From: an uncultured Prevotellaceae bacterium
GTDB taxonomy: Bacteria > Bacteroidota > Bacteroidia > Bacteroidales > Bacteroidaceae
NCBI GenBank assembly: GCA_900318995.1
Contig: ONMR01000003.1
Coordinates: 62,001 to 126,000, forward strand
Length of the DNA: 64,000 bases
Direction: 5' to 3'
The position numbers and the translations under genes were made by a program. Below are positions 1 to 64,000 of this stretch, piece after piece (position 1 is the first letter of the stretch; every line of letters begins with the position of its first letter). The notes under the pieces were generated by a model. That model did no database searches. It had not been told where the DNA came from and saw only the letters and a list, made by a program, of their open reading frames with translations.

Positions 1-1528
1 TTGCAGTGATCACACCATCCTGCACCGTTGCGACCTGCGGATCGGATGTGGTCCACTCCACATCTTTGGCATCTCTGATATTACCCGGTTGAGCGTGAAT
101 CTGCAACACATACCTTTCGCCCGGCTCAATACATATGCTGTCCTCTGTTACAATTGAAATGCAGTATGGTCTCTTATTCTCATCTTGAGGTAAATCACGT
201 ACCAGCCTTGCCGGTACAGCGTACTTCTTCAACCTTTCAATCTCATATTCCCACATATCTTCATCGGGCTGAACAAGAAAAGGATAATCGGGATAATCAT
301 CATGATCAACATCAAAATACGATGTTGAAATACGTACGAAAATAGTGTCTTTCTCATATCCGGGCGATTTACCGCATAAGTAACCGATTAACAATTCATT
401 CTCCTCATCTTCAATCCCATCTCCGTCACAATCACTTTCCAGTTCCTCATATTCAGCAATTGTAGGCAGGCGCCACCCCCTTTCCATGTAAAATGGCAGC
501 CACTGTGTCTGTTCCCATTTGAAATGAGAGCCCACCTCATCAGGGGATGATGCACCCACATTCAGGTTCGCCCATTGCACACTCAGGCCCAGATTAACCG
601 GGACCGGCTCAATAAACTCTGACGTAACATCACAATGGGCGGTCATTGAACCGTACTGCGCGGTTATACGGCAGGAGCCAACCCCGACAGCCATAATCTC
701 ACCCGGCTCGGTTATTCTTACAATATTGGTATCTGAACTGCTCCAACTCACTTTCTCCGGCCATATGTTGCGTAATGGAGTTGTGTTGAGCTTTAAGACT
801 CGCTTACCGCCCACCAATAAAGTATCTGCAACGGAATCAATTGAAATACTCTCCAGCCCGCCGTCATCCAAAGGGCGGACCGGCCTTACTGTCATACCGT
901 TATAATAGTTCAACTTCGGATTTCTATCGAGTTTCTCTGATTTGTTACCATAATGCCAAACACTTCCATATTTGAACAGACTGCTTGTCCAGAGTACTAC
1001 ACGTTCTCCCTCATCTGTGGGTTCGTTTCCATCCAGAAAACCTGTTGCCGGAATAAAGATTGAACGGTCTTCATATCCCGGTACGTTACTGGTTATCCTT
1101 GCCCCATATACACCGTCAACGGTAATCCATTCCCAGTTACAGGCCATAAGTTCCTCTTTCTCGGCTTTTGTGGGCATTCGCCAGCCTTTGCCCCAATTTG
1201 CGGCGGCGGCATCATCAACAGCATCAAGGAGCGCCGTACCGTATTTGTCAAATCTGGTGCTGTCATACTTTTCAGTAAACTTCATGCCTTTAGGGACAAA
1301 CCTGTAATTCCATTCCGTGAACATATCCTTAGGTTCAGTCTCTCCAAAAGCAAAATAATTGCCGTAATCCTGAGGGTTCCTGGCTCCGACATTTGTCGTA
1401 GCCCAAAGGACAGAAAGACCCAGGTCCACATACTCGTGTTTTCGGTGTGTATACCTGACTTTTACATCGGCCGCATTTGCAGCCAACACCAGGACTGACA
1501 GTAACAGTGTAATCAGAATCCGTTTCAT
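1..1528 (-). CDS. Secreted BIG2-type Ig-like domain protein, 3' end cut off by the window
   Basis: This open frame starts at ATG 1528 on the minus strand and reads without a stop to base 1, so at least 509 codons are present and the C-terminus is missing. It begins with a signal peptide (MKRILITLLLSVLVLAANA). Two copies of a motif around 'LGLSVLWATTNVGA' and 'LGLSVQWANLNVGA' (about residues 41 and 301) resemble the Fibrobacter/Bacteroidales 'Fib_succ_major' type repeat, each followed by a 'W+R+P T' segment. Between and after them are BIG2-like Ig segments (for example 'VSWSSSDTNIVRI' and 'VEWTTSDPQVATV'). It is probably a cell-surface or exported protein of unknown ligand. It is divergent from the esterase at 1800, with a 140-bp repeat between them. 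Family naming is by eye; the frame itself is certain. Confidence 0.8.
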   Translation of the reverse strand, partial: MKRILITLLLSVLVLAANAADVKVRYTHRKHEYVDLGLSVLWATTNVGARNPQDYGNYFAFGETEPKDMFTEWNYRFVPKGMKFTEKYDSTRFDKYGTALLDAVDDAAAANWGKGWRMPTKAEKEELMACNWEWITVDGVYGARITSNVPGYEDRSIFIPATGFLDGNEPTDEGERVVLWTSSLFKYGSVWHYGNKSEKLDRNPKLNYYNGMTVRPVRPLDDGGLESISIDSVADTLLVGGKRVLKLNTTPLRNIWPEKVSWSSSDTNIVRITEPGEIMAVGVGSCRITAQYGSMTAHCDVTSEFIEPVPVNLGLSVQWANLNVGASSPDEVGSHFKWEQTQWLPFYMERGWRLPTIAEYEELESDCDGDGIEDEENELLIGYLCGKSPGYEKDTIFVRISTSYFDVDHDDYPDYPFLVQPDEDMWEYEIERLKKYAVPARLVRDLPQDENKRPYCISIVTEDSICIEPGERYVLQIHAQPGNIRDAKDVEWTTSDPQVATVQDGVITA

Positions 1529-1620
1529 TTTTCATTTGCCGTTTCTGCCACAAATATCCGCAAATACACTCCCACATGCAAGAAAAAAGCATTGCAAAAC
1601 TGTTGCATTTCGTTTTCCCC

Positions 1621-1760
1621 GCCAAAGTGTCCCACACTCACCCGCGTGAGAGCGTATTCTCGTTGGGGTTAGCGTGGGACATATGCTCATCTTGAGGGGG
1701 TGTCCCACAACAATACGGGTCACAAGCAACAGAAAGCACAATAACGTGGGACACTTTGGC
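1621..1760. repeat. 140-bp palindromic element, copy A
   Basis: The ends are a perfect 15-bp inverted repeat: GCCAAAGTGTCCCAC at 1621-1635 and GTGGGACACTTTGGC at 1746-1760. A second inverted pair, GTGGGACA at 1674 and TGTCCCAC at 1701, lies inside. A second copy at 7265-7404 has exactly the same length, and all four motifs sit at the same offsets (0, 53, about 80 and 125) although the spacer sequence differs. No target-site duplication is visible. This copy is in the divergent intergenic space upstream of the CE2 esterase. It could be a MITE or REP-like element, or an RNA-level structure. Confidence 0.85.
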
Positions 1761-1799
1761 AAAAATCATTAACTTCGCAGAAAAACCAACTGAGAGTTC

Positions 1800-2915
1800 A
1801 TGAAAGGATTACTGATTACTGCCATTGTTGCTTCCATCATTACAGTTCCGGCTTTATCGGCCGATAAGACCCCTGCATCGGACAGCCGCATCACATACGT
1901 GGGCCGTACCCTGGCGGCTGACGGCGACGTGAGTTTTGACTGGAGTTCCACTTACGCTAAGATATCGTTCCAGGGCGATTATCTGGCCGTACGTGCATCG
2001 GACACGGGTAAGGACTATTTCAATGTGTGGATAGACCATGATATGAGCGCCGAGGCCGATAAGGTGCTTTGTATCAACAGTTCCGATACTCTGCTTACTA
2101 TTGTCAGCAGCGCCGATTTCAAGAAAGGCAAGAAACAGGCCACCCATTCGGTGATAATCCAGAAACGCACTGAGGCAGATCAGGGCCGTACCACATTCCA
2201 TGAGTTCCAGACCGATAAGGGGTTGCTGCAGGCGGCGTCGGTCAAGGAGCGTCTGATTGAGTTTGTGGGTGATTCTTACACATGCGGTTACGGCATTGAG
2301 AACAGTATATCGCGCAACCGGTATACTCCGGAGACTCAGAACACTTCCAAGACTTACTGTGCTCTGCTTGCCCGGTATTTCGATGCCGATTTCATCACTG
2401 TCTCGCATTCGGGAATGGGAATTTGCCGCAACTATGATGACAGGGACAAGAATGCCCGCTGGTATATGCCGGACCGATACGGATGCACTTTTGACAATGC
2501 CCGCCAGCCCAAGTGGGAGCCGGGTGATCAGAAACCTGACATCACCATGATTTATCTTGGACAGAACGATTTCTCTACCGAGCGCCAGCCCATGCGGGAT
2601 CCTTTTAAACGCAACTACAAGCGTCTGATCAAGGCCATCAAGGATTATTACGGAGAGGATCATCCCATCCTGTGCGTATCGACCAAGGTTGACAAACTGC
2701 TGTTTGACTTTGTGCGCGAGTGCGTTGAGGAGTGCGGTTACAAGAACGTCTATTACGACGGGATGTTCCAGGCCGTTCATCTGGACAATGACCAGGAACT
2801 GGGCGCCGACTGGCATCCCAACTGGAAGGCTCACATCAAGCTGGCCTACGCCCTGATACCTTATTTCTCTACTATAACCGGCTGGGATATGCAGCCTACT
2901 AAACCTATTGAATAA
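1800..2915 (+). CDS. CE2-type SGNH/GDSL acetylesterase, exported
   Basis: A 371-residue protein with an N-terminal signal peptide (cleavage near ALSA-DKTP). An N-terminal jelly-roll-like segment (about residues 30-130, 'RITYVGRT...WSSTYAKISF') is followed by an SGNH hydrolase domain. That domain carries the Ser block 'EFVGDSYTCGYG', a Gly-containing 'HSGMGICRNY', an Asn block 'YLGQNDFST' and the Asp-His pair 'GADWHPN'. This order is characteristic of carbohydrate esterase family 2, which deacetylates xylan and related polysaccharides outside the cytoplasm. The stop lies one base before the start of the next gene at 2917, so the two are probably cotranscribed. A TAACTTCG box at 1770-1777, also seen before the gene at 6177, may be a variant -7 element. 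Family assignment is strong; the substrate is inferred. Confidence 0.88.
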   Translation: MKGLLITAIVASIITVPALSADKTPASDSRITYVGRTLAADGDVSFDWSSTYAKISFQGDYLAVRASDTGKDYFNVWIDHDMSAEADKVLCINSSDTLLTIVSSADFKKGKKQATHSVIIQKRTEADQGRTTFHEFQTDKGLLQAASVKERLIEFVGDSYTCGYGIENSISRNRYTPETQNTSKTYCALLARYFDADFITVSHSGMGICRNYDDRDKNARWYMPDRYGCTFDNARQPKWEPGDQKPDITMIYLGQNDFSTERQPMRDPFKRNYKRLIKAIKDYYGEDHPILCVSTKVDKLLFDFVRECVEECGYKNVYYDGMFQAVHLDNDQELGADWHPNWKAHIKLAYALIPYFSTITGWDMQPTKPIE

Positions 2916-2916
2916 T

Positions 2917-3756
2917 ATGAAAAAGAATATTCTCGCAGCAATTCTGCTTTGCTTTGTTCCCGGGCTGATGTCGGCTCAGGGTAGTGATGTCAACAGCCGT
3001 GACCTTCGCGGCAAGGTGGTTTATGAGGACGATGAGGTGGTGTTCCGCCAGCTGGACGAGCATACCTGGATAGGTAACGGGCATCGGACTTATAACGAGT
3101 CCCTCTATCTGGTGGAGGGCAATGACCGCGCTGTACTGATAGATGCCGGTACCCGCGTTCCGGGACTGGACAAGATTGTAGCAGGTATTACATCCAAGCC
3201 CGTTACAATGATACTGACCCACGGACACGGTGACCACGTGGGCGGGGTAGGACCGTTCCCTGAGATCTGGATAGGTCCTTCCGATGAGCAGATGCTACGT
3301 AACAGCCAGCGCCGGTACCAGGGCCAGATCAAGCATCTGACCGATGGCGAGACTATCGATCTGGGCGGGCGCAAACTGGAGGTAATGTTCACTCCCGGTC
3401 ACACATCGGGCAGCGTAACCTTCTTTGACAAGGCCAACCATTACGGTTTCAGCGGCGATGCTTTCGGATCTACCAACCTGCTGGTGTTCACGTATTTATC
3501 GAACGTTAAGGCATCGGCCGCAAAGGTTGAGAAATACATGAAGGACAACGATATACGTTTTCTCTATCCCGGTCATTACAGCGGCGACAATCTTGAGAGC
3601 CCCAAGCGTGTTACCGATATCAAGAACCTGTGCGATGACCTGCTCACGGGCAAGCGCCAGGGCGTAAAGAGCGACGGTAACAACGGCGGCAACGACATGA
3701 TGGCCGAGGGCGACGGATTCCGCCTTACCTACAGCAGCCAAAACGGACTGAAGTGA
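2917..3756 (+). CDS. Exported MBL-fold metal-dependent hydrolase
   Basis: A 279-residue protein with a signal peptide (MKKNILAAILLCFVPGLMSA). ATG 2917 is preferred to an upstream TTG because it places the signal peptide at the N-terminus. The metallo-beta-lactamase motif HxHxDH is visible as 'THGHGDHVGG' (about residue 100), followed by 'FTPGHTSGSV', 'SGDAFGS' and 'YPGHYSGD', which supply the further metal ligands. Family members include glyoxalase II-like enzymes and lactonases; the substrate cannot be read from sequence. Its export and its coupling to the CE2 esterase suggest periplasmic action on a small ester or lactone. The stop TGA sits inside the first copy of the TGACGCAAAGGGG element. 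Confidence 0.88.
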   Translation: MKKNILAAILLCFVPGLMSAQGSDVNSRDLRGKVVYEDDEVVFRQLDEHTWIGNGHRTYNESLYLVEGNDRAVLIDAGTRVPGLDKIVAGITSKPVTMILTHGHGDHVGGVGPFPEIWIGPSDEQMLRNSQRRYQGQIKHLTDGETIDLGGRKLEVMFTPGHTSGSVTFFDKANHYGFSGDAFGSTNLLVFTYLSNVKASAAKVEKYMKDNDIRFLYPGHYSGDNLESPKRVTDIKNLCDDLLTGKRQGVKSDGNNGGNDMMAEGDGFRLTYSSQNGLK

Positions 3757-3785
3757 CGCATTCTTAAACGACCCCTTTGCGTCAA
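3752..3785. repeat. TGACGCAAAGGGG palindromic element (probable terminator), copy 1, minus orientation
   Basis: TGACGCA (3754-3760) and TGCGTCA (3778-3784) form a stem around a loop containing CGACCCC. Read on the minus strand it matches the copies at 44803 and 45351 (TTGACGCAAAGGGGTCGTTT followed by TGCGTCACTT). The stop codon of the MBL gene is part of the stem. It probably acts as a terminator or a mobile 3'-end palindrome. Confidence 0.7.
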
Positions 3786-3806
3786 TTGTTAAAATTCGCT
3801 AAACGC

Positions 3807-3855
3807 TTGGCGGGTTGAAAATAGGTGCTTACATTTGCGATATCAATTTGATATC
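3807..3855 (+). promoter_or_regulatory. Promoter with adjacent GATATCA operator-like inverted repeat
   Basis: A -33 like TTG (3807-3809) is followed after 20 bp by TACATTTG (3830-3837), matching the Bacteroidetes -7 consensus TAnnTTTG. At the expected transcription start lies a perfect inverted repeat, GATATCA-ATT-TGATATC (3839-3855). The downstream operon encodes a ribbon-helix-helix protein (4827), which is a plausible binder; that link is inference. Confidence 0.6.
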
Positions 3856-3875
3856 AAACTAACATCAAAACAATA

Positions 3876-4814
3876 ATGATTATGGAAACAAAGGAATTTG
3901 AGTTCAAAGGAACTAAGGTAAGCGGTTTTATAGGACTGCTTTTGCTTCTTGCTTGTATTGCCGGTATTGCTCTTACTAACATTTATCTACTCTCTTATTC
4001 AGGAATCATCACTCCTGTTCTGTTTTTGGCAATTATTCTTATCTCATGCGGACTTGTCCAGCTGGAGCCCAACGTGGCCCGCGCAATGGTGTTCTTCGGT
4101 AAATATAAAGGTACTCTGCGTGAGAACGGTTTCTGGTGGATTGTAAACCCGTTCTACACAAAGAAGAAAATCTCCCTGCGCGCCCGCAACCTCAACGCCG
4201 AGGCCATCAAGGTTAACGACAAGAGCGGTAACCCCATCATGATAGGTCTGGTAATGGTTTGGAAGATCAAGGATGTTTACAAGGCTCTGTTTGAGATAGA
4301 TTCACAGACCATCGGTCAGACTGCCGGCGGTGTCACGACTCTTAATTCTACAATGAGGGCGTTTGAGAACTTCGTATCGGTTCAGTCCGATGCAGCCCTG
4401 CGTCAGGTCGCCGGCCGATACAACTACGACGAGAACAGCAACCCGGCCGATGACGTAACCCTGCGCTCTGGTGCCGATGAGATCAACGAGGCCCTGAAGC
4501 AGACCCTGAACGACCGTCTGGCAATAGCCGGAATCGAGGCTGTCGAGGCCCGCATCAACTATCTGGCTTACGCCCCCGAGATTGCAGCCGTAATGCTGCG
4601 CCGCCAGCAGGCCGATGCCATCATCGCCGCCCGCGAGAAGATAGTGGAGGGTGCAGTATCGATGGTAAAGATGGCTCTTGACAACCTTAAGAAAGACGGT
4701 GTTGTAGAACTTGACGAGGAGCGCAAGGCCGCTATGGTAAGCAACCTGCTGGTAGTTCTGTGCGGTGACGAGCCTGCATCACCTGTTGTTAACGCCGGTA
4801 CCCTTTACAATTAA
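3876..4814 (+). CDS. SPFH/band-7 domain membrane protein
   Basis: A 312-residue protein (an alternative start is ATG 3882). Two hydrophobic segments near the N-terminus (about residues 17-37 and 43-60) anchor it. The following region ('[28 protein letters not shown]', split here as a description of residues 65-93) and '[20 protein letters not shown]' (98-117) are typical of SPFH/prohibitin-like proteins. The C-terminal half has Ala- and Glu-rich helical stretches ('[20 protein letters not shown]'). Such proteins form membrane microdomain scaffolds or oligomeric cages. It is first in an operon with an Arc-type DNA-binding protein and a membrane protein. The pairing with a small Arc-like protein recurs in Bacteroidales, to my recollection. 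Confidence 0.85.
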
Positions 4815-4826
4815 ATTGATTTACAG

Positions 4827-4991
4827 ATGGCTAAAGACGCTGATTCAAAAAGCTTTCTGCTGAGAGTGGACTCTGCTACGATGGAGGCCCTGGAACAATG
4901 GGCCGCCAGCGAGTTCCGCAGCGTGAACGGCCAGCTGCAATGGATCATTGCCGATGCCCTGCGTCGCGCCGGCCGCAAACCTAAACAGTAA
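4827..4991 (+). CDS. Arc-family ribbon-helix-helix DNA-binding protein (54 aa)
   Basis: A 54-residue protein starting MAKDADSKSFLLRVD and ending GRKPKQ. The N-terminal 'KSFLLRVDSATMEALEQWAA' has the strand-helix pattern of Arc/MetJ repressors, and 'FRSVNGQLQWIIADALRR' is the second helix ('S-N-Q-L/W-I' pattern). Arc-family RHH dimers insert a beta ribbon into the major groove. It lies 12 bp after the SPFH gene and 2 bp before the next gene, so all three should be one transcript. It may bind the inverted repeat at 3839-3855 and regulate its own operon; this is inferred. Confidence 0.8.
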   Translation: MAKDADSKSFLLRVDSATMEALEQWAASEFRSVNGQLQWIIADALRRAGRKPKQ

Positions 4992-4993
4992 CT

Positions 4994-5548
4994 ATGGGAC
5001 AGATTAGAGTTTTACACGAGCACTATGAATCAAAAACATGGGCTAGTCTGATATATGCCTTTTTGATTCTGATCCTGGCGATAATTAAATTGTTTTTCGA
5101 TAAAGATCAGTCTATTATTGATATTCTGATTACCGTGGTGCTGGTTGTACCATTCCTGGCAGCATTTGTCATGGACCTGTATTGGAGAAACAAACCGGTC
5201 ATGATTGTGTATAACGACCGTCTTGAGATAAGAAAACCTCTCAGTTTCAGAAGGGTAGAGTTCATGTATTCCGATATCAGGAACGTTGATATGGTTTCAG
5301 GACAGCTGCTTATATGGTCCGATGAGGAATCGGCCCCGTCACGTTATAATCTTGGCGTGAATGGAGACCGGGCTCAGGAGACATTTAATATAATCCGGAC
5401 CAGTTATGACAAATACAATCAGGAGCGTGGCATCAGTCCCATTCCCTTGGACAGACTGTCCACCAAGAGAAATATCGGAACAAAACTGGCAATGATCATG
5501 GTGTTCACTATAGCTATCATGATTGTGGTGTACAAACTGATTGACTGA
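4994..5548 (+). CDS. Predicted membrane protein with PH-like middle domain
   Basis: A 184-residue protein with two N-terminal transmembrane segments (about 17-35 and 43-62) and one C-terminal segment (about 165-182). The central soluble part ('MIVYNDRLEIRKPLSFRRVE...IRNVDMVSGQLLIW') resembles bacterial PH-like (bPH) domains. It starts 2 bp after the Arc-like gene. The function is not recognised; the context suggests a partner of the SPFH protein in membrane organisation. Confidence 0.65.
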   Translation: MGQIRVLHEHYESKTWASLIYAFLILILAIIKLFFDKDQSIIDILITVVLVVPFLAAFVMDLYWRNKPVMIVYNDRLEIRKPLSFRRVEFMYSDIRNVDMVSGQLLIWSDEESAPSRYNLGVNGDRAQETFNIIRTSYDKYNQERGISPIPLDRLSTKRNIGTKLAMIMVFTIAIMIVVYKLID

Positions 5549-5573
5549 TCTGTCCGTTCCCCCTTTGGCGGGA

Positions 5574-6098
5574 TTAGAGGTAGCGGACGGTCTCTGACAG
5601 GGGTTTGCGCTTGGGGTGACGGTCCGATGCCACACCGTCGGGGGCAGCATAGCCGATGGGCATGAGCGCAACGGGCTTGATGTTGGGCGGCAGGTTGAAC
5701 AGCTGGCGGGTGGCCTTGAAGTCAAAGCTGCATACCCAGCAGGAGCCGATGCCCAGTTCCCAGGCCTGGAGCATCATATGGGTGAGTACGATTGTGGCAT
5801 CCATCTCGCCGGCGGAGTGCCCCTCCTCCTCATGCTTGCGGTTTTTCCAGCAGATATCCTCATCATAGCACACCAGCAGTGCCTGCGGAGCATGGAACAT
5901 GTACGGCGTCACGCTGGCCATCTTGGCCACGGCATCGGGACTCTGCAGTACATAAATCACCTGCGGCTGGAAGTTCACGGCAGTAGGCGCCACGCGTCCA
6001 GCCTCCAGTATCTTTTCAAGTTTCTCGGGCTCCACCTTGCGGTCCGAGAACGAGCGCACCGAGTAGCGCGCCTTGCATAATTCAAGAAAGTCTGTCAT
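5574..6098 (-). CDS. Nitroreductase family protein
   Basis: A 174-residue FMN-dependent nitroreductase-like protein. The start at 6098 gives MTDFLELCKARYSVRSFSD, the classic N-terminus where Arg and Ser contact FMN ('RYSVRSF'). Further marks are 'ILEAGRVAPTAVNFQPQ' (about 34-50), the 'MLQAWELGIGSCWVCSFD' helix and the C-terminal 'PIGYAAPDG...PLSETVRYL'. Family members reduce nitro compounds, quinones or flavins using NAD(P)H. It is divergently transcribed from the thioesterase at 6177 across a short shared promoter region. Confidence 0.9.
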   Translation of the reverse strand: MTDFLELCKARYSVRSFSDRKVEPEKLEKILEAGRVAPTAVNFQPQVIYVLQSPDAVAKMASVTPYMFHAPQALLVCYDEDICWKNRKHEEEGHSAGEMDATIVLTHMMLQAWELGIGSCWVCSFDFKATRQLFNLPPNIKPVALMPIGYAAPDGVASDRHPKRKPLSETVRYL

Positions 6099-6176
6099 AG
6101 CGGTAAAGGTTTTGGTAAAACTCTTATCTGCAAAAGTAAACAATAGGATTTGAAAAAGCATTAACTTCGCGGTGCT

Positions 6177-6578
6177 ATGAAAGAGTATCTTTTTACAACC
6201 AGTCTTGAGACCCGTGACTACGAATGTGACCTGCAGGGCGTGGTCAACAATGCCAATTATCAGCACTATCTGGAGTATACCCGCCACAAGTGGCTGCAGA
6301 GCCGCGGCCAGTCATTCCAGCAGTGGCATGAGAAGGGCATCGATGCAATGGTGTCTGAGATCAACATCAAATACAAGAGCCCGCTGCACGGCCAGGAGGA
6401 GTTCCTGTCATGCCTCAACCTGCACCGCGAGGGCGCTCGTTTCATTTTTGAGCAGGACATATACCGCAAGGCCGATATGAAACTGTGCATCCAGGCTACG
6501 GTTACCGTTGTCAGCGTGGTGAACGGCCGCCTGAGCAAGGGCGACGAGATTGCGTTCCTTCTTGAAGATGTTCAGTAA
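6177..6578 (+). CDS. Hotdog-fold acyl-CoA thioesterase (4HBT/YbgC-like)
   Basis: A 133-residue protein with the 4-hydroxybenzoyl-CoA thioesterase signature 'VRDYECDLQGVVNNANYQHYLEYTRH'-like block at residues 12-36 (actual start of the block: TRDYECDLQGVVNNANYQHY). The Asp/Asn-rich motif is the catalytic and CoA-binding loop, and the rest has the alternating pattern of a single hotdog fold. It probably hydrolyses acyl-CoA esters in the cytoplasm. Its end overlaps the start of the HAD gene by 11 bp, implying cotranscription. A TAACTTCG box lies at 6162-6169 just upstream, as before the gene at 1800. Confidence 0.87.
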   Translation: MKEYLFTTSLETRDYECDLQGVVNNANYQHYLEYTRHKWLQSRGQSFQQWHEKGIDAMVSEINIKYKSPLHGQEEFLSCLNLHREGARFIFEQDIYRKADMKLCIQATVTVVSVVNGRLSKGDEIAFLLEDVQ

Positions 6579-7260
6579 GGCAGATATAACAACCGTCCTG
6601 ATGGATGTCGATGACACGCTCCTGGATTTCAAGGAGTGTGCCAGGGAGAATGTGCGTGGGTGCTGCCTCAAAAACGGCATCCCATACTCCGACCATCTGT
6701 TTGAGTTCTTTCTGAGCCGCAACATCATCCTCTGGAAACGCATAGAGGACGGACTGCTTACCGTAGATGAACTTCACCGTACCCGTTGGGCCGGCATATT
6801 CCGTGACCTGGGCATTGAGGCCGACGGCCCCGCGTTTGAGCTGGATTTTATTGCGGGACTGCGCGATACATCGGTCCCTGTGGCCGGAGCGCATGAGGTG
6901 ATGAAATATCTCCATGACCGGTACAAGGTCTATGTGGTGAGCAACGCATCCAACCTGCAGCAGTCCACGCGTCTGGGCAAGGCCGGACTGATGCAGTACG
7001 TGGACGGAATTTTCGGCTCACTGGACATCGGCTTCAATAAACCTTCAAAAGAATACTTTGACTACTGTTTCAGCCAGTTGCCCGGCACCCGTCCGGATCA
7101 GACCGTAATAGTGGGTGATTCGCTCAACGCCGATATCAGCGGCGGCCAGGCATACGGTCTGCACACCATCTGGTTCAATATCCGCAGCGTGGAGGCATCG
7201 GCCCAAATCACACCCGACCACACAATCCGCTCACTCAGCGACCTCACCTCACTGCTCTAA
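6568..7260 (+). CDS. HAD-superfamily phosphatase, YjjG-like
   Basis: A 230-residue protein. I choose ATG 6568 because it places the nucleophile motif DVDDTLLDF at residue 13, as in YjjG nucleotidases; it overlaps the thioesterase stop. A helical cap follows ('LEFFLSRNIILWKRIEDGLL' type sequence), then the Ser/Thr motif 'VVSNAS', Lys in 'FNKPSKEYF' and the acidic motif 'GDSLNADISGG'. YjjG-like enzymes dephosphorylate non-canonical pyrimidine nucleotides and other small phosphates. Its 3' end is 4 bp from the 140-bp repeat copy B. Confidence 0.85.
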   Translation: MFSKADITTVLMDVDDTLLDFKECARENVRGCCLKNGIPYSDHLFEFFLSRNIILWKRIEDGLLTVDELHRTRWAGIFRDLGIEADGPAFELDFIAGLRDTSVPVAGAHEVMKYLHDRYKVYVVSNASNLQQSTRLGKAGLMQYVDGIFGSLDIGFNKPSKEYFDYCFSQLPGTRPDQTVIVGDSLNADISGGQAYGLHTIWFNIRSVEASAQITPDHTIRSLSDLTSLL

Positions 7261-7264
7261 TCCC

Positions 7265-7404
7265 GCCAAAGTGTCCCACAAGCACCCGCTCGAGAGCACC
7301 CTCCTGGGCCGATGAGCGTGGGACACACCCCCAAGATGAGGGTATGTAACACAACAAACCCCGCTACAGAGCTTGTGGCGGGGTTCGTTGTGGGACACTT
7401 TGGC
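7265..7404. repeat. 140-bp palindromic element, copy B
   Basis: The same 15-bp terminal inverted repeats as copy A occur at 7265-7279 and 7390-7404. GTGGGAC at 7318 and the decayed TGTAACAC at 7345 occupy the same offsets as the inner pair of copy A. An extra stem, AACCCCGC (7357-7364) with GCGGGGTT (7378-7385), exists only here. It fills the gap between the convergent HAD and phosphatase genes, so at this place it may also serve as a terminator. Confidence 0.85.
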
Positions 7405-7408
7405 GAAA

Positions 7409-8665
7409 CTATTGCTCAGCGCAGATGGCGCTGTAGTAAGCGTAGAAATCACTCCACTTGTAGTAGGGGTAGCAGTCGGTGTCGAGCGGGAGCTGCACCT
7501 CATAGCCGTTCTGGAGGCACTTGACCAGAATCTCGGGGTTCTTCTTGCTCTTGTAGAAGATGAACTGAAGGTTGCCGGCCTTACCTATCTGGAAGTCCTG
7601 AAAATAGTATTTGAGCTGGCTGGCATCGGTCACGCCACCCTTGGGCATGTTGATGCCCATAATGATGTTGAGCGGTCCCAGATTGGTGTCATGGCCGAAT
7701 CGCAGGGAGGCAATGTCATTGCACTGTCCGTCAATGACCAGCTTGGCCTGATCCAGAATATCCTGTACGATGGGTTTCATAACATTGATGTCCCTGTACC
7801 AATTGCGGTATGAGTTCAGGTTGGTGCGCTCCCAGCCGGCGGTCAGCTCCTCGGGCTTGAAGAGGCCAACCAGAAGTTCCTCATGACCGATGCTGGGCAG
7901 TGAGGTGTACAGGTTCTTGAGGTTGCTGTATATGCGGCGGGAGTTACGTGAAAGCCCTTCGGTGCTGGTAAACAGACGTGCTACAATCTCATCGGGCGAT
8001 GCCACTTGAGGGGTCTCGGGATTGAAATTGGTCATATCAAGCTGTGCATTTGCACGCGGAGCCCTGACGCGGTAGGGGTTGTCATCGGCATCGGGCTTGA
8101 CGCCGGGCAGAGTGGCCCTGGATGCCTGCTCGTAGATATCGATCTTGGGGTTGCACTGCACCAGTTCCTGGCAGAATGCGGCCATACTGGTTATGCATCG
8201 GCCGGTAGTGGATGATATGGCGCGAATGGTGCCACCCTTTTTGAATACTTCCGGGAAACTCTCATACATCTTGCGTGCAATGGCCTGATGCTGGTCCCAG
8301 CCTACGCGGGTGAGCTCGCCCATGCCGGCCATGAACTCGGGATACAACTCTTTGAACTGACGGTAGAACTTCTCGCCCTCGGCATTGAGCAGGTGCTTGT
8401 CGTGAGCCTCGGTAAAGATTGTGTCCAGCTCCAGATAGAGTGAGTTGTTCCAGTAATAACGCGAGCCGTGGCGTGCGTAGTGGCTGATGTAAAAAGGCTT
8501 GTAACCCTTGGGCGCCTTGGTCAGGGCAGGCGCATCGAAAGTATAGGGATAATCGGTTCCGTATGATTTCCGGGGATCGGCCTTAATCTCTTCAAGCACA
8601 TTCATACGCTGGGCGTAAGTGAGTGTGCTTATCAGCAGTGCGGCAATAAACAGTATTCTTCTCAT
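7409..8665 (-). CDS. Exported histidine-type phosphatase, MINPP/phytase-like
   Basis: A 418-residue protein with a signal peptide (MRRILFIAALLISTLTYA). The branch-2 histidine phosphatase motif RHGxR is present as 'SHYARHGSRYYW' (about residues 63-74), with the phosphohistidine residue in the middle. The partner His-Asp motif is 'RFGHDTNLGPL' (about 325). The overall length fits multiple inositol-polyphosphate phosphatases known from gut Bacteroidetes, which degrade phytate in the periplasm or outside. It is the last gene of the long minus-strand run, 37 bp after the acetyltransferase. Confidence 0.85.
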   Translation of the reverse strand: MRRILFIAALLISTLTYAQRMNVLEEIKADPRKSYGTDYPYTFDAPALTKAPKGYKPFYISHYARHGSRYYWNNSLYLELDTIFTEAHDKHLLNAEGEKFYRQFKELYPEFMAGMGELTRVGWDQHQAIARKMYESFPEVFKKGGTIRAISSTTGRCITSMAAFCQELVQCNPKIDIYEQASRATLPGVKPDADDNPYRVRAPRANAQLDMTNFNPETPQVASPDEIVARLFTSTEGLSRNSRRIYSNLKNLYTSLPSIGHEELLVGLFKPEELTAGWERTNLNSYRNWYRDINVMKPIVQDILDQAKLVIDGQCNDIASLRFGHDTNLGPLNIIMGINMPKGGVTDASQLKYYFQDFQIGKAGNLQFIFYKSKKNPEILVKCLQNGYEVQLPLDTDCYPYYKWSDFYAYYSAICAEQ

Positions 8666-8702
8666 AATATATTCTTATCGGATTGGTTAGTCTTAGCGTA
8701 GT

Positions 8703-9824
8703 TTAACTGATGGTATAGCTCCAGCAGCGGCGGCGCCGGTGGGTGTAGTGCTCAAAATGCTTCCAGATGTTCTGGACGTTGGCATTATCCTCAAGCATGG
8801 GGCCGGTTTGGCAGTCTATGCCTCCGTGACTCTGGATAGCCTTGATGCCTTCACGCAGTATGATACATTCCACGCCTTTTTTCTGGTCCTCAGGACGTAC
8901 ACCTATCATGTAGAAGTCTATGTGCCGATGGTCATTCAGGTCACCCAGCACCTTAAGGGCAGAGAACAGACCCAGCTTACCGTGACTGGCACGTATGCCG
9001 CGGCTAATGGAAGGGGCGATGAATCCGAACCCCACCAGTTCGCCAGCCTGGTTCTGGACCATGAGCGAATACTCGGGTCGGCCAACCAGGGCGATAAGAT
9101 GCTCCATGTTCTCAATCTGCTTGGCAGAGAGAGGCACCACACCGTGAAGCTTGGCAAACGCCACGTTGATTATCTCCATTGCCTTGCGTATGTACGGACG
9201 GACCTCCTTCATGTTACGGAACTTCTTGATGGAGTAGCCGTAACGCTTCTCGGATATATCGGCAATCTGGTCCATCTTGGGCGGAACCTGATCAGGGACA
9301 ATCACCTTGGTCTCAGTCCAGTCCCATTTCTTGGTCAGGCCAAGACGTTTCATGTGCTCGATGTAGTAGGGATAGTTGTAGAGCGTGATGTACATGTCCA
9401 GTTGGTCAAACCCGTCAACCAGCATTCCCTGTTTGTCCAGATTGGAGAATCCCAGCGGGCCCACCACCTCTGTCATGCCCAGTTCACGGGCCCAGGCCAC
9501 TACTGTATCAAAGAGAGCCTTGGATACCTCATAATCATCAATAAAGTCAAAACGGGTAAAACGCAGCTGCTTTACGTTGTCCTTCTCATTGGCTGCGCGG
9601 TTCAGGATGGCACCTATCCGGCCCACAATCTTTCCGTTACGCAGCGCCAGCCACAAACGGCTGTCGGCATAACTGTATGCACCGTTCTTCTTGGGATTGA
9701 ATGTATCCATCTCATCGCCGATGAGCACGGGTACGTACATGTCACACTCTCTGTACAGGTCTATGGGAAACCTGAAAAGCCTTTTCTTGTCCTTATCAGT
9801 GAGGACCTCCTTTATTTCAAGCAT
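8703..9824 (-). CDS. GNAT-like N-acetyltransferase
   Basis: A 373-residue cytoplasmic protein starting MLEIKEVLTDKDKKRLFRFP. ATG 9824 is preferred over upstream in-frame codons, which overlap the preceding gene. The region 'WLALRNGKIVGRIGAILNRAANE' (given here only by position, about 55-78) has the beta-strand pattern of an acyl-CoA N-acyltransferase, and a second GNAT-like half around 'LVGFGFIAPSISRGIRAS' (about 280) ends with 'DFYMIGVRPEDQKKGVECII'. This double-GNAT architecture is common in Bacteroidetes proteins annotated simply as acetyltransferases. The substrate is unknown. The gene starts 5 bp after the stop of the exported TPR protein. Confidence 0.78.
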   Translation of the reverse strand: MLEIKEVLTDKDKKRLFRFPIDLYRECDMYVPVLIGDEMDTFNPKKNGAYSYADSRLWLALRNGKIVGRIGAILNRAANEKDNVKQLRFTRFDFIDDYEVSKALFDTVVAWARELGMTEVVGPLGFSNLDKQGMLVDGFDQLDMYITLYNYPYYIEHMKRLGLTKKWDWTETKVIVPDQVPPKMDQIADISEKRYGYSIKKFRNMKEVRPYIRKAMEIINVAFAKLHGVVPLSAKQIENMEHLIALVGRPEYSLMVQNQAGELVGFGFIAPSISRGIRASHGKLGLFSALKVLGDLNDHRHIDFYMIGVRPEDQKKGVECIILREGIKAIQSHGGIDCQTGPMLEDNANVQNIWKHFEHYTHRRRRCWSYTIS

Positions 9825-9829
9825 TTCTA

Positions 9830-11263
9830 TTACCAGCAGAAACCTACTCCGAGCAGGTTCTTTGCACTTTCTAAGTTTTTGGATGCAGGGTCCTCCCTGT
9901 TTATCAGATACCGGTACTGATAGCGATAGCTGATTACGATGCGCCACGAACGGACGGCAAGTCCAATCTCAGGGGCAATTCCGTTCATCCAATGATAGCT
10001 CTCTTTAAACTCCGATACATCTTTGTTTGATGATGAGGGGTTATAGTCCGGATTGGGTATCTTTGAATAGAAACCGCCTCCTGCATAGCTGAACGGAGTC
10101 ATGAGCAACCATACCTTAGGGATATACTCATTCTTGCCGCGGGTATAGAGGCGCATGGTCCAACCGAAACTGACCATAGCCTGATATGCAGGCTTGTCGG
10201 GAACGATAACCTTACCTGAAGCCGGATCAGTTTCTGTTATCGGCTCCAGATTCTTTGAAACCATGTCAATCATGCCCTTGTCAAATCCGAAAGACAGATA
10301 TCCTCCGGTCTTGTCTGGCTTGAGTCCGGCATACATGAGGCCGATTTTGCAGTCCGGTTCAAAGATGTATGACAGGGAACGGGTGTGATTATCCTGCTTG
10401 TAGCGCTTGAGCTGTATGTAAGCCAGATTTGTGCCTGCCAACGAAGCCTGGGGGTTGTTCTGGGCTATGGCGTGCTCATATAACTCACGAGCCTCGTCAT
10501 AGCGTTTGGAGTCAAAATAGGCCTGTGCCACATCAATGTCATGCTTGCTGACGCGGTTGAAGTTATCATTGGCGTTTATATACAGGGTCTTGACAAGCTC
10601 GCAGTTGGGGTTCTCGGTCATGAGTTTCAGATACATGAGCCGTGCGTTGTAATAGTCTTCGGCATCGGAATATGCAGCAGCCCTTTCTGTCCATGCCTTC
10701 AGGGAATCGCACTTATCGATGTATTCATCCAGATGGTTGGGCGTTTCTGGATATTCCGGGCACTGCTTTGCGATATTGAACTGGTCAATGGCGGCATCGT
10801 ACATACCTTCCACCATCATACTGATGCCAGCCTCGGTTGCTGTATAGAATAGGGAACGCAGTTTGGAGTAGGGGTCAGACACCATGAACTCCAGTTTCTC
10901 CTTGTCGCTCAGGTTAAGCGGAATGTAGTGCTTCCTGAATCCTTCGGCCACGATGGATAACTGACGGCCCTTGAATGATGTTCCCTCCTCCTTGGTCTTG
11001 AAGACGATGCTGTAAACTTTCTCCGGACCTTCGGTTGTGACGGTCAAATCCAGATTTGCGTCATAGTTGGAAGCCAGGACAAGGTCAAAAGGTTCCTGGC
11101 AACGTATTATAACCTGGGCCTCATGGCGGTCTCCGCAGGGATAGACGCTGAGTTCGGGGGTGATGTTGTTCACAATCAGTGTCTTGAGCTGATCCTGTGC
11201 GCTCACGCAGACAGACATTGCCATAAAAGCAATGGTCAATAGTATTCCGGCTTTGGGTTTCAT
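9830..11263 (-). CDS. Exported TPR protein with C-terminal beta-barrel-like region
   Basis: A 477-residue protein with a signal peptide (cleavage after CVSA). Residues about 30-130 look like a beta-rich domain. Residues about 140-300 contain TPR-like helical pairs ('GMYDAAIDQFNIAKQCPEYP', 'ARLMYLKLMTENP', 'DEARELYEHAIAQNNP'). The C-terminal third, from about 310, alternates aromatic and polar residues as in outer-membrane barrels and ends with 'LLGVGFCW', an aromatic C-terminus. It is probably anchored in the outer membrane. It is the fifth gene of the cluster running from 17084. The family is not recognised. Confidence 0.72.
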   Translation of the reverse strand: MKPKAGILLTIAFMAMSVCVSAQDQLKTLIVNNITPELSVYPCGDRHEAQVIIRCQEPFDLVLASNYDANLDLTVTTEGPEKVYSIVFKTKEEGTSFKGRQLSIVAEGFRKHYIPLNLSDKEKLEFMVSDPYSKLRSLFYTATEAGISMMVEGMYDAAIDQFNIAKQCPEYPETPNHLDEYIDKCDSLKAWTERAAAYSDAEDYYNARLMYLKLMTENPNCELVKTLYINANDNFNRVSKHDIDVAQAYFDSKRYDEARELYEHAIAQNNPQASLAGTNLAYIQLKRYKQDNHTRSLSYIFEPDCKIGLMYAGLKPDKTGGYLSFGFDKGMIDMVSKNLEPITETDPASGKVIVPDKPAYQAMVSFGWTMRLYTRGKNEYIPKVWLLMTPFSYAGGGFYSKIPNPDYNPSSSNKDVSEFKESYHWMNGIAPEIGLAVRSWRIVISYRYQYRYLINREDPASKNLESAKNLLGVGFCW

Positions 11264-11284
11264 ATAAAAACTGCTTTCGGGTTA

Positions 11285-12280
11285 TCAGATACTGAACATG
11301 TCAAGAGAGAAGACTTCGTCCCTGGGCAGTGGCTTTCCGTTGTACTTGTCGGGCTGCCATGTACGGACCTGAATGCTCGGGTTGAGCTCATCCTCAAAGT
11401 TGATCATAAGGAACAGATAGCCTACATCCGAATAGTTGGAAGAGTTCCAGTGCTGCTTGAGTGTAACGCCGAAAATATCATCGCGCTTGGGATGACGCAT
11501 TACCTCGATCTCGTCAAATACCAGGTTTATGTAACTGTTGTTCTTGAAACACTTCTTGAGGTTGGTAATGTACTCCTCTTTGGTTGATTTCTGATACTGG
11601 ATCTGTTCGGTGTTGAGAGACTGTGATGTGAGGTCCTGTTTTTTCTTGTCAATCTTGACTACTTTGCCGGTAATGATAAGGGCGTTGTCGCTGAACACGT
11701 TGTTGATGTAATCAATGTCCTTGCGGTTGTATGCGGTGCGGAAATTCTCAACAAAGTCAATGATGGACTGACGGCGGTGGAAATCCTTGACGCTTATCTG
11801 GGCGTTGATGACATCAAGGTAACGGTGCTCCTCCAGGGCAATCATTATGTTGTCAATCTGTCCCTGCTGGTTGTAACAGATAACAAGTTCCTGTTCGCAG
11901 TTGTCATCATCGGCTGCAAGCATGGTGACAGGGATGTTCCTTACCTGTACCGTTCCGTTCTGCATGGCGATACCTTTCTCTGTAATCTGTGAAACGGGGC
12001 ACATCATTGCGCTCGATGACCACAGCTCGTCAAGACAGTTGCGGCCGTCCTTGGTAAAAATGGACTCGTCTTCCTTTTCAAGTTTGACCTTGGACTTACC
12101 CGAAATGACGGTAGAGTTGAGGGCTGACAGAAGCTTGGATGTGCTCTTTTCAATCTCCGACTTGAGAGTAGCGTCAGATATGCCGTCCTGTACACTGAAA
12201 CGTACAACGTCAAGTTGAGCGTTTGCTGTCACTGCAAATAATGCAAGTGCCGATGTAAGTAGTAATTGCTGTATTCTCAT
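11285..12280 (-). CDS. Exported protein with NTF2-like domain
   Basis: A 331-residue protein with a signal peptide (MRIQQLLLTSALALFAVTANA). The stretch 'IIDFVENFRTAYNRKDIDYI' (about residues 171-190) followed by 'FSDNALIITGKVV' is characteristic of SnoaL/NTF2-like folds, here probably a ligand-binding or scaffold module rather than an enzyme. The N-terminal 150 residues are unassigned. It is 21 bp upstream of the TPR protein and 9 bp downstream of the gene at 12290, within the same operon. Confidence 0.65.
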   Translation of the reverse strand: MRIQQLLLTSALALFAVTANAQLDVVRFSVQDGISDATLKSEIEKSTSKLLSALNSTVISGKSKVKLEKEDESIFTKDGRNCLDELWSSSAMMCPVSQITEKGIAMQNGTVQVRNIPVTMLAADDDNCEQELVICYNQQGQIDNIMIALEEHRYLDVINAQISVKDFHRRQSIIDFVENFRTAYNRKDIDYINNVFSDNALIITGKVVKIDKKKQDLTSQSLNTEQIQYQKSTKEEYITNLKKCFKNNSYINLVFDEIEVMRHPKRDDIFGVTLKQHWNSSNYSDVGYLFLMINFEDELNPSIQVRTWQPDKYNGKPLPRDEVFSLDMFSI

Positions 12281-12289
12281 AATTCTTTG

Positions 12290-13423
12290 TTATTTTTCCT
12301 GAAAGAGGTTCTTTATGTTATGTTGCGGAATGAATGTTGAAAGATCTGCTTTAATTACAGTCTGGCCTGCATCCAGCTGATCGGGTGTGAAAGATACCGA
12401 CAGCATATGCAGGTAGTTGTAGATAGTGTTGTACATGACCAGCAGGCATTGGTATCTGTCTCCGTTGCGGCCTGCATCGCCTGTATAGAATTCAAATCCC
12501 TGATTCTGGATATAACCAAGGAACTGTGACATGGGAATCCTGAACTTGGGGATGTCACGGTTGTATGTATGAGGCGTTATCTCCAGGGTCATCCCGTTAA
12601 GGCGCACCGGAACTACGGCACTCATGAGTATATTGCGCATTGTCTCTACGGGGTATGACTTGGAATCCCAGACAGCCTGTCCGCTTTTGGTCAGGAATAC
12701 GTCATTGCGCAGCGAGTCAATCATATAGCATAATCCTCCGCTCACCCAGATGTTGTCGTCATATGGCAACATGTTTATGAAACGGTCTGCCTGCCTGTAT
12801 GGCTTACGGGAATTGAGCAGTTCTTTGACAAGGCGTTCCTCATGCTCTTTCTTGTCATATTGGAACAGCAGGTCGCGGCTGGCAGGGATATATATGTGAA
12901 GCGTGTTTCCGGTTGCGGTCCGGATCAGAACGTCAAGTTCAGTCCCGCCTATGTTCGTTGAAAATGAATTCATGGAGTTTATTACATCAAGAGCCTGGCT
13001 GAGCCTGCTGAAGTTGCCTGATCCCAGAGGGTAGCCCCCCAACACTATGCGGACCCCATACTCCTTAAGCAGGCTTATCTGGGATTCGGTAGTCTTGCGC
13101 AACAGGAGTTCCACCCATAGGCGTTCTATGAAACCTATTATGACTGGGTCATAAAGCGTATTGGTGCGGATTACATCAGGGAAAAGCCGTGCTCCGAGTT
13201 GTTCTGTCATGCCGTCCCTGGCCTCGGTGTAGAACATGATGGTTGTGCTCAATTCAGGGCAGCGGAATATCCCCTGGACAGGTACTTCATTCATCGGCAT
13301 GCTCTCAATCATCCGGGCTATGCGCTCTGGTGTCTTGATTTCAATATTATCCTGGGCGGGCAGGGGGGTGACCGATGCCAGCAGACATAAAGCCAATATG
13401 TATCTTAACTTATTCATTTTCAT
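12290..13423 (-). CDS. Exported protein of unknown function
   Basis: A protein of about 377 residues beginning MKMNKLRYILALCLLASVTPLPA, a clear signal peptide (ATG 13417 is an equally possible start). No family is recognised. Several mixed alpha/beta segments are visible, including 'RFINMLPYDDNIWVSGGLCY'. There is no obvious catalytic motif and no transmembrane segment after the signal. It starts 7 bp after the stop of the Sel1 protein, so it belongs to the same transcript and presumably the same envelope complex. Confidence 0.6.
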   Translation of the reverse strand: MKMNKLRYILALCLLASVTPLPAQDNIEIKTPERIARMIESMPMNEVPVQGIFRCPELSTTIMFYTEARDGMTEQLGARLFPDVIRTNTLYDPVIIGFIERLWVELLLRKTTESQISLLKEYGVRIVLGGYPLGSGNFSRLSQALDVINSMNSFSTNIGGTELDVLIRTATGNTLHIYIPASRDLLFQYDKKEHEERLVKELLNSRKPYRQADRFINMLPYDDNIWVSGGLCYMIDSLRNDVFLTKSGQAVWDSKSYPVETMRNILMSAVVPVRLNGMTLEITPHTYNRDIPKFRIPMSQFLGYIQNQGFEFYTGDAGRNGDRYQCLLVMYNTIYNYLHMLSVSFTPDQLDAGQTVIKADLSTFIPQHNIKNLFQEK

Positions 13424-13430
13424 TGCCGCA

Positions 13431-15596
13431 TTACATGCTTGGGAATCCGTATAGAGTAAGCACGTCACGCCATACGTTGTTCTTAAGGTAGAAGTAAGTG
13501 CGCCTTACCTGCTGGGCCATCTCGACGCTTCTCTCAACGCCGATACCCCAGAAATATGCCGTGCACAGCTCATCTACAGCTTCGATAGAGCCGGCATCTA
13601 TGGCTTGGAACAGAGAGTGGATATACTGGTCGTAATCGGCAGCTACACCCAGTCCGCTCTTGTAGGCCAGGGCAATCTGCCAGTAGGAATCGGCATAACC
13701 CTTTTCGGCCGATTTCCTGAAACACTCCAGGGATTTGTCCAGGTCACGGCTCTTTACAACACCCTCCTTATACGCCTTACCCAGGCAATAGAGAGAATAG
13801 GCATCGCCCTGCGAGGCTCCCTTCTCATATTCGGCGGCTATCTCCTCGGGGTCTGAATTGCCGCTGGCCAGTATATCACCGTTAAGACCATATACGTAGG
13901 GGTTGTTGGCCATCAGCATCGTGCTCATGTGGCTGTCGGACAATTCACGGAATTTCTTTCGCTGCATGCGCATTGGGTAGTGCTTCTCGTCTATGGACAG
14001 ATTGTAATAAACCGGAATAAGCCAGGCACTGGCACGCAGACAGCCCTGGTCGGCCAGTTTCTGCATCTGTACGATGGCCTTTGACAGACGGTCGGGCTCA
14101 TCGGCCTTCTTTCCCATACCGACTCCGTAATAACTCATGTATGCCAATGGGAACAGTTTGTCGGGGTCATTGAGGGCCTCATTCTCAAGCTTGGCATACA
14201 TGGCGCGGTACAATGCGTTCTCCTGCACATTGCTGCTGTATGAGTATGGCTTGTATGTCTCCGGGACGCGGAACATGTGGAAATTGCGTTCCTCGATGAT
14301 TATGTCGCGTGATCCGTCGGTAGTTGAGTGATGCTCGCTGACTATATAGCTGCATGCCAGAACATTCTCTGTGACACTCTTGACAGAGAAGTTGATGTTG
14401 GTCTGAAATTTCTCGTTGCCTATCTTGCGGCCGGCATAGTTGAGCAGGGTGCTGCCTATGCGGCTGGCCAGCGCTCCGAACGGAATGAATAGTGAAAGTC
14501 CGTCCATGACGTCACGCCCGATGCTTGCAATATTCGGCCTCTCATGTTTCTTGAGAGCGAAGGTAAAGTCAAAGCTCTCTTCCGAGAAATCTCCGCGTGT
14601 GGCACTGCCAATCAGTTCGGTTGCATCAAAGTCAGCACCGTCGCTGGACCAGATGCTCTTGACGGCGTTCCAGGATGTTTTGAACATTCCGTTCCTCTTG
14701 TCCAGGAACAGGCCTGACTCGCTGTTTATCATTACGGACAGGTTGCTGCCCATCTGATCTATATCCAGGATAATGAACTCTCTTCCTGTCTCGGGGCTGA
14801 CAAGTGATGACGCCCACTTGCCGGTCAGTTCGGATTTGGCGTCGAAAGAGCGTTTGGGGGTTACTTGGGCGGTATATTGTGCATCCCGTTTGAGTTGTAG
14901 TTCTCCTACCACTTCGGGATGCGGGCTGAACAGGTATGGAGTTGCGCAGTCCGGTTTGGGAGCTGTTTCTGAGACTTTCTCCACTATGCTTTCGGCCTCT
15001 TTCTGAATCTCCTCTGTAATCTCGGGCTCCGGTTCAGGCTCAGGTTCGGGTTCGGGTTCCGGCTGGGGCTGCGGCTCAGTCCCGATGATTGGTTCGGGCT
15101 CAACCTCAGGCTCGGGCTCCTTGGTGTTGGCCGATGCCACCAGAGCCGACAGGTCAAAGAGTGATGTGGCACTGGTCGTGAACCCGTTTTCATTGACGGG
15201 TGTCTCTGCCATGAGCTTGTCAAACTGCTCCTTCTCCTGCTCCTCAAGACTCTTGGCCCCTAGTTTGCCCTCCAGTTCTTTCATTCTGGGGTTGACTTCG
15301 GCCAGTTTCTTGTCATCCATCTCCAGGCTGGCATAAGTGCGGTACATCAGCAGAGCCAGCTCCTGCTCGCCGCCCTCATCATAGATCTGCGCCATGCGCA
15401 GGTATGTGTCAGGCAGTTTGGGATACATGGCGGTAATCTCCTCGCAGAGGGCTATAGCCTCGGCATCCTTGCCGCTGTTATGCAGTTGGGTAATCTGATA
15501 GTACTTGCGTAGAAGCTGTCCTCTGGTCATCTGTGCCTCGGCCTTTACTGCCATGAACAACAGGGCCAGCGTCAGGATATATGCAATCTTTCTCAT
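13431..15596 (-). CDS. Exported TPR/Sel1-repeat protein with Glu-Pro linker
   Basis: A 721-residue protein with a signal peptide (MRKIAYILTLALLFMAVKAEA). TPR-like helices occur at about 25-110. A Pro/Glu-rich linker (about 160-200, many E-P dipeptides) follows, then a beta-rich domain (about 230-480) and Sel1-like repeats toward the C-terminus ('EKGASQGDAYSLYCLGKAYK', 'KSAEKGYADSYWQIALAYKS', about 595-660). E-P linkers usually span the periplasm or peptidoglycan. The repeat DNA coding for the linker is built of similar hexamers and could vary in length. It is the second gene of the exported-protein operon, 6 bp after the first. The role is unknown. Confidence 0.7.
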   Translation of the reverse strand: MRKIAYILTLALLFMAVKAEAQMTRGQLLRKYYQITQLHNSGKDAEAIALCEEITAMYPKLPDTYLRMAQIYDEGGEQELALLMYRTYASLEMDDKKLAEVNPRMKELEGKLGAKSLEEQEKEQFDKLMAETPVNENGFTTSATSLFDLSALVASANTKEPEPEVEPEPIIGTEPQPQPEPEPEPEPEPEPEITEEIQKEAESIVEKVSETAPKPDCATPYLFSPHPEVVGELQLKRDAQYTAQVTPKRSFDAKSELTGKWASSLVSPETGREFIILDIDQMGSNLSVMINSESGLFLDKRNGMFKTSWNAVKSIWSSDGADFDATELIGSATRGDFSEESFDFTFALKKHERPNIASIGRDVMDGLSLFIPFGALASRIGSTLLNYAGRKIGNEKFQTNINFSVKSVTENVLACSYIVSEHHSTTDGSRDIIIEERNFHMFRVPETYKPYSYSSNVQENALYRAMYAKLENEALNDPDKLFPLAYMSYYGVGMGKKADEPDRLSKAIVQMQKLADQGCLRASAWLIPVYYNLSIDEKHYPMRMQRKKFRELSDSHMSTMLMANNPYVYGLNGDILASGNSDPEEIAAEYEKGASQGDAYSLYCLGKAYKEGVVKSRDLDKSLECFRKSAEKGYADSYWQIALAYKSGLGVAADYDQYIHSLFQAIDAGSIEAVDELCTAYFWGIGVERSVEMAQQVRRTYFYLKNNVWRDVLTLYGFPSM

Positions 15597-15602
15597 AGAG
15601 AG

Positions 15603-17084
15603 TTATTTGAGTGTTGACCAGACAAGGGCGCGCTTGTCATAACTGAACGGTTTGAAGTTTTCGGGGAACTCACGTACAAGCTGTCGTGACATCTCCTTGG
15701 CCGATGAGTGAAGAACCTGGCTTGAAGTCCTGCTGGTAGGGGCCAGGTATTGGAAGTCTTTGATGTCATACTGGTACAGCCTGTTGCCCGATGAGGCCTC
15801 GTTGACTGTTATCTGAAGTGAAGAGGCATACTGGTTTATGGGCCATTTTGCCTTTGGGTCTACCAATTGGACAAGCTTGGATGCAATCTTGGTCTCAAGG
15901 ATCAGGTCGGCTTTGCTCTTGTCCTGGACTATGACCAAATCATTGCGGGAGCCGATAAGATCGTTGACGGCCTTCTCGGTGGCTGAATCAGATGGGGCGA
16001 AGTCCAGATAGATATAGTTGGTGGGGTCAAATAGCTTTACGTTTGTCTGGGCGGTACCCAGCTTGTCAGACCTTGCCGTGAGCTGCTTGAATACATATGT
16101 CTCCGGCAGATCGTACAATCCGTCCTTGTCGATTGAGAATGATATGGTCTGAACAGGGGCATCAGTAGCCTTTACTACCGAGAATGTGGCCTCGCCGTTC
16201 TCATCGGTAATGAAATTGCCGTCGGTGGTTCCCTCATACTTAATTACCACACCTACTTTCTGTACCGGGGTGCCCTTCTGGTCAACCTTCACCTTGAAGG
16301 TGGCGGGTACGGACTCGCCGGCTACTGCCGGAATCTCGGCTATGGAGCAGTTTATGTTAATGTTGTCATACACGTGCAGGTAGCTTTTGTAGATACTGCC
16401 GAACAGGTCAACATTCTCAAAGTCATGCTTGATATTGTGCTGTGTATAGATAAAGGGATGGATCAGGTTCAGGGCTTCGGAATATGTCTTGGCTGCTGTA
16501 AACAACTGACCGTCCTGCTGGTACGACATGCCTAGTTTCCACATGGTCTCAGCCTGACTGCAGATGCTGTCCTGAAGTGAAGTTATGTGCTCCTGACAGT
16601 CCTTCTCTGAAATGCTGTAGTAGCACCAGTACTCCTCGTCATCCTCCCATTCGCCCTGAAGCTTCAGCAAAGGGGTTTCAAGTACCCGGTCAATGAAAAC
16701 GTCGTCAAAAGACGCCGAGTAGTTACCGTTCATTATAAGGTCCCCCAGAAGTGAACTGGGGTCGACGGCAAGATGCAGGAGTGACAGGATCTTTTTCTGA
16801 GCCTCTTTCTTGCCGCTCTCCTTGTATTTGTCGTTGAAGAACAACTGGGATACTATTATGGATGACGCCTGTTGCATTGCAGCTGAGTTGTCGCTCTGTT
16901 CACCGGCGGGGTTCATGGACCTCTTGGGCACGCTGGCTATGCCTATGTATGTGTTCTTGACGGTTGGGGCTTTCGAAATCCAGGCGGGTTTTTTGGTAGA
17001 GCCTTGTGAATATACGTTGAGTGGTGCTGAAACCAGCATGAAGCATGCTATGGCTGTTAGGATCATGGAGCTTGTCTTACTCAT
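15603..17084 (-). CDS. Exported LPP20-like protein with Ig-like domain
   Basis: A 493-residue protein with an N-terminal signal peptide. The mature N-terminus 'KPAWISKAPTVKNTYIGIAS' and the following Ala/Gln-rich helix resemble the LPP20 lipoprotein domain, although no lipobox Cys is seen. An Ig-like segment is visible at about 255-310 ('ESVPATFKVKVDQKGTPVQK', '..NGEATFSV'). The C-terminal domain ('SKADLILETKIASKLVQL') resembles regions of caspase-associated or FlgT-type envelope proteins, with low certainty. It is the first gene of the minus-strand operon that continues to about 8703. Confidence 0.62.
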   Translation of the reverse strand: MSKTSSMILTAIACFMLVSAPLNVYSQGSTKKPAWISKAPTVKNTYIGIASVPKRSMNPAGEQSDNSAAMQQASSIIVSQLFFNDKYKESGKKEAQKKILSLLHLAVDPSSLLGDLIMNGNYSASFDDVFIDRVLETPLLKLQGEWEDDEEYWCYYSISEKDCQEHITSLQDSICSQAETMWKLGMSYQQDGQLFTAAKTYSEALNLIHPFIYTQHNIKHDFENVDLFGSIYKSYLHVYDNININCSIAEIPAVAGESVPATFKVKVDQKGTPVQKVGVVIKYEGTTDGNFITDENGEATFSVVKATDAPVQTISFSIDKDGLYDLPETYVFKQLTARSDKLGTAQTNVKLFDPTNYIYLDFAPSDSATEKAVNDLIGSRNDLVIVQDKSKADLILETKIASKLVQLVDPKAKWPINQYASSLQITVNEASSGNRLYQYDIKDFQYLAPTSRTSSQVLHSSAKEMSRQLVREFPENFKPFSYDKRALVWSTLK

Positions 17085-17175
17085 TGACTTGTCTTTTATT
17101 TGTTATAAAACGCAAAAATAAACAATTATTTGCAAATCAGCTATATTAATGTACGGGTATTGTGCGCGCACATAC

Positions 17176-17214
17176 GAAAAAACAGGCACCCTCTCCATCC
17201 GGAAAGGGTGCCTG
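17176..17214 (-). terminator. Intrinsic terminator after the outer-membrane protein gene
   Basis: A perfect 10-bp stem (CAGGCACCCT 17183-17192, AGGGTGCCTG 17205-17214) with a 12-base loop is followed on the minus strand by six Ts. It lies 26 bp beyond the stop of the gene at 17241. Confidence 0.9.
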
Positions 17215-17240
17215 TGTAGGAAATGTTTTTACAGTAATGG

Positions 17241-18122
17241 TCAGAATGATGCGGATATGCCTAACATGAACGGATAAGTCTGGACCGGGCTGTCGTCAAT
17301 GAACAGGCTTGTCACTGAGTAGCGTGCCATCAATCCGAAATCACCTATTCCCATGCGTGCCACTGCATTCAGTCCGAGCGGATTTACGTTTACTCCCTTA
17401 CATACCTTTTCAGCTTTCTTCTCTCCGTAGAAATCCACCTTGGATACATCGGCGAAACGGAATTCCAATTCAGGGCCAGCTGCCAGGAAAAGCCCGCGTC
17501 TTGATGCTGAACTGATCTCAAGACAGAATGGAACGCGCAGGCTCCAGTAGCGCAGGTATCCTTGTTTCACCTCCTTGCCGTTGATGTCGTCATTGGTCAG
17601 TCCCAGCGTCTTGGTGTTGTCGGGATTCTGAATGTAATCAAGATACTTGTTCTCGCCGAACCAGTAACGTGAACGTGTTATATAGAATGCCGTGTTGACT
17701 CCAAGGTTCTTGGTCATGTGGTATCCCCATTGTCCCAGGGCTACTCCTATCTCTGCTCCCTTGCCGGCTTTCTGAGGCAGGCCCGGAGTCATTGCGGGAG
17801 GCTGGTTGGTGCAGAGCGTGTTAACACCGATATAGAAATCGGGAGTGTGACCAGGACCGTAGTAGCGGTAACTTTTACTTACATTCTTTTTGTTTTTGGA
17901 GTCGGTGGACTTCTTTTCGGTTGTCTGGCCGTCTTCATCAACGACCTCGTAATATTCGGCGCCGATCAGACCATCGTAAAAGTTATGGGCAAAACGGCGT
18001 GCCCAACCTTCCGTGCGGCCAACTTTGCCGTATTCATCATACTCGTAATGTCTCTCGGACTGTGCAAACAACGGCAATGAGGCTATTACCAGCAAGGCCG
18101 AAGCAATTAATCTTTTATCCAT
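17241..18122 (-). CDS. Outer-membrane beta-barrel protein
   Basis: A 293-residue protein with a signal peptide (MDKRLIASALLVIASLPLFA). The body is rich in Gly, Tyr and alternating hydrophobic strands ('YYGPGHTPDFYIGVNTLC', 'GLFLAAGPELEFRFADVS', 'GIGDFGLMARYSVTSLFI') and ends in a terminal Phe ('LGISASF'), the usual signal for barrel insertion. It resembles the PorT-like or OmpA-barrel type of small Bacteroidetes proteins. A strong terminator follows, and the aro operon ends 72 bp upstream. No specific function is visible. Confidence 0.78.
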   Translation of the reverse strand: MDKRLIASALLVIASLPLFAQSERHYEYDEYGKVGRTEGWARRFAHNFYDGLIGAEYYEVVDEDGQTTEKKSTDSKNKKNVSKSYRYYGPGHTPDFYIGVNTLCTNQPPAMTPGLPQKAGKGAEIGVALGQWGYHMTKNLGVNTAFYITRSRYWFGENKYLDYIQNPDNTKTLGLTNDDINGKEVKQGYLRYWSLRVPFCLEISSASRRGLFLAAGPELEFRFADVSKVDFYGEKKAEKVCKGVNVNPLGLNAVARMGIGDFGLMARYSVTSLFIDDSPVQTYPFMLGISASF

Positions 18123-18194
18123 GTTCAGTAATCGTTTTGCTTAATAGACGCAAAAGGTTCGGATTTGTTGGTCCTAACCTTGATATTTTTTCAA

Positions 18195-18623
18195 TTATTT
18201 TCCGGAAAAGTATTCAAGGGCCTCTCTGTAGCCGTCAAAACCCTTGCCTTTTATCACCTTTGAGGCATAAAGTGATACGAATGAATGACGGCGGAACTCT
18301 TCGCGCGAGTCAACATCGCTCAAGTGAACCTCGACAGTGGGGATAGCCACGGCTTTAAGCGCATCAAGTATGGCAACGCTTGTGTGGGTGTAGGCAGCCG
18401 GATTGATTACTATGCCGTCAAACACACCGTAAGCCTGCTGGATCTTATCCACTATGGCGCCCTCGTGGTTGGACTGGAAAAGCTCTATCTGAAGGCCCAG
18501 GTCCAGACCGCTCTCCATAATGAAAGCCTCAAGAGCCTTAAAGTCACGGTTGCCGTATATGGCCGGCTCGCGCAGACCCAGAAGGTTCAGGTTGGGGCCG
18601 TTTATGACAAGAATCTTTTTCAT
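18195..18623 (-). CDS. aroQ: Type II 3-dehydroquinate dehydratase
   Basis: A 142-residue enzyme dehydrating 3-dehydroquinate to 3-dehydroshikimate. The N-terminal 'ILVINGPNLNLLGLREPAIYG' type block (residues 4-24) carries the catalytic Arg and Tyr, 'FQSNHEGAIVD' follows at about 49, 'GIVINPAAYTHTSVAI' at about 71, and 'VEVHLSDVDSREEFRRHS' at about 98 supplies the catalytic His/Arg region. The length matches the dodecameric type II family. It is the last gene of the aromatic operon, 9 bp after pheA. Confidence 0.97.
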   Translation of the reverse strand: MKKILVINGPNLNLLGLREPAIYGNRDFKALEAFIMESGLDLGLQIELFQSNHEGAIVDKIQQAYGVFDGIVINPAAYTHTSVAILDALKAVAIPTVEVHLSDVDSREEFRRHSFVSLYASKVIKGKGFDGYREALEYFSGK

Positions 18624-18632
18624 GCCGCAAAG

Positions 18633-19775
18633 TTATATAATCTCCTGATATGTTCCGAAATACTTGAACTGCTCGCCGCAATGGTCCAGCTCGGAGATAA
18701 GCGATGCAAACTTCTTGTCATATATGGAGAGCTCAATGTCAAAGTAGAACATGAACTCAAAGTCGCGGCCGGGTATGGGGCGTGACTCCAGTTTTACCAG
18801 GTTGGCGCCTGTAGCGTTGAATTTGCTCAGAACACTGAACAATGTACCTGGCTTGTGGCTCATAACCATCATGATACTGGTGCGGTTGGCTCCCGGATAT
18901 ATGCGGGCGTTCTTGGCTATGCAGATAAAGCGGGTGTGGTTGCTGTCAAAGTTCTGGATATCCTCGGCCAGCACCTCCATGTTATAGAGGTCAACGCAGC
19001 TCTTAGATGATATTGAGGCAGTTGTGCGGTTGGGATCCTTGGCAACCCTCTGGGCGGCCATTGCGGTGTTATCGGACGGGATTATCTCTACATCCTTGAG
19101 GGCGGCCAGAAAGTGTGAGCACTGGTTGATGGCCTGTGGGTGGGAGTAGATGGTCTTGATGTCCTGGAACCTTGCTCCCTTGGCTGCCAGCAGCTGGTGG
19201 TCCACACGTACGCGTGTGCTGCGAACGATGTGCACGTTATATCTTACCAGCAGGTCATAAATCTCATTGACCGATCCTGCGGTGGAGTTCTCGATGGGCA
19301 GTATGCCGTATTCGCACAGGCCGTCGGTTACCATTCGGATAACGCCCTCAAAGGTGTTGTTGAACATGATCTCTGGTACCTCAAAGAGCTTTTCGGCGGC
19401 AATCTGAGAGTATGCGCCCTCACGTCCCTGACAGGCCACGACGGCACGCTTGGGGAACGGGGCGGGATCGGCATTGATAAGTCCCGATATGGCCTTGTAG
19501 AGAGGGGAGTCTTTCTCCTTGTACATTGCCTCATAGGCCTTGCTTATGTCAAAGATGGAGCGGTACAGCACGCGGCCGAAATCCTCCAGGTCCTCGGGGA
19601 GCTGTTTGGATATGTGTGCCAGCACCTCACGCTCACGTGATCCGGCGCTCACCGGTATGTCGTGTTCTCTCTTGTATTCGCCGATGGTGTTGACCACCTG
19701 CATTCTCTGTTGGAACAGACGGCAGATCTCCTCATCTATGCCGTCAATTTGTTTTCTGTAGTCTGTAAGGTCCAT
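18633..19775 (-). CDS. pheA: Bifunctional chorismate mutase/prephenate dehydratase (P-protein)
   Basis: A 380-residue fusion protein making phenylpyruvate from chorismate. Residues 1-90 are an AroQ-type chorismate mutase ('YRKQIDGIDEEICRLFQQRM'). Residues about 110-280 are the prephenate dehydratase ('VACQGREGAYSQIAAEKLF', 'GILPIENSTAGSVNEIYDLL'). Residues about 295-375 are an ACT regulatory domain ('MMVMSHKPGTLFSVLSKFN', 'ESRPIPGRDFEFMFYFDIE') that normally binds Phe for feedback inhibition. It is separated from aroA by a 45-bp gap almost entirely filled by a CTTTGG hexamer tract. Confidence 0.96.
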   Translation of the reverse strand: MDLTDYRKQIDGIDEEICRLFQQRMQVVNTIGEYKREHDIPVSAGSREREVLAHISKQLPEDLEDFGRVLYRSIFDISKAYEAMYKEKDSPLYKAISGLINADPAPFPKRAVVACQGREGAYSQIAAEKLFEVPEIMFNNTFEGVIRMVTDGLCEYGILPIENSTAGSVNEIYDLLVRYNVHIVRSTRVRVDHQLLAAKGARFQDIKTIYSHPQAINQCSHFLAALKDVEIIPSDNTAMAAQRVAKDPNRTTASISSKSCVDLYNMEVLAEDIQNFDSNHTRFICIAKNARIYPGANRTSIMMVMSHKPGTLFSVLSKFNATGANLVKLESRPIPGRDFEFMFYFDIELSIYDKKFASLISELDHCGEQFKYFGTYQEII

Positions 19776-19783
19776 GTTTTTTA

Positions 19784-19815
19784 CTTTGGCTTTGGCTTTG
19801 GCGTTGGCTTTGGCT
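19784..19815. repeat. CTTTGG hexamer tract between aroA and pheA
   Basis: About 5.3 units of CTTTGG (one changed to CGTTGG) occupy nearly the whole 45-bp spacer between the aroA stop and the pheA start. A matching tract sits in the other wide spacer of the same operon at 23002-23030. Length change by slippage could alter the intercistronic distance. Confidence 0.85.
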
Positions 19816-19820
19816 ATTAG

Positions 19821-21086
19821 TTAATTATCAATTCTTATATTGCCTCCCAATGCGTTGAAATCATCAAAGAAGGCGGGGTATGACTTGGCGGTGCACTCGG
19901 CATCGCTTATTGTTATCTTCACGTTTTTGACCGATGCCAGGATTGCCGCAGCCATGGCCATGCGGTGGTCACCCGACGGGTCGTATGAGCAGCTGCGTGC
20001 CGGGCCGCCGGTAACGGTAAGGGTGTTGTCCGATGCAAACGCATATATTCCGGCCATACCAAGAAGTTGCAGGATGGACTGCACGCGGTCACTCTCCTTG
20101 ATGCGCAGACGGCGTATGTTGTCAAAGACTGTAGTTCCCTGAGCATTGGAGGCCGCTACGGCCAGAATAGGGACAAGGTCCGGAATATCGGAGCAGTCAA
20201 TCCGCTCTGCAGTCAGGTTTGACGGGCGTGCGGTAACCGTGTTGCCTGCGGTTGCGATATCGGCACCCATCTTACGGAGCACGTCTACAATGCGGCGGTC
20301 ACCTTGGGCCGAGTGCTCGTAGTCCAGTCCGGTGCAGGTAACGGGCTTGCCGCCTGCCACGCCTGCTGTCAGCCAGAATGCCGCGGCCGACCAGTCGCCC
20401 TCCACCGCCACCTGTGTAGCCGGGGTGGTGAACTCCTGTGCGCCGGGAATGCCGTAACCGTCGGTCGTGGGCTGTATCTCTATTCCGAACTGTCCCAGTG
20501 CATTCAGGGTAAGCCCTATGTATGATGCGCTCTCCTGCTTGCCGGTTACCACAATCTTGCTTTGGATTCCGGTAAGCGGCAGTGCCATGAGCAGACCGGA
20601 TATGAACTGTGACGATACGCCTCCGTCAATGGTGTAGAGTCCGGCGGGCAGGTTACCACTGCACTTAAGCGGCATATGGCCGTTCTCTGTCATCTTTACG
20701 CCGTGAGCGGTCATCTCCTCGTAAAGAGGTGAGAGCGGACGCTCGGGCAGACGTCCCTGACCGATGAATGTAGCATCGGCCCCCAGTGCGGCGGCTACGG
20801 GGAGCAGGAACCTAAGGGTTGAGCCGCTCTCGCCGCAGTCCAAAGTCGCGCCTTTATTGACTTGACGGATGGGCTGTACGCTAAACTTTCCGTCAGTGTA
20901 GGTTATGTCTGCGCCCAGGGCGTTAAGGCAATTCATGGTTGCCTCCATATCGCGGTTCACACTCTGGCATACAATAGTGCAGGGCGTGTCAGAGAGCGCC
21001 GCGCAAATGAGCATGCGGTGGGCTACCGATTTTGACGGCGGCACCTGCACGTTTCCTGATACTGCTCCCGATACCTGTAGAATCAT
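19821..21086 (-). CDS. aroA: 3-phosphoshikimate 1-carboxyvinyltransferase (EPSP synthase)
   Basis: A 421-residue enzyme joining PEP and shikimate-3-phosphate. Markers are the N-terminal 'VPPSKSVAHRMLICAALSDT' (Lys and Ser of the shikimate site, about residues 16-35), 'CGESGSTLRFLLPVAAALGA' (about 83-102), 'GGVSSQFISGLLMALPL' (about 154), and 'RLRIKESDRV' and 'DHRMAMAAAIL' near the C-terminus. The length is normal. Its start overlaps the aroB stop as ATGA, indicating translational coupling. Confidence 0.96.
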   Translation of the reverse strand: MILQVSGAVSGNVQVPPSKSVAHRMLICAALSDTPCTIVCQSVNRDMEATMNCLNALGADITYTDGKFSVQPIRQVNKGATLDCGESGSTLRFLLPVAAALGADATFIGQGRLPERPLSPLYEEMTAHGVKMTENGHMPLKCSGNLPAGLYTIDGGVSSQFISGLLMALPLTGIQSKIVVTGKQESASYIGLTLNALGQFGIEIQPTTDGYGIPGAQEFTTPATQVAVEGDWSAAAFWLTAGVAGGKPVTCTGLDYEHSAQGDRRIVDVLRKMGADIATAGNTVTARPSNLTAERIDCSDIPDLVPILAVAASNAQGTTVFDNIRRLRIKESDRVQSILQLLGMAGIYAFASDNTLTVTGGPARSCSYDPSGDHRMAMAAAILASVKNVKITISDAECTAKSYPAFFDDFNALGGNIRIDN

Positions 21087-22129
21087 AATCCGGCTTTTTT
21101 CATCAGTTCAAGTACCTGACCGGCAGGCATTTTCTCCAGAGTGCATGCGCCAATCTCCTTGGGTAGCACAAGTGTAATGTCGGCTCCGCTGCGTTTCTTG
21201 TCGGACAGGATTACGCTGTAGAGTTCATCGGCAGAGTAGGGACAATTGGTCTCAAAGCAGTAGTCCTTTACTACTTTGGTTATTACTTCCGTATAATCAG
21301 TGAAGCCGTAAATCCGTGCCACCTTTGCGGCGATTATCATTCCGCGGGCTACGGCGCTTCCGTGTGTGATTGTGAATCCGCTCAGTTTCTCTATGGCATG
21401 ACCGAATGTGTGGCCGAAGTTCAACAGGCCGCGAAGACCCTTGTCGAACTCGTCCTGCTCCACAACGTCGCGCTTGATCTCAATGCAGCGTGCAATCACC
21501 TTGGTCAGGTCAAAACTGTCAGGGACTGCAACTGTATCAAAAAGTTTACTATCCAGTATGATACCGTATTTGATCACTTCGGCAAATCCGTCACGCAGGA
21601 CTGCGGGGTCAAGAGTATTGAGCGTATCGGTATCCAGATAGACCAGGGCGGGCTGATGGAATGCACCCACCAGGTTCTTGCCGGCGCTGATATCGACCGC
21701 CGTCTTGCCACCCACCGATGAATCCACAGCCGCCAGCAGGGTGGTGGGAACCTGGATGTACGGGATGCCGCGCAGGTAGATTGCGGCTGCAAATCCGGCC
21801 ATATCGCCAACAACGCCGCCGCCAAGCGCCAGCACCATGTCGGTGCGGGTTACCTGTGCCCGGACCATGCATTCTATGAACGCTGTTACGTTGTCCAGCG
21901 TCTTGCTCTGCTCGCCGTTCTCAATCACATGGCTTACGGTTTTGAAACCGGCTGCCGTCAGGGCATCGGTTACGGTCTTGCCGTACAGAGGGAATACCTT
22001 GTCATCGCTCAGTATGGCTATGTTGCAAGGCTTGAAACGCTCTTTCAGCACCTGACCTATGCTGCCAAGACTTCCTTTGTCTATAAGGATGTCGTATGTG
22101 CCAGAGGCGTGTACGGTAATCTTTTCCAT
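21083..22129 (-). CDS. aroB: 3-dehydroquinate synthase
   Basis: A 348-residue NAD-dependent enzyme cyclising DAHP to 3-dehydroquinate. The start at 22129 gives MEKITVHASGTYDILID. NAD-binding 'DMVLALGGGVVGDMAGFAAA' (about 90-109), 'QVPTTLLAAVDSSVGGKTAVD' type block (about 120), metal-ligand 'LRGLLNFGHTFGHAIE' (two His, about 235-250) and 'HGSAVARGM' are visible. It starts 1 bp after the tyrA stop and overlaps aroA by 4 bp. Confidence 0.96.
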   Translation of the reverse strand: MEKITVHASGTYDILIDKGSLGSIGQVLKERFKPCNIAILSDDKVFPLYGKTVTDALTAAGFKTVSHVIENGEQSKTLDNVTAFIECMVRAQVTRTDMVLALGGGVVGDMAGFAAAIYLRGIPYIQVPTTLLAAVDSSVGGKTAVDISAGKNLVGAFHQPALVYLDTDTLNTLDPAVLRDGFAEVIKYGIILDSKLFDTVAVPDSFDLTKVIARCIEIKRDVVEQDEFDKGLRGLLNFGHTFGHAIEKLSGFTITHGSAVARGMIIAAKVARIYGFTDYTEVITKVVKDYCFETNCPYSADELYSVILSDKKRSGADITLVLPKEIGACTLEKMPAGQVLELMKKAGL

Positions 22130-22130
22130 A

Positions 22131-22964
22131 TCAGTTCTTTTCTGAGAGTTCCTTTGCAATGCGTCCGTCACGCAACAGTGCGCAGAGTGTCCGGGCGTCA
22201 TCGGCCTCCATGGCACTTGCGTACTGGGTGAGGTTGTCTATCAGGGTATGTATCTCGCGCAGAAGGTTGTCCTTGTTCTCAAGGAACAGCTCTGTCCACA
22301 TATTCTCGTTGAGCCAGGCCACGCGCGTAAGGTCACGGAAACTGCCTGCGCTGTAGCCCTTGTGCTGCTGGGCCGACGGGCTCTTGATGTAGGCGTTGGA
22401 TACTACATGGGCCAGCTGTGATGTGAATGCAATCATGCTGTCATGCTGATCGGGGGTGGTGAATACCACGCGTTTGAGCAGCATTGGCTCCAGTAGGTGT
22501 TTTATCCTGTCCAGAAGCTGTATGTCATCGTGCGTGGGCGGGATGATTATCATGGATGCGTTCTGGAACATGGTGGCGCGTGAGTTCTTGTAACCCGACA
22601 GGTGTGTTCCTGCCATGGGGTGACCGCCGGCGTAGGTGAATCCGTAACGGGCGGCGGCTTTCATTCCGCACTCAACAATTTTGCGCTTGGTGCCGCAGTC
22701 ATCGATCACCATTGTGCTCTTGGCTATCTGGGGCGCATGCTGATTTATCCACTCGCAGGCGGCATCGGGCGTAACGGCTATGTGGATAAGGTCACAATCC
22801 TTTATGTTGCTGCTGTCCAGCACCGCATCGAGCGTGCCTTCAAGCTGTGCAAAACAACTTACCGACTCGTTAAGGTCATAACCGTAGACCGTCCAGCCGG
22901 CCTCCTTGTAAGCCTTGGCCAGCGATCCGCCTATAAGACCTAATCCTACAACTGCTACTGTCAT
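22131..22964 (-). CDS. tyrA: Prephenate dehydrogenase
   Basis: A 277-residue oxidoreductase converting prephenate to 4-hydroxyphenylpyruvate for tyrosine. It has an N-terminal Rossmann fold ('VAVVGLGLIGGSLAKAYKEA', GxGxxG) and 'IDDCGTKRKIVECGM' (about 87). 'GGHPMAGTHLSGYKNS' (about 113) holds the catalytic His, and 'DQHDSMIAFTSQLAHVVSNA' (about 170) holds the substrate-binding helix residues. No ACT domain follows, so feedback control may rest on the leader attenuator and on the DAHP synthase. It is second in the aromatic operon. Confidence 0.93.
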   Translation of the reverse strand: MTVAVVGLGLIGGSLAKAYKEAGWTVYGYDLNESVSCFAQLEGTLDAVLDSSNIKDCDLIHIAVTPDAACEWINQHAPQIAKSTMVIDDCGTKRKIVECGMKAAARYGFTYAGGHPMAGTHLSGYKNSRATMFQNASMIIIPPTHDDIQLLDRIKHLLEPMLLKRVVFTTPDQHDSMIAFTSQLAHVVSNAYIKSPSAQQHKGYSAGSFRDLTRVAWLNENMWTELFLENKDNLLREIHTLIDNLTQYASAMEADDARTLCALLRDGRIAKELSEKN

Positions 22965-23001
22965 TGGGCTTTGAATTTATGTACAAAAGTACTGTTTTTT
23001 A

Positions 23002-23030
23002 CTTTGGCTTTGGCTTTAGCTTTGGCTTTT
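23002..23030. repeat. CTTTGG hexamer tract between DAHP synthase and tyrA
   Basis: About 4.8 units of CTTTGG (one CTTTAG) begin directly at the stop codon of the DAHP synthase gene and lie in the 64-bp spacer before tyrA. The repeat is the same as at 19784-19815. Confidence 0.85.
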
Positions 23031-24039
23031 AAATGATTTGTTTTAAGGCGTTTACTTTCCTGGCAACCTCGTCAAACTGACCGGGTGTGAGAGACTGTGC
23101 ACCGTCGCACAGGGCGTTGGCGGGATCGTTATGAACCTCTATTATAAGACCGTCAGCACCGGCAGCAACTGCTGCCAGACTCATTGACGGAACCAGGCGT
23201 GACTTGCCTGTAGCGTGGCTGGGATCAACTATGATAGGCAGGTGTGACAGCTCCTTTACAACGGGGATGGCACTCAGGTCAAGCACGTTGCGGGTGTATG
23301 TATCGTAACTGCGTATGCCGCGCTCGCACAGGATTATGTTCTCATTACCGCCGGCCATGATGTACTCGGCGCTCATGAGCCACTCCTTGATGGTGCTTGA
23401 CAGTCCACGCTTCAGGAGGATGGGCTTGCGGGTGCGGCCCAGGGTCTTAAGCAGTTCAAAGTTCTGCATGTTGCGGGCACCAACCTGGATAAGGTCTACA
23501 TCCTCAAACAGGTCCAGATGTTTCTCGCTCATTATCTCGGTTACTATGGGCAGACCGGTTGCCTTGCGTGCCTTACGCAGCAGCTCCAGACCATCGGCAC
23601 CCATTCCCTGAAAATCATACGGGCTTGTGCGGGGCTTGAATGCGCCGCCGCGCAGAAGTTTTGCGCCCGATGCCTTGACGGCCTGTGCAATCTGGGTAAT
23701 CTGCTCTTCGGACTCCACCGAGCAGGGGCCTGCTATCATGGCAAAGTTGCCGCCGCCAATCTTTACTTTATTTTCACCCTGACCAATCTCAACGATGGTA
23801 TCGGCCGGATGGAAACGGCGGTTGGCGCATTTGAACGGCTCGCTTATACGGGTAACTGACTCTATGATGTCAAGTCCGCTCAGCAGGTCGGGGTCAATCT
23901 TGCTGGTATCGCCTATCAGACCTATTACAGTCTGGAACTGTCCTTCACTGATATGTACATCTACTCCCTGGCCTTTGATCCAGTTGATAAGGTTTTTCTT
24001 CTGAGTCTCTGAGACTCCCGCTTTAAGTACTGCTATCAT
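23029..24039 (-). CDS. aroF: 3-deoxy-7-phosphoheptulonate (DAHP) synthase with N-terminal regulatory domain
   Basis: A 336-residue enzyme making DAHP from PEP and erythrose-4-phosphate, the entry step of the pathway. The start [20 protein letters not shown] is chosen because upstream in-frame codons overlap the attenuator. Residues 1-70 look like the ferredoxin-like regulatory domain of Thermotoga-type enzymes. The catalytic barrel has '[14 protein letters not shown]' (about 97), '[15 protein letters not shown]' (about 126), '[12 protein letters not shown]', '[15 protein letters not shown]' and '[14 protein letters not shown]'. It is the first structural gene of the aromatic operon and lies just after the terminator hairpin. 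Confidence 0.94.
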
Positions 24040-24064
24040 AGTTTTATATGTTTGTTTACGTATC

Positions 24065-24095
24065 AAAAAAGAGCCCGAATCATCGATCCGGGCTC
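24065..24095 (-). terminator. Attenuator terminator hairpin before the aromatic operon
   Basis: On the minus strand GAGCCCG (24095-24089) pairs with CGGGCTC (24077-24071), with inner GAT/ATC pairing, and six Ts follow (24070-24065). It lies between the leader peptide and the DAHP synthase start. GCCGGG in the last leader codons (24137-24132) is complementary to CCCGG of the 5' terminator arm (24092-24088), providing an antiterminator. Stalling at aromatic codons would leave GCCGGG free and allow readthrough. Confidence 0.85.
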
Positions 24096-24128
24096 TCTGT
24101 TATTCCTTATTTATATGCATACAACAAA

Positions 24129-24188
24129 TTACCCGGCGTATTGTCTGGTAAACCAAAAGTAATAGAAGTATGCGTTGATTTCTTTCAT
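24129..24188 (-). CDS. Aromatic amino-acid operon leader peptide
   Basis: A 19-codon open frame reads MKEINAYFYYFWFTRQYAG and then TAA. Seven of eight consecutive-region residues 7-13 are aromatic (Y F Y Y F W F), covering all three aromatic end products, and another Tyr follows. It is located downstream of a TACCTTTG box and 33 bp before an intrinsic terminator preceding the aro operon. This is the classical architecture of translation-coupled attenuation, with the peptide as a sensor of charged tRNA-Phe, -Tyr and -Trp. Translation itself is inferred; no Shine-Dalgarno sequence is evident, as is usual in Bacteroidetes. Confidence 0.85.
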   Translation of the reverse strand: MKEINAYFYYFWFTRQYAG

Positions 24189-24196
24189 ATTGAGCG

Positions 24197-24204
24197 CAAA
24201 GGTA
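24197..24204 (-). promoter_or_regulatory. -7 box (TACCTTTG) of the aromatic operon
   Basis: TACCTTTG on the minus strand fits TAnnTTTG. It ends 9 bp before the leader ATG, so the transcript would be nearly leaderless if this is the true promoter. Confidence 0.55.
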
Positions 24205-24250
24205 AACAACATTTCAACATATTGTCATCCTGAAGGCCATTTTTTGCTTT

Positions 24251-25471
24251 TTATTTTTCCAGGAGTTCAGCCAGGGCAAGTACCTGACGGTTGAGCTCAA
24301 ACAGTTCATCGGTAAACTCGCTGTAGGTGCGACGGTTATACATCTCCCTGCGCAGTGCGTTGTGGGCGCGGCCAAACGCCTGAAGCATGTTGATGCACTG
24401 GCGGCGCATACTCTCTGCCTGATCTATTCTGAGGCGGCATTCCAGATACGTGCGGTCAAAATCGGGAAGTGGGGCGGTTCCGTTCAGGGATGTCATGTTC
24501 AGGTAGGCACGGTAATTGTTTTCAAGTCCGGTGCGCTCATTCTCTATGACGGATTTGAAATCGTCCGATTTAAGGGTCCCGGTCAAAGACTTGACGCAGT
24601 CATCCACCAGCTTGTCGCCGTGTTCCAGGAATGACCGGACCATACGGCGCTGGCGGCGTTTGCCGTACTGTTCGGCCAGGTACCCGCTGGTCCTGCCTAT
24701 CTGCTTGGCTATGCCAGGCTCATAAAGCGTACCCCAGTCAAGTTTGTTGTAAGCTATGGCCAGCGAGTCCATGTTGCGGCCTATCCCGCGCAGTTCGGTG
24801 CCGTTCTGTTTCCAGCGCGATTCACTGCTTATTGACTTCAGTGCGCGGATGTAACTCTCCAGAATGTTAATGCACACATCGGACTTATCGGCCAGAAGGG
24901 AGAGCTGGGTCCGGGCATCGGCCAGTCCGTTGAGTTCCTGTATGCGGGCCTGGGCGGTGTTGAGTGATGCCGCGTATATGAGGCCGCGTTCCATGTTCAC
25001 ATCGTTGAGCACGCGGAGTATGCTGCCGGGACCGGTTACTGTCGAATCTGAGACCACAGCAAGGGAGTTGACACGCTTCAGCTGGGCCTTGGTCATGGAG
25101 GCGCATCCCGACATGTATATAATGAGGAATAACATGGTGCACCACACGGCGATAGCCTTGATCACCCGGATGCACTCTTTGATTACGGTCTCTGTGATGT
25201 CAAGCGATTTTGGGATTCTGTTCATCTTTGTGACCAGCGCCCGGAGCTCCTTGGCCTGCAGGTTGATGCTGCCTGCACTCTCGCGGAACCTCTCTACAAG
25301 GCCGGTCTCAACATTCACTATGGCTCTGCGCTCAGCCTCACGAAGGGTTACGCACGCCTGTTCCATTGTCTCTCTGTCCTCTTGGGACAACCCCGGATCC
25401 ATACGTCCGGCATCGGCCTTGGCGAGTGCCTGGGCAATCTCGTCCAGCCGCAAACTGACATTCTCTTTCAT
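24251..25471 (-). CDS. Membrane-anchored helical protein, unknown function
   Basis: A protein of 406 residues starting MKENVSLRLDEIAQALAKAD. Residues 1-95 are helical with possible coiled coil. A hydrophobic segment at about 103-125 ('AIAVWCTMLFLIIYMSGCAS') is a single membrane span that happens to contain a lipobox-like LSGC-type sequence. The rest is helical and Arg/Leu-rich ('AEQYGKRRQRRMVRSFLEHG'). I do not recognise the family. It is transcribed divergently from ettA from a mirrored pair of -7 boxes. Confidence 0.6.
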   Translation of the reverse strand: MKENVSLRLDEIAQALAKADAGRMDPGLSQEDRETMEQACVTLREAERRAIVNVETGLVERFRESAGSINLQAKELRALVTKMNRIPKSLDITETVIKECIRVIKAIAVWCTMLFLIIYMSGCASMTKAQLKRVNSLAVVSDSTVTGPGSILRVLNDVNMERGLIYAASLNTAQARIQELNGLADARTQLSLLADKSDVCINILESYIRALKSISSESRWKQNGTELRGIGRNMDSLAIAYNKLDWGTLYEPGIAKQIGRTSGYLAEQYGKRRQRRMVRSFLEHGDKLVDDCVKSLTGTLKSDDFKSVIENERTGLENNYRAYLNMTSLNGTAPLPDFDRTYLECRLRIDQAESMRRQCINMLQAFGRAHNALRREMYNRRTYSEFTDELFELNRQVLALAELLEK

Positions 25472-25493
25472 CTTACGGGAAAAGGATTTTGTG

Positions 25494-25531
25494 CAAATAT
25501 ACAAAAGGGACGCTTCTGTTTTGTATATTTG
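25494..25531. promoter_or_regulatory. Mirrored divergent promoters
   Basis: TATATTTG occurs on the plus strand at 25524-25531 and on the minus strand at 25501-25494, each with CAAAA/TTTTG next to it, so the region is a near-palindrome. Each box points to a gene starting about 20 bp away (ettA and the gene at 25471). Confidence 0.7.
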
Positions 25532-25548
25532 CAGTAAATAATAAGATA

Positions 25549-27243
25549 ATGGCACAGACAACAGCAGACGACAAGAAAATCATCTTCTCCATGGTGGGGG
25601 TGAGCAAGCAGTTCCAGAACAACAAGCAGGTGCTTAAGGATATATACCTGAGTTTCTTTTACGGAGCCAAAATTGGTATCATCGGTCTTAACGGAAGCGG
25701 TAAATCAACCCTGCTCAAGATAATCGCCGGCATTGAAAAGAGCTATCAGGGACAGGTGGTGTTCAGCCCCGGATACAGCGTGGGTTATCTGCCGCAGGAG
25801 CCGCAGCTGGACCCCGACAAGACAGTCAAGGAGGTGGTCATGGAGGGCGTGCAGCAGATTTATGACACCCTTAAGGAGTACGATGAGGTTAACCATAAGT
25901 TCGAGCTGCCGGAATACTATGAGGACCAGGACAAGATGGATGCCCTGATGGCCCGACAGGCCGAACTGCAGGATATGATTGATGCCACCGATGCCTGGAA
26001 CATAGACAACCGTCTGGAGCAGGCCATGGATGCCCTGCGCTGTCCGCCCGAGGACCAGAAGACAGGTGTGTTGTCAGGTGGTGAGCGCCGCCGCGTAGCT
26101 CTGTGCCGTCTTTTGCTGCAGCAGCCGGACATATTGCTGCTGGACGAGCCTACCAACCATCTGGATGCCGAGAGCATACAGTGGCTGGAGCAGCATCTGA
26201 ACCAATACGCGGGTACGGTCATTGCCGTTACTCATGACAGATACTTCCTGGACAACGTGGCCGGCTGGATTCTGGAACTGGACCGCGGTGAGGGTATTCC
26301 ATGGAAGGGCAACTACTCAAGCTGGCTGGAGCAGAAATCACAGCGTCTGGCCCTGGAGGAGAAACAGGCATCCAAGCGCCGCAAGACCCTGGAGCGTGAG
26401 TTGGAGTGGGTACGTATGGCTCCAAAGGCCCGTCAGGCCAAGGGTAAGGCCCGTCTTAACTCTTATGACAAACTTATGAACGAGGACGTTAAGGCCAAGG
26501 AGGAGAAACTGGAGATTTTCATCCCCAACGGACCGCGTCTGGGTAACAAGGTTATAGAGGCCAAGGGCGTGGCAAAGGCGTTCGGAGACAAACTGCTGTT
26601 TGATGACCTGAACTTCTCGCTGCCGCCAAACGGCATAGTGGGCGTTATCGGTCCCAATGGTGCAGGTAAGACCACCCTGTTCCGTCTGATAATGGGTCTG
26701 GAGAAGGTTGACAAGGGTACGTTCGAGATAGGTGAGACGGTAAAAATTGCTTACGTAGACCAGCAACATAAGGATATTGATCCCGATAAGAGTGTCTATC
26801 AGGTGGTAAGCGGAGGCAACGAGCTGATACGCATGGGTGGCCGCGACATCAACGCACGCGCATATCTTGGCCGCTTCAACTTTACCGGTGCCGATCAGGA
26901 GAAAAAATGCGGTGTTCTGTCCGGCGGTGAGCGCAACCGTCTGCAGCTGGCTATGGCACTTAAGGAGGAGGGTAACGTGCTGCTGCTGGATGAGCCTACC
27001 AACGATATCGATGTAAACACCCTGCGAGCCCTTGAGGAAGGTCTGGATGATTTTGCCGGTTGCGCCGTGGTTGTAAGCCATGACCGCTGGTTCCTGGACC
27101 GCATCTGCACCCACATCCTGTCGTTTGAGGGAGACTCAAAGGTGGTCTTCTATGAGGGCTCGTACTCCGAATACGAGGACTACAAGATCAAACAGTTGGG
27201 TTATCAGGAACCCAAGCGCATACATTACCGCAAGTTGCAGTAA
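25549..27243 (+). CDS. ettA: ABC-F ATPase, EttA-type translational throttle
   Basis: A 564-residue soluble protein with two ABC domains. Walker A motifs are 'GLNGSGKSTLL' (about 44) and 'GPNGAGKTTLF' (about 370). Signature motifs are 'LSGGERRRVALCRLLL' and 'LSGGERNRLQLAMALK', and Walker B motifs are 'LLLDEPTNHLD' and 'LLLDEPTNDID'. The linker between domains has the Arg/Lys-rich P-site-tRNA-interaction region ('KRRKTLERELEWVRMAPKAR'). ABC-F proteins bind the ribosomal E site; EttA regulates the first elongation steps according to energy state. Start ATG 25549 was chosen because an upstream extension would cross the promoter. A long inverted repeat follows the stop. Confidence 0.93.
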   Translation: MAQTTADDKKIIFSMVGVSKQFQNNKQVLKDIYLSFFYGAKIGIIGLNGSGKSTLLKIIAGIEKSYQGQVVFSPGYSVGYLPQEPQLDPDKTVKEVVMEGVQQIYDTLKEYDEVNHKFELPEYYEDQDKMDALMARQAELQDMIDATDAWNIDNRLEQAMDALRCPPEDQKTGVLSGGERRRVALCRLLLQQPDILLLDEPTNHLDAESIQWLEQHLNQYAGTVIAVTHDRYFLDNVAGWILELDRGEGIPWKGNYSSWLEQKSQRLALEEKQASKRRKTLERELEWVRMAPKARQAKGKARLNSYDKLMNEDVKAKEEKLEIFIPNGPRLGNKVIEAKGVAKAFGDKLLFDDLNFSLPPNGIVGVIGPNGAGKTTLFRLIMGLEKVDKGTFEIGETVKIAYVDQQHKDIDPDKSVYQVVSGGNELIRMGGRDINARAYLGRFNFTGADQEKKCGVLSGGERNRLQLAMALKEEGNVLLLDEPTNDIDVNTLRALEEGLDDFAGCAVVVSHDRWFLDRICTHILSFEGDSKVVFYEGSYSEYEDYKIKQLGYQEPKRIHYRKLQ

Positions 27244-27261
27244 ACTCTTTTGACACATTAG

Positions 27262-27303
27262 GGAGCACTGAAACAAAAACAGGAGATTTTGTTTCAGTGC
27301 TCC
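27262..27303. terminator. Long inverted repeat after ettA
   Basis: A perfect 17-bp stem (27262-27278 with 27287-27303; arm GGAGCACTGAAACAAAA) surrounds an 8-base loop. There is no clear T run after it on the plus strand, but A/T-rich inner arms make it a likely terminator or processing site. Confidence 0.7.
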
Positions 27304-27346
27304 ATCTTTGGGACATGTCTTGACGGCTTGTCATTTTTAAAGATGT

Positions 27347-27354
27347 TATTTTTG
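27347..27354 (+). promoter_or_regulatory. -7 box (TATTTTTG) of the giant surface-protein gene
   Basis: TATTTTTG fits TAnnTTTG. A TTG at 27328-27330 lies 16 bp upstream, and the start codon follows 27 bp downstream. Confidence 0.5.
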
Positions 27355-27381
27355 AACATTAAGTAAAAAATGTAAACCGTT

Positions 27382-30300
27382 ATGTGCAAGTCACCATCAA
27401 CAGAATCAGGCCGCTGCAAGGCCTCTCTCTCTTACAGTTTAGTTTGGGTTATCCTGTCTGCACTCTCATTGCTTTCGTTGTCGGCAAATGCCCAGACGGC
27501 AATGACAGGGATAAGCATCTCACCTGCCAGTCAGACAGTGGTTGCCGAAGACGAAGCAGAAGCTTATTTTGAAATCAGTATTATTCCTCAGGGTGCTGAC
27601 GGATCGGATGTCAGCAGTGCTCAGGTAACTTTGAGCAATCCTGATGTGGCCAGTATCGAAGGCCGAAAAATAGAGCGGACAATAGTTTCAAACTTGCAGT
27701 CCGGGCAGCCTTACTATATGAAGTTGAGGCCGTTGAAAGATGGTGAAACCGATATTGAGGTAACGGTTACAATGAATGATGAGACCGGCTTTTCGGCCAC
27801 TGCCAAACTTATTGTGGAACCAAAGCCGGTCAAACACGTCACAGGAATAAAGTTTGATACAAATTGGTTGGAAATCACAAATACCTGGGACTGGTGGGAA
27901 CTGAAAGGCACGGTAACGCCTTTTGAACCGGATAACGGCAAGATACATATATTCATGAGCAACCCTATTATCAAGTTGGATAATACTGAAATAAATGTAT
28001 ACACCGAGTGGCATGACGGTGAAGATCGCAGCAGGTTCAACGTATTCTGGACTGAAAAAAACCAAGGCCGTCCTGAATTCCTTTCATACGGCATAACAAA
28101 AGTCACCGCCACTACCGATGACGGAGGCTTTACTGCTGAGTGCATAATAAACCGTCCGGCAAACGCACAAATTGACGGCTTCCATCAGGTTTATTTCCGT
28201 GACATTTACGGAAATGAGTTAGCGCATGAGACCATTAAGGACGGTGATGCTGCTATTGCACCCCTTTCCCGTTTGCCGGAAGTGAATGGCCGTGAGTTTT
28301 TGGGATGGTCGGATGATTTCAGTCATGTAACTTCCGATATGGTAATATATGCCATGTATTCAGCCAATGCAGAGATGATAGACAAACCTCTTGTACATTT
28401 TCCTGATGCCACGATGTTCTATGACTATGACGGATACGGCTTTAAGGGTGCCGTTGATGCAGACGGTTGCACATTGATAGGTGATTTTTCAAAGAACTTC
28501 TCTAAAGCAGGTGAAATAGATGGCCTGAATATCTGGAGTGACGTTGGAGGCATGTATTTCATAGATGATATCAATGCTGACGGCAAGCCGGATTATTTCA
28601 TAAGGGTTGACGGAAATATGGGATCCAGGTCATATATGACCCTTGTGAGTGAAGGTAATAAATACAGTTGGCAGGAGGGTGTATATATTGTTCCCGGAAT
28701 GGATCTGAACTCTGACGGGCGTATAGACCACCTGCGTTATGGCAATGGCTGGTATGTATGCTATGCGCAGCCGGACGGCTCTTTCCGTGAGGAATTCATG
28801 CAGATCATGTCAGCTTCAGAATACGAGAGCAGTTTTGATCCTGACGCATGGACTTCGACGGCAATCAGGACACAATCCGGACTTGTGGCAAACTATGGCT
28901 ATGTAAGCGGTCTGTCAGCCGTATGTCTGGCCAAGGCTCCCATGCGTTCAGCCTCAAGGACCGGTGAAACATCCAGAGCACCGATGCGCTATGATGAGGT
29001 TCCTGCTCCTACTCACTGCATAGATCTTAATGCTGACGGCAGGATGGACCTTATCGATGAGAATCAGGGAATAGTCTATTTCAATATGGGTAACGCCAAA
29101 TGGGTGGTTCAGTCTGTTGGCGGTTCCGTGCTCAGTGCAGACCTTAACGGTGACGGCTTTATGGATTATGTATTACCTGGTGAGGAGCTTGTCACAATGA
29201 TCTATAAGAATGGAGGTGAGTTCTCCACACAGACTCTTTATGAGAATATTCAGGTTGACAAGGATATGTATTGCTATGACTTTGACGGTGACGGTGATGT
29301 GGATATACTTGTCACTTTCTCCGCTCCGTACAATGCCACCGGATTTGCCTACACCATGTTCTTTGTCAATGACGGCAGCGGCAATTTCACTCAGCTGGAT
29401 GAGCAGGATTACGGAGATAATCTGCTTGTGTTCAAGGCCTGTCAGGATGCCGATGGAGACGGCATTATGGACCTGGTGGCCTTGCGCGGTACATTCTCTG
29501 GCGGCGACCTGTTGACTGGTGATTCGGTCGATGTGGTGCTGATAAAAGGAACCGGCAGTCTCTCTTTCAGAGATCCTGTAAAACTGTTTGCCGTAAGTAC
29601 GGACCCGGTTCTCTTAGGAGATGGCTATGAACGCGGTTTGTGGGAAACTACTGCGTCGGTTTATGACATCAGTGTAGAGGACATTGACAATGACGGACTT
29701 ATGGAGATATGGGCATCCGGAAGGTACAATGTTTATGAAGAGGTGTATTATGATTCTTGGGACAATAACCATGAGTATCCCCAGACCAGAAGATGCAACT
29801 ACACATATCTGTATAAGGTGGCTGGAGAGGCAAATGCTGCTCCTTCCGCTCCTGCCCGTCCGTCAGTGATTTATGACAATGGCATTCTTACGGTGACTTG
29901 GGCTGACGGCAGTGACTCGCGTACAGGAAAACAAGACCTTACCTACGCTTTGCGTATAGGAACCACAAGCGGAGGCATGGAGATAGTAAGGCCTCATTCC
30001 AATGCCGATGGCTCACGTCGCAACTTTACGGACGGCGAGATGGGCAAGCTTCATAGTTACAGCATTGATTTGGGCAGCTATCTGCCGGGTAAGGTATATG
30101 TGGCGGTACAGGCAATCGATGCCCAGCATCGCGGTTCGGCTTGGAGCGATGAGGCTGTAGCAGAAAACCCGTCCATACCGGTCAATATTACAATCAGCAA
30201 GGACAAGATTAATTTTAATGATAGTCTTACTGTAGGATTCACCCCTCTGCCGGACGGATACATCCGTTCTTGGAAGTGTGAGGACGGTGAGGTTGTGAGC

Positions 30301-33300
30301 CAGACAGCCAGTACAGCCCAAATCCGTTTCAACTCCGCAGGTAAGAAGCAGATAACCATGACTGTGACCGGCCCCAACGATGTAATTGCTCAGAACAGTG
30401 CATTGGTGACTGTGAACGGTACAGGTTTAGGCAGTTCCATCCACATGGATCAAAACCAGTATAACATGTACGGGGATATGGCTAACGTCAGTTACGTGGC
30501 TGATTATACGTTTGACGGTTATATGGACGGAGCGTTTGAGAGTACCTTTTACCGTGGAGGTGAGAACTATTCATTAAGCAAGGCATCCGGTCTATGGGCG
30601 ACCGGTTTGGTAATCAATGAAGGCAAGTGGTATGACTATGACCACAACGGAGCTGCGGATTTTGTCTTTTATAACGGAAGTTTCTATTCAAGGTCAAATA
30701 ATGGACAGTATGAGGAATACCTGGACGGCAACTCATATTATCTTCCTCATAACGGAACAAATAACCTTAAGGCAAAGGTAGAGGATGATGGAGTGCAGCG
30801 TCTTTTCCATAACTATAACCAGTTTGGAAATATGATTGATTTCAATCACAACGGCTATTATGATTATTTGTCATATGATTATAATAAGAGCTATCCATAT
30901 CCCATAAGTATGTTCAGTCGTCTAAGTGACGGTACATACAGCAGTAACGGTGAGAGTGGAATAGACTACTTCAATACCGACTGGTCCAGAACCACATATA
31001 TTGATATGGATAGGGATGGATACACCGATATAGTTATGCTTAAAGGTGATGATGGTCGGGGATATCCATATTCCGCAGCAGTGGCTTTCCTTAATCAGGG
31101 AAACGGCATATTTGAACGTCTTGAGATACCGTTTGAGCAGGAAATTGCCCTTGAGGATATGGGTAACAGATACAGTACGTTTGAAAAATCGGATTGCTCA
31201 GGAAGTACGTTTGCCGATTTCAATAATGACGGCTTTACGGATATATTTGCATGGCGTAATTATGACGGTGCACCATACATAATGTACAATATCAACAATG
31301 ATCATTTCAGCTCCCCGCAAATATTGCCGTACGGTGAGGTTGAATCATTTAAATTCTCTGACGACGGCAGACGTTATTATAGTACATGGTTGTTTGGTTA
31401 CAGTTTTGCAGATGTCAACAATGACGGTTACCTGGATATTGTGTCTCTTCAGCCGGTTGCAACGGCCGGAAACGGAATAATGGGCATTTATGTCCACTAT
31501 ATGGGTAGGGACGGTGTCAAGGATCAGGGGTTCCTGGCTAAGGAATGGGAAAAGAACAATTATTATTCCTATTCCATTGCAAGTTCGAACGGGCTTTACA
31601 ATAATTTCTCATTATTACAGATGCCGGGCAAACTGTTGTTGTTAAACCTGTCCATGACTCCCGAAGAAAGGAGTGAATGGTATGATGATAGTGGTTATCA
31701 TTCTGAGATAATAAGAGAAGCGTATTATGATTGTTTCCCCATAGAAGGCAGTGCCAATATCCGTCCTTCGGCTCCGTCGGGCGTGCGTGCCGTTCAGACT
31801 GCAGATGGGCTGCTCATAGAGTGGAACGATGCTCAGGATGACCATACCTCCGGTGTCCAGATGCGCTATAACGTATCGGTAAAACATGCCGGACAGTCAG
31901 GTGCTGGCGCATTCGTGATTTCACCCCAAAACGGACTTAATGCAGATGCGGCTTATCTGCCGAATTATGCTTATGTCAAGGCCACAAGGTATCTGGTGCC
32001 GATATCGGCATTATCGGCAGGTGATTATGAAATACAGATTCAGGCCATTGACTTGTGGAACAGCACAAGTGAGTTCTCTGAGCCTGTGACAGTATCGATA
32101 GACCGTTATGTGATTGACGCGCCCACACTGGTGAGCCTGGGTGATGAAGCATTGATAACCTATATGGGTGATGCATCTGCAGCAACACCTACATGGAACT
32201 TTGACGGCGGTACAGTGGTAAGTGGAAGCGGTTACGGACCATACCGTGTAATGTGGAATGATGGCGGAACCAAGACCATAAGCCTGACAATTAGCGGCAA
32301 GACATATGAGCGTATGATTGTGGTTGATGTCAATGATGTTGAGGTGAGTGTTCCTGAGTACCTGTTTGAAGGTGCTGTATCTCAGGTGGATATTCCTTCC
32401 GGTATTACCGTACAATGGGAGGTGTTCATTGATGGAAAATACAAGCGTCTTACCGCAGGTGGCATAAACGGTACGGACAGCAGACTCTCCGTATCGGATG
32501 GAAAACTCAAGGCCAGCAAGGGTAATAAGAGTCTGGGAGAAGTTACACTTAGGCTTACACTCATCAATGCAAATGGAACCAGAAAGGTGGTGGAGCAGCA
32601 GGTAAGTATCCTGTCGGCCGACAACATACCCGCCGTCACTCTTGTCACTTCTGACGCACAGGGCCATTTTGTAATAGGATTCCAGGCATCATCACAGTAT
32701 TTTGTGGGTGTTCGCATCTATAAGGAAAGTAATGTGTCGGGGCAGTTCATCGAGCTTGGCACGGTAGATCCGCTGACTGGCAGTTATACCGATCCTACAT
32801 CAAACTCAAGCATCAAGGCCGAGCGTTACAGCATAGCAGGTGTCATGAGCAACGGAACCCTTACACCATACAGCAAGGTCCATCAGACCGTTCACATGAA
32901 CATTAACCGCGGTATTCAGGATAATACGTATAATCTGATATGGAATGCCTATAAGGGTGCCGATGTGGTCAGTTACAACATACTGCGCGGAGAGTCAGAT
33001 TCAGATTTGGCTCAGATAGCATCTGTTTCGGCTTCCAACCTGTCATATACCGATGTGACTCCTGATGCATCCAAACCTTACTATGCCATTGAGTATGTCC
33101 TGGCTGATAATGCGGCACAGGCATCCAGAAGGGCTCCGGGTTCAGTCACTGGCCGAAGCAACGCCGTAAGCACCCAGGCTGTACGTAATGTGACATACGT
33201 AACCGGACTCTCAATTCTGTCGGCCAGCGGATCTTACTCTACGACCGCCACCAATCCGTCTGTATATCTGTATGCCGAGTTCTCACCGGTATCGGCAACT

Positions 33301-33786
33301 TACAAGACAGTCAGATGGGAGATTGTCTCCGGTACGGGACTGGCCACAATATCCGAAGAGGGACTCCTTACCGCTACGGTTCCCAACCGCGGCGGTACGG
33401 TTACGGTACGTGCTACAGCTCTTGACGGATCGGGCATGAGCGCTACAAGGCAGATCTCAATCGGCAGTATATCATGCTTCACCGTAACGTTCACAGACTG
33501 GGACGGTACTGTGATTGACGTCCAGACTGTAGAATCCGGACAGGGAGCACGTCTGCCTGACGCCCCGTTCCGTGCAGGATACAAGTTTGCAGGTTGGGAT
33601 AAGGATGTGTCGGTTGTAACCGGAAATATTACGGTCACGGCTCTCTATGTGCAACAGACTGCCGTAGAAGATGTAAAGGCCGGCAACCGGAGCTGGGATA
33701 CGTATAAAGTGCTGGATTCTGAAGGAAAGTTGTATATAGTTACACCGTCAGGAATATACAATACTCACGGAGTGCGGCAGAAATAA
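27382..33786 (+). CDS. Giant exported FG-GAP/FN3/InlB-repeat surface protein (2134 aa)
   Basis: An N-terminal signal peptide (hydrophobic stretch 'WVILSALSLLSLSANA', about residues 23-38) leads to a BIG2-like domain (about 40-150). An InlB/Listeria-Bacteroides type repeat follows (about 265-323, 'FLGWSDDFSHVTSDMVIYAMY'-like), then two large parallel blocks. Block 1 has seven calcium-binding FG-GAP/VCBS-type motifs (about 396-775, such as DLNSDGRID, DFDGDGDVD, DADGDGIMD), an FN3-like domain (about 820-920) and a PKD-like domain. Block 2 repeats this with five motifs (about 1084-1352), FN3-like (about 1460-1570) and PKD-like. BIG2 and a second InlB repeat (about 2031-2090) close it. The C-terminus ('GKLYIVTPSGIYNTHGVRQK') resembles short sorting tails of Prevotella-type secreted proteins. 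Probably an adhesin or glycan-binding surface protein; no catalytic domain is seen. Confidence 0.85.
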   Translation: MCKSPSTESGRCKASLSYSLVWVILSALSLLSLSANAQTAMTGISISPASQTVVAEDEAEAYFEISIIPQGADGSDVSSAQVTLSNPDVASIEGRKIERTIVSNLQSGQPYYMKLRPLKDGETDIEVTVTMNDETGFSATAKLIVEPKPVKHVTGIKFDTNWLEITNTWDWWELKGTVTPFEPDNGKIHIFMSNPIIKLDNTEINVYTEWHDGEDRSRFNVFWTEKNQGRPEFLSYGITKVTATTDDGGFTAECIINRPANAQIDGFHQVYFRDIYGNELAHETIKDGDAAIAPLSRLPEVNGREFLGWSDDFSHVTSDMVIYAMYSANAEMIDKPLVHFPDATMFYDYDGYGFKGAVDADGCTLIGDFSKNFSKAGEIDGLNIWSDVGGMYFIDDINADGKPDYFIRVDGNMGSRSYMTLVSEGNKYSWQEGVYIVPGMDLNSDGRIDHLRYGNGWYVCYAQPDGSFREEFMQIMSASEYESSFDPDAWTSTAIRTQSGLVANYGYVSGLSAVCLAKAPMRSASRTGETSRAPMRYDEVPAPTHCIDLNADGRMDLIDENQGIVYFNMGNAKWVVQSVGGSVLSADLNGDGFMDYVLPGEELVTMIYKNGGEFSTQTLYENIQVDKDMYCYDFDGDGDVDILVTFSAPYNATGFAYTMFFVNDGSGNFTQLDEQDYGDNLLVFKACQDADGDGIMDLVALRGTFSGGDLLTGDSVDVVLIKGTGSLSFRDPVKLFAVSTDPVLLGDGYERGLWETTASVYDISVEDIDNDGLMEIWASGRYNVYEEVYYDSWDNNHEYPQTRRCNYTYLYKVAGEANAAPSAPARPSVIYDNGILTVTWADGSDSRTGKQDLTYALRIGTTSGGMEIVRPHSNADGSRRNFTDGEMGKLHSYSIDLGSYLPGKVYVAVQAIDAQHRGSAWSDEAVAENPSIPVNITISKDKINFNDSLTVGFTPLPDGYIRSWKCEDGEVVSQTASTAQIRFNSAGKKQITMTVTGPNDVIAQNSALVTVNGTGLGSSIHMDQNQYNMYGDMANVSYVADYTFDGYMDGAFESTFYRGGENYSLSKASGLWATGLVINEGKWYDYDHNGAADFVFYNGSFYSRSNNGQYEEYLDGNSYYLPHNGTNNLKAKVEDDGVQRLFHNYNQFGNMIDFNHNGYYDYLSYDYNKSYPYPISMFSRLSDGTYSSNGESGIDYFNTDWSRTTYIDMDRDGYTDIVMLKGDDGRGYPYSAAVAFLNQGNGIFERLEIPFEQEIALEDMGNRYSTFEKSDCSGSTFADFNNDGFTDIFAWRNYDGAPYIMYNINNDHFSSPQILPYGEVESFKFSDDGRRYYSTWLFGYSFADVNNDGYLDIVSLQPVATAGNGIMGIYVHYMGRDGVKDQGFLAKEWEKNNYYSYSIASSNGLYNNFSLLQMPGKLLLLNLSMTPEERSEWYDDSGYHSEIIREAYYDCFPIEGSANIRPSAPSGVRAVQTADGLLIEWNDAQDDHTSGVQMRYNVSVKHAGQSGAGAFVISPQNGLNADAAYLPNYAYVKATRYLVPISALSAGDYEIQIQAIDLWNSTSEFSEPVTVSIDRYVIDAPTLVSLGDEALITYMGDASAATPTWNFDGGTVVSGSGYGPYRVMWNDGGTKTISLTISGKTYERMIVVDVNDVEVSVPEYLFEGAVSQVDIPSGITVQWEVFIDGKYKRLTAGGINGTDSRLSVSDGKLKASKGNKSLGEVTLRLTLINANGTRKVVEQQVSILSADNIPAVTLVTSDAQGHFVIGFQASSQYFVGVRIYKESNVSGQFIELGTVDPLTGSYTDPTSNSSIKAERYSIAGVMSNGTLTPYSKVHQTVHMNINRGIQDNTYNLIWNAYKGADVVSYNILRGESDSDLAQIASVSASNLSYTDVTPDASKPYYAIEYVLADNAAQASRRAPGSVTGRSNAVSTQAVRNVTYVTGLSILSASGSYSTTATNPSVYLYAEFSPVSATYKTVRWEIVSGTGLATISEEGLLTATVPNRGGTVTVRATALDGSGMSATRQISIGSISCFTVTFTDWDGTVIDVQTVESGQGARLPDAPFRAGYKFAGWDKDVSVVTGNITVTALYVQQTAVEDVKAGNRSWDTYKVLDSEGKLYIVTPSGIYNTHGVRQK

Positions 33787-33848
33787 GACGTGAAATCTTG
33801 TGGTTTTCAGTTTTTTTGAGATAACTTGCACAGACAAGACAATTGTAA

Positions 33849-34919
33849 ATGAACATTATACTACCTGTTTTTCTGATCGGTGTATCGGTATGCTGGTACG
33901 GGATGAGGGCAATAGACCTGTTAAAGCTCTCATCGCCGTCCAGGCTGCAGAAGTTGCTGTGTATAATATTCATATGGTGGAGTGTTTCCACATTCAAGGA
34001 TTTAGCCATCTATATACCCGGAACAGATACTGACGTAGTATTGGACCATATCTTTTACATAGACGGCTGCGGGGCGGTAACGTTTGCCCTGTTCCTTATC
34101 GAGCTGACATCACCGGGGTGGGTAAGGACCCGCCGTGTACTGTTGCTGTCGGCTCCATTCCTTCTGTTCCTGCTGCTGCATTTCCTGGCCAATTCAGATC
34201 TGCTGCATACGGTTTTTACGGTATTCTTTGTGGTGTTTGCATGGTCTGCCGTCTTATATGCCATGTACAAGAGCCGGAAGTACAGGAAAGCCATTCAGGA
34301 GACCTATTCCAATCTGGATGATGTGGATATATCATGGATTTGGAAGATCATTGCCGTATTCATTGTATGTCAGCATGTGTGGTGGGCCGTATCTGACACA
34401 CTCGATGTCCTGGCAGACTCATTCTACTATGTCAGTTCGCTTGTCTGCTGGTCTCTGGTAATGCTAGGGGTTAACCGCATGCGTGCGCTCAGACTGCCGG
34501 ATTACCCGGGATATGACGGCAGGCAGGCGGATTCCGAATCGGAAACGGCGGAGACTCTGAACACGCGTAAGCGTACCTCGGGACTGGAAGGCAGGTTGGA
34601 GAAGCTTATGGAGGATGAGGAGCTGTACACTAATCCGGACCTTACGCTCAGCAATCTGGTCGATAGGCTTGGAACCAATCGTACATACCTTTCAGAATAC
34701 ATTTCAACAGAGCTTGGTACCACATTCTATGATTATGTGAACCGTCTGCGCATAGAACGCAAGGTGATACCTATGCTGCTTAACGGTAATAAAAACTATT
34801 CATTGGAGTACATTGCCGAGCAGGCCGGATTCAAGAGCCTGACCACATTCCGCAGGGCATTCAAGAAACTTACCGGGCAACTTCCGAGTGAGTATATGCG
34901 CCAGAACGCCGGCAGTTGA
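33849..34919 (+). CDS. Membrane-anchored AraC-family transcriptional regulator
   Basis: A 356-residue protein with five or six transmembrane helices in residues 1-215 and a cytoplasmic C-terminal AraC HTH (about 250-350: 'LSNLVDRLGTNRTYLSEYIS', 'YSLEYIAEQAGFKSLTTFRR', 'KKLTGQLPSEYMR'). This architecture is common in Bacteroides and Prevotella and senses envelope or nutrient signals. It lies 62 bp after the giant surface-protein gene on the same strand, so it may control that gene; this is inferred from adjacency. Confidence 0.87.
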   Translation: MNIILPVFLIGVSVCWYGMRAIDLLKLSSPSRLQKLLCIIFIWWSVSTFKDLAIYIPGTDTDVVLDHIFYIDGCGAVTFALFLIELTSPGWVRTRRVLLLSAPFLLFLLLHFLANSDLLHTVFTVFFVVFAWSAVLYAMYKSRKYRKAIQETYSNLDDVDISWIWKIIAVFIVCQHVWWAVSDTLDVLADSFYYVSSLVCWSLVMLGVNRMRALRLPDYPGYDGRQADSESETAETLNTRKRTSGLEGRLEKLMEDEELYTNPDLTLSNLVDRLGTNRTYLSEYISTELGTTFYDYVNRLRIERKVIPMLLNGNKNYSLEYIAEQAGFKSLTTFRRAFKKLTGQLPSEYMRQNAGS

Positions 34920-34987
34920 GGCTGCGATAAGTGAGCCTGGGCCAAGTCCTGCTCAGACCATCATCCGTGTAAGGGGGAAAGGGCGGT

Positions 34988-35017
34988 TTTGAAATAACTG
35001 AACATTTATTATATTTG
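34988..35017 (+). promoter_or_regulatory. Promoter of the HTH gene at 35045
   Basis: TTTG at 34988-34991 and TATATTTG at 35010-35017 with an 18-bp gap match the Bacteroidetes -33/-7 spacing well. Confidence 0.7.
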
Positions 35018-35044
35018 TATTCATTCCAATATTGCTTTTGACTG

Positions 35045-35341
35045 ATGAACCTTAAAAAAGACGTTCACATCGGCCAGGAAATAGAGCGTATTTTACATGA
35101 TAGTGGTATGCCCGTTACTGAGTTTGCAGCACGCATTTGCTGCAACAGAAAGAACGTGTATGACATTTTCCGTCGCAAGACCCTCCAGATAGATCACATC
35201 ATCCGCATATCCGAAGTCCTGAATTATGACTTCATCCAAAACTGCTACTATGACTACACCAAGTGTCCCGAAGATAAGTATTACAAGTTCAGAATTCATA
35301 TAAAAGGGGATAATTGCAGCATAGAGCAGTGTGATAATTAA
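35045..35341 (+). CDS. XRE-like helix-turn-helix protein
   Basis: A 98-residue protein whose residues 9-65 form a lambda-repressor-like HTH ('IGQEIERILHDSGMPVTEFA', 'CCNRKNVYDIFRRKTLQIDH'). The C-terminal part is Tyr/Cys-rich ('FIQNCYYDYTKCPEDKYYKF'). Small regulators of this kind are frequent in Bacteroidales. It has its own strong promoter. The 141 bp to the next gene show no clear terminator. Targets are unknown. Confidence 0.8.
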   Translation: MNLKKDVHIGQEIERILHDSGMPVTEFAARICCNRKNVYDIFRRKTLQIDHIIRISEVLNYDFIQNCYYDYTKCPEDKYYKFRIHIKGDNCSIEQCDN

Positions 35342-35482
35342 TGCCACACCATGTCTCATTTCTTTACCCGCGGCCGATACTGCCAATACACTAAACCTTT
35401 GTACCTTTTCACCCGTAAAAAAGGCAATACCGCCAAAGCCGAAAGAGGCGGACTTATTACTAATTACTAAAACTTATTGTTT

Positions 35483-36127
35483 ATGGGTTGTTTATATGAA
35501 AATCCCCAGAGTGCGCGTGCCGAAGGGCGTTCCGAAGAACAGAGAAAGGCTATCTATTATTTTGCACCTCGCGGAGGCTGTATCGGAAAGCTGTTTTTGA
35601 GATCGATTTCTGATGAACAGTATGATCAGATGGTTGGAGAGCAAGTAAATAAAATCGGTGACTTGGAGCGTGCTTTAAAGAAACTCGGCATTGACGAGTC
35701 AATGGTACAGGAAGTAAAACCACTGAGACTTGAAGGATACAATTTCAACGGCGACGTTTTCATCAAACAGGGAAAGGACCGCAAATGGCGCAGTTCAAGC
35801 TATCAGATAACATGGGTGCTCTGCAGCGACAACCAATTATATTTTTATTCCTACACCTTCAACATGGATGAAGACGGAAAGAAGGAGGTAGCCGAAGAGT
35901 ACTTCTACAAGGATATCACCAACATCAACCATACCAGCGAGACAGAGGAGAAGATTACCGACCGTGACTCAAAGGGCAATCCTATCTCAAGGGCAAACGT
36001 TTCATATAACGAATTCTGTATAAGCGCTATGGGCGACAAACGCTATTGCGCTATGACGGCGAATGAGGATACCGAACGCGCCATTCAGGGCCTTAAGGCT
36101 AAATTGCGTGAAAAGAAAAACTCATAA
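35483..36127 (+). CDS. Unrecognised 214-aa protein of the YidD/SPFH cluster
   Basis: The start at ATG 35483 gives MGCLYENPQSARAEG. No signal peptide or membrane helix is visible. An N-terminal helical half (about 1-75) precedes a beta-rich domain with alternating polar/aromatic strands (about 80-195: 'RLEGYNFNGDVFIKQGKDRK', 'DNQLYFYSYTFNMDEDG'). This pattern is reminiscent of PH-like folds but not diagnostic. It is followed 3 bp later by a YidD-like gene and then an SPFH gene, so it is likely part of a membrane-associated complex. Confidence 0.55.
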   Translation: MGCLYENPQSARAEGRSEEQRKAIYYFAPRGGCIGKLFLRSISDEQYDQMVGEQVNKIGDLERALKKLGIDESMVQEVKPLRLEGYNFNGDVFIKQGKDRKWRSSSYQITWVLCSDNQLYFYSYTFNMDEDGKKEVAEEYFYKDITNINHTSETEEKITDRDSKGNPISRANVSYNEFCISAMGDKRYCAMTANEDTERAIQGLKAKLREKKNS

Positions 36128-36130
36128 CCA

Positions 36131-36580
36131 TTGCTCTTTCGCCGCGAAAACAGGTGTTGTACAGGAATAAATGCCACACAGCACCATTCTGAAGCAGAAA
36201 TATTCCGATATGTACGTCAACGAAAGTTGATCAGACCACGACGTACCATACCGAAATTTGTTGCCTGGATGGTTATAACCGCTGTGTCGGCATTCCTGTC
36301 GGCATCGGTGTTTTATCATTCCGACATTGCCCATTCCTGTTTTTGGGGAATGGTGGCAGCGTTACTTTTAACAGCCCGACGATTGGTCATAGCTGCAGTG
36401 GAGATATATCAGCGATACTCACCTGAGGATATCAGACGTAGCTGTATGCTGATGCCTACCTGCTCTGAATACTGTATTCTGGCCGTTCAAAAATACGGTG
36501 CTGTAGTAGGATGCACAATGACACTATATCGTCTGCTGTTCAAATGCCGCGGCCATATCTATCGCGAAGACTGGCCATAA
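36131..36580 (+). CDS. YidD-like protein with N-terminal membrane segments
   Basis: The C-terminal 70 residues carry the YidD signature: 'YSPEDIRRSCMLMPTCSEYC', then 'AVQKYGAVVGCTMTLYRLLF' and 'KCRGHIYREDW', with the conserved Cys residues and amphipathic helix. YidD assists YidC-dependent membrane protein insertion. Here two transmembrane helices (about residues 45-63 and 70-88) precede it, unlike the roughly 70-85 residue housekeeping YidD. The start codon is uncertain: TTG 36131 is shown, ATG 36269 is possible. It lies outside the usual rnpA-yidC context and is embedded in an SPFH cluster. Confidence 0.72.
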   Translation: MLFRRENRCCTGINATQHHSEAEIFRYVRQRKLIRPRRTIPKFVAWMVITAVSAFLSASVFYHSDIAHSCFWGMVAALLLTARRLVIAAVEIYQRYSPEDIRRSCMLMPTCSEYCILAVQKYGAVVGCTMTLYRLLFKCRGHIYREDWP

Positions 36581-36614
36581 TCAAGTATTATTAAACAAAT
36601 TAAATTAATGACAT

Positions 36615-37754
36615 ATGGGACTTTTCAGCAAGAATCAGAAAATGCCCGACGCAGTAGGTACAAGAGAATGGATTTCCGACATTCAACACCGACCTGAAGA
36701 GGATCAGTATGATGACAAGCGGATAATTTGGCTACATCCCAAGCATGACTTCAACGTCAATTCCGTGCTTACCGTCCGTCCGGGCGAACAGGCCATATTC
36801 ATAGATAACGGTAATGCCATTGACACTTTTACAAGCGGACGTTATGTCCTGAATACGGAAAACCGTCCTATAACAAGTTGGATACGTAATATTTTCAGCG
36901 GTGGCGCCACCACATTCCATTGTGATGTATATTTTGTGCGTGAAGCACACACGGAGGAAATCCAATGGGGTACGGACGGTCCATTGCAATTGTTTGATGA
37001 AGACTGGGGCGAACTCAAGATTTTCGGCTATGGCGCTTTTAAGATAAGCATCGGCAATCCGTTGCTGATGCTTCGCAAGATGATAGGCAGTAATCTGGAA
37101 TTCGAGACCCAGGAAGGATTGAACAAGTATTTTCATCACGAAATGCTCCAGCATATCAGCAGCAATATTACTGATTGGCTGAAAACGACCAAAAAGGAGA
37201 CAGGCTCTGAATATTTCAATATCATAAATGAATATGTCAAGATGTCCAATGCCATCTTCCCGGCACTGGAACCTATTATTGCAAATTATGGCTTAAGACT
37301 GCAGTCTTTCTCGATAGCACATCTGGATATTGAAGTTGATGAAGAGGTAAAGGCAAAGATACAGATGGCTCAGGCCAACCGCAGGGCACGCATCACGGAA
37401 GCACAGGGTGCAGCCGGCGAAATGGCTGCCCTCCAGAACAGTCAGGTAAGTCAGGCATGGCTGGCTCAGCAGCAGATGGAGGTTATGAAAAACTTGTCTC
37501 AGAACGAAAGTGGCGGAGGCATGGCATCAGCAGGTATGGGGGTCGGAATGGGTATCGGAGCCATGGGTATGATGGGTGGTATGATGAACGGAATGACAGG
37601 CAGTATGCAGCCTGTTCAGCCTCAGCAACCCGCAGCACCGGCAACAGATGACCCTATGGCTAAACTCCAGAAACTCAAGTCAATGTTTGAGATGGGGCTG
37701 ATTACGCAACAGGAGTTCGAAGCGAAAAAGCAGGAAATATTGTCTAAACTTTAA
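36615..37754 (+). CDS. SPFH-domain protein with C-terminal SHOCT motif
   Basis: A 379-residue protein similar to YdjI-type 'virion core' SPFH proteins. The SPFH core spans about 45-260 ('SVLTVRPGEQAIFIDNGNAI', 'GRYVLNTENRPI', 'FGYGAFKISIGNPLLMLRKM'). A Met/Gly-rich flexible stretch (about 300-340) follows, and a SHOCT domain closes it ('KLQKLKSMFEMGLITQQEFE', ending KKQEILSKL). SHOCT motifs mediate oligomerisation or targeting. It has no transmembrane segment, so membrane contact would be peripheral. It is the central gene of the cluster 35483-39062 and the second SPFH protein in the window. Confidence 0.82.
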   Translation: MGLFSKNQKMPDAVGTREWISDIQHRPEEDQYDDKRIIWLHPKHDFNVNSVLTVRPGEQAIFIDNGNAIDTFTSGRYVLNTENRPITSWIRNIFSGGATTFHCDVYFVREAHTEEIQWGTDGPLQLFDEDWGELKIFGYGAFKISIGNPLLMLRKMIGSNLEFETQEGLNKYFHHEMLQHISSNITDWLKTTKKETGSEYFNIINEYVKMSNAIFPALEPIIANYGLRLQSFSIAHLDIEVDEEVKAKIQMAQANRRARITEAQGAAGEMAALQNSQVSQAWLAQQQMEVMKNLSQNESGGGMASAGMGVGMGIGAMGMMGGMMNGMTGSMQPVQPQQPAAPATDDPMAKLQKLKSMFEMGLITQQEFEAKKQEILSKL

Positions 37755-37765
37755 TTGATATATTT

Positions 37766-38437
37766 ATGAAAAGACAACGCATTCTCTGGATTGTACTGGA
37801 TTCGGTATTCATCATCATATTCAATATCTTTTTCTTTTCTTTATCCAAAAGTGATTTGCCGGCTTCAGTGTGGGTTAACTATTTCTTCATTCATTTGTCC
37901 TACATTCTTCTGCTATGCACATCATTTCTTGTGCGGCGTGGAAACAGCGGTGCTGCTGACTATGCCCGTCCTCTCTACCTCGGCACTTCGTCATACTTCC
38001 TGATCACTCTGCTGGTTGGAGTGATGCTGATTATTATATCGCCGCAAAAAGCTAAAGCATCATGGCTTATCCATGTCAGTCTGCTGGCTGTCGCAGCTGT
38101 TTATCTGATAGCCAATATGATATCCAACGAGCACATTGCCGACAATATGGAAAAGCAGGAGAAAGACCTTCAGTATATAAAGAAAATGTCAGCACGGCTC
38201 AAGCCCCTGATAACCGAAGCCCATGACAGCGAGGTGTCACGCAGAATTGAACGTCTTTACGATACGGTTATGGCCAGCCCCGTCAAGTCCAATGAGAATG
38301 CGCAAGTGGTAGAGGCACAGCTCATAGGGATGCTCGCCGAACTGGAGGATTCCGTAAATGAAGGCAAGGCCATGGACCAGACCCGCATCATTGACGAAAT
38401 GCAGAAACTGGTAAACCGCCGGAACTCTATGCTTTGA
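37766..38437 (+). CDS. Four-helix membrane protein with helical cytoplasmic tail
   Basis: A 223-residue protein with four transmembrane segments in residues 1-125 (approximately 8-27, 35-53, 71-92, 102-122) and a helical charged tail ('EKQEKDLQYIKKMSARLKPL' onward). It starts 11 bp after the SPFH-SHOCT gene. No family is recognised; it is a plausible membrane anchor for the SPFH and TPR proteins of the cluster. Confidence 0.65.
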   Translation: MKRQRILWIVLDSVFIIIFNIFFFSLSKSDLPASVWVNYFFIHLSYILLLCTSFLVRRGNSGAADYARPLYLGTSSYFLITLLVGVMLIIISPQKAKASWLIHVSLLAVAAVYLIANMISNEHIADNMEKQEKDLQYIKKMSARLKPLITEAHDSEVSRRIERLYDTVMASPVKSNENAQVVEAQLIGMLAELEDSVNEGKAMDQTRIIDEMQKLVNRRNSML

Positions 38438-38489
38438 TTTGAACTGGAACAAACCTGACTCATTTTTAATAAACTTATACTCTATTGTT

Positions 38490-39062
38490 ATGTACGATTA
38501 TGAGATAACCGTCGATCAGTGTCCTCAATGTCACAGACCGGTTGGACCGAATGATGAAACATGCGGTTCCGGACATCCTATCCGTCGAACCCCCAGGAAC
38601 CTTGCATCTGCCGGTATTCCTGAACTCAACAAGTATATCATTGCCTATGGTAATCTGGCCAAAGAACACCCGGAAAGTAAACTGGCCAATGCGCAAATGG
38701 GAATGTGCTTTGCCAAACTCAAGCAGTATGACAAAGCCCTGACTTTCCTGGATAAGGCAACCGAAGACAACTGGGAGGACGACGGCGCATGGTTTATGAC
38801 GGCAGTATGTCTTCTCAGAGGCAAAAAACCCTTCCTGGCTCAGCGTCAGGATATCAACAAGGCGATAGATTGCCTGAATACAGCCAACCAGATAAATCCT
38901 TCAAGCCTGAATTACGTGCTGTTGGGATTCATTAAGGAGGATTACTTTGAACGCAAGTATCTCAATGTATCTCCATCGGCGGCCGAGGAGTATGCAAAAG
39001 CCAGTGAATATGGCAATATAGACGATGACAAGTCTACGCTTGCCTCACTTCTCGGGTTATAA
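38490..39062 (+). CDS. Zinc-ribbon/TPR protein
   Basis: A 190-residue protein. A zinc-ribbon-like CxxC...C motif is near the N-terminus ('VDQCPQCHRPVGPNDETCGS', residues 7-26). TPR-like helices follow ('LANAQMGMCFAKLKQYDKAL', 'INKAIDCLNTANQINPSSLN'). ATG 38490 is chosen because it begins just before the zinc ribbon. It is the last gene of the SPFH cluster and probably an adaptor. Confidence 0.65.
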   Translation: MYDYEITVDQCPQCHRPVGPNDETCGSGHPIRRTPRNLASAGIPELNKYIIAYGNLAKEHPESKLANAQMGMCFAKLKQYDKALTFLDKATEDNWEDDGAWFMTAVCLLRGKKPFLAQRQDINKAIDCLNTANQINPSSLNYVLLGFIKEDYFERKYLNVSPSAAEEYAKASEYGNIDDDKSTLASLLGL

Positions 39063-39181
39063 AACGGTTTATCAGACCGTTCAGGATATTGATGCATCCA
39101 TCGGCATTGCCCATTGAAAGCTGTTCTTGTCCGTTGTCAAATATTGTGAAAAAAAATAGGAATCTGTTCTTTTAATTACCT

Positions 39182-39189
39182 TATATTTG
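39182..39189 (+). promoter_or_regulatory. -7 box (TATATTTG) of the carboxylesterase gene
   Basis: TATATTTG lies 18 bp before the start at 39208, in an intergenic region after the SPFH cluster. Confidence 0.6.
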
Positions 39190-39207
39190 CAAGATAAAGA
39201 ACAGAAG

Positions 39208-40749
39208 ATGAAAAGAATGGTTTGGGCTGCCCTGATGGCGGCGGTAGTGTTGGGTTGTCAGGCGGATCCTTATGTGGTGCGCACCACCAATGGTAAGGTA
39301 CGCGGTTTTGAAGAGGAGGGCACGATGGCATTCAAGGGTATTCCTTATGCCAAGGCAGAGCGTTGCATGCCACCGGCTCCGGTAGATAAATGGGACACCA
39401 TACGGGATTGTACCCAATGGGGACCGCAGTCACTCCAGGGAGGCCGCATCCAGAATGGCAGCGCCGAGGACTGCTGCGTACTCAATGTATGGACAACCGA
39501 TACCAAAGGAAAGAAACCCGTAATGTTCTGGTGCCATGGAGGCGGGTTTGACTCGGGCACATCGGCCTGGAACCCCGGCATGGGTCTGGCCAAGAAGGAT
39601 GTGGTTGTGGTAAGCCTTAACCATCGTCTCAATATCATAGGATTCCTGGACCTTTCGGCCACCGGTGACCCCAAGTACAAGTACTCGGGCAATGTAGGCA
39701 TGATGGATGCCGTCAAGGCCCTTGAGTGGGTGCGCGACAATATCAGCCGTTTTGGAGGCGATCCCGATAACGTGACCATATTCGGTGAGTCAGGTGGCGG
39801 CGGAAAGGTGGGCACCCTTATGTGCATGCCGGCAGCCAAGGGACTCTTCCACAAGGCAATCATAATGAGCGGTACCATATTGAATGTCAATACCAAAGCC
39901 ATGACCGAAGAGTTGGGACTTGCGGTCCTTGACCAGTTAGGAATTCCGCACAATGAGCCGGACCGCATAAAGGATGTACCTTATGACAGGCTCTATCAGG
40001 CAGGTCAGCGCGCTTTGGCAGCAAGCGTGGGCACTCGTACTCCGGGAACGCCTATCATGTGGGGGTTTGGTCCTACGCCCGATGGCGAAGTGCTGCTTCA
40101 GCAACCGTTCCAGCCTGATTTTGCAGAGATTACAGATGACATTCCGCTGGTGATAGGTACCACTTTCAATGAACTTCAGCGCGGTCAATACAACCGTGTA
40201 ATGACCCTGGATGAGGCAAAGGATGCGGTCCGTGCCACATTCGGCGATGAGACCGATGCATACGCCCAGGCTTTAGCCAAGGCATGGCCGGATTATATTC
40301 CGCAGGACCTGCCGTCCATCGACCCGCTTTTCCGTGCCAAGACCGTCATCACTGCCGATGCCGCATCGGCCTCCAAAAGCGCTCCGGTATATAACTATAT
40401 GTTTACCTGGAAATCTCCATCTACACATGTTTCGGCGCATGGCGCAGAGCTGAATTTCTGCTTCAAAACCTTGCATCTGGCCGGGCGTGACCTGCCCAAC
40501 CCATCAGGATCCGACAAGCTTCTGGCTGACCGCATGGCGCAGTCCTGGGCCAACTTTGCGCATACCGGCAATCCCAATGTGGAGGGACTGCCGGAATGGC
40601 ATCCATATACCCGTGACAACGGCGAGTGTTTTATGTTCGGCCCCGAGATTGAGATCCGGAACAATTTTGACCGGGAGCTGCAGGATATTATCAACCGCCA
40701 TTGCTTCACTAAACTGGATGCATTCCGTGCCACAGGCTCGTTAAGATAA
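39208..40749 (+). CDS. Type B carboxylesterase, predicted lipoprotein
   Basis: A 513-residue alpha/beta-hydrolase. The N-terminus MKRMVWAALMAAVVLGCQAD contains a lipobox (VVLGC), so it is probably lipid-anchored. The oxyanion region 'MFWCHGGGFDSGT' (about 107) and nucleophile elbow 'IFGESGGGGKVG' (about 191-202, Ser in GESGG) are clear. The catalytic His is likely in 'VSAHGAELNFCF' (about 410). Members of this family hydrolyse carboxylic esters; in gut Bacteroidetes they often act on acylated glycans or xenobiotics. It precedes an omega-amidase by 11 bp and a glycosidase, forming a likely catabolic operon. Confidence 0.9.
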   Translation: MKRMVWAALMAAVVLGCQADPYVVRTTNGKVRGFEEEGTMAFKGIPYAKAERCMPPAPVDKWDTIRDCTQWGPQSLQGGRIQNGSAEDCCVLNVWTTDTKGKKPVMFWCHGGGFDSGTSAWNPGMGLAKKDVVVVSLNHRLNIIGFLDLSATGDPKYKYSGNVGMMDAVKALEWVRDNISRFGGDPDNVTIFGESGGGGKVGTLMCMPAAKGLFHKAIIMSGTILNVNTKAMTEELGLAVLDQLGIPHNEPDRIKDVPYDRLYQAGQRALAASVGTRTPGTPIMWGFGPTPDGEVLLQQPFQPDFAEITDDIPLVIGTTFNELQRGQYNRVMTLDEAKDAVRATFGDETDAYAQALAKAWPDYIPQDLPSIDPLFRAKTVITADAASASKSAPVYNYMFTWKSPSTHVSAHGAELNFCFKTLHLAGRDLPNPSGSDKLLADRMAQSWANFAHTGNPNVEGLPEWHPYTRDNGECFMFGPEIEIRNNFDRELQDIINRHCFTKLDAFRATGSLR

Positions 40750-40760
40750 GGCTGTCCTAT

Positions 40761-41507
40761 ATGAAAGTAGCTATAGTTCAGAACAATCCTTCAAAGGGTA
40801 ATACGGTAGCAAACCTGGCCGCGCTTGACCTCCTGACAGGTGACGGGTGCGGGGCCGATATCTACGTTCTGCCCGAAATGTTTGCCACAGGTCAGTATAT
40901 TGACCCAAGTCCTGTCGTTCAGACTATGGAAGGAGAGATAGTGGATTGGATGCGTAACAAATCCGTCAAACTGGATGCTGCGGTCTGCGGTACGCTTCCT
41001 GTCATTGAAAACGGCCATACTTATAACCGTCTCTGTTTCTGCATGCCAGACGGACAGATGGTATGTTATGACAAGCACCATCTGTTTACATACTCCGGGG
41101 AGAGTGAGTATTTCACTCCGGGCAACGATAGGGTTGTGGTCAGTTTCCGCGGGCTCAGGATATTGCTGTTGATTTGTTATGACCTTAGATTCCCCATATT
41201 CAGTCGCAACAGGGATGATTACGATGCAATTCTCTATCCCGCCAACTGGCCCGATAAACGAATACTTGCCTGGGATACGCTGTTGCGTGCAAGAGCTATC
41301 GAGAACCAGTGCTTTGTAATAGGAGTAAACCGCTCAGGCAGTGATGAATTCGGTTTCTATCCGGGTCACAGCACCATCATCGGCCCTTATGGAGATGTTG
41401 TCGTAGAGACCGATGAGAGCCCGCAGATGGTATCGGCAGAGCTTGATATGGATAGGCTGATAAGATTCCGTGACAAATTTCCGGTATTACAAGATGCCGA
41501 TCTGTGA
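40761..41507 (+). CDS. Carbon-nitrogen hydrolase, omega-amidase-like
   Basis: A 248-residue nitrilase-superfamily enzyme. The Glu-Lys-Cys triad is visible in 'VLPEMFATGQY' (about 36), 'YDKHHLFTYSGES' (about 103) and 'LLLICYDLRFPIF' (about 141). The pattern 'HLF...GE...F..G' is typical of NIT2/YafV omega-amidases, which hydrolyse 2-oxoglutaramate or 2-oxosuccinamate. The length is normal. It lies 11 bp after the carboxylesterase gene. Confidence 0.88.
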   Translation: MKVAIVQNNPSKGNTVANLAALDLLTGDGCGADIYVLPEMFATGQYIDPSPVVQTMEGEIVDWMRNKSVKLDAAVCGTLPVIENGHTYNRLCFCMPDGQMVCYDKHHLFTYSGESEYFTPGNDRVVVSFRGLRILLLICYDLRFPIFSRNRDDYDAILYPANWPDKRILAWDTLLRARAIENQCFVIGVNRSGSDEFGFYPGHSTIIGPYGDVVVETDESPQMVSAELDMDRLIRFRDKFPVLQDADL

Positions 41508-41538
41508 ATAGTCAACTAAAAATATATTTCGTTGGCAT

Positions 41539-43152
41539 ATGAAAAAGGTCTTTATTGCGCTGATTGTGTTGTTATGGCCAGTTGTGAATGCGGTATCGCA
41601 GAGTATGATTCTGGGTGGTGAGTTGAGCAACTCGGCAGCCACATCGGTCCATGATATAGATGAGGTCCTGCCGCGCATGAAATCATTGGGTCTGAACACA
41701 GTGCTGGTACCCGCTTATTGGGAGCTGCTGGAACCTGTTGAGGGTAAGTTTGACTTCACGCTTATAGACCGCACTATTGATGTGGCAAGGAGCCAGGACC
41801 TTAAGATAGTGTTCCTTTGGTTCGGGGCGTGGAAAAACTCAATGTCCTGTTATGCTCCGGGATGGTTCAAGCAGGACACCAAGCGCTTTCCCAGGGCCGA
41901 AACAGCTGCCGGAAAGCCGCTTGAGATAGCCAGTTGTTTCAGTGACAACGTTCTCAAGGCCGATCTCAATGCATTCAGCACCCTGATGGAACGCATTGGT
42001 CAGAAAGATCCGCAGCACCAGGTAGTCAGTATGATGCAGATTGAGAATGAGATAGGTATGCTGGAATCGGCCCGCGACCACTCCAGGCTTGCAGAGAAGG
42101 CATACATCGGCCAGGTCCCTCAAGTGCTGCTCAAGAAACTGGGCATAAAGAAAGGAGGCACCTGGGCGCAGGTATTTGGAACCGATGAATATGCCGATGA
42201 AAAATTCATGGCCTACCATTACGCCTGCTATGTGGAACAGCTGGCTCTTGCGGCGCGCTCCATCCACGACATGCCGCTTTTTGTGAATGCCGCCATGAAC
42301 AGCCGCGGCCGCAAGCCGGGTGACTATCCGTCGGCCGGCCCTCTGGCGCACCTGATAGATTTCTGGAACGCAGGTGCTCCCAGCATAGATTTCCTGGCTC
42401 CCGATATTTACGATACCGGGTTCAGAATGTGGGCCGGGAGATATGCCATTCCCGCACGTCCGCAGGATGGCGGTGTTGTCCGGAACAGGTTGTTCATCCC
42501 TGAGACCCGATGCTGCAGGGATTGCGGAGTGAGGGCGATGTATGCGTTCGGCCAACATGACGCTTTAGGCTTTTCGCCGTTTGCCATAGACCAGGCATCG
42601 GCCGATGAGACCGATAACATCACAAAAGCCTACAATCTGCTAAGACAGGTCTCAAATCTGAAACCGGCCGACAGGAAGAACTCATGGGGACTGCTCTTTG
42701 ACCAGGAGGATACAGAGCGGATTATCGATGATGAAGGCACAGTAATGACCTGCCGTCACTATTACACTCTGCCTTGGGACCCGCGTGCCACCGACGGAAC
42801 GCAATGGCCCGAGGGTGGCGCCATGCTGATAAAAGTGGGTAGATATGACTATCTGCTGGCCGGTTGCGGAGTTGTGGTTGATTTCAAGACCCGCACCGAA
42901 AAGGAACAGGAGCAGAATAAGACGCTGGGTGAAGACGGATTTGCCCAATCCGGAACTGATTCAGATGCACGCACCGACAGGTTTAGGGGAAAACGCCTGG
43001 GACTGTTGTCGGTCGATGAGGTACAGATTGCACCGGATGGCCAGCTGATATATCTGCGGCGCGAAAACGGAGATCAGAGCCATCAGGGACGGCACGCACG
43101 CATCGGTACCGATGACTGGAAGATCCTGCACATCAAACTCTACGAATATTAA
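41539..43152 (+). CDS. Exported GH35-like beta-galactosidase family protein
   Basis: A 537-residue protein with a signal peptide (cleavage near NAVSQ). A TIM-barrel start 'LPRMKSLGLNTVLVPAYWEL' and 'EGKFDFTLIDRTIDVARSQD' (about 35-80) is typical of clan A glycosidases such as GH35/GH42. The acid/base Glu is probably in 'SMMQIENEIGML' (about 170) and the nucleophile Glu in 'FIPETRC' (about 321). A C-terminal domain, like the DUF5597 region of Bacteroidetes homologues, follows from about 385. It probably cleaves terminal beta-galactosides or related sugars in the periplasm. It converges on the small lipoprotein gene at 43163. Confidence 0.85.
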   Translation: MKKVFIALIVLLWPVVNAVSQSMILGGELSNSAATSVHDIDEVLPRMKSLGLNTVLVPAYWELLEPVEGKFDFTLIDRTIDVARSQDLKIVFLWFGAWKNSMSCYAPGWFKQDTKRFPRAETAAGKPLEIASCFSDNVLKADLNAFSTLMERIGQKDPQHQVVSMMQIENEIGMLESARDHSRLAEKAYIGQVPQVLLKKLGIKKGGTWAQVFGTDEYADEKFMAYHYACYVEQLALAARSIHDMPLFVNAAMNSRGRKPGDYPSAGPLAHLIDFWNAGAPSIDFLAPDIYDTGFRMWAGRYAIPARPQDGGVVRNRLFIPETRCCRDCGVRAMYAFGQHDALGFSPFAIDQASADETDNITKAYNLLRQVSNLKPADRKNSWGLLFDQEDTERIIDDEGTVMTCRHYYTLPWDPRATDGTQWPEGGAMLIKVGRYDYLLAGCGVVVDFKTRTEKEQEQNKTLGEDGFAQSGTDSDARTDRFRGKRLGLLSVDEVQIAPDGQLIYLRRENGDQSHQGRHARIGTDDWKILHIKLYEY

Positions 43153-43166
43153 CCCCTTTGCGTCAC
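43150..43166. repeat. Half copy of the TGACGCAAAGGGG element
   Basis: Read on the minus strand, AGTGACGCAAAGGGGTTA spans the stop TGA of the lipoprotein gene and reaches the stop of the glycosidase. Only the left arm of the palindrome is present here. Confidence 0.65.
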
Positions 43167-43516
43167 TTCAGGTAATCGCGCAAGTTGATAGTGCCGGCCT
43201 CAGTTTCCAGATTGAGCGCCGGAACAAACTCCACCATCTTTGTGGAACCGCTCTCCTTGTCCACGTGAAAATAAGTCAGCGCGCCGGTGTAACTGCGGAA
43301 CATAAGCTTGTACTCCGCGTCGGTGCTATCGGCCAACGCTACATACATGATGGACGGGTTCTCCTGCGCCGGGCTCCAGTCAAACTCGCTGTGGCAATAA
43401 TTGCTCACGCCCTCAAAAGCCATCCCAGCCGATATGCGCTCCGTTTTGCTCCCGCGGCATCCGCCCAACAGCAGCATCATTATGGCCGATGCCAAAATCA
43501 CGAAATATCTCATCAT
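43163..43516 (-). CDS. Small lipoprotein
   Basis: A 117-residue protein starting MMRYFVILASAIMMLLLGGC, a clear lipoprotein signal (LLGGC). The mature part is beta-rich ('SNYCHSEFDWSP', 'SIMYVALADSTDAEYKLMF', 'EAGTINLRDYLK'). No family is recognised. It follows the degenerate NUDIX gene by 7 bp on the minus strand and is probably cotranscribed with it. Confidence 0.7.
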   Translation of the reverse strand: MMRYFVILASAIMMLLLGGCRGSKTERISAGMAFEGVSNYCHSEFDWSPAQENPSIMYVALADSTDAEYKLMFRSYTGALTYFHVDKESGSTKMVEFVPALNLETEAGTINLRDYLK

Positions 43517-43523
43517 CTTTGTG

Positions 43524-43739
43524 TTACAATTCATCCAGCAGTTGAAGGTCCGCCGGCAGCCAGTTGACGCTGTCCAGTTGGTGGGCCGATAACCAGCGCG
43601 CCTCCTCGTGCTCCTTGAGCGTAAGAGCACCGCTGGGAAACTCCCAGAAATCCTTGAAATCACCATACCCGCGCTGGGTGGCGAAAATGCGCCCATCGGC
43701 ATCGTGGATTATTGCGGCTACAACCTCAATCTGTTTCAT
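43524..43739 (-). pseudogene. NUDIX gene with the Nudix box deleted in frame
   Basis: Reads MKQIEVVAAIIHDADGRIFA ... WEFPSGALTLKEHEEARWLS ... LLDEL (71 codons). The intact paralogue at 46668-47057 has the same N-terminus, the same SGALTLKEHE and the same C-terminal NWLPADLQLLD. It contains about 52 extra residues between WEFP and SGAL, including the whole Nudix box (GGKMEPGE...REIWEEL). The deletion keeps the frame. Both flanks are well conserved, but catalysis is impossible without the box, so this is either a recent pseudogene or a domain-reduced protein. Confidence 0.9.
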
Positions 43740-43760
43740 ATTTCCGACAAAAGTAGCAAA

Positions 43761-43797
43761 AATAGTGCAATTGGGGTCAGGCCCCAATTGCACTATT
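43761..43797 (-). terminator. GGGGTCAGGCCCC palindrome, copy 1, terminator-like
   Basis: A perfect 16-bp stem (AATAGTGCAATTGGGG 43761-43776, its complement 43782-43797) encloses TCAGG. On the minus strand it overlaps the HigA stop and is followed by TTTTTG, giving terminator form before the NUDIX remnant. The core GGGGTCAGGCCCC recurs at 47127-47139 with different arms. Confidence 0.8.
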
Positions 43798-44110
43798 ACA
43801 GTGCAGCAGCAATTCTTGGAATCTTTTTCAATCTCTCAAAAAAGGATTTGTTGCGCTTGGCTGAAAGTATGTTGTATTTTACCTGAAGTGAGAGCAGAGG
43901 CTCAGCATCAATACCAAGAGCCTGCTCAATAAGAAGCGCCATTTCGGCATTGAGAGATCGCTTGGCGTTTAATACCTCATTCAATTGACTTACGGGTATG
44001 CCGATTTCCGAAGCCAAGCGACGCTGGCTTATTCCGCGAAACTCCAACTCTTCCTTAATCACCTCTCCAGGATGAGTCAGGAAATGTGGCTCCAGGTTGT
44101 TTGCTACCAT
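43796..44110 (-). CDS. HigA-family antitoxin-like HTH protein (orphan)
   Basis: A 104-residue XRE-type protein with the HigA pattern 'LTHPGEVIKEELEFRGISQR' (about 11-30), 'GIPVSQLNEVLNAKRSLNAE' and 'ALLIEQALGIDAEPLLSLQ'. HigA normally neutralises the HigB mRNase encoded just upstream, but no HigB gene lies next to it. A related gene is at 46253. The promoter is probably TATCTTTG at 44137-44130 (minus). Confidence 0.85.
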   Translation of the reverse strand: MVANNLEPHFLTHPGEVIKEELEFRGISQRRLASEIGIPVSQLNEVLNAKRSLNAEMALLIEQALGIDAEPLLSLQVKYNILSAKRNKSFFERLKKIPRIAAAL

Positions 44111-44129
44111 TATTTATTCGATTATGGGA

Positions 44130-44137
44130 CAAAGATA
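44130..44137 (-). promoter_or_regulatory. -7 box (TATCTTTG) of the HigA-like gene
   Basis: TATCTTTG on the minus strand lies 20 bp before ATG 44110. Confidence 0.55.
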
Positions 44138-44238
44138 TTATTATGTTTTGAATGTTCACAAATTTGGGAACACTTTTATACATCTCTTTTGCACAAATTG
44201 GAATCGGCCCTCAATTGCAAGTTTTGTAATAATTGTAT

Positions 44239-44246
44239 TATATTTG
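44239..44246 (+). promoter_or_regulatory. -7 box (TATATTTG) of the antitoxin-toxin pair
   Basis: TATATTTG, with a TTG at 44215-44217 about 21 bp upstream, lies 21 bp before the antitoxin start at 44267. Confidence 0.6.
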
Positions 44247-44266
44247 CAAAACAAATGTATAACACA

Positions 44267-44521
44267 ATGGAAACAATTGTACAACAAACTCCCAAAAAGG
44301 CAACCGCGTTCCGTCTAAACGCTGATTTATTGGAACGTCTGAAAATGCTTGCCAAGAAAGATAACCGAAGTCTCAATAATTATGTTGAGAATGTTCTTAT
44401 GTCCGTGGCATACAATGAGCCCAATGAAACTACTAAAGCGGCCATAAAAGACGCAAAGGAAAACAAGAATCTTGAAGATTTTGATTTAGAGGCATTTAAG
44501 AAATATGTAGCATCCATGTAG
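44267..44521 (+). CDS. Ribbon-helix-helix antitoxin
   Basis: An 84-residue protein beginning METIVQQTPKKATAFRLNAD (ATG 44255 is also possible). 'TAFRLNADLLERLKMLAKKD' followed by 'RSLNNYVENVL' is the RHH DNA-binding fold seen in many antitoxins. The acidic tail ('KENKNLEDFDLEAFKKYV') should wrap the toxin. It lies 13 bp before the YafQ-like toxin and probably represses the pair. Confidence 0.85.
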   Translation: METIVQQTPKKATAFRLNADLLERLKMLAKKDNRSLNNYVENVLMSVAYNEPNETTKAAIKDAKENKNLEDFDLEAFKKYVASM

Positions 44522-44534
44522 AATAATTGATACC

Positions 44535-44807
44535 ATGTGGAAACTAAAACAGTCCGGACAGTTTAAGAAAGATCTCCGGAAGTATCAGAATGACCGTGAA
44601 AAGATGAAATCCTTGGAAACAGTACTAGTACAACTATCCGAGAAAGGTAAGGTTGATAAAAGATATAAGCCCCACAGATTAAAGGGAGAATACAGTGGAG
44701 CTCTGGAATGTCATATAGAGAATGATTATCTGCTTGTTTGGATAGACGAGGAAGAAAAGACAATTAAACTGGTTCGTCTTGGCTCCCACTCAGAATTGTT
44801 TAAGTGA
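44535..44807 (+). CDS. YafQ-type RelE-superfamily mRNA interferase toxin
   Basis: A 90-residue toxin. YafQ active-site residues are recognisable in 'KPHRLKGEYSGALECHIEND' (two His and Asp, about 46-65), 'YLLVWIDEEEKTIKLVRLGS' and the C-terminal 'GSHSELFK' (His and Phe). Such toxins cleave mRNA in the ribosomal A site. The stop codon TGA lies inside the palindromic element at 44803. Confidence 0.9.
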   Translation: MWKLKQSGQFKKDLRKYQNDREKMKSLETVLVQLSEKGKVDKRYKPHRLKGEYSGALECHIENDYLLVWIDEEEKTIKLVRLGSHSELFK

Positions 44808-44837
44808 CGCAAAGGGGGCGTTTCGTTTTGCGTCACT
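44803..44837. terminator. TGACGCAAAGGGG element as bidirectional terminator, copy 2
   Basis: AGTGACGCAAA (44803-44813) pairs with TTTGCGTCACT (44827-44837). It separates the convergent YafQ and DUF2442 genes, contains the first stop codon and touches the second. A/T pairs at the inner end of the stem rather than a T run outside are unusual for a terminator. Confidence 0.8.
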
Positions 44838-45239
44838 TTATGCGCCAAGCATTTCGGCGCCAAGTTTGTGAATGTGGTCAATGATTTTCTGCTCCTGAAC
44901 CTTTGACGGTTTCTTGAATCCGTTGATGTAGTTGCGTAGCAGGGTAGGATTCATGCCCATGGAACGGGCAAATTCAGCAACATTAATCTCCTTGTGAGTA
45001 AGAAAAAAACGCTGCATTGGGCTAGGCTCGGCATCATCGTACTCAAAGCTCTCAAAACTGACATCCTCATTCAGATTACGCCAATGAATGCCCAGCGTAC
45101 TGACGGTATAATCCAATCGTTCCTCATCTGTGGCTTCACGCAAATGATGATACCAAAGCAAAGACTGGCTGTAAGTCTTGCCTTCATCGGACTCTATGTA
45201 CAGATGGTCATCTTTGAACCATAGTCTCTTTATCTTCAT
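44838..45239 (-). CDS. DUF2442 protein with C-terminal HTH
   Basis: A 133-residue protein starting MKIKRLWFKDDHLYIESDEG. The N-terminal half ends in 'LGIHWRNLNEDVSFESFEYD', the hallmark of DUF2442. The C-terminal half is an HTH ('NVAEFARSMGMNPTLLRNYI', 'GFKKPSKVQEQKIIDHIHKL'). DUF2442 proteins often accompany DUF4160 proteins in toxin-antitoxin-like pairs, but no such partner is adjacent here. A DNA-binding regulatory role is likely. Confidence 0.75.
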   Translation of the reverse strand: MKIKRLWFKDDHLYIESDEGKTYSQSLLWYHHLREATDEERLDYTVSTLGIHWRNLNEDVSFESFEYDDAEPSPMQRFFLTHKEINVAEFARSMGMNPTLLRNYINGFKKPSKVQEQKIIDHIHKLGAEMLGA

Positions 45240-45336
45240 CGTTCTTTTTATTAAATTTCTGGCATAAGAATTAAGTATTAGGTTATTGTTTGGCAAATAT
45301 AGGTATTATTTTCGATACCACAAAAAACGGCGCGTT

Positions 45337-45386
45337 GTGACGCAAAGGGGTTGACGCAAAGGGGTCGTTTCGTTTTGCGTCACTTT
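45337..45386. repeat. TGACGCAAAGGGG element, copy 3 with a duplicated left arm
   Basis: GTGACGCAAAGGGG (45337-45350) is followed by TTGACGCAAAGGGG (45351-45364) and then TCGTTTCGTTTTGCGTCACTT (ending near 45384). It lies alone in an intergenic region upstream of the DUF2442 gene, not at a gene end, so it behaves as a dispersed repeat here. Confidence 0.75.
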
Positions 45387-45520
45387 TGGGGGCCGATGTC
45401 CGGTCCTGCGTATTTGGTGCCTCCGCCTTTGTCCTTTCCTGGCTCAGTGCAGATGGATACTTTACGTGGATCATCTTTTTATTGACTAATTGACGTCAAT
45501 AAAATGATCGGATTAGTTTT

Positions 45521-45685
45521 AACTTGCGGTCGCAATTTGCGACCGCAAGTTTGTAATATGCTTATTATCAGCTGGTTTTTGATGTCGCAATTTGCGACCT
45601 CAAACGTATGGAAGAATTTGAGTCAGCGATTTTTTCACTGTTCATGGTCGCAATTTGCGACCTTGAACTATTGCAAACTGCGACC
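45521..45685. repeat. Array of three palindromes with core GTCGCAATTTGCGAC
   Basis: Three palindromes centred at 45536, 45591 and 45654 share GTCGCAA-T-TTGCGAC. Each has its own matched outer arms: AACTTGCG/CGCAAGTT (45521-45551, perfect), TTTGA/TCAAA (45578-45604, one mismatch) and GTTCA/TGAAC (45640-45668, one mismatch). A degraded half (TGCAAACTGCGACC) ends at 45685. This fills most of the 460-bp gene-free region 45240-45699; the rest shows only an ATTGACGTCAAT palindrome near 45489 and no coding signal. The role is unknown. Confidence 0.85.
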
Positions 45686-45699
45686 CCAATGCGGCGTTT

Positions 45700-46224
45700 T
45701 TAACAATTCACCGCATCAGCCACCGGCCTCAACCCCTCAAAATCCACAAAGTCCACCGTCTGCCCATAAGTGGCAAGCACAGCCTTGAATTCTGGTGTCA
45801 GCTGCTCCTCAGGCATCTTCAAGGCCTGCGAATACATCATCTTCATCAGAATCCGGTATTTCAGTTCCAGCTTGCTGTAATCAATTGCTCCCCGCAGGTG
45901 GAACAGCTTCTTCTCATCAAAGAGTTGAGCCGGAACCTGAGCCTTCAGCGCTTCCCTGAATGAGTCAAAAAAGACCTTATCCTCGGGATCGACCATCCCC
46001 ACAGTCACAATGAACAGCTCCTTGGCAGATGTTATACGGCTCAGGGTTTTCTTCAGCCCCACAACACCTCGGGCATAGATCGCACCCATATAAATAACGC
46101 GGTCAAACGGGCCAGCGTCCTTCAGCTCCTTGTAATCAACAGCCTTGATGCCCGTCATTTCTGCCAGGCGTTCAGCGTATCTTTTTGTGGCGCCATGAAG
46201 GCTGCCGTATATAATGATGTCCAT
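45700..46224 (-). CDS. Flavodoxin-domain protein
   Basis: A 174-residue protein with the flavodoxin FMN loop at the N-terminus ('IIIYGSLHGATKRYAERLAE') and 'DRVIYMGAIYARGVVGLKKT' (about 41-60), followed by 'LFIVTVGMVDPED'. It resembles the HemG/Flavodoxin_5 group of short flavodoxin-like proteins in Bacteroidetes. It probably transfers electrons to an unknown partner. It is 28 bp after the second HigA-like gene on the minus strand. Confidence 0.82.
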   Translation of the reverse strand: MDIIIYGSLHGATKRYAERLAEMTGIKAVDYKELKDAGPFDRVIYMGAIYARGVVGLKKTLSRITSAKELFIVTVGMVDPEDKVFFDSFREALKAQVPAQLFDEKKLFHLRGAIDYSKLELKYRILMKMMYSQALKMPEEQLTPEFKAVLATYGQTVDFVDFEGLRPVADAVNC

Positions 46225-46252
46225 ATTTCCTGTAATCTAAAAGTTGTGAATG

Positions 46253-46570
46253 TCAGAGCGTAACAGAAGCTGCAAAACCCTTGATGGATTTGAGTCGCTT
46301 TAAAAAGGACTGATCCTTCATGAGCGTCTGCATGTTGTACTTGTATTGGAGTCTCAGAAGTGGCTCAGAGTCAATATCAAGAGCGGCGCCTATAAGCAAA
46401 GCGCTACGCTCGGTCAAAGGTCTTTTACCGTTCAGAATCTCATTTATTACGGTAAAGCCGATGCCAGTTCGCTCAGCCAGCATTCTCTGAGTAATGCCGC
46501 GACTCTCTATTTCATCCTTTATTACATCGCCAGGATGTGTTGCGTATGCTCCAAAACCTAATTCAGTCAT
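46253..46570 (-). CDS. HigA-family antitoxin-like HTH protein, second copy (orphan)
   Basis: A 105-residue protein. The start MTELGFGAYATHPGDVIKDE was chosen by alignment with the copy at 43796, with which it shares 'THPG.VIK.E.E.RGI.QR.LA' and 'SEPLL.LQ.KYN' and perhaps 40 percent identity overall by eye. The HTH is 'GITQRMLAERTGIGFTVINE'. No HigB toxin is next to it. It lies between the intact NUDIX gene and the flavodoxin gene. Confidence 0.85.
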   Translation of the reverse strand: MTELGFGAYATHPGDVIKDEIESRGITQRMLAERTGIGFTVINEILNGKRPLTERSALLIGAALDIDSEPLLRLQYKYNMQTLMKDQSFLKRLKSIKGFAASVTL

Positions 46571-46667
46571 AGTGGTCAGTCGTAGGCAAAGGTAAAACAT
46601 AATTATTAATGTTCGCAATTTTTGCGAACATTTTTACACTGGAATTGAAGTTTTTTATCTGTAGATA

Positions 46668-47057
46668 TCAAGATTGAAGGCCGATAATATCCAGTAGTTG
46701 TAAATCTGCCGGCAACCAGTTCACGCTGCGTAATTCATCCTTGCCGAGCCAACGCGCAGCCTCATGCTCCTTAAGCGTAAGCGCCCCGCTCTCAACGTGA
46801 CACCAATAGCAGTGCATAACCAAATGAAAAGTAGGGTAGTCCCATTCAATAGTCCGGACAAACCGCTCAATCACAATTCTCGTCTCCAACTCCTCCCAAA
46901 TCTCCCGCTTCAACGCCTCCTCAGGTGACTCTCCCGGCTCCATCTTACCCCCGGGGAACTCCCAATAGTCCTTCCAGTCCCCGTATCCTCGCTGAGTGGC
47001 GAAAATGCGGTTCTGCTCATCGTGAATTATTGCGGCTACAACCTCGATTTGCTTCAT
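46668..47057 (-). CDS. NUDIX hydrolase, MutT-like (intact)
   Basis: A 129-residue protein with a complete Nudix box (GGKMEPGESPEEALKREIWE, then ELE, about residues 36-58), which binds metal and pyrophosphate. The N-terminus 'MKQIEVVAAIIHDEQNRIFA' and 'TQRGYGDWKDYWEFPGGK' are typical of MutT/CTP-pyrophosphohydrolase type enzymes that sanitise oxidised nucleotides. The paralogue at 43524 lacks the box. It starts about 70 bp from the second GGGGTCAGGCCCC palindrome. Confidence 0.92.
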   Translation of the reverse strand: MKQIEVVAAIIHDEQNRIFATQRGYGDWKDYWEFPGGKMEPGESPEEALKREIWEELETRIVIERFVRTIEWDYPTFHLVMHCYWCHVESGALTLKEHEAARWLGKDELRSVNWLPADLQLLDIIGLQS

Positions 47058-47108
47058 ATTTTACTTGTATGGGCCGATGCCCGCAAAGTTACTCATTTGG
47101 GCCGATAA

Positions 47109-47157
47109 GCACAAAATGATACCATTGGGGTCAGGCCCCATTGGTACCGTTTTGCAC
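47109..47157. repeat. GGGGTCAGGCCCC palindrome, copy 2
   Basis: The core (47127-47139) is identical to that at 43773-43785. The arms (GCACAAAATGATACCATT and ATTGGTACCGTTTTGCAC) pair with about five mismatches and share no sequence with the arms of copy 1. It lies in a divergent intergenic region, so it is not a terminator here. Confidence 0.75.
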
Positions 47158-47255
47158 AAATAAGAGATTTTCCTTGAAAGCTTTTCCCACGACTGGAGTA
47201 TATATTATATGGAGCAAGTAATCAAACAGCTTCCTGTCATGCAAATTGAATACCT

Positions 47256-48947
47256 ATGAGTGAAAAACAGATTATGACCATTACAGACGGCCTCCAGGCT
47301 ATATTTGAATATGTGGAAAAAGAAGAGCATTATTTACCACATAAAGAAACTGAGAAAGTTCGCCCCGATGCTGCATATGATTATCTCCGTCCCATACTTG
47401 ATCTTACAGACAGTCAGTTGGATCTTCTTAGCGTAATAGTTGAGCTGGCAATAGACGGGAACACTATGTCAAGCGAAGTGGCACAGTCTATGGGTTTGAC
47501 AAAGATAAAATTCCTGTCACTCAAGCCTGATCTTGATGTCCTTGCTTCAAAACGCTATATCCTCTATAATCCTGAAAAGGTCAGAAATTCGTTAATAGTG
47601 GTTCCAACAATTTTTATTGAAGCTATATCACAGAATCGCATTCCTATACCGTCCGATTTTCAGGTGCCGTCCACTATGAAATTTGCAAAGAGGTTGGATA
47701 ATGTAGTCAGTGGCTTTTTTCAGAACTACTTTGATTTTAAGACGCTTATATCAGAACTTGATATTCTGTATGCCAGCAACCAAACTTGTGAATTCGTTGA
47801 GACCTATAATCGATATGAACTGTCAGACTTAGACCCTTATGAAAAGTCTCTATTTAATTTCATGATGGGTCGATACGTATGCCGCAATGAGAATTCCTTT
47901 GTCTGGGAAGACTACTATAAGCTCTTTGAGGATAGCGAGATAGTGAATAATGTTATCTACAAAAGCATTCTGAACGGCAATTTTATACTAATGGAAAAAG
48001 GCCTCGTGGAATATGATTCCAATGGTGGTTTTACTACAAATGAAGTAATAAGACTTACGGCAAAGGCTATCAACGATTTCTTGGGTGAGACAGTTGTGTC
48101 TGCCAATACCCGCAGAAATGAAGGGAGTCAGGCATTCCGCCTAATATCCCATGATTCTCTTGAAACGAAAGACCTTTTCTTTAATAAGAAAGAACAGGAG
48201 GAAATATGCCGACTTAAGGAACTGCTTCAGAAAGAAAATTTCAAGAAAGTAACCGAACGCCTGGAAGAAAAGCACATGCGTAAAGGCTTTGTCTGCCTCT
48301 TTTATGGCCCTCCCGGTACAGGAAAGACTGCAAGTTGCTTTGATATTGCCGCAGCCACTGGACGTGACATCTACTATGTAGACATGAGTCAAGTCAAATC
48401 CAAATGGGTTGGTGATAGTGAACGTAATCTGAGCGCCCTTTTCCAGTCTTATAAAAAAGCGGTACGTGAGAGTGATTTGGCTCCAATCATGGTATGGAAT
48501 GAAGCTGACGCCATATTCGGGTGTCGCCGTACCGTTACATCGGCTGTCGACAAGATGGAAAACACAATGACTAATATAATTCTTGAGGAGCTAGAAAACC
48601 TGGAGGGGATTCTAATAGCCACGACTAATATGTCGTTGAAAGATGGTTTTGATCCCGCTATGGAACGTCGCTTCCTTATAAAGGTACATTTTGATAATCC
48701 AGAGCCGGCAATCCGAACAAGGATCTGGCATAGCATGTTCAGTGAACTTTCTGAGTCTGATGCAAAAACATTGGCCAGTGAGTTTGAATTCTCTGGTGGT
48801 TTGATAGAAAATATCAACCGTAAGGCGACAGTTGAGTATATACTCTCCGGTCAGAAACCCAGATTAGATTATCTACGTTCTCTTTGCTACGCAGAACAAA
48901 CGGAATCAAGTACACCCCGTCATATAGGTTTTAATAATAAGGAATAA
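47256..48947 (+). CDS. AAA+ ATPase with NEAD Walker B
   Basis: A 563-residue protein. The N-terminal 290 residues are helical and unassigned ('LLSVIVELAIDGNTMSSEVA' suggests a winged-helix-like part). The AAA+ core has Walker A 'FYGPPGTGKTASCFDIAAAT' (about 350), pore-like 'SQVKSKWVGDSERNLSALFQ' (about 387), Walker B 'IMVWNEADAIFG' (about 411) with Asn in place of the first Asp, sensor 'LIATTNMS' and Arg finger 'DPAMERRFLIKV'. NEAD-type AAA+ proteins are known in bacteria and are expected to hydrolyse ATP because the catalytic Glu remains. It is the first gene of the operon to 53311 and 3 bp before the ClpX-like gene. Confidence 0.83.
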   Translation: MSEKQIMTITDGLQAIFEYVEKEEHYLPHKETEKVRPDAAYDYLRPILDLTDSQLDLLSVIVELAIDGNTMSSEVAQSMGLTKIKFLSLKPDLDVLASKRYILYNPEKVRNSLIVVPTIFIEAISQNRIPIPSDFQVPSTMKFAKRLDNVVSGFFQNYFDFKTLISELDILYASNQTCEFVETYNRYELSDLDPYEKSLFNFMMGRYVCRNENSFVWEDYYKLFEDSEIVNNVIYKSILNGNFILMEKGLVEYDSNGGFTTNEVIRLTAKAINDFLGETVVSANTRRNEGSQAFRLISHDSLETKDLFFNKKEQEEICRLKELLQKENFKKVTERLEEKHMRKGFVCLFYGPPGTGKTASCFDIAAATGRDIYYVDMSQVKSKWVGDSERNLSALFQSYKKAVRESDLAPIMVWNEADAIFGCRRTVTSAVDKMENTMTNIILEELENLEGILIATTNMSLKDGFDPAMERRFLIKVHFDNPEPAIRTRIWHSMFSELSESDAKTLASEFEFSGGLIENINRKATVEYILSGQKPRLDYLRSLCYAEQTESSTPRHIGFNNKE

Positions 48948-48950
48948 AAC

Positions 48951-50066
48951 ATGGCAAACACAACAATTAGCCAATTACCGGCAGCATTAAGAAACATTCC
49001 CACACCAGCCCGTATCAAGATGGAGCTGGATAAGTATGTAGTAGGTCAGGAAGAGGCCAAGAAAACCCTATCAGTAGCCGTTTACAACCATTTCCGTCGT
49101 CTCCAGCTCATTGCTGATGGAACAGTCAAGCCCGATGATATGGGCAAGTCTAACGTACTTCTTCTTGGTCATACAGGCTGCGGAAAGACACAGCTCGTAC
49201 GCACAATCGCACGCTTTCTCAACGTCCCTTGCTACATCCAGGACTGCACCAAGATAACAGCCTCTGGTTACGTGGGTTCAGATGTGGAAGATTGTCTTGC
49301 CGGTCTTCTGCGCAACTGCAATTATGATGTTGCAAAAGCGGAGTGTGGCATAGTAATGCTTGACGAGATAGACAAGAACCGTAAAGCCGATGCAGGAGTA
49401 TCCGTCACACGTGACGTTAGTGGTGAATGCGTCCAGCAGTCCCTTCTAAAGATAGTAGAAGGTGATAAGGTCGGAGTCCCCCCAATGGGAGGTCGGAAGC
49501 ATCCTGAACAGTCACTACTGTACGTAGATACCTCCCAGATCTTATTCATAGCCAGTGGGGCCTTCACCGGCATAGATGATATCATATCTCAGCGTCTGGG
49601 GCATAATGAACGCTCCATAGGCTTTACTGGAACTACAACAAAGAAACAACGTAAGAGTAAAGAACCTCTGCTAGCCCAGTTGTTGCCCGAGGATCTCCAC
49701 AAGTATGGTATGATACCAGAGTTTGTGGGCCGTTTCCCCATCTCCACTTATGTAGAGCCGCTTGAAAAGAAAGACCTGGTCAACATCCTGACAGAACCCA
49801 AGGATGCCATAGTCAAGCAGTATCAGAACCTGCTGGCAATGGATGATATCAACCTGACCTTCACCTCTGGAGCACTTGAGGCCATTGCAGAACGCGCCCT
49901 CAAGATGGGAACCGGTGCGCGTGGCCTGCGTAACATTATGGAGCGCGTGATGCGTGACACCATGTTTGATGCCCCATCAAACAAACGTAACGGTATCCCC
50001 ACCGATGTCGTAATAACCGAATCTATGGTTCGTGAGCGCACCCGCATGTATCAGAACGTAGGATAA
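48951..50066 (+). CDS. ClpX-like AAA+ unfoldase lacking the zinc-binding domain
   Basis: A 371-residue protein. The ClpX core is unmistakable: 'LDKYVVGQEEAKKTLSVAVY', Walker A 'LLGHTGCGKTQLVRTIA' (about 72), pore-1 loop 'ASGYVGSDVED' (about 104), Walker B 'GIVMLDEIDK' (about 131), RKH loop 'GGRKHPEQS' (about 182), 'EFVGRFP' and sensor-2 'GTGARGLRNIMERV'. The IGF tripeptide that docks ClpX onto ClpP is present in 'ERSIGFTG' (about 222). The N-terminal zinc domain used for adaptor binding is absent. It is probably an accessory unfoldase with substrates specific to this operon, possibly still feeding ClpP. Confidence 0.9.
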   Translation: MANTTISQLPAALRNIPTPARIKMELDKYVVGQEEAKKTLSVAVYNHFRRLQLIADGTVKPDDMGKSNVLLLGHTGCGKTQLVRTIARFLNVPCYIQDCTKITASGYVGSDVEDCLAGLLRNCNYDVAKAECGIVMLDEIDKNRKADAGVSVTRDVSGECVQQSLLKIVEGDKVGVPPMGGRKHPEQSLLYVDTSQILFIASGAFTGIDDIISQRLGHNERSIGFTGTTTKKQRKSKEPLLAQLLPEDLHKYGMIPEFVGRFPISTYVEPLEKKDLVNILTEPKDAIVKQYQNLLAMDDINLTFTSGALEAIAERALKMGTGARGLRNIMERVMRDTMFDAPSNKRNGIPTDVVITESMVRERTRMYQNVG

Positions 50067-50079
50067 ACATTAACGTAAT

Positions 50080-50457
50080 ATGATCAGAATATTCTTTGTA
50101 ATGCTCCTGTTGCACGTTGTGACAGAGTTCGTACTTCAGCCGGTAGCGCTCCTCCGTCTTAAACAAAAGACCTACTGGGAGCAGCCTGAACACCCTAACG
50201 GGGGTAAGGATGCCAGCGCAATGGCCATAGCCATAAATGCCATCCTTTGGTCAGTAATGATAATGCTGCCCCTCATGTACTATTCAACAGAGGGTGATTT
50301 GATACTCCTCCTGGTATTCCTGGTTAATATGCTTGTTCATGCCTATATCGATGAGTATACCACCAATCGCCACAAGCTAACCTTTGTGACCGCCCAGTCC
50401 CTTTACCTCCTCCAGCTCACCATAACCTTTCTGATTACGATGATTATTAACATCTAA
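50080..50457 (+). CDS. DUF3307-type small membrane protein
   Basis: A 125-residue protein with three or four hydrophobic segments. The conserved His/Asp positions of DUF3307 are recognisable: 'LLLHVVTEFVLQP' (about 9) and 'MLVHAYIDEYTTNRHKLTF' (about 84). The family is frequent in phages and mobile elements; its activity is unknown. It is third in the operon, 13 bp after the ClpX-like gene. Confidence 0.72.
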   Translation: MIRIFFVMLLLHVVTEFVLQPVALLRLKQKTYWEQPEHPNGGKDASAMAIAINAILWSVMIMLPLMYYSTEGDLILLLVFLVNMLVHAYIDEYTTNRHKLTFVTAQSLYLLQLTITFLITMIINI

Positions 50458-50513
50458 TGAAAGGAAAAATCATTTCAATGGTATATATTTACAGAACGAA
50501 TAAATAACTCACT

Positions 50514-50714
50514 ATGTCAAGAAGTTCTATTCCTGCTGACTGGCACAACTGTGCCACATGCACTCACTGGTGCGGATACACAAAGCCTGACCCTTTCTGC
50601 AAATTCATAGAGTATGACACCTCTGATCGTGGCCGATGCGCCGGCGGCGGCTTCAACATGATGGATATGCCCCCAATGGCCACCTGTTCCAAGTGGGAAC
50701 GTAGATTCAGATAA
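50514..50714 (+). CDS. Small cysteine-rich protein
   Basis: A 66-residue protein with Cys at about positions 13, 16, 20, 29, 42 and 58 ('NCATCTHWCGYTKPDPFC'), suggesting one zinc site. It is similar in style to small zinc-binding proteins of phages. It lies in the operon between the DUF3307 gene and the ADP-ribosyltransferase-like gene. The function is unknown. Confidence 0.65.
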   Translation: MSRSSIPADWHNCATCTHWCGYTKPDPFCKFIEYDTSDRGRCAGGGFNMMDMPPMATCSKWERRFR

Positions 50715-50725
50715 TATTATAGAGT

Positions 50726-51319
50726 ATGAAAGCATATCACGGCAGCTCAGTACTGTTTGACTCATTTGATCTTGCCCACGCTCTTGAGGGTGATGGCAAG
50801 GTCAAATTCGGTTATGGCGTATATGTAACCGGCAACTATGAGTCCGCTGCACACTACGCCTTCAACAAGAAACGCCCGGAAAACAAAGACTACTACGTCT
50901 ATACGCTCACCATCCCGGACCGTACACCCGATAACTGTCTGTCACTCCTCAAAGACGTTCCAGTATGTGACTCTATCATTAAGCGCTCAGAACAGAAGCT
51001 GGGCATATCCGTTCCGGCTGAGGCAAAGATAGAAGGTATCCCGTTCCGCAAGTACCTGGCCAACCTTCTGTCCGGAGTAAACAAGCCCGTTCGTCAGATG
51101 ACAGACAAGGCCACAGTTGATGGTGAGAAAGCCGCCTCAAACTTTCTTCTCAGTATAGGAGTTGAGATGATAGAGTGGCCCCGTGATTGGAAGAAGCCCG
51201 ATGGCATCAAGAACTACGCTGTCATAGATGATGGTAAAGTACATATTGAGCGCATAGACAAGGTTGAGCTTGATGATAAGAAACATCTCATCCCAGGCTC
51301 AGAGCAACAGATCCGATAA
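50726..51319 (+). CDS. ADP-ribosyltransferase-fold protein (DUF3990/ART-PolyVal-like)
   Basis: A 197-residue protein. The N-terminus 'MKAYHGSSVLFDSFDLAHAL' carries the YHGS motif, followed by 'KFGYGVYVTGNYESAAHYAF' (about 30-49), the 'FGxGxYxT..xxxAxxYA' pattern of H-Y-type ADP-ribosyltransferases. The C-terminal 'GIKNYAVIDDGKVHIERIDK' resembles the closing strand of ART domains in phage polyvalent proteins. The family transfers ADP-ribose from NAD to protein or nucleic acid; the target here is unknown. The stop TAA shares its last base with the ATG of the NADAR gene, so the two are translationally coupled. Confidence 0.75.
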   Translation: MKAYHGSSVLFDSFDLAHALEGDGKVKFGYGVYVTGNYESAAHYAFNKKRPENKDYYVYTLTIPDRTPDNCLSLLKDVPVCDSIIKRSEQKLGISVPAEAKIEGIPFRKYLANLLSGVNKPVRQMTDKATVDGEKAASNFLLSIGVEMIEWPRDWKKPDGIKNYAVIDDGKVHIERIDKVELDDKKHLIPGSEQQIR

Positions 51320-51897
51320 TGCACGTAAGAGAGTTCATAAAGTGTTTCTTCCCTGAGTACTTTTCCTGGAATGAGTACCCGGCTGACCAGACAGTATCAT
51401 TCTGCAAGACAGACCAGGAGTGGGGCATATTCTCCAACTTCTTCCAGACTCCAATCGTGACCGATGGCGTAACCTTTCCGTGTACTGAGAGCCTGTTCCA
51501 GATCATGAAGTTCACAGACTCTGCTGCACGCCGTGATATCTTCAAACAACGTGGCCAGAAACTCAAGATGCTTGCCAAGCACTATGAGAAAACTGTAGGC
51601 GTCCGCCAGGACTGGGGCCCACTTCTGGTCCATGCACTCAAGTACTGCCTCATGCTTAAATATGAGCAAAGCCCCGCATTCCGTGCAGAGCTTGAGCGCA
51701 GTCGTGGCCATTTCATTGTAGAGGATCAGACCTCTTTCCGTAAGCCGGCCGATACCTACGGAGCAAAACTGACGCCCGATGGCAAACTCTGGTCCGGCCC
51801 CAACCTGATGGGCCGCCTTCTTATGGAACTTCGTGACAACGGCTGTCTGGATTACAACCTTCCGGACGATATCATTCAATTCAAAGACCTTATATGA
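51319..51897 (+). CDS. NADAR (YbiA-like) family protein
   Basis: A 192-residue protein. NADAR features are 'WGIFSNFFQTPIVTDGVTFP' (about 35-54), 'TESLFQIMKFTD', the 'R.DWGPLLVHALKYCLMLKY' helix and the C-terminal 'LWSGPNLMGRLLMELRDNG'. The NADAR superfamily acts on ADP-ribose-like compounds; members paired with DarT-like ADP-ribosyltransferases have been reported to remove ADP-ribose from guanine bases. Immediate coupling with the ART-like gene suggests it reverses or neutralises that activity. The start is fixed by the TAATG junction, and it overlaps the PfkB gene by 4 bp. Confidence 0.87.
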   Translation: MHVREFIKCFFPEYFSWNEYPADQTVSFCKTDQEWGIFSNFFQTPIVTDGVTFPCTESLFQIMKFTDSAARRDIFKQRGQKLKMLAKHYEKTVGVRQDWGPLLVHALKYCLMLKYEQSPAFRAELERSRGHFIVEDQTSFRKPADTYGAKLTPDGKLWSGPNLMGRLLMELRDNGCLDYNLPDDIIQFKDLI

Positions 51898-52865
51898 ACA
51901 AGACAATCATAACAACCGGTAACTTTAATCTTGATGAGATACGTTACCGTGAGTATCCTGAAGGTACAGAACATCCACGCAAGTACATAGATCATTGGGT
52001 AACCTGTGAGATAGGCGGAAATGCCGGAAACGTATCCGCCGAGCTGGCACTCATGGGCTGGAACGTCTATCCCATAACAACATTTGATGAGTCCAAACAA
52101 GGCCATTGGTGTATGGAAGACCTTGCCTTGTATGGATGTAACACACGCTTTGTCAGCTGCTCACCTAAAGGAGGTACGTTCATATTCCAGGGAACACATA
52201 ACAAGATGAATCGGGAAGGAGTGTTGAGAATGGGCGTCCGCACCTGTGGCCCCACATCAATGTTTGCCAAGCGCCATAATCTTACAGTTCGTGATGAGGC
52301 TCCTGCGCTGCTTGCATCATTGGATTTTGTACCGGATGTGTTCTTCTTTGGTTCACCCGAGGCCGGTCACCGCTATCTGGCACAAGGTCTCCGGGATCGT
52401 GGCTCAATGATTTACTATGAGATCCAGAACAAGATAGAGATGAACAAGGCCCTGCGTGAATCATTGGAAGTAGCCCACATCATCAAGATGAGCGATGCAC
52501 ATGTAACCCTGCAGCAGGCCGATGAGTTTGTCCACACCTATCCACATAAGCTCTTTATACAGACAATGGGACCGTCAGGAGTACGTTTCAGCCTTCACGG
52601 CCAGCAATGGGTAACAATCCCTGCGGTACCCGTACAGAAAGTGGCCGATACTGAAGGTGCCGGCGATGCAATGACCGCCGCCTTCATCAACGCCCTCCCG
52701 GTGCATGATGTATCCCGCCTCACAACAGACCAGGTACGCACAGCACTCAAAGTCGCCCTACAAGCCTCAGCACAGGCAATCTCCTATATCGGCGCAAAAG
52801 GTCACATCCTTAATGACCCACAATACGCCTACATAGCCCAGACCATCAGTCAGCGAATAATATGA
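51894..52865 (+). CDS. PfkB-family sugar or nucleoside kinase
   Basis: A 323-residue ribokinase-like protein. The N-terminal 'TTGNFNLDEIRYREYPEGTE' and 'EIGGNAGNVSAELALMGWNV' (GG motif, about 43) and the C-terminal 'KVADTEGAGDAMTAAFINAL' (DTxGAGD anion hole and catalytic Asp, about 252-258) define the family. The substrate is open: ribose, nucleosides and ADP-ribose breakdown products are all possible given the ART/NADAR neighbours. Both ends overlap adjacent genes by 4 bp (ATGA). Confidence 0.88.
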   Translation: MNKTIITTGNFNLDEIRYREYPEGTEHPRKYIDHWVTCEIGGNAGNVSAELALMGWNVYPITTFDESKQGHWCMEDLALYGCNTRFVSCSPKGGTFIFQGTHNKMNREGVLRMGVRTCGPTSMFAKRHNLTVRDEAPALLASLDFVPDVFFFGSPEAGHRYLAQGLRDRGSMIYYEIQNKIEMNKALRESLEVAHIIKMSDAHVTLQQADEFVHTYPHKLFIQTMGPSGVRFSLHGQQWVTIPAVPVQKVADTEGAGDAMTAAFINALPVHDVSRLTTDQVRTALKVALQASAQAISYIGAKGHILNDPQYAYIAQTISQRII

Positions 52866-53311
52866 AACAATACCAGTTTGCAGACATCCAGGCCAGGCGG
52901 TATCCCAGCATCAAGGAGATAAATGATCCCGATATCTATGGGCGCGTGGGCGTTGTCATAAACGTATCCAAGAAAGCGTATCCTGATGAGATCAAGCAAG
53001 CCTTTAAGCAATATAAGGATATCAGGCTATGGCATATTCCTCTAACCGAGAAGGGCTCTGACATGGGGCTGGAGAGTATTCCGCAATGTGTAAGGATACT
53101 TGAGGAAGCCGATAAAGCCGGCATTCCTGTAATAGTGCATTGCGGTATAGGCAGCAACCGCAGTCATCTGGTTGTGGAGTGCTACCATTACCGTAAACTG
53201 GGATTCCAACTTGAAGATCCGTACAAAGGTTGCTTTAACCGCCTTACCTACAATTGCAGCATCGGCCTGCTCCCGCCCATCACTGAGGTTGAAGAGAAGC
53301 TATTGTTTTAA
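52862..53311 (+). CDS. Dual-specificity/tyrosine phosphatase-like protein
   Basis: A 149-residue protein. The P-loop C(X)5R is clear in 'PVIVHCGIGSNRSHLVVECY' (Cys about 99, Arg about 105). A possible general-acid loop is in 'LWHIPLTEKGSDMGLESIPQ'. Such cysteine phosphatases act on phosphoproteins, nucleotides or RNA 5' ends. It is the last gene of the operon, overlapping the kinase gene by 4 bp. Kinase and phosphatase may act on a common small molecule; this is inferred. Confidence 0.83.
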   Translation: MKQYQFADIQARRYPSIKEINDPDIYGRVGVVINVSKKAYPDEIKQAFKQYKDIRLWHIPLTEKGSDMGLESIPQCVRILEEADKAGIPVIVHCGIGSNRSHLVVECYHYRKLGFQLEDPYKGCFNRLTYNCSIGLLPPITEVEEKLLF

Positions 53312-53349
53312 TCTTGAAATAAAAGTTTCTATCCATAGAATAAAAAGGA

Positions 53350-53357
53350 TATATTTG
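53350..53357 (+). promoter_or_regulatory. -7 box (TATATTTG) of ncRNA copy 1
   Basis: TATATTTG lies 3 bp before the conserved RNA block AAAAGCACCG, at the same relative place as TATCTTTG before copy 2. Confidence 0.7.
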
Positions 53358-53360
53358 CAT

Positions 53361-53548
53361 AAAAGCACCGCGAGGCTCGTCCGGTTTTTTTTGGCCGAGA
53401 TGCATATGAACAACAATATGTTTTAATAGATTCTATCCGTAGCAGTTGGGGGCCTGTAAAGGTGGGCTGTTGCTTATTTCCCCTGGGGCGGTACACCGCA
53501 AGGTGTATCGCAATCGATTAAGACGAGAATGTCAATACCTTGCCGGTG
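53361..53548 (+). ncRNA. Structured RNA associated with reverse transcriptase, copy 1
   Basis: It matches 54933-55119 over 188 nt: the first 22 bases are identical and the last 105 differ at only about eight positions, while the middle varies. Conserved elements are the 5' arm AAAAGCACCG, a hairpin CTCG-CC...GG-CGAG, the block TGGGGGC...TGTAAAGG...GGCTGTTGCTTA...CCCC, and a hairpin GCGG-TACA-CCGC. Conservation stops inside the 3' closing arm (CGGTG, then AATAG instead of CTTTT), exactly where the RT deletion begins. It has its own promoter and might still be expressed. Confidence 0.8.
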
Positions 53549-53552
53549 AATA

Positions 53553-53819
53553 GACACTGAGGCCAAGCGAATAGCCAGGACCTACTACTCAGTAATCAAT
53601 AGCAATCATCCCGAAAAGAGAATAGAACAATTCGGCAGTCTGCCAGGTCACATACGTGATTTTGAGCTGATAACCGTTGACCGCTACACCATTGCCCAGG
53701 CCAAACACCTGGACAACTATCTCAAAAAGAAAGTGGCTCTTGCCGCACATAAGAAAAACGTACCGGTACCTGCTGAACTTACATCTTATCAAATAGAGCT
53801 AACCAATGACGCAAAGTGA
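53553..53819 (+). pseudogene. Remnant of a second reverse transcriptase (last 88 codons)
   Basis: The frame from DTEAKRIARTYYSVINSNHP to ...LTSYQIELTNDAK then TGA aligns with the C-terminus of the RT at 55134 (DTEAKRIAKTYYSVIKSNHP onward) at roughly three quarters identity. About 470 N-terminal codons, including all catalytic motifs, are missing, and there is no start. The RNA copy 1 is joined almost directly to it. The divergence shows it is a paralogue rather than a fresh copy of the intact RT. Bases 53820-53899 hold no recognisable feature. Confidence 0.9.
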
Positions 53820-53899
53820 TTGATACCGGAGGATAAGGGTTTTTTGAAAGAAATCTGATGGATCATAGTATATAATAATGTGACAAATGAAAAACAACT

Positions 53900-54106
53900 A
53901 TGATCAAATTCCTGTTCAAATCAATAATAGTGGTGGCGTTGCTGCTGTTGCTCATACCACTGTTTAAACTGTTGCTTAAACTTATAAATAACGTTTTTGC
54001 AGGGTTAGGCGCGTATATGGGAACTGATGTTGATCCCCGGGGAGTAGGGGCTTTGTTCCTTATTGGTTTAGCCTTGTTACTGATAGCATTAGCAATCAAA
54101 GACTGA
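53900..54106 (+). CDS. Small hydrophobic membrane protein
   Basis: A 68-residue protein starting MIKFLFKSIIVVALLLLLIP, with two membrane spans (about 5-24 and 50-66) joined by a short Gly/Asp loop ('LGAYMGTDVDPRGVG'). It lies between the two RT-associated RNA copies and 4 bp before the next gene. The function is unknown; toxin-like or anchor roles are possible. Confidence 0.55.
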   Translation: MIKFLFKSIIVVALLLLLIPLFKLLLKLINNVFAGLGAYMGTDVDPRGVGALFLIGLALLLIALAIKD

Positions 54107-54110
54107 TATT

Positions 54111-54359
54111 ATGGGACTTTTTGAGGATATTCTGGCCGGCGCCATAGGTTATGGCATAGCATCGGCAAAAGACAGTAAGGTGGTTGGCGACATAATTGAC
54201 AACTGTGTCAAGCGCATGACCATTGAGGAGATCATTGATAATTACGCCAGACGTCATCTGGATATCTATTCATGCAACAACGATTTTGCTCACAGGCTTC
54301 ATACTATCGCCCAGCGTTATGAAGAGTATGATTATGAGAGTGTTTATGGAGAACAATAG
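54111..54359 (+). CDS. Small protein, unknown
   Basis: An 82-residue protein starting MGLFEDILAGAIGYGIASAK, with a Gly/Ala-rich N-terminus and a helical acidic/Tyr-rich C-terminus ('RLHTIAQRYEEYDYESVYGE'). It follows the small membrane protein by 4 bp and is probably cotranscribed. No family is recognised. Confidence 0.55.
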   Translation: MGLFEDILAGAIGYGIASAKDSKVVGDIIDNCVKRMTIEEIIDNYARRHLDIYSCNNDFAHRLHTIAQRYEEYDYESVYGEQ

Positions 54360-54440
54360 TCGGATGAAAGATTCTTATAAAATCATAGTATATATGTATG
54401 AAAGACAATTGAATTAAAATAACCAATAAAATCTAGACTT

Positions 54441-54893
54441 ATGAAAAATTTGAAATCAGACGTGCTTGCTAAGGCAGCATTTGTGAACACACTTGAGACA
54501 AGAGGCTTCAACGCTAAGGTGGTTAGCTCTCCTGCAGATATTAAGGCTGTGAAAGACGGCCAGGATTGGTACTTTGAGATTAAGATGACGACTCATAGAG
54601 ATCGCTATTTCGGTGCTGCTACTATGACTGAGTGGATTCAAGCACTCAAGGATCCTGAGCACTTCCGCTTCGTGGTAGCCATTGATTTGGGCGATGGTAT
54701 GTGGGAGTTTAAGGAGTATACACCTGCAGAATTTATGGAATACAGTACTATTCCACCATTTAAGGTATACTTCAATCTGGATTTTACAGGAAAGTTCCGT
54801 AAGAAGAAAAACGGCAAATCGCGTGCGGTGAGACTCACTTTGGAAAATTTCCGTCAGTTGGCCACTGTATATCTTGGGTTAAATAGGGGATAA
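54441..54893 (+). CDS. Predicted PD-(D/E)XK nuclease-like protein
   Basis: A 150-residue protein. Residues about 22-55 ('GFNAKVVSSPADIKAVKDGQ' followed by DWYFEIKMTTH) show the D...ExK pattern of the PD-(D/E)XK fold, similar in style to restriction-like domains that protect or cleave DNA. The C-terminal half is aromatic and basic ('FNLDFTGKFRKKKNGKSRAV'). It ends 28 bp before the promoter of RNA copy 2. A nuclease activity is inferred from this short motif alone. Confidence 0.55.
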   Translation: MKNLKSDVLAKAAFVNTLETRGFNAKVVSSPADIKAVKDGQDWYFEIKMTTHRDRYFGAATMTEWIQALKDPEHFRFVVAIDLGDGMWEFKEYTPAEFMEYSTIPPFKVYFNLDFTGKFRKKKNGKSRAVRLTLENFRQLATVYLGLNRG

Positions 54894-54921
54894 AAATCAT
54901 CCCCTTTGTCACCAATTTTTA

Positions 54922-54929
54922 TATCTTTG
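54922..54929 (+). promoter_or_regulatory. -7 box (TATCTTTG) of ncRNA copy 2
   Basis: TATCTTTG fits TAnnTTTG and ends 3 bp before the conserved RNA block at 54933. A TTTG occurs at 54905-54908. Confidence 0.65.
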
Positions 54930-54932
54930 TGC

Positions 54933-55124
54933 AAAAGCACCGCGAGGCTCGTCCATTTTTTGGGTCGAGATGCATGTAACAAAACGATTTTTTGAATTAT
55001 TCTATCCGCAACATGTTGGGGGCTTGTAAAGGTTGGCTGTTGCTTAATTACCCCTGTGGCGGTACGCCGCAAAGTGTATCGCAATCGATTAAGACGAGAA
55101 TGTCAATACCTTGCCGGTGCTTTT
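54933..55124 (+). ncRNA. Structured RNA upstream of the reverse transcriptase, copy 2 (intact)
   Basis: The 5' end AAAAGCACCG (54933-54942) is perfectly complementary to CGGTGCTTTT (55115-55124), closing an RNA of about 192 nt, followed by a T-rich stretch TTTTTCTTTTTG. Inside are a CTCG/CGAG hairpin, a GGGG...CCCC long-range pairing option and the hairpin GCGG-TACG-CCGC; the base that differs from copy 1 lies in its loop. A promoter box precedes it. The layout (RNA closed by a terminal stem, then RT 10 bp later) resembles the template RNAs of retrons and of DRT-type defence RTs. The sequence belongs to no RNA family I recognise. Confidence 0.82.
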
Positions 55125-55133
55125 TCTTTTTGC

Positions 55134-56801
55134 ATGAGAGAGTTCAAAAGCATATGCGATTACGCAACTGATGACGTGATTATCCGCCTCCTTGCCAAGG
55201 AACGCGGAAAGTTCACAGCCAAGAATGGCCGCAAGCGCGAGAGCCACGAGCAGCTCTATCAGGAGCAGCTCAAACCCATGATGCCACCTCGTGCCATTTG
55301 GACCAACCCGGGTAAGAGCCGTCGTCCGCAGTCAGGCAAGAACCTTCACGGACTGGCCGCATGGACCGGTAAGAAACGTATGGGTAAGGCGCGTGTCTAC
55401 ATTACCATATGCAAGGAACTGTCTCGTGGAAATAATGACCCTTGGGCTGTCAATCTCAGAGCTTTTATCCAGCGCATCCAAGAGATACTGAACGGAACTC
55501 TTGAACTCAAAATTGAAAAACCGGAAATCATAGCCAAGTTCAAGGAGCAGGAGAGTCAGACCGGACATCTCATTTATCGGCCCATAAGCGCGTACCGCAG
55601 TCTTGAGACCAAGATCCTGGTATCATTGGCCTACAACTATCTGCTCTATTATTTTGACGGTTGTTTCCACAGCAACATGCTCTTTATGCGCTCGGCACGC
55701 AAGGACCGGGAGGGAAGATGGAAAACGCCGAACTATCTTGACGCCATAAGGTTGGCCGATGCTTATCGCCGCAAACATGACCGCGAGAACATATACGTGG
55801 GCGAGTGCGATATCCAGAAGTTTTACGACATATTCAACCACGACGACATACTGGAGTGCTTTGAGGAACTCTTCAAAATTAAGAAAGCCCATGACCCCAA
55901 GATTCAGGATATAGCGTTTGACCCTATCCGCCGCCTCATCAAGGCCTATCTGGATTCATACGACTACAAGAAGGATGTCATAGGCAAGAATGATGACCCC
56001 GAGTTCTGGCTCAAAGAAAAGCAGATACACGCTACGCCCGATAATCCCAATCCTATCTGCCGGTTCAAGTGGGTAAAGCCCGAGGCGTTCCTTGAGTCCG
56101 GGTGCTATGCATCGGACGCGGAGTTCCAGCAGGCTTGCAACGAGGGAAAGATTGGCGTACCGCAGGGCGGTGCGCTCTCCGGAATGATAGTCAACGTAGT
56201 CATGAATGTGATAGACAGCGGTATAGTTGACCCCAAAGATCCGGGTCGTTTCTTTGTGCGTTACTGTGATGACATACTGCTAATGCACACCGATAAATGC
56301 AAATGCGAGCAGTATCTGGACTACTATGAAAAGGCGTTGACTCAGCACAAACTTATACCTCACAAGATGGAGTATGTGAGCCAGATAAAGAACGGAGCAA
56401 AGACAACGCCCCGATTCTGGCACGCCAAATCCAAACACGTTTATCTGTGGGGCAGAGGAGCTGACGATGCATCGGATTGGGTTGGATTTGTGGGCTTTGA
56501 GATGCGCCGCACAGGCGAGATCCGCGTACGCAAGGACAAGATCGACACTGAGGCCAAGCGAATAGCCAAGACCTATTACTCAGTAATTAAGAGCAACCAC
56601 CCCGAGAAGCGTATTGAGCAGTTCGGCAATCTGCCAGGCCACATACGCGACTACGAGCTCATAACTGTTGACCGATATACGATTGCGCAGGCCAAGCACC
56701 TGGACAACTACCTGAACCGCAAGGTCGCTCAGGCAGCCCGCAAAACCGGAACACCTGTTCCCAAAGGTTTTACTTCATATCAACAGGAACTCAAAAGATG
56801 A
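55134..56801 (+). CDS. Reverse transcriptase of unassigned type
   Basis: A 555-residue protein starting MREFKSICDYATDDVIIRLL. The frame extends upstream into the RNA gene (GTG 55056), but ATG 55134 directly after the RNA is preferred. RT motifs are 'YRPISAYRSLETKILVSLAY' (about 145), motif A 'ECDIQKFYDIFNHDDI' (Asp about 226), motif B 'GVPQGGALSGMIVNVVMN' (about 342), motif C 'FVRYCDDILLMH' (YCDD 377-380) and motif E 'WVGFVGFEMRRTGEIRVRK' (about 443). A helical thumb-like C-terminus follows. I see no retron NAxxH or VTG motif, no DGR-type motif and no maturase or endonuclease domain. It could be a defence-type 'unknown group' RT. Confidence 0.88.
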   Translation: MREFKSICDYATDDVIIRLLAKERGKFTAKNGRKRESHEQLYQEQLKPMMPPRAIWTNPGKSRRPQSGKNLHGLAAWTGKKRMGKARVYITICKELSRGNNDPWAVNLRAFIQRIQEILNGTLELKIEKPEIIAKFKEQESQTGHLIYRPISAYRSLETKILVSLAYNYLLYYFDGCFHSNMLFMRSARKDREGRWKTPNYLDAIRLADAYRRKHDRENIYVGECDIQKFYDIFNHDDILECFEELFKIKKAHDPKIQDIAFDPIRRLIKAYLDSYDYKKDVIGKNDDPEFWLKEKQIHATPDNPNPICRFKWVKPEAFLESGCYASDAEFQQACNEGKIGVPQGGALSGMIVNVVMNVIDSGIVDPKDPGRFFVRYCDDILLMHTDKCKCEQYLDYYEKALTQHKLIPHKMEYVSQIKNGAKTTPRFWHAKSKHVYLWGRGADDASDWVGFVGFEMRRTGEIRVRKDKIDTEAKRIAKTYYSVIKSNHPEKRIEQFGNLPGHIRDYELITVDRYTIAQAKHLDNYLNRKVAQAARKTGTPVPKGFTSYQQELKR

Positions 56802-56856
56802 CGAATGAGGCTGTCCCCCTCTCCTCCTTTGATACGTGTAAAAAAAACATGATATT

Positions 56857-57642
56857 ATGAATGAAAATGATTTGGTTAGAAAAAAAGAGTTGACTGCGTT
56901 ATTGCGCATACTGTCATCAAATGAATTTGATGTAGAGTATAAAATTTGTGATATTTTAGATCGGGCATTGGTAAAAATACTGGGTAAGACAGTCGAAGAT
57001 ACTTTATTTACCTTTAATAGTTTACGCGTTACATATGGCGTTTCTTACGAGGCAGATGGTACTTTGGTTACATCATATAGACTATATCAGAATGATAAAG
57101 AACTCATTAAAACAGATCGCCAATATCCTCAGGATGTGATTGATTTTGATGAAGAAACATTGGTTTTTCTTCTTAGTAGTAATCTTTCTTATAACCTTTA
57201 TATGTGTTTTGTGGGTGAAATAATAGTTAATTGCGTTAAGGATTTAAGTGATTATTATATCGCTAAATACGAAGGTTTTGAATTGACTGATATCCTTATT
57301 AAAGGTCAGGAAAAAATGACCGATCATCTGCATTATATGATAAATCATGATATGATAAAACCTGATTTTAAGAATCATGATATGAGACTCAAGGTAGATT
57401 TAGGTAGGGAGGTGACAGTTAGTGTCTCAATTTATGATGTAGGAACCTGGCCTTATAGGTATTATTTGTTTTATTCGTTGAGTATTGACAATAAAGAGTA
57501 TGGTTCTGGACAAGCACAGTTTAACTGTACTAATGATAAACTGAAGGATTCTGATACCATAAGGGAAATTAACAATATGGCATATCTTTCTATGTTAGGC
57601 CGTTGGTGGTGTGTTTGTTGCGAAAATAGGGTGTCAAACTGA
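56857..57642 (+). CDS. Unrecognised AT-rich orphan
   Basis: A 261-residue protein starting MNENDLVRKKELTALLRILS, soluble, with mixed helices and strands ('LRVTYGVSYEADGTLVTSYR', 'VTVSVSIYDVGTWPYRYYLF'). No motif is recognised. Its base composition is visibly more AT-rich than the RT and sbcD genes on either side, suggesting recent acquisition. It is 55 bp after the RT and could be an accessory protein of it. Confidence 0.6.
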   Translation: MNENDLVRKKELTALLRILSSNEFDVEYKICDILDRALVKILGKTVEDTLFTFNSLRVTYGVSYEADGTLVTSYRLYQNDKELIKTDRQYPQDVIDFDEETLVFLLSSNLSYNLYMCFVGEIIVNCVKDLSDYYIAKYEGFELTDILIKGQEKMTDHLHYMINHDMIKPDFKNHDMRLKVDLGREVTVSVSIYDVGTWPYRYYLFYSLSIDNKEYGSGQAQFNCTNDKLKDSDTIREINNMAYLSMLGRWWCVCCENRVSN

Positions 57643-57718
57643 ACCGTCCACTTTGGCACCTTGAAAGAAAAACTGAGATCTCCAGTATATAATGAATGGA
57701 AGATAAAAACTGAGAAAC

Positions 57719-58990
57719 ATGAGAATTATCACAACCGGCGATTGGCATTTAGGCAACCTGTTTCATGGAAACGACAGGTTACAGGAACACATCCACTTCC
57801 TTAAGTGGCTTGAAAACACAATTGTAGATCAGCAGCCCGACGCACTGCTCATAGCAGGCGACGTGTTTGACAACGGCAACCCGTCGGCTGCCGCACAGAC
57901 CGCATACTATGACTTCCTGGCTAAGATCACAAAGACTTGCCCTGAACTGCAGATAGTAATAACTGCCGGCAACCATGATTCTGCCAGTCGTTTGGAGGCG
58001 CCACGCCCTTTGTTGTCGCGTTACAATGTCGAGATTCGCGGCAATCTTAAGCGCCGTTGGGTAACAGATAAAGACGGTGGACATTGGGAATTTGAGTATG
58101 ACGACCTGCTCATACCTATAAAAGACAAGCAGGGCAACCAGGCCATAGTAATAGCCGTACCCTATCTCAGGAACGACGTAGTCCAGAACGCAAGTTACTC
58201 GGATGGCGTAAACCAGATATTGCGCGACCTCACCACCAGAGCTCATGAACTCTATCCTAACACCCCAACAGTAATGATGGCCCATATGTACGCCAAGGGA
58301 GCCGATATAGCTAAAACCGATGCCAGCGAGCGAATCATCGTTGGCGGCCAGGAGGAGGTCGATATGGGCGGTTGGGTTGACCATCCCGATTACCTGACCT
58401 GCGGTCACATCCATAAGCGCCAGCACATCTGGAATACAGACTGGGCTCGATATACCGGCAGCGTGCTGCCCATGTCATTCGCCGAGGTCAATTATCAGCA
58501 CGGTGTTGATCTGGTAACCATTGACTCCAAGCACAAACCCAAAGTGGCATTCCTGGAATATGAGCCTCAGCACAAACTGCGCATATTGCCGGCTGATGAC
58601 CAGGAACTCACTCCAAAGAAAATGGAAAAACTCCTCAAGGATGAACTGCGTGAGAGGGTGGATGGCAAACTCAGCGACCATTATGATTACCTGCTGCTCA
58701 AGGTAAAACTTGAGAAATTTGATGGTGACCAACTGGCCGCCCTTTACGAACAGATAGCTCAGATGGACGCCATACTTTGCAAAATGCAGAAGATTGTGCC
58801 CATACTGGACCTGACCACCATCCGTGGTAATCAGCAGATAACAAGCGTCAACGATATCCTGGAGCGTGACCCAATGGAGACTCTCAAGGAGACCTTTGCA
58901 ATAAAGCATGGCGCCGATATGACCGAGCATCAGGAACAGATGCTCAAAGATCTCTTAGATAACGTAAACATTAACGATAATCAGGACTGA
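57719..58990 (+). CDS. sbcD: SbcD nuclease subunit
   Basis: A 423-residue Mre11-type calcineurin-like phosphoesterase. Metal-binding motifs appear in order: 'GDWHLGNLF' (DxH, 7-15), 'LLIAGDVFDNGNPS' (GD, about 43), 'ITAGNHDSASRL' (GNHD, about 83), 'VMMAHMYAKG' (His, about 190) and 'LTCGHIHKRQ' (GHxH, about 225). With SbcC it processes hairpins, palindromes and protein-blocked DNA ends. It ends 2 bp before sbcC. Confidence 0.93.
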   Translation: MRIITTGDWHLGNLFHGNDRLQEHIHFLKWLENTIVDQQPDALLIAGDVFDNGNPSAAAQTAYYDFLAKITKTCPELQIVITAGNHDSASRLEAPRPLLSRYNVEIRGNLKRRWVTDKDGGHWEFEYDDLLIPIKDKQGNQAIVIAVPYLRNDVVQNASYSDGVNQILRDLTTRAHELYPNTPTVMMAHMYAKGADIAKTDASERIIVGGQEEVDMGGWVDHPDYLTCGHIHKRQHIWNTDWARYTGSVLPMSFAEVNYQHGVDLVTIDSKHKPKVAFLEYEPQHKLRILPADDQELTPKKMEKLLKDELRERVDGKLSDHYDYLLLKVKLEKFDGDQLAALYEQIAQMDAILCKMQKIVPILDLTTIRGNQQITSVNDILERDPMETLKETFAIKHGADMTEHQEQMLKDLLDNVNINDNQD

Positions 58991-58992
58991 CC

Positions 58993-61900
58993 ATGAAATT
59001 CCTTAGACTTGAAATTCTGAACCTTGCATCACTTGACCGCAAGGAGGGTGAGATAATCGATTTTGAGCACGGTGCTCTTGGTGAGAGCAACATATTCTCA
59101 ATAGTAGGACCTACCGGCAGCGGAAAGTCCACCATCCTGGATGCCATCTGTCTGGCATTGTACAACCGTGCCCCGCGCTATCCCAAGAAGAAGGGTGAGC
59201 GCAATCAGTCAATTGAGATATACGGTACTCCCGATGAAGGCGAGAGTGCACGTTTGGCTCCGACCGACTGCCGCAACATCCTTACACGCGGTAAGAAAAA
59301 CGGCTATAGCAAACTCACTTTCATGGCCAACAATGGCAAAATATACAGGGCCGAGTGGAGCGTAAAGTTACTTCGTATTAGGTATGACGATGCCATAACA
59401 GTACTCTATGAGATTGATGCCAGTGGTAATGAGAAACAGGTTAATTGGAATGATCTACCCACAATCATAGGACTGGAGTATGACCAGTTCTTGAGCACCG
59501 TACTTATAGCTCAGGGATCATTCTCTAAGTTTATATTGGCCAAGGAGAACGAGCGCTATGAACTGCTTGAGAAACTTATTGGCTGTGAGGAACTCTACGC
59601 CAATATAGCCCGTGAAATCAAACAGCGCAAAGAGGCTGCCGCTGCCGAGTATGCCCGGATTGAGGCCAGTTGCTCAGCCTACGCGAATGACATAATAGAG
59701 ACTGCCGAATTGGCGGAACTCAAAAAGCGTATTGCTGAACTTGAGGAAGAGGATATAAAGGTCAAGGCAGAACTCCTCAAGGTGTCCACTGCTCTAACCT
59801 GGTTTAAGACCGAGGGTGAATACAATGTTAACATTGCAAATTACACCCATGCTCAGGCCGAAGCCAAGAAAGCCCTGGATGATGCAAAGGAACTTTTTGA
59901 TAAACTTGCAATGCATGACTCCATGCTCCCCGCAACATCAAAACTCAAGGAGATAAGAGACTTGGAAGGCAACATCAGTAGACTTGAGAAAGAACTAACA
60001 GGACTTGAGCCTAAGATTGAGGGCAAGAATGCTGAAATAAAAAAGGCCGAAGGTGAACTCAGTGAACTTAAGAAGTCAGCAGCCGATGCTGCAACTGCCT
60101 TGGAAACTAAGAAACCGCACATAAACAGGGCGCGCACCATCAAAGGCCAGTTGCAGGCTGCCAAAGAAGCCGTAACTGATAAACAGAAGGCAAAGAATAC
60201 TGCTTCTGATGCCTTTGAGGGAGCCAAAAAGGCACTTGAGCAGAACGGTGCCGATATCGCAAATGCCCAGAAGAAATTGGATGCTGCAACAAAAGCATAC
60301 AATGAGCTCAAGGAAGCTGTTGATATGACCAAGCAGGAGTATCAGAAGAAAGTCCTGAATGCTGTCAATGCATTCAATGCTGAGGCTACTACGATTGAAG
60401 AACTTGATTTGACCAAGTTGCAGAACGCCAAGAGTCTGGCCGAACAGAAGAAGAATGACATAAAATATGGCATCCGCATCCGTAAGGATATAGATACTAA
60501 TCAGCGCACTCTTGATAATAACCAGAAAGAGAAAGAGCGTCTTGAAAATCGCAACCAGGAGATCCGGAAGGAGTTGGCAACACTTACAATTGATGATCTG
60601 ACTAAGGAGTTGGAGACTCTGCGTAAGAGCCATACCCTTATGACAAGTGAGAAATGGTCACAGCACCGTCACGACCTTGAAGACGGCAAGCCTTGTCCGC
60701 TTTGCGGTTCAACTAATCATCCGTACAAGGATGATCATGAACTTGAAACCGTCACTTCCGGTTTGCAGCAGATTATTGATACAAAGCAGGATATCCTGAA
60801 TAAGCAGACCGAACGTCAGAACACTCTTACCAGAGAGCAGGCACAGAATACTGGCAAACTTGAAGGATTTAATATCCCGGCTCTTACGGAGCAACTGGCC
60901 GCACTAAATGTGGAGTGGGATAAACTGCACGCTAAATATCCCGAATGGCCCACATCAGTTCAGGAACTCGAGGGTCTCAAACCTGTCATTGAGACTGAGT
61001 CAAAACAGGCAGGAATTGCGTTGACGGCATACAATGAGCTTGTAGGATACAATGATTCGTCAGAACGCCAACTGCGTGAGGCCGAATCCAAGAAGACCCA
61101 GGCAGACACCACACTCAAGACCGAACAGGGTAAGACCGAAAATCTCAAGAATCAGAAAACTGAGAAAGAGACTGCTCTTAGCAAAGCGACTCAGGAACTG
61201 ACAACTGCTCAGGAAGACGTCAATAAGATACTTGCCGCCATAAAGGCCGAGATAGGCGATAGGGATCCCGACACCTTTGAGCAGGAACTCACCAAAGCCA
61301 AGACTGCAGCAGATAATGCAGTAAACGGTAAGAATGAATACATTGGTAATCTTAATATTGAGCTGAAGGGTTTCAAAACCCAGAAGGAAAATGACTCAAA
61401 GTCCAAGGAAGAATATTCCGGTAAACTGACTGACAATCGCAATCAACTGGCTGCCTTGATAACTGATTACAATACAAAGAAAGGTGCTGCCCTTACTGAA
61501 GCCGATATCAGCATGCTGCTCGATGCCACCGATTACTGGGATGATATCCGTCAGCGTCAGACCCGCCTTAATGAAACACTCACAAGGGCTAATACAACAT
61601 TGGACAATGAGGTTAAGGCTCATGAAAAGCATCAGGCAGGCAAACCGGCTGAGTCTGAGGATGACCTCAAGGCTAAGAAGGCTGAACTTGAGGGCAAGAA
61701 CAACAATGAACTCGTTGAGGCTCAGACGCGTCTGAACCGTCATAATACCGCACAGACTAACCTGGGTGCGCTGGCCGGCCAGAAACAGGATGCCGAAATG
61801 CTCAAGAAAGAGTGGGATGAGATATATGACGCCATTGGTGCCGACGGCAAGACCCTGCGTAAGATTGCCCAGTGCTATACGCTGCGTTTCCTTATTGAGC

Positions 61901-62316
61901 ACGCCAACGCCGAGATCAAGAAGTTCAACAACCGTTATGAACTTCAGCAGGTCAAGAACTCACTGGGAATACGCGTAATAGACCATGATCGTGCCGACGA
62001 TATCCGCGAGACCACATCACTCTCCGGTGGCGAGACATTCATAGTCTCCCTGGGTCTGGCTCTGGGACTCTCATCACTCTCATCAAAGAACATATCGTTT
62101 GAGAACCTGTTCATTGATGAAGGTTTCGGAACTCTGGATCCCGATGCTCTGGCTGTAGTAATTGACTCACTTGCAATGCTACAGTCATCACAGGGCAAGA
62201 AAGTGGGCGTAATCAGTCACACCAACATAATGTCAGAGCGCATCACCACTCAAATACGCATAATCAAGGACGGCACCTCCGGCAGCAGCCATATTGAGTT
62301 CTACCCGGAGAACTAA
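58993..62316 (+). CDS. sbcC: SbcC ATPase subunit
   Basis: A 1107-residue Rad50/SMC-like protein. Walker A 'GPTGSGKSTILDAICLAL' (about 39), long coiled coils (about 190-540 and 610-920), and a zinc hook CxxC in 'KPCPLCGSTNHPY' (about 567) are present. The ABC signature 'SLSGGETFIVSLGLALGLSS' (about 1005) and Walker B 'LFIDEGFGTLD' (about 1039) follow. All key residues are there. The SbcCD complex cleaves DNA hairpins, which is notable beside palindrome arrays and an RT that may make structured cDNA. Confidence 0.94.
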   Translation: MKFLRLEILNLASLDRKEGEIIDFEHGALGESNIFSIVGPTGSGKSTILDAICLALYNRAPRYPKKKGERNQSIEIYGTPDEGESARLAPTDCRNILTRGKKNGYSKLTFMANNGKIYRAEWSVKLLRIRYDDAITVLYEIDASGNEKQVNWNDLPTIIGLEYDQFLSTVLIAQGSFSKFILAKENERYELLEKLIGCEELYANIAREIKQRKEAAAAEYARIEASCSAYANDIIETAELAELKKRIAELEEEDIKVKAELLKVSTALTWFKTEGEYNVNIANYTHAQAEAKKALDDAKELFDKLAMHDSMLPATSKLKEIRDLEGNISRLEKELTGLEPKIEGKNAEIKKAEGELSELKKSAADAATALETKKPHINRARTIKGQLQAAKEAVTDKQKAKNTASDAFEGAKKALEQNGADIANAQKKLDAATKAYNELKEAVDMTKQEYQKKVLNAVNAFNAEATTIEELDLTKLQNAKSLAEQKKNDIKYGIRIRKDIDTNQRTLDNNQKEKERLENRNQEIRKELATLTIDDLTKELETLRKSHTLMTSEKWSQHRHDLEDGKPCPLCGSTNHPYKDDHELETVTSGLQQIIDTKQDILNKQTERQNTLTREQAQNTGKLEGFNIPALTEQLAALNVEWDKLHAKYPEWPTSVQELEGLKPVIETESKQAGIALTAYNELVGYNDSSERQLREAESKKTQADTTLKTEQGKTENLKNQKTEKETALSKATQELTTAQEDVNKILAAIKAEIGDRDPDTFEQELTKAKTAADNAVNGKNEYIGNLNIELKGFKTQKENDSKSKEEYSGKLTDNRNQLAALITDYNTKKGAALTEADISMLLDATDYWDDIRQRQTRLNETLTRANTTLDNEVKAHEKHQAGKPAESEDDLKAKKAELEGKNNNELVEAQTRLNRHNTAQTNLGALAGQKQDAEMLKKEWDEIYDAIGADGKTLRKIAQCYTLRFLIEHANAEIKKFNNRYELQQVKNSLGIRVIDHDRADDIRETTSLSGGETFIVSLGLALGLSSLSSKNISFENLFIDEGFGTLDPDALAVVIDSLAMLQSSQGKKVGVISHTNIMSERITTQIRIIKDGTSGSSHIEFYPEN

Positions 62317-62347
62317 AAAAACTGCCGGCTCCGGAAGGAGTCGGCAG
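62315..62347 (-). terminator. Intrinsic terminator of the sigma-factor gene
   Basis: CTGCCGGCTCC (62322-62332) and GGAGTCGGCAG (62337-62347) form an 11-bp stem with one mismatch, followed on the minus strand by seven Ts. It lies between convergent sbcC and sigma-factor genes. Confidence 0.88.
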
Positions 62348-62356
62348 TACGCGGTG

Positions 62357-63001
62357 TCAGGCTGCCAGGTATGCCCCATCTTCGGTCTCGTTCTTCATAG
62401 CCTGAATGGTTCTATGAAGAATGATTGAGACTGAGTTCGGCGTGCATCCCAGTTCGGCGGCAATCTGGGCTGGCTTTACTCCGTCCAAAGTCTGCTCAAT
62501 GATGAACCTACTTTTATCAGGAAAACAGTCAATTCTACTGTACAGCCAATCCCTCTGTTCCTTGCTGATCAAGTCTTCCTCTGGGTCAGAATCTGAGCAG
62601 ATATCACAAGGTGTTGTGTCCTTGTAATTGTATTCAGCTCCAGTGAAACAATCCTCCAATTCGACAGAATAGGAGTCATAGACATTCTGGTTGGATTTAT
62701 AGTTGCTCCAACCTTCACGCTTGGCCCTATCATTCCAATAATCGCATACGCAATTATATACAATCTTGGAAATCCAAGTCTGGATGCTTGCCTTTGAGGA
62801 GTCATAGCTTCCGATGGATCTAAACGCTCTCCAAAAGGCCTCCTGAGTGACATCTTCCAAGTCGTCGTCAGGAATACGGCGTGAACCGTACTTGCCGTAA
62901 GCTGCGGCAGATGCCTGCACAGCCTCAATGATAGCGTCGTTGATTACCTGCTGAGCATTGCCAGCGAAATTGTTACCAGTGTTGTTAGTGTTCTTCATCA
63001 T
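62357..63001 (-). CDS. RNA polymerase sigma factor, sigma-70/ECF-like
   Basis: A 214-residue protein starting MMKNTNNTGNNFAGNAQQVI. Region 2 is 'DLEDVTQEAFWRAFRSIGSY' followed by 'ASIQTWISKIVYNCVCDYWN' (about 48-90). Region 4 is 'DGVKPAQIAAELGCTPNSVS' followed by 'IILHRTIQAMKN' (about 173-204). An acidic, Cys-containing linker ('DTTPCDICSDSDPEEDLI') joins them. It could direct transcription of nearby accessory genes, but no anti-sigma gene is adjacent. The 297 bp between its start and the next gene hold the promoter of that gene and otherwise nothing I recognise. Confidence 0.86.
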   Translation of the reverse strand: MMKNTNNTGNNFAGNAQQVINDAIIEAVQASAAAYGKYGSRRIPDDDLEDVTQEAFWRAFRSIGSYDSSKASIQTWISKIVYNCVCDYWNDRAKREGWSNYKSNQNVYDSYSVELEDCFTGAEYNYKDTTPCDICSDSDPEEDLISKEQRDWLYSRIDCFPDKSRFIIEQTLDGVKPAQIAAELGCTPNSVSIILHRTIQAMKNETEDGAYLAA

Positions 63002-63221
63002 GTTTTTCTGTTTTAGATGAACCCAGCAGAATACCCTGCCGGCTGGTTTGAGATTCGTTTCTCGAAAAAACAAATCGCTTGAATCTCATATTTCGTAAAA
63101 CAGAAAGCAGTCTGAAAAACGGCGTTTCTTTGCCACCGCTGTGGCAACCGCGGAAATACAAATATATGCCAAAAACTTGAAACTGCCAAATTTTCAAGTG
63201 GTTATTTATCTTGTTTTGGTT

Positions 63222-63253
63222 TTTGCTACCCCACAAATAATTTTTTACTTTTG
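63222..63253 (+). promoter_or_regulatory. Promoter of the RloC/PrrC-like ATPase gene
   Basis: TTTG (63222-63225) and TACTTTTG (63246-63253) are separated by 20 bp, a good -33/-7 match. Confidence 0.65.
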
Positions 63254-63298
63254 TACATATTGTATAATGTGTAACCTTTCTGCAAAACTCAACCAATT

Positions 63299-64000
63299 AT
63301 GTCAGAACCTGTATCGGTAAGAATCAAGGGTGGTGGATTCCCAGTTGAAGTAAATAGAGATGGTGTTCAACTGGATGTTCTTAAAGATAGACTCAATCTA
63401 GTTTATGGAAAGAATGGTAGTGGTAAAAGTACTATTGGTAAGGCAATAGCCAAATATAGCGGTAAGGTTCAAGTTGAGGAGATTGATGAAGTCTTTTTTG
63501 ATCCTGAGTTGGATGAAAATTTAAAGAAAAACATATTTGTTTTTAATGAGCAATATATAAGAGAAAACCTTCTTGTGAATGAGAAGGGTCCTGAGACTAT
63601 AGCAATGCTCGGAAAAACAAACGTAGATGTATCGAAAGAGATTGAAAAGATAGACAAGATAATACAGACTAATATAGAAGAAATCGCGTCACGAAAGGAT
63701 AAGGTTATAAAATACTCGAAAAACCTTAATGATCTCAAGTTTCAGATTCTCGATCACATAAAGAATAATGGTTATATAGACAGAGAAAAAGCAATACGTC
63801 TGGCTGTGAATGAAACTGCTAAACCTAATGTGACAGCAGGTGTATTGGAGTCTGTAGTGAACAGTGTAATGACTATGGAAGGTGACATGTCACATTATGG
63901 ACCAGATCTGGAAAAGCAATTTGAAGAGAAAATGAAATTGCTTCATAATGCTTCAGGGCCTGGAACTGAAATTACATGGATTAAACCTGTAGTAACGCTG
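63299..64000 (+). CDS. AAA_13/RloC-PrrC-like ATPase, 3' end cut off by the window
   Basis: The frame begins at ATG 63299 (MSEPVSVRIKGGGFPVEVNR) and is open for 234 codons to the window edge. Walker A 'NLVYGKNGSGKSTIGKAIAK' (about 39-58) is followed by 'KKNIFVFNEQYIRENLLVNE' (about 80-99), the 'FNxxYI' pattern seen in AAA_13 proteins such as RloC/PrrC anticodon nucleases and related defence ATPases. A coiled-coil region then starts. The effector domain, if any, lies outside the window. Local DNA is AT-rich compared with sbcC. Confidence 0.8.
   Translation, partial: MSEPVSVRIKGGGFPVEVNRDGVQLDVLKDRLNLVYGKNGSGKSTIGKAIAKYSGKVQVEEIDEVFFDPELDENLKKNIFVFNEQYIRENLLVNEKGPETIAMLGKTNVDVSKEIEKIDKIIQTNIEEIASRKDKVIKYSKNLNDLKFQILDHIKNNGYIDREKAIRLAVNETAKPNVTAGVLESVVNSVMTMEGDMSHYGPDLEKQFEEKMKLLHNASGPGTEITWIKPVVTL

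What the first reader, a model, noticed from the sequence alone, without database searches (positions are those of the whole stretch)
53350..56801. Reverse transcriptase with a duplicated, promoter-driven structured RNA: candidate undescribed RT/ncRNA system
Two copies of an RNA of about 190 nt (53361-53548 and 54933-55124) each sit 3 bp behind a TAnnTTTG box. The intact copy is closed by a perfect 10-bp terminal stem (AAAAGCACCG with CGGTGCTTTT), contains conserved hairpins, and is followed 10 bp later by a 555-aa RT with QGG and YCDD motifs. Retrons and DRT2/DRT9-type defence RTs are known to use an upstream ncRNA as template; this RT lacks retron and DGR hallmarks that I can see. The RNA is conserved between paralogous units, so it is under selection.
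Basis: partly seen in the sequence, partly recalled or inferred. Interest (0 to 1): 0.88.

Follow-up and report, generated by a model that had tools for sequence, protein, structure and literature searches.

The report
Reverse transcriptase with its partner RNA
A bacterium related to rumen species carries a little-studied reverse transcriptase gene with a folded RNA directly in front of it, and the same pairing recurs in distant relatives, which suggests another bacterial system that makes DNA from a built-in RNA, probably to resist viruses.

Summary
A 555-aa reverse transcriptase (RT) follows a ~190-nt RNA closed by a 10-bp stem. A second copy of the unit lies upstream, but its RT has lost all but its C-terminal end. 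The RT belongs to PADLOC group RT_UG39 (4e-103); no paper found by name characterises that group. At all 17 UG39-type loci examined, an RNA of 131-212 nt closed by a 9-16-bp stem ends 3-20 nt before the RT; 16 were shuffle-tested (combined p about 6e-17). Between the two copies the RNA differs at 26 of 191 columns, the RT remnant at 44 of 87 third codon positions, so the RNA was under selection. By fold the closest solved relatives are DRT9 structures. A Ser/Thr near the C terminus is kept in 13 of 13 aligned RTs and is a candidate primer. Best reading: an uncharacterised ncRNA-templated, protein-primed antiviral RT system. The template was not identified: the DRT10-type A-B-A' test failed, and DRT9, DRT3 and DRT2 template signatures were not found. 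The core branch, not the window's, also carries an adjacent stand-alone primase. Templating, priming and antiphage function are inferred.

The parts
54922..54929 (+). Bacteroidota-type -7 promoter box TATCTTTG (box name recalled), 3 nt before the RNA
   Evidence: a strict TAnnTTTG lies within 21 nt of the RNA in all 6 RNAs of the window's RT branch, 7 of 18 RNAs overall; background about 0.8% per 15 nt
54933..55124 (+). ncRNA, copy 2 (intact)
   Evidence: 192 nt, closed by a terminal stem
54933..54942 (+). terminal stem P0, 5' arm (pairs with 55115-55124)
   Evidence: two pairs with changes on both sides versus RUG10916
55115..55124 (+). terminal stem P0, 3' arm, followed by a T-rich run up to the RT start (terminator-like)
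54948..54969 (+). hairpin H1 (CTCG..CGAG); alternative partner of CTCGTC is GACGAG (55094-55099)
   Evidence: H1 by RNAalifold; the alternative was counted, where its 6 pairs never vary in 3 sequences, so it is untested
55008..55054 (+). candidate H-type pseudoknot: P1 55008-55013/55038-55043, P2 55018-55021/55051-55054
   Evidence: P1: two pairs with changes on both sides. P2 has no compensatory change; single-sequence pseudoknot scan not significant
55059..55082 (+). hairpin H4 (GCAA in the loop of both copies; only partly kept in RUG10916)
55083..55108 (+). segment identical in both copies and at 22 of 26 bases in RUG10916; candidate template loop (inference)
   Evidence: position by analogy with DRT9/DRT10/DRT3 template loops. 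In the fold counted six of its 26 bases pair (GACGAG); RNAalifold instead puts three pairs inside it
55134..56801 (+). reverse transcriptase, RT_UG39 group, 555 aa; C-terminal S548-Y549 candidate priming site
53350..53357 (+). -7 promoter box TATATTTG of copy 1
53361..53548 (+). ncRNA, copy 1, 3' arm of the terminal stem truncated
53549..53801 (+). C-terminal remnant of a deleted second RT
   Evidence: differences by codon position 10/12/44 of 87 each

Best explanation
It is a two-part RT-ncRNA module of the UG39 group, of the DRT2/DRT9/DRT10 kind. The RNA is transcribed from its own promoter and folds into a closed scaffold. The RT binds it and repeatedly copies a short template, probably in the conserved segment just before the 3' arm of the terminal stem, into repetitive cDNA. 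The cDNA is primed by a hydroxyl residue at the RT's own C terminus, and the product acts in antiphage defence. Shown here: the recurring RNA-RT linkage, selection on the RNA, its fold in outline, and the RT's group and nearest relatives. Inferred: transcription, RNA binding, templating, priming, repeat product and defence. The window carries a duplicated unit, one copy of which has lost most of its RT.
For: RT_UG39 4e-103, next family UG17/DRT10 9e-14; the 10 relatives then scanned have UG39 best at 342-680 bits. UG39 is one clade, 100/100, with the window's branch 99/97. Terminal stem at 17 of 17 loci: 13 of the 16 shuffle-tested have p<=0.02, the other three 0.04-0.06, combined p 6e-17. Of 115 long-ORF starts, at least nine of them these RTs, the nine strongest stems are at UG39 RTs; one other ORF (L016) ties with the weakest two of the nine. 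Selection on the RNA, p 2e-10. P0 and P1 have two pairs each with compensatory changes (93% of cells paired, 4 of 500 shuffles as high; RNAalifold agrees on both). Foldseek: DRT9 structures are the first four hits, 3e-13 to 1e-11, though with TM-scores of only 0.45-0.54. Ser/Thr at position 548 in 13 of 13 and Tyr at 549 in 12 of 13 aligned RTs, four broken RTs left out; C-terminal Ser/Tyr prime DRT10 (PMC12632851, introduction and results read). The class 2 systems studied so far use cis ncRNA templates (PMC13174585, passages).
Against: No expression, cDNA or phage data. Template not found: the A-B-A' test is not significant for any RNA against dinucleotide shuffles (p 0.09-0.97; summed over 17 RNAs against single-base shuffles p 0.046). 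No conserved poly-U, no ACACAC, no unusual open frame. The pseudoknot is not significant in any single-sequence scan and is not the best solution in copy 2. The covariation rests on three sequences, two of them paralogues. Membership of 'class 2' rests on HMM and fold similarity; no DRT9 or DRT10 RT is in the tree. Group II intron RTs score nearly as well as DRT9 by fold (3e-11), and best in two sequence searches of solved structures.
Confidence: 0.72

Rival explanations
1. The RNA is a structured leader or attenuator that regulates RT expression in cis (terminator-like end just before the ATG) and is not a template.
For: The 3' arm is followed by a T-rich run and the RT starts 9 nt later; at all 17 loci the RNA ends 3-20 nt before the RT.
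Against: Selection over the whole RNA, a candidate pseudoknot and a conserved 3' segment exceed what an attenuator needs; the solved relatives DRT9 and DRT2 are complexes with their ncRNA.
Confidence: 0.13
2. The RNA is a template, but the product is one long cDNA or a DRT2-like concatemer that encodes a protein.
For: The three DRT2 RTs met here have UG39 among their next-best families (best after the Drt2 models in two of three); copy 2 has 53 open codons on the cDNA strand.
Against: Stop-free length is not unusual in any of 18 RNAs (lowest p 0.15, single-base shuffles) and falls to 32 codons in RUG10916.
Confidence: 0.15
3. A retron or diversity-generating retroelement.
For: RT next to a structured RNA.
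Against: Retron models score 28 bits or less against cut-offs of 235-450; UG39 scores 344 bits. A variable-repeat target gene was not searched for systematically.
Confidence: 0.02

Closest known systems
DRT9 (UG28)
   Same: RT plus ncRNA; top Foldseek hits; conserved tyrosines in a C-terminal loop
   Different: No conserved poly-U template; separate PADLOC model (344 versus 33 bits)
DRT10 (UG17)
   Same: Next-best PADLOC family of the window RT; RNA with a large central stem, smaller stem-loops and a loop template; C-terminal Ser/Tyr priming
   Different: Six window ORFs near the RT gave no SLATT match in Pfam; A-B-A' not detected
DRT2 (UG2)
   Same: Neighbouring RNA with a pseudoknot; UG39 among the next-best families of three DRT2 RTs
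   Different: RNA 192 versus 280 nt; no unusual stop-free frame; a C-terminal priming candidate, where DRT2 uses the ncRNA 3' end
UG28b of myRT (PMC8934634, passages)
   Same: Clade split from UG28; 45-46% co-occur with VirE_N; here 8 of 17 UG39 loci carry a protein of the BT4734-like_N kind next to the RNA (Pfam run on 3 of the 8)
   Different: 'ncrna' does not occur in that paper's main text; the window's branch (0 of 5) lacks the primase

Membership tests
RT_UG39 (PADLOC) | Best match to the UG39 profile over most of its length | tested here: met
   4e-103, 344 bits, profile 4-435 of 541; next family 49 bits. The window's branch scores 342-352, the six core members scanned 562-680, so it is a divergent branch
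RT_UG39 (PADLOC) | Monophyly with core UG39 RTs | tested here: met
   15 rows, support 100/100; L020 and L046 left out as broken, truncated L048 and L052 kept in
Class 2 DRT | cis-encoded conserved ncRNA | tested here: met
   Terminal-stem RNA at 17 of 17 loci examined; transcription not shown
Class 2 DRT | ncRNA-templated repeat cDNA | not testable with these tools
   needs cDNA sequencing
Class 2 DRT | Antiphage activity | not testable with these tools
   context only: patchy distribution (3 of 399 family genomes) and restriction or defence-like genes on the same contig in RUG10916
DRT9 | Conserved poly-U template | tested here: not met
   Longest U run in the last 60 nt of the interior is 2-5 in 17 of 18 RNAs, 7 in one
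DRT10 | A-B-A' pattern in the template loop | tested here: inconclusive
   Not above dinucleotide shuffles per RNA; summed p 0.046 against single-base shuffles; the loop boundary was not known
DRT10 | Adjacent SLATT protein | tested here: inconclusive
   No SLATT match among window ORFs 50726-51316, 51319-51894, 52862-53308, 54111-54356, 54441-54890 and 56857-57639; other window ORFs not scanned with Pfam
DRT3 | ACACAC template | tested here: not met
   Absent from 18 of 18 RNAs
DRT2 | Stop-free frame across the template cDNA | tested here: not met
   Not above shuffles in any of 18 RNAs
Retron | Retron RT profile at cut-off | tested here: not met
   28 bits against a cut-off of 235, 12.6 against 450

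The most novel reading that the evidence does not exclude
UG39 is a further ncRNA-templated DNA-writing defence group, and its core branch pairs the RT with a stand-alone archaeo-eukaryotic-type primase (BT4734-like_N, with PriCT_2; motif DID kept in 8 of 8) that makes the second strand of the RT's repetitive cDNA. The window's branch would be a primase-free form that stops at single-stranded product. It would be RNA-templated first strand plus primase second strand from separate genes, between DRT3 (two RTs) and DRT7 (RT-primase fusion).
Probability: 0.18. Interest if true: 0.8.

Novelty: new variant of a known kind. Interest (0 to 1): 0.62.

Why it matters
The RT-ncRNA defence groups described so far make different DNA products (a de novo gene, poly-dA, tandem repeats, alternating repeats), and one has been linked to the origin of telomerase. 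UG39 lies near them, has a closed RNA before the RT at 17 of 17 loci examined, a candidate priming residue and, in its core branch, a primase partner. That makes its product and priming directly testable in a laboratory E. coli or Bacteroides strain. It also gives a further test of whether pseudoknotted RNAs are general to these RTs.

Tried and rejected
A-B-A' template search over the last 40 nt before the 3' arm: not significant. By-eye candidates (AAU-GUC-AAU in the window; CGAUU-CGAUU in L019/L052) are noted only as leads. DRT9, DRT3 and DRT2 template signatures: not found. Pseudoknot scan of single sequences: p~0.05-0.95 over 18 RNAs, the lowest (L018) with a different arrangement. Shared words in the last 60 nt: TCAGTAT in 5 of 16 RNAs, 0 of 400 shuffles as high; ATCGATT in 3 of 16 (window, L016, L019; L052, which also has it, was left out of that count), not beyond the shuffles. 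Over the whole interior the same word test is weaker (7-mers p 0.04, 8-mers p 0.025). Solo RNA copies: only the two in the window's genome; a covariance model was not built. Viral contigs: no relative with the window RT, four weak fragments with the alignment, not followed. Phage records: none with the window RT, one 23%-identity partial match with a core RT. Plasmids: one, Thiospirochaeta. DRT9 and UG17 RTs for an outgroup: none at 1e-60 in 128 and 99 genomes, with no control genome ringing, so this is no evidence of absence. Rows dropped: weak UG39-profile hits G586, G896 and G963 are DRT2 and G883 is not UG39; G663 (84 bits) was not followed; L020, L046, L048 and L052 were left out of alignment A1 because their RT frames are broken or cut. 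The low-scoring matches (seven genomes, 19-23 bits) are other RTs, of which L003, L004, L006, L009, L011 and L013 served as outgroups.
Full report
OBSERVATION. Copy 2 of the RNA is window 54933-55124, 3 nt behind TATCTTTG (54922-54929), closed by AAAAGCACCG/CGGTGCTTTT, and followed after 9 nt by a 555-aa RT (55134-56801). Copy 1 is 53361-53548 behind TATATTTG, 86% identical. Copy 1 runs directly into a remnant of the RT's C terminus (residues 468-553, 80% identical, one TGA in the matched stretch). So it is a unit with an internal deletion that removed most of the RT and half of the 3' arm of the terminal stem. The held genome (87% complete) has no third copy.

SELECTION. The remnant differs from the intact RT at 10, 12 and 44 of 87 first, second and third codon positions. 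Both units therefore diverged mostly while both RTs were constrained, and copy 1 lost its RT later (inference from the pattern). Over the same split the RNA differs at 26 of 191 aligned columns, far less than third positions (Fisher p 2e-10). The segment 55083-55108 is identical between the copies.

THE RT. PADLOC gives RT_UG39 at 4e-103 (344 bits); the next is UG17/DRT10 at 49 bits. Retron models are far below their cut-offs. UG39 RTs are rare and patchy. Matches at 1e-20 were found in 3 of 399 genomes of the family, 6 of 393 of the order, 7 of 395 of the class, 6 of 395 of the phylum and 1 of 44 of G187's genus, the window's own genome counted in all but the last. Of these, G586, G896 and G963 proved to be DRT2, G883 not UG39, and G663 was not followed. 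[quoted passage not shown] The window's RT forms a branch (99/97) with those of RUG10916 (L016), UBA1769 (L017), RGIG9489 (L018) and G187 (L038) (the program warns of long branches among the outgroups). Three DRT2 RTs met in passing have UG39 among their next-best families. The AlphaFold model (pLDDT 88.5) finds DRT9 structures as its first four Foldseek hits, then group II intron RTs close behind, then DRT2; TM-scores are modest, 0.45-0.54 for the DRT9 hits. By sequence alone group II intron RTs are the best solved matches, followed by DRT2 and DRT9 for the alignment and by DRT9 for L051.

THE RNA RECURS. Upstream of all 17 UG39-type RTs examined lies a 131-212-nt segment closed by a 9-16-bp stem that ends 3-20 nt before the RT start. 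Sixteen were tested against 300 dinucleotide shuffles each: 13 have p<=0.02, the others (L041, L047, L049) 0.04-0.06, combined p 6e-17 (RUG10916 and the window are related, so the 16 are not fully independent; L046 was found later and not shuffle-tested). Of 115 long-ORF starts in 16 of these and other loci, at least nine of them UG39 RTs, the nine strongest stems are at UG39 RTs, and one other ORF in L016 ties with the two weakest of the nine. The stem sequences differ widely between loci. A strict TAnnTTTG box lies within 21 nt upstream in 7 of 18 RNAs, including all six of the window's branch. In six core loci (L039, L040, L041, L046, L047, L050) the RNA instead overlaps or directly follows an upstream gene. 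No Rfam family reaches its cut-off in the window or in 15 of the 16 other loci (L020 not searched); a 1.9-kb permissive search gave one chance-level snoRNA match outside the RNA copies.

FOLD. For copy 2, copy 1 and RUG10916 the proposed fold pairs 93% of cells (4 of 500 shuffles as high), against 39-54% when partners are slid. Four pairs change on both sides (15 of 500 shuffles as high), two in the terminal stem P0 and two in P1. The fold as counted includes six invariant pairs CUCGUC/GACGAG, which say nothing either way. RNAalifold on its own finds P0, P1 and H4, and pairs CUCG into hairpin H1 instead. P1 with P2 (GGGG/CCCC) would make an H-type pseudoknot, but P2 shows no compensatory change, and a pseudoknot scan of single RNAs is not significant in any of 18 and prefers another solution in copy 2. 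It is a candidate only. DRT2's RNA is pseudoknotted (PMC12039810, passages). The segment 55083-55108, between hairpin H4 and the 3' arm, is 22 of 26 identical in RUG10916; six of its bases pair in the fold counted, and RNAalifold puts three pairs inside it. It sits where DRT9, DRT10 and DRT3 RNAs keep their templates (PMC12632851, introduction and results read; PMC13174585, passages).

TEMPLATE NOT FOUND. A-B-A' repeats over the last 40 nt are not above dinucleotide shuffles in any RNA; the sum over 17 is p 0.046 against single-base shuffles. No conserved poly-U, no ACACAC, no unusual open frame. A word TCAGTAT is shared by 5 of 16 RNAs, all in the core branch (0 of 400 shuffles). The product is therefore unknown.

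PRIMING CANDIDATE. In the 13-row alignment position 548 is Ser in 12 and Thr in 1, and position 549 is Tyr in 12 and Phe in 1; four of the 17 RTs were left out as broken. DRT10 primes from a C-terminal Ser or Tyr, and DRT9's C-terminal loop carries conserved tyrosines (PMC12489045, passages).

NEIGHBOURS. Eight of 17 loci, none of the five in the window's branch, carry next to the RNA a protein of about 330-360 aa. Three of the eight were run in Pfam: all match BT4734-like_N and two match PriCT_2 above cut-off. A DID motif is invariant in 8 of 8. The BT4734-like family is listed among archaeo-eukaryotic primases (PMC5862659, passages). In six loci it is upstream on the same strand, in two (L048, L051) divergent. 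The myRT paper reports VirE_N next to 45-46% of its UG28b class, split from UG28/DRT9 (PMC8934634, passages); I infer that UG28b is core UG39. Three loci (L019, L049, L051) share an ATPase gene; AAA_15 in L019 and L049, OLD-like TOPRIM in L019 only, L051's copy not run in Pfam. The window and RUG10916 have SbcD- and SbcC-like genes (named by eye) near the RT; SbcD reaches 1e-50 in only 3 of 37 genomes of the genus, and the two contigs are collinear only over the first 32 kb of the window's contig, so the region looks accessory.

VERDICT. A real, apparently uncharacterised group of the RT-ncRNA defence kind. Linkage, selection and outline fold are shown; transcription, templating, priming and defence are inferred. 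On checking, the confidence was lowered from 0.74 to 0.72 because solved group II intron RTs outscore DRT9 by sequence. Literature limits: UG39 and UG28b were searched by name, DRT systems by terms, DRT11 and BT4734 with RT. One paper names DRT2, DRT3 and DRT9 as the groups with ncRNA, citing Mestre 2022; that work is not held, so an earlier prediction of this RNA there cannot be excluded. The review PMC13213688 was read in its first part.

Noticed in passing
window 50726-51897; L018 3431-4631; L038 6666-7412: A NADAR protein lies within about 4 kb of three of the five RTs of the window's branch, beside an ART/DUF3990-like protein (below the Pfam cut-off) in two of them.
   Followed up: partly
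window 57719-62316; L016: SbcD- and SbcC-like genes (named by eye) near the RT; SbcD reaches 1e-50 in only 3 of 37 genomes of the genus; the SbcC-like protein matches PADLOC LmuB at 1.9e-24.
   Followed up: partly
L019, L049, L051, L052: Other UG39 loci also sit beside ABC-type ATPase genes, with an OLD-like TOPRIM in L019, and in L052 SbcD/SbcC-like genes downstream recognised by eye.
   Followed up: partly
L073 (G021 contig C10, 100-107 kb), L074, L045: Defence-like genes on the same contigs: REase_II-like, Vsr, PDC-M33A and PDC-S06/PrrC-like AAA proteins; L045 also ends in IS21-like istA/istB genes, recognised by eye.
   Followed up: partly
L043, L054, L055, L006: Three DRT2 RTs and a UG27 RT found with the UG39 profile or the RT search; UG39 is the best family after the Drt2 models in L043 and L054, and RT_UG17 in L055.
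   Followed up: partly
window 55084-55090; L016; L019; L052: The word AUCGAUU follows the last hairpin in RNAs whose RTs are only about 26% identical (window and L019); not beyond shuffles as a word count.
   Followed up: partly
L019: A 3.5-kb contig filed under Wenzhouxiangella carries a UG39 RT close to that of L052 in a genome of the window's phylum (G1478), possibly a binning error.
   Followed up: no
window about 44000-64000: G+C falls from about 0.50-0.52 at 38-44 kb to 0.43-0.48 beyond about 44 kb, where the accessory region may begin.
   Followed up: partly
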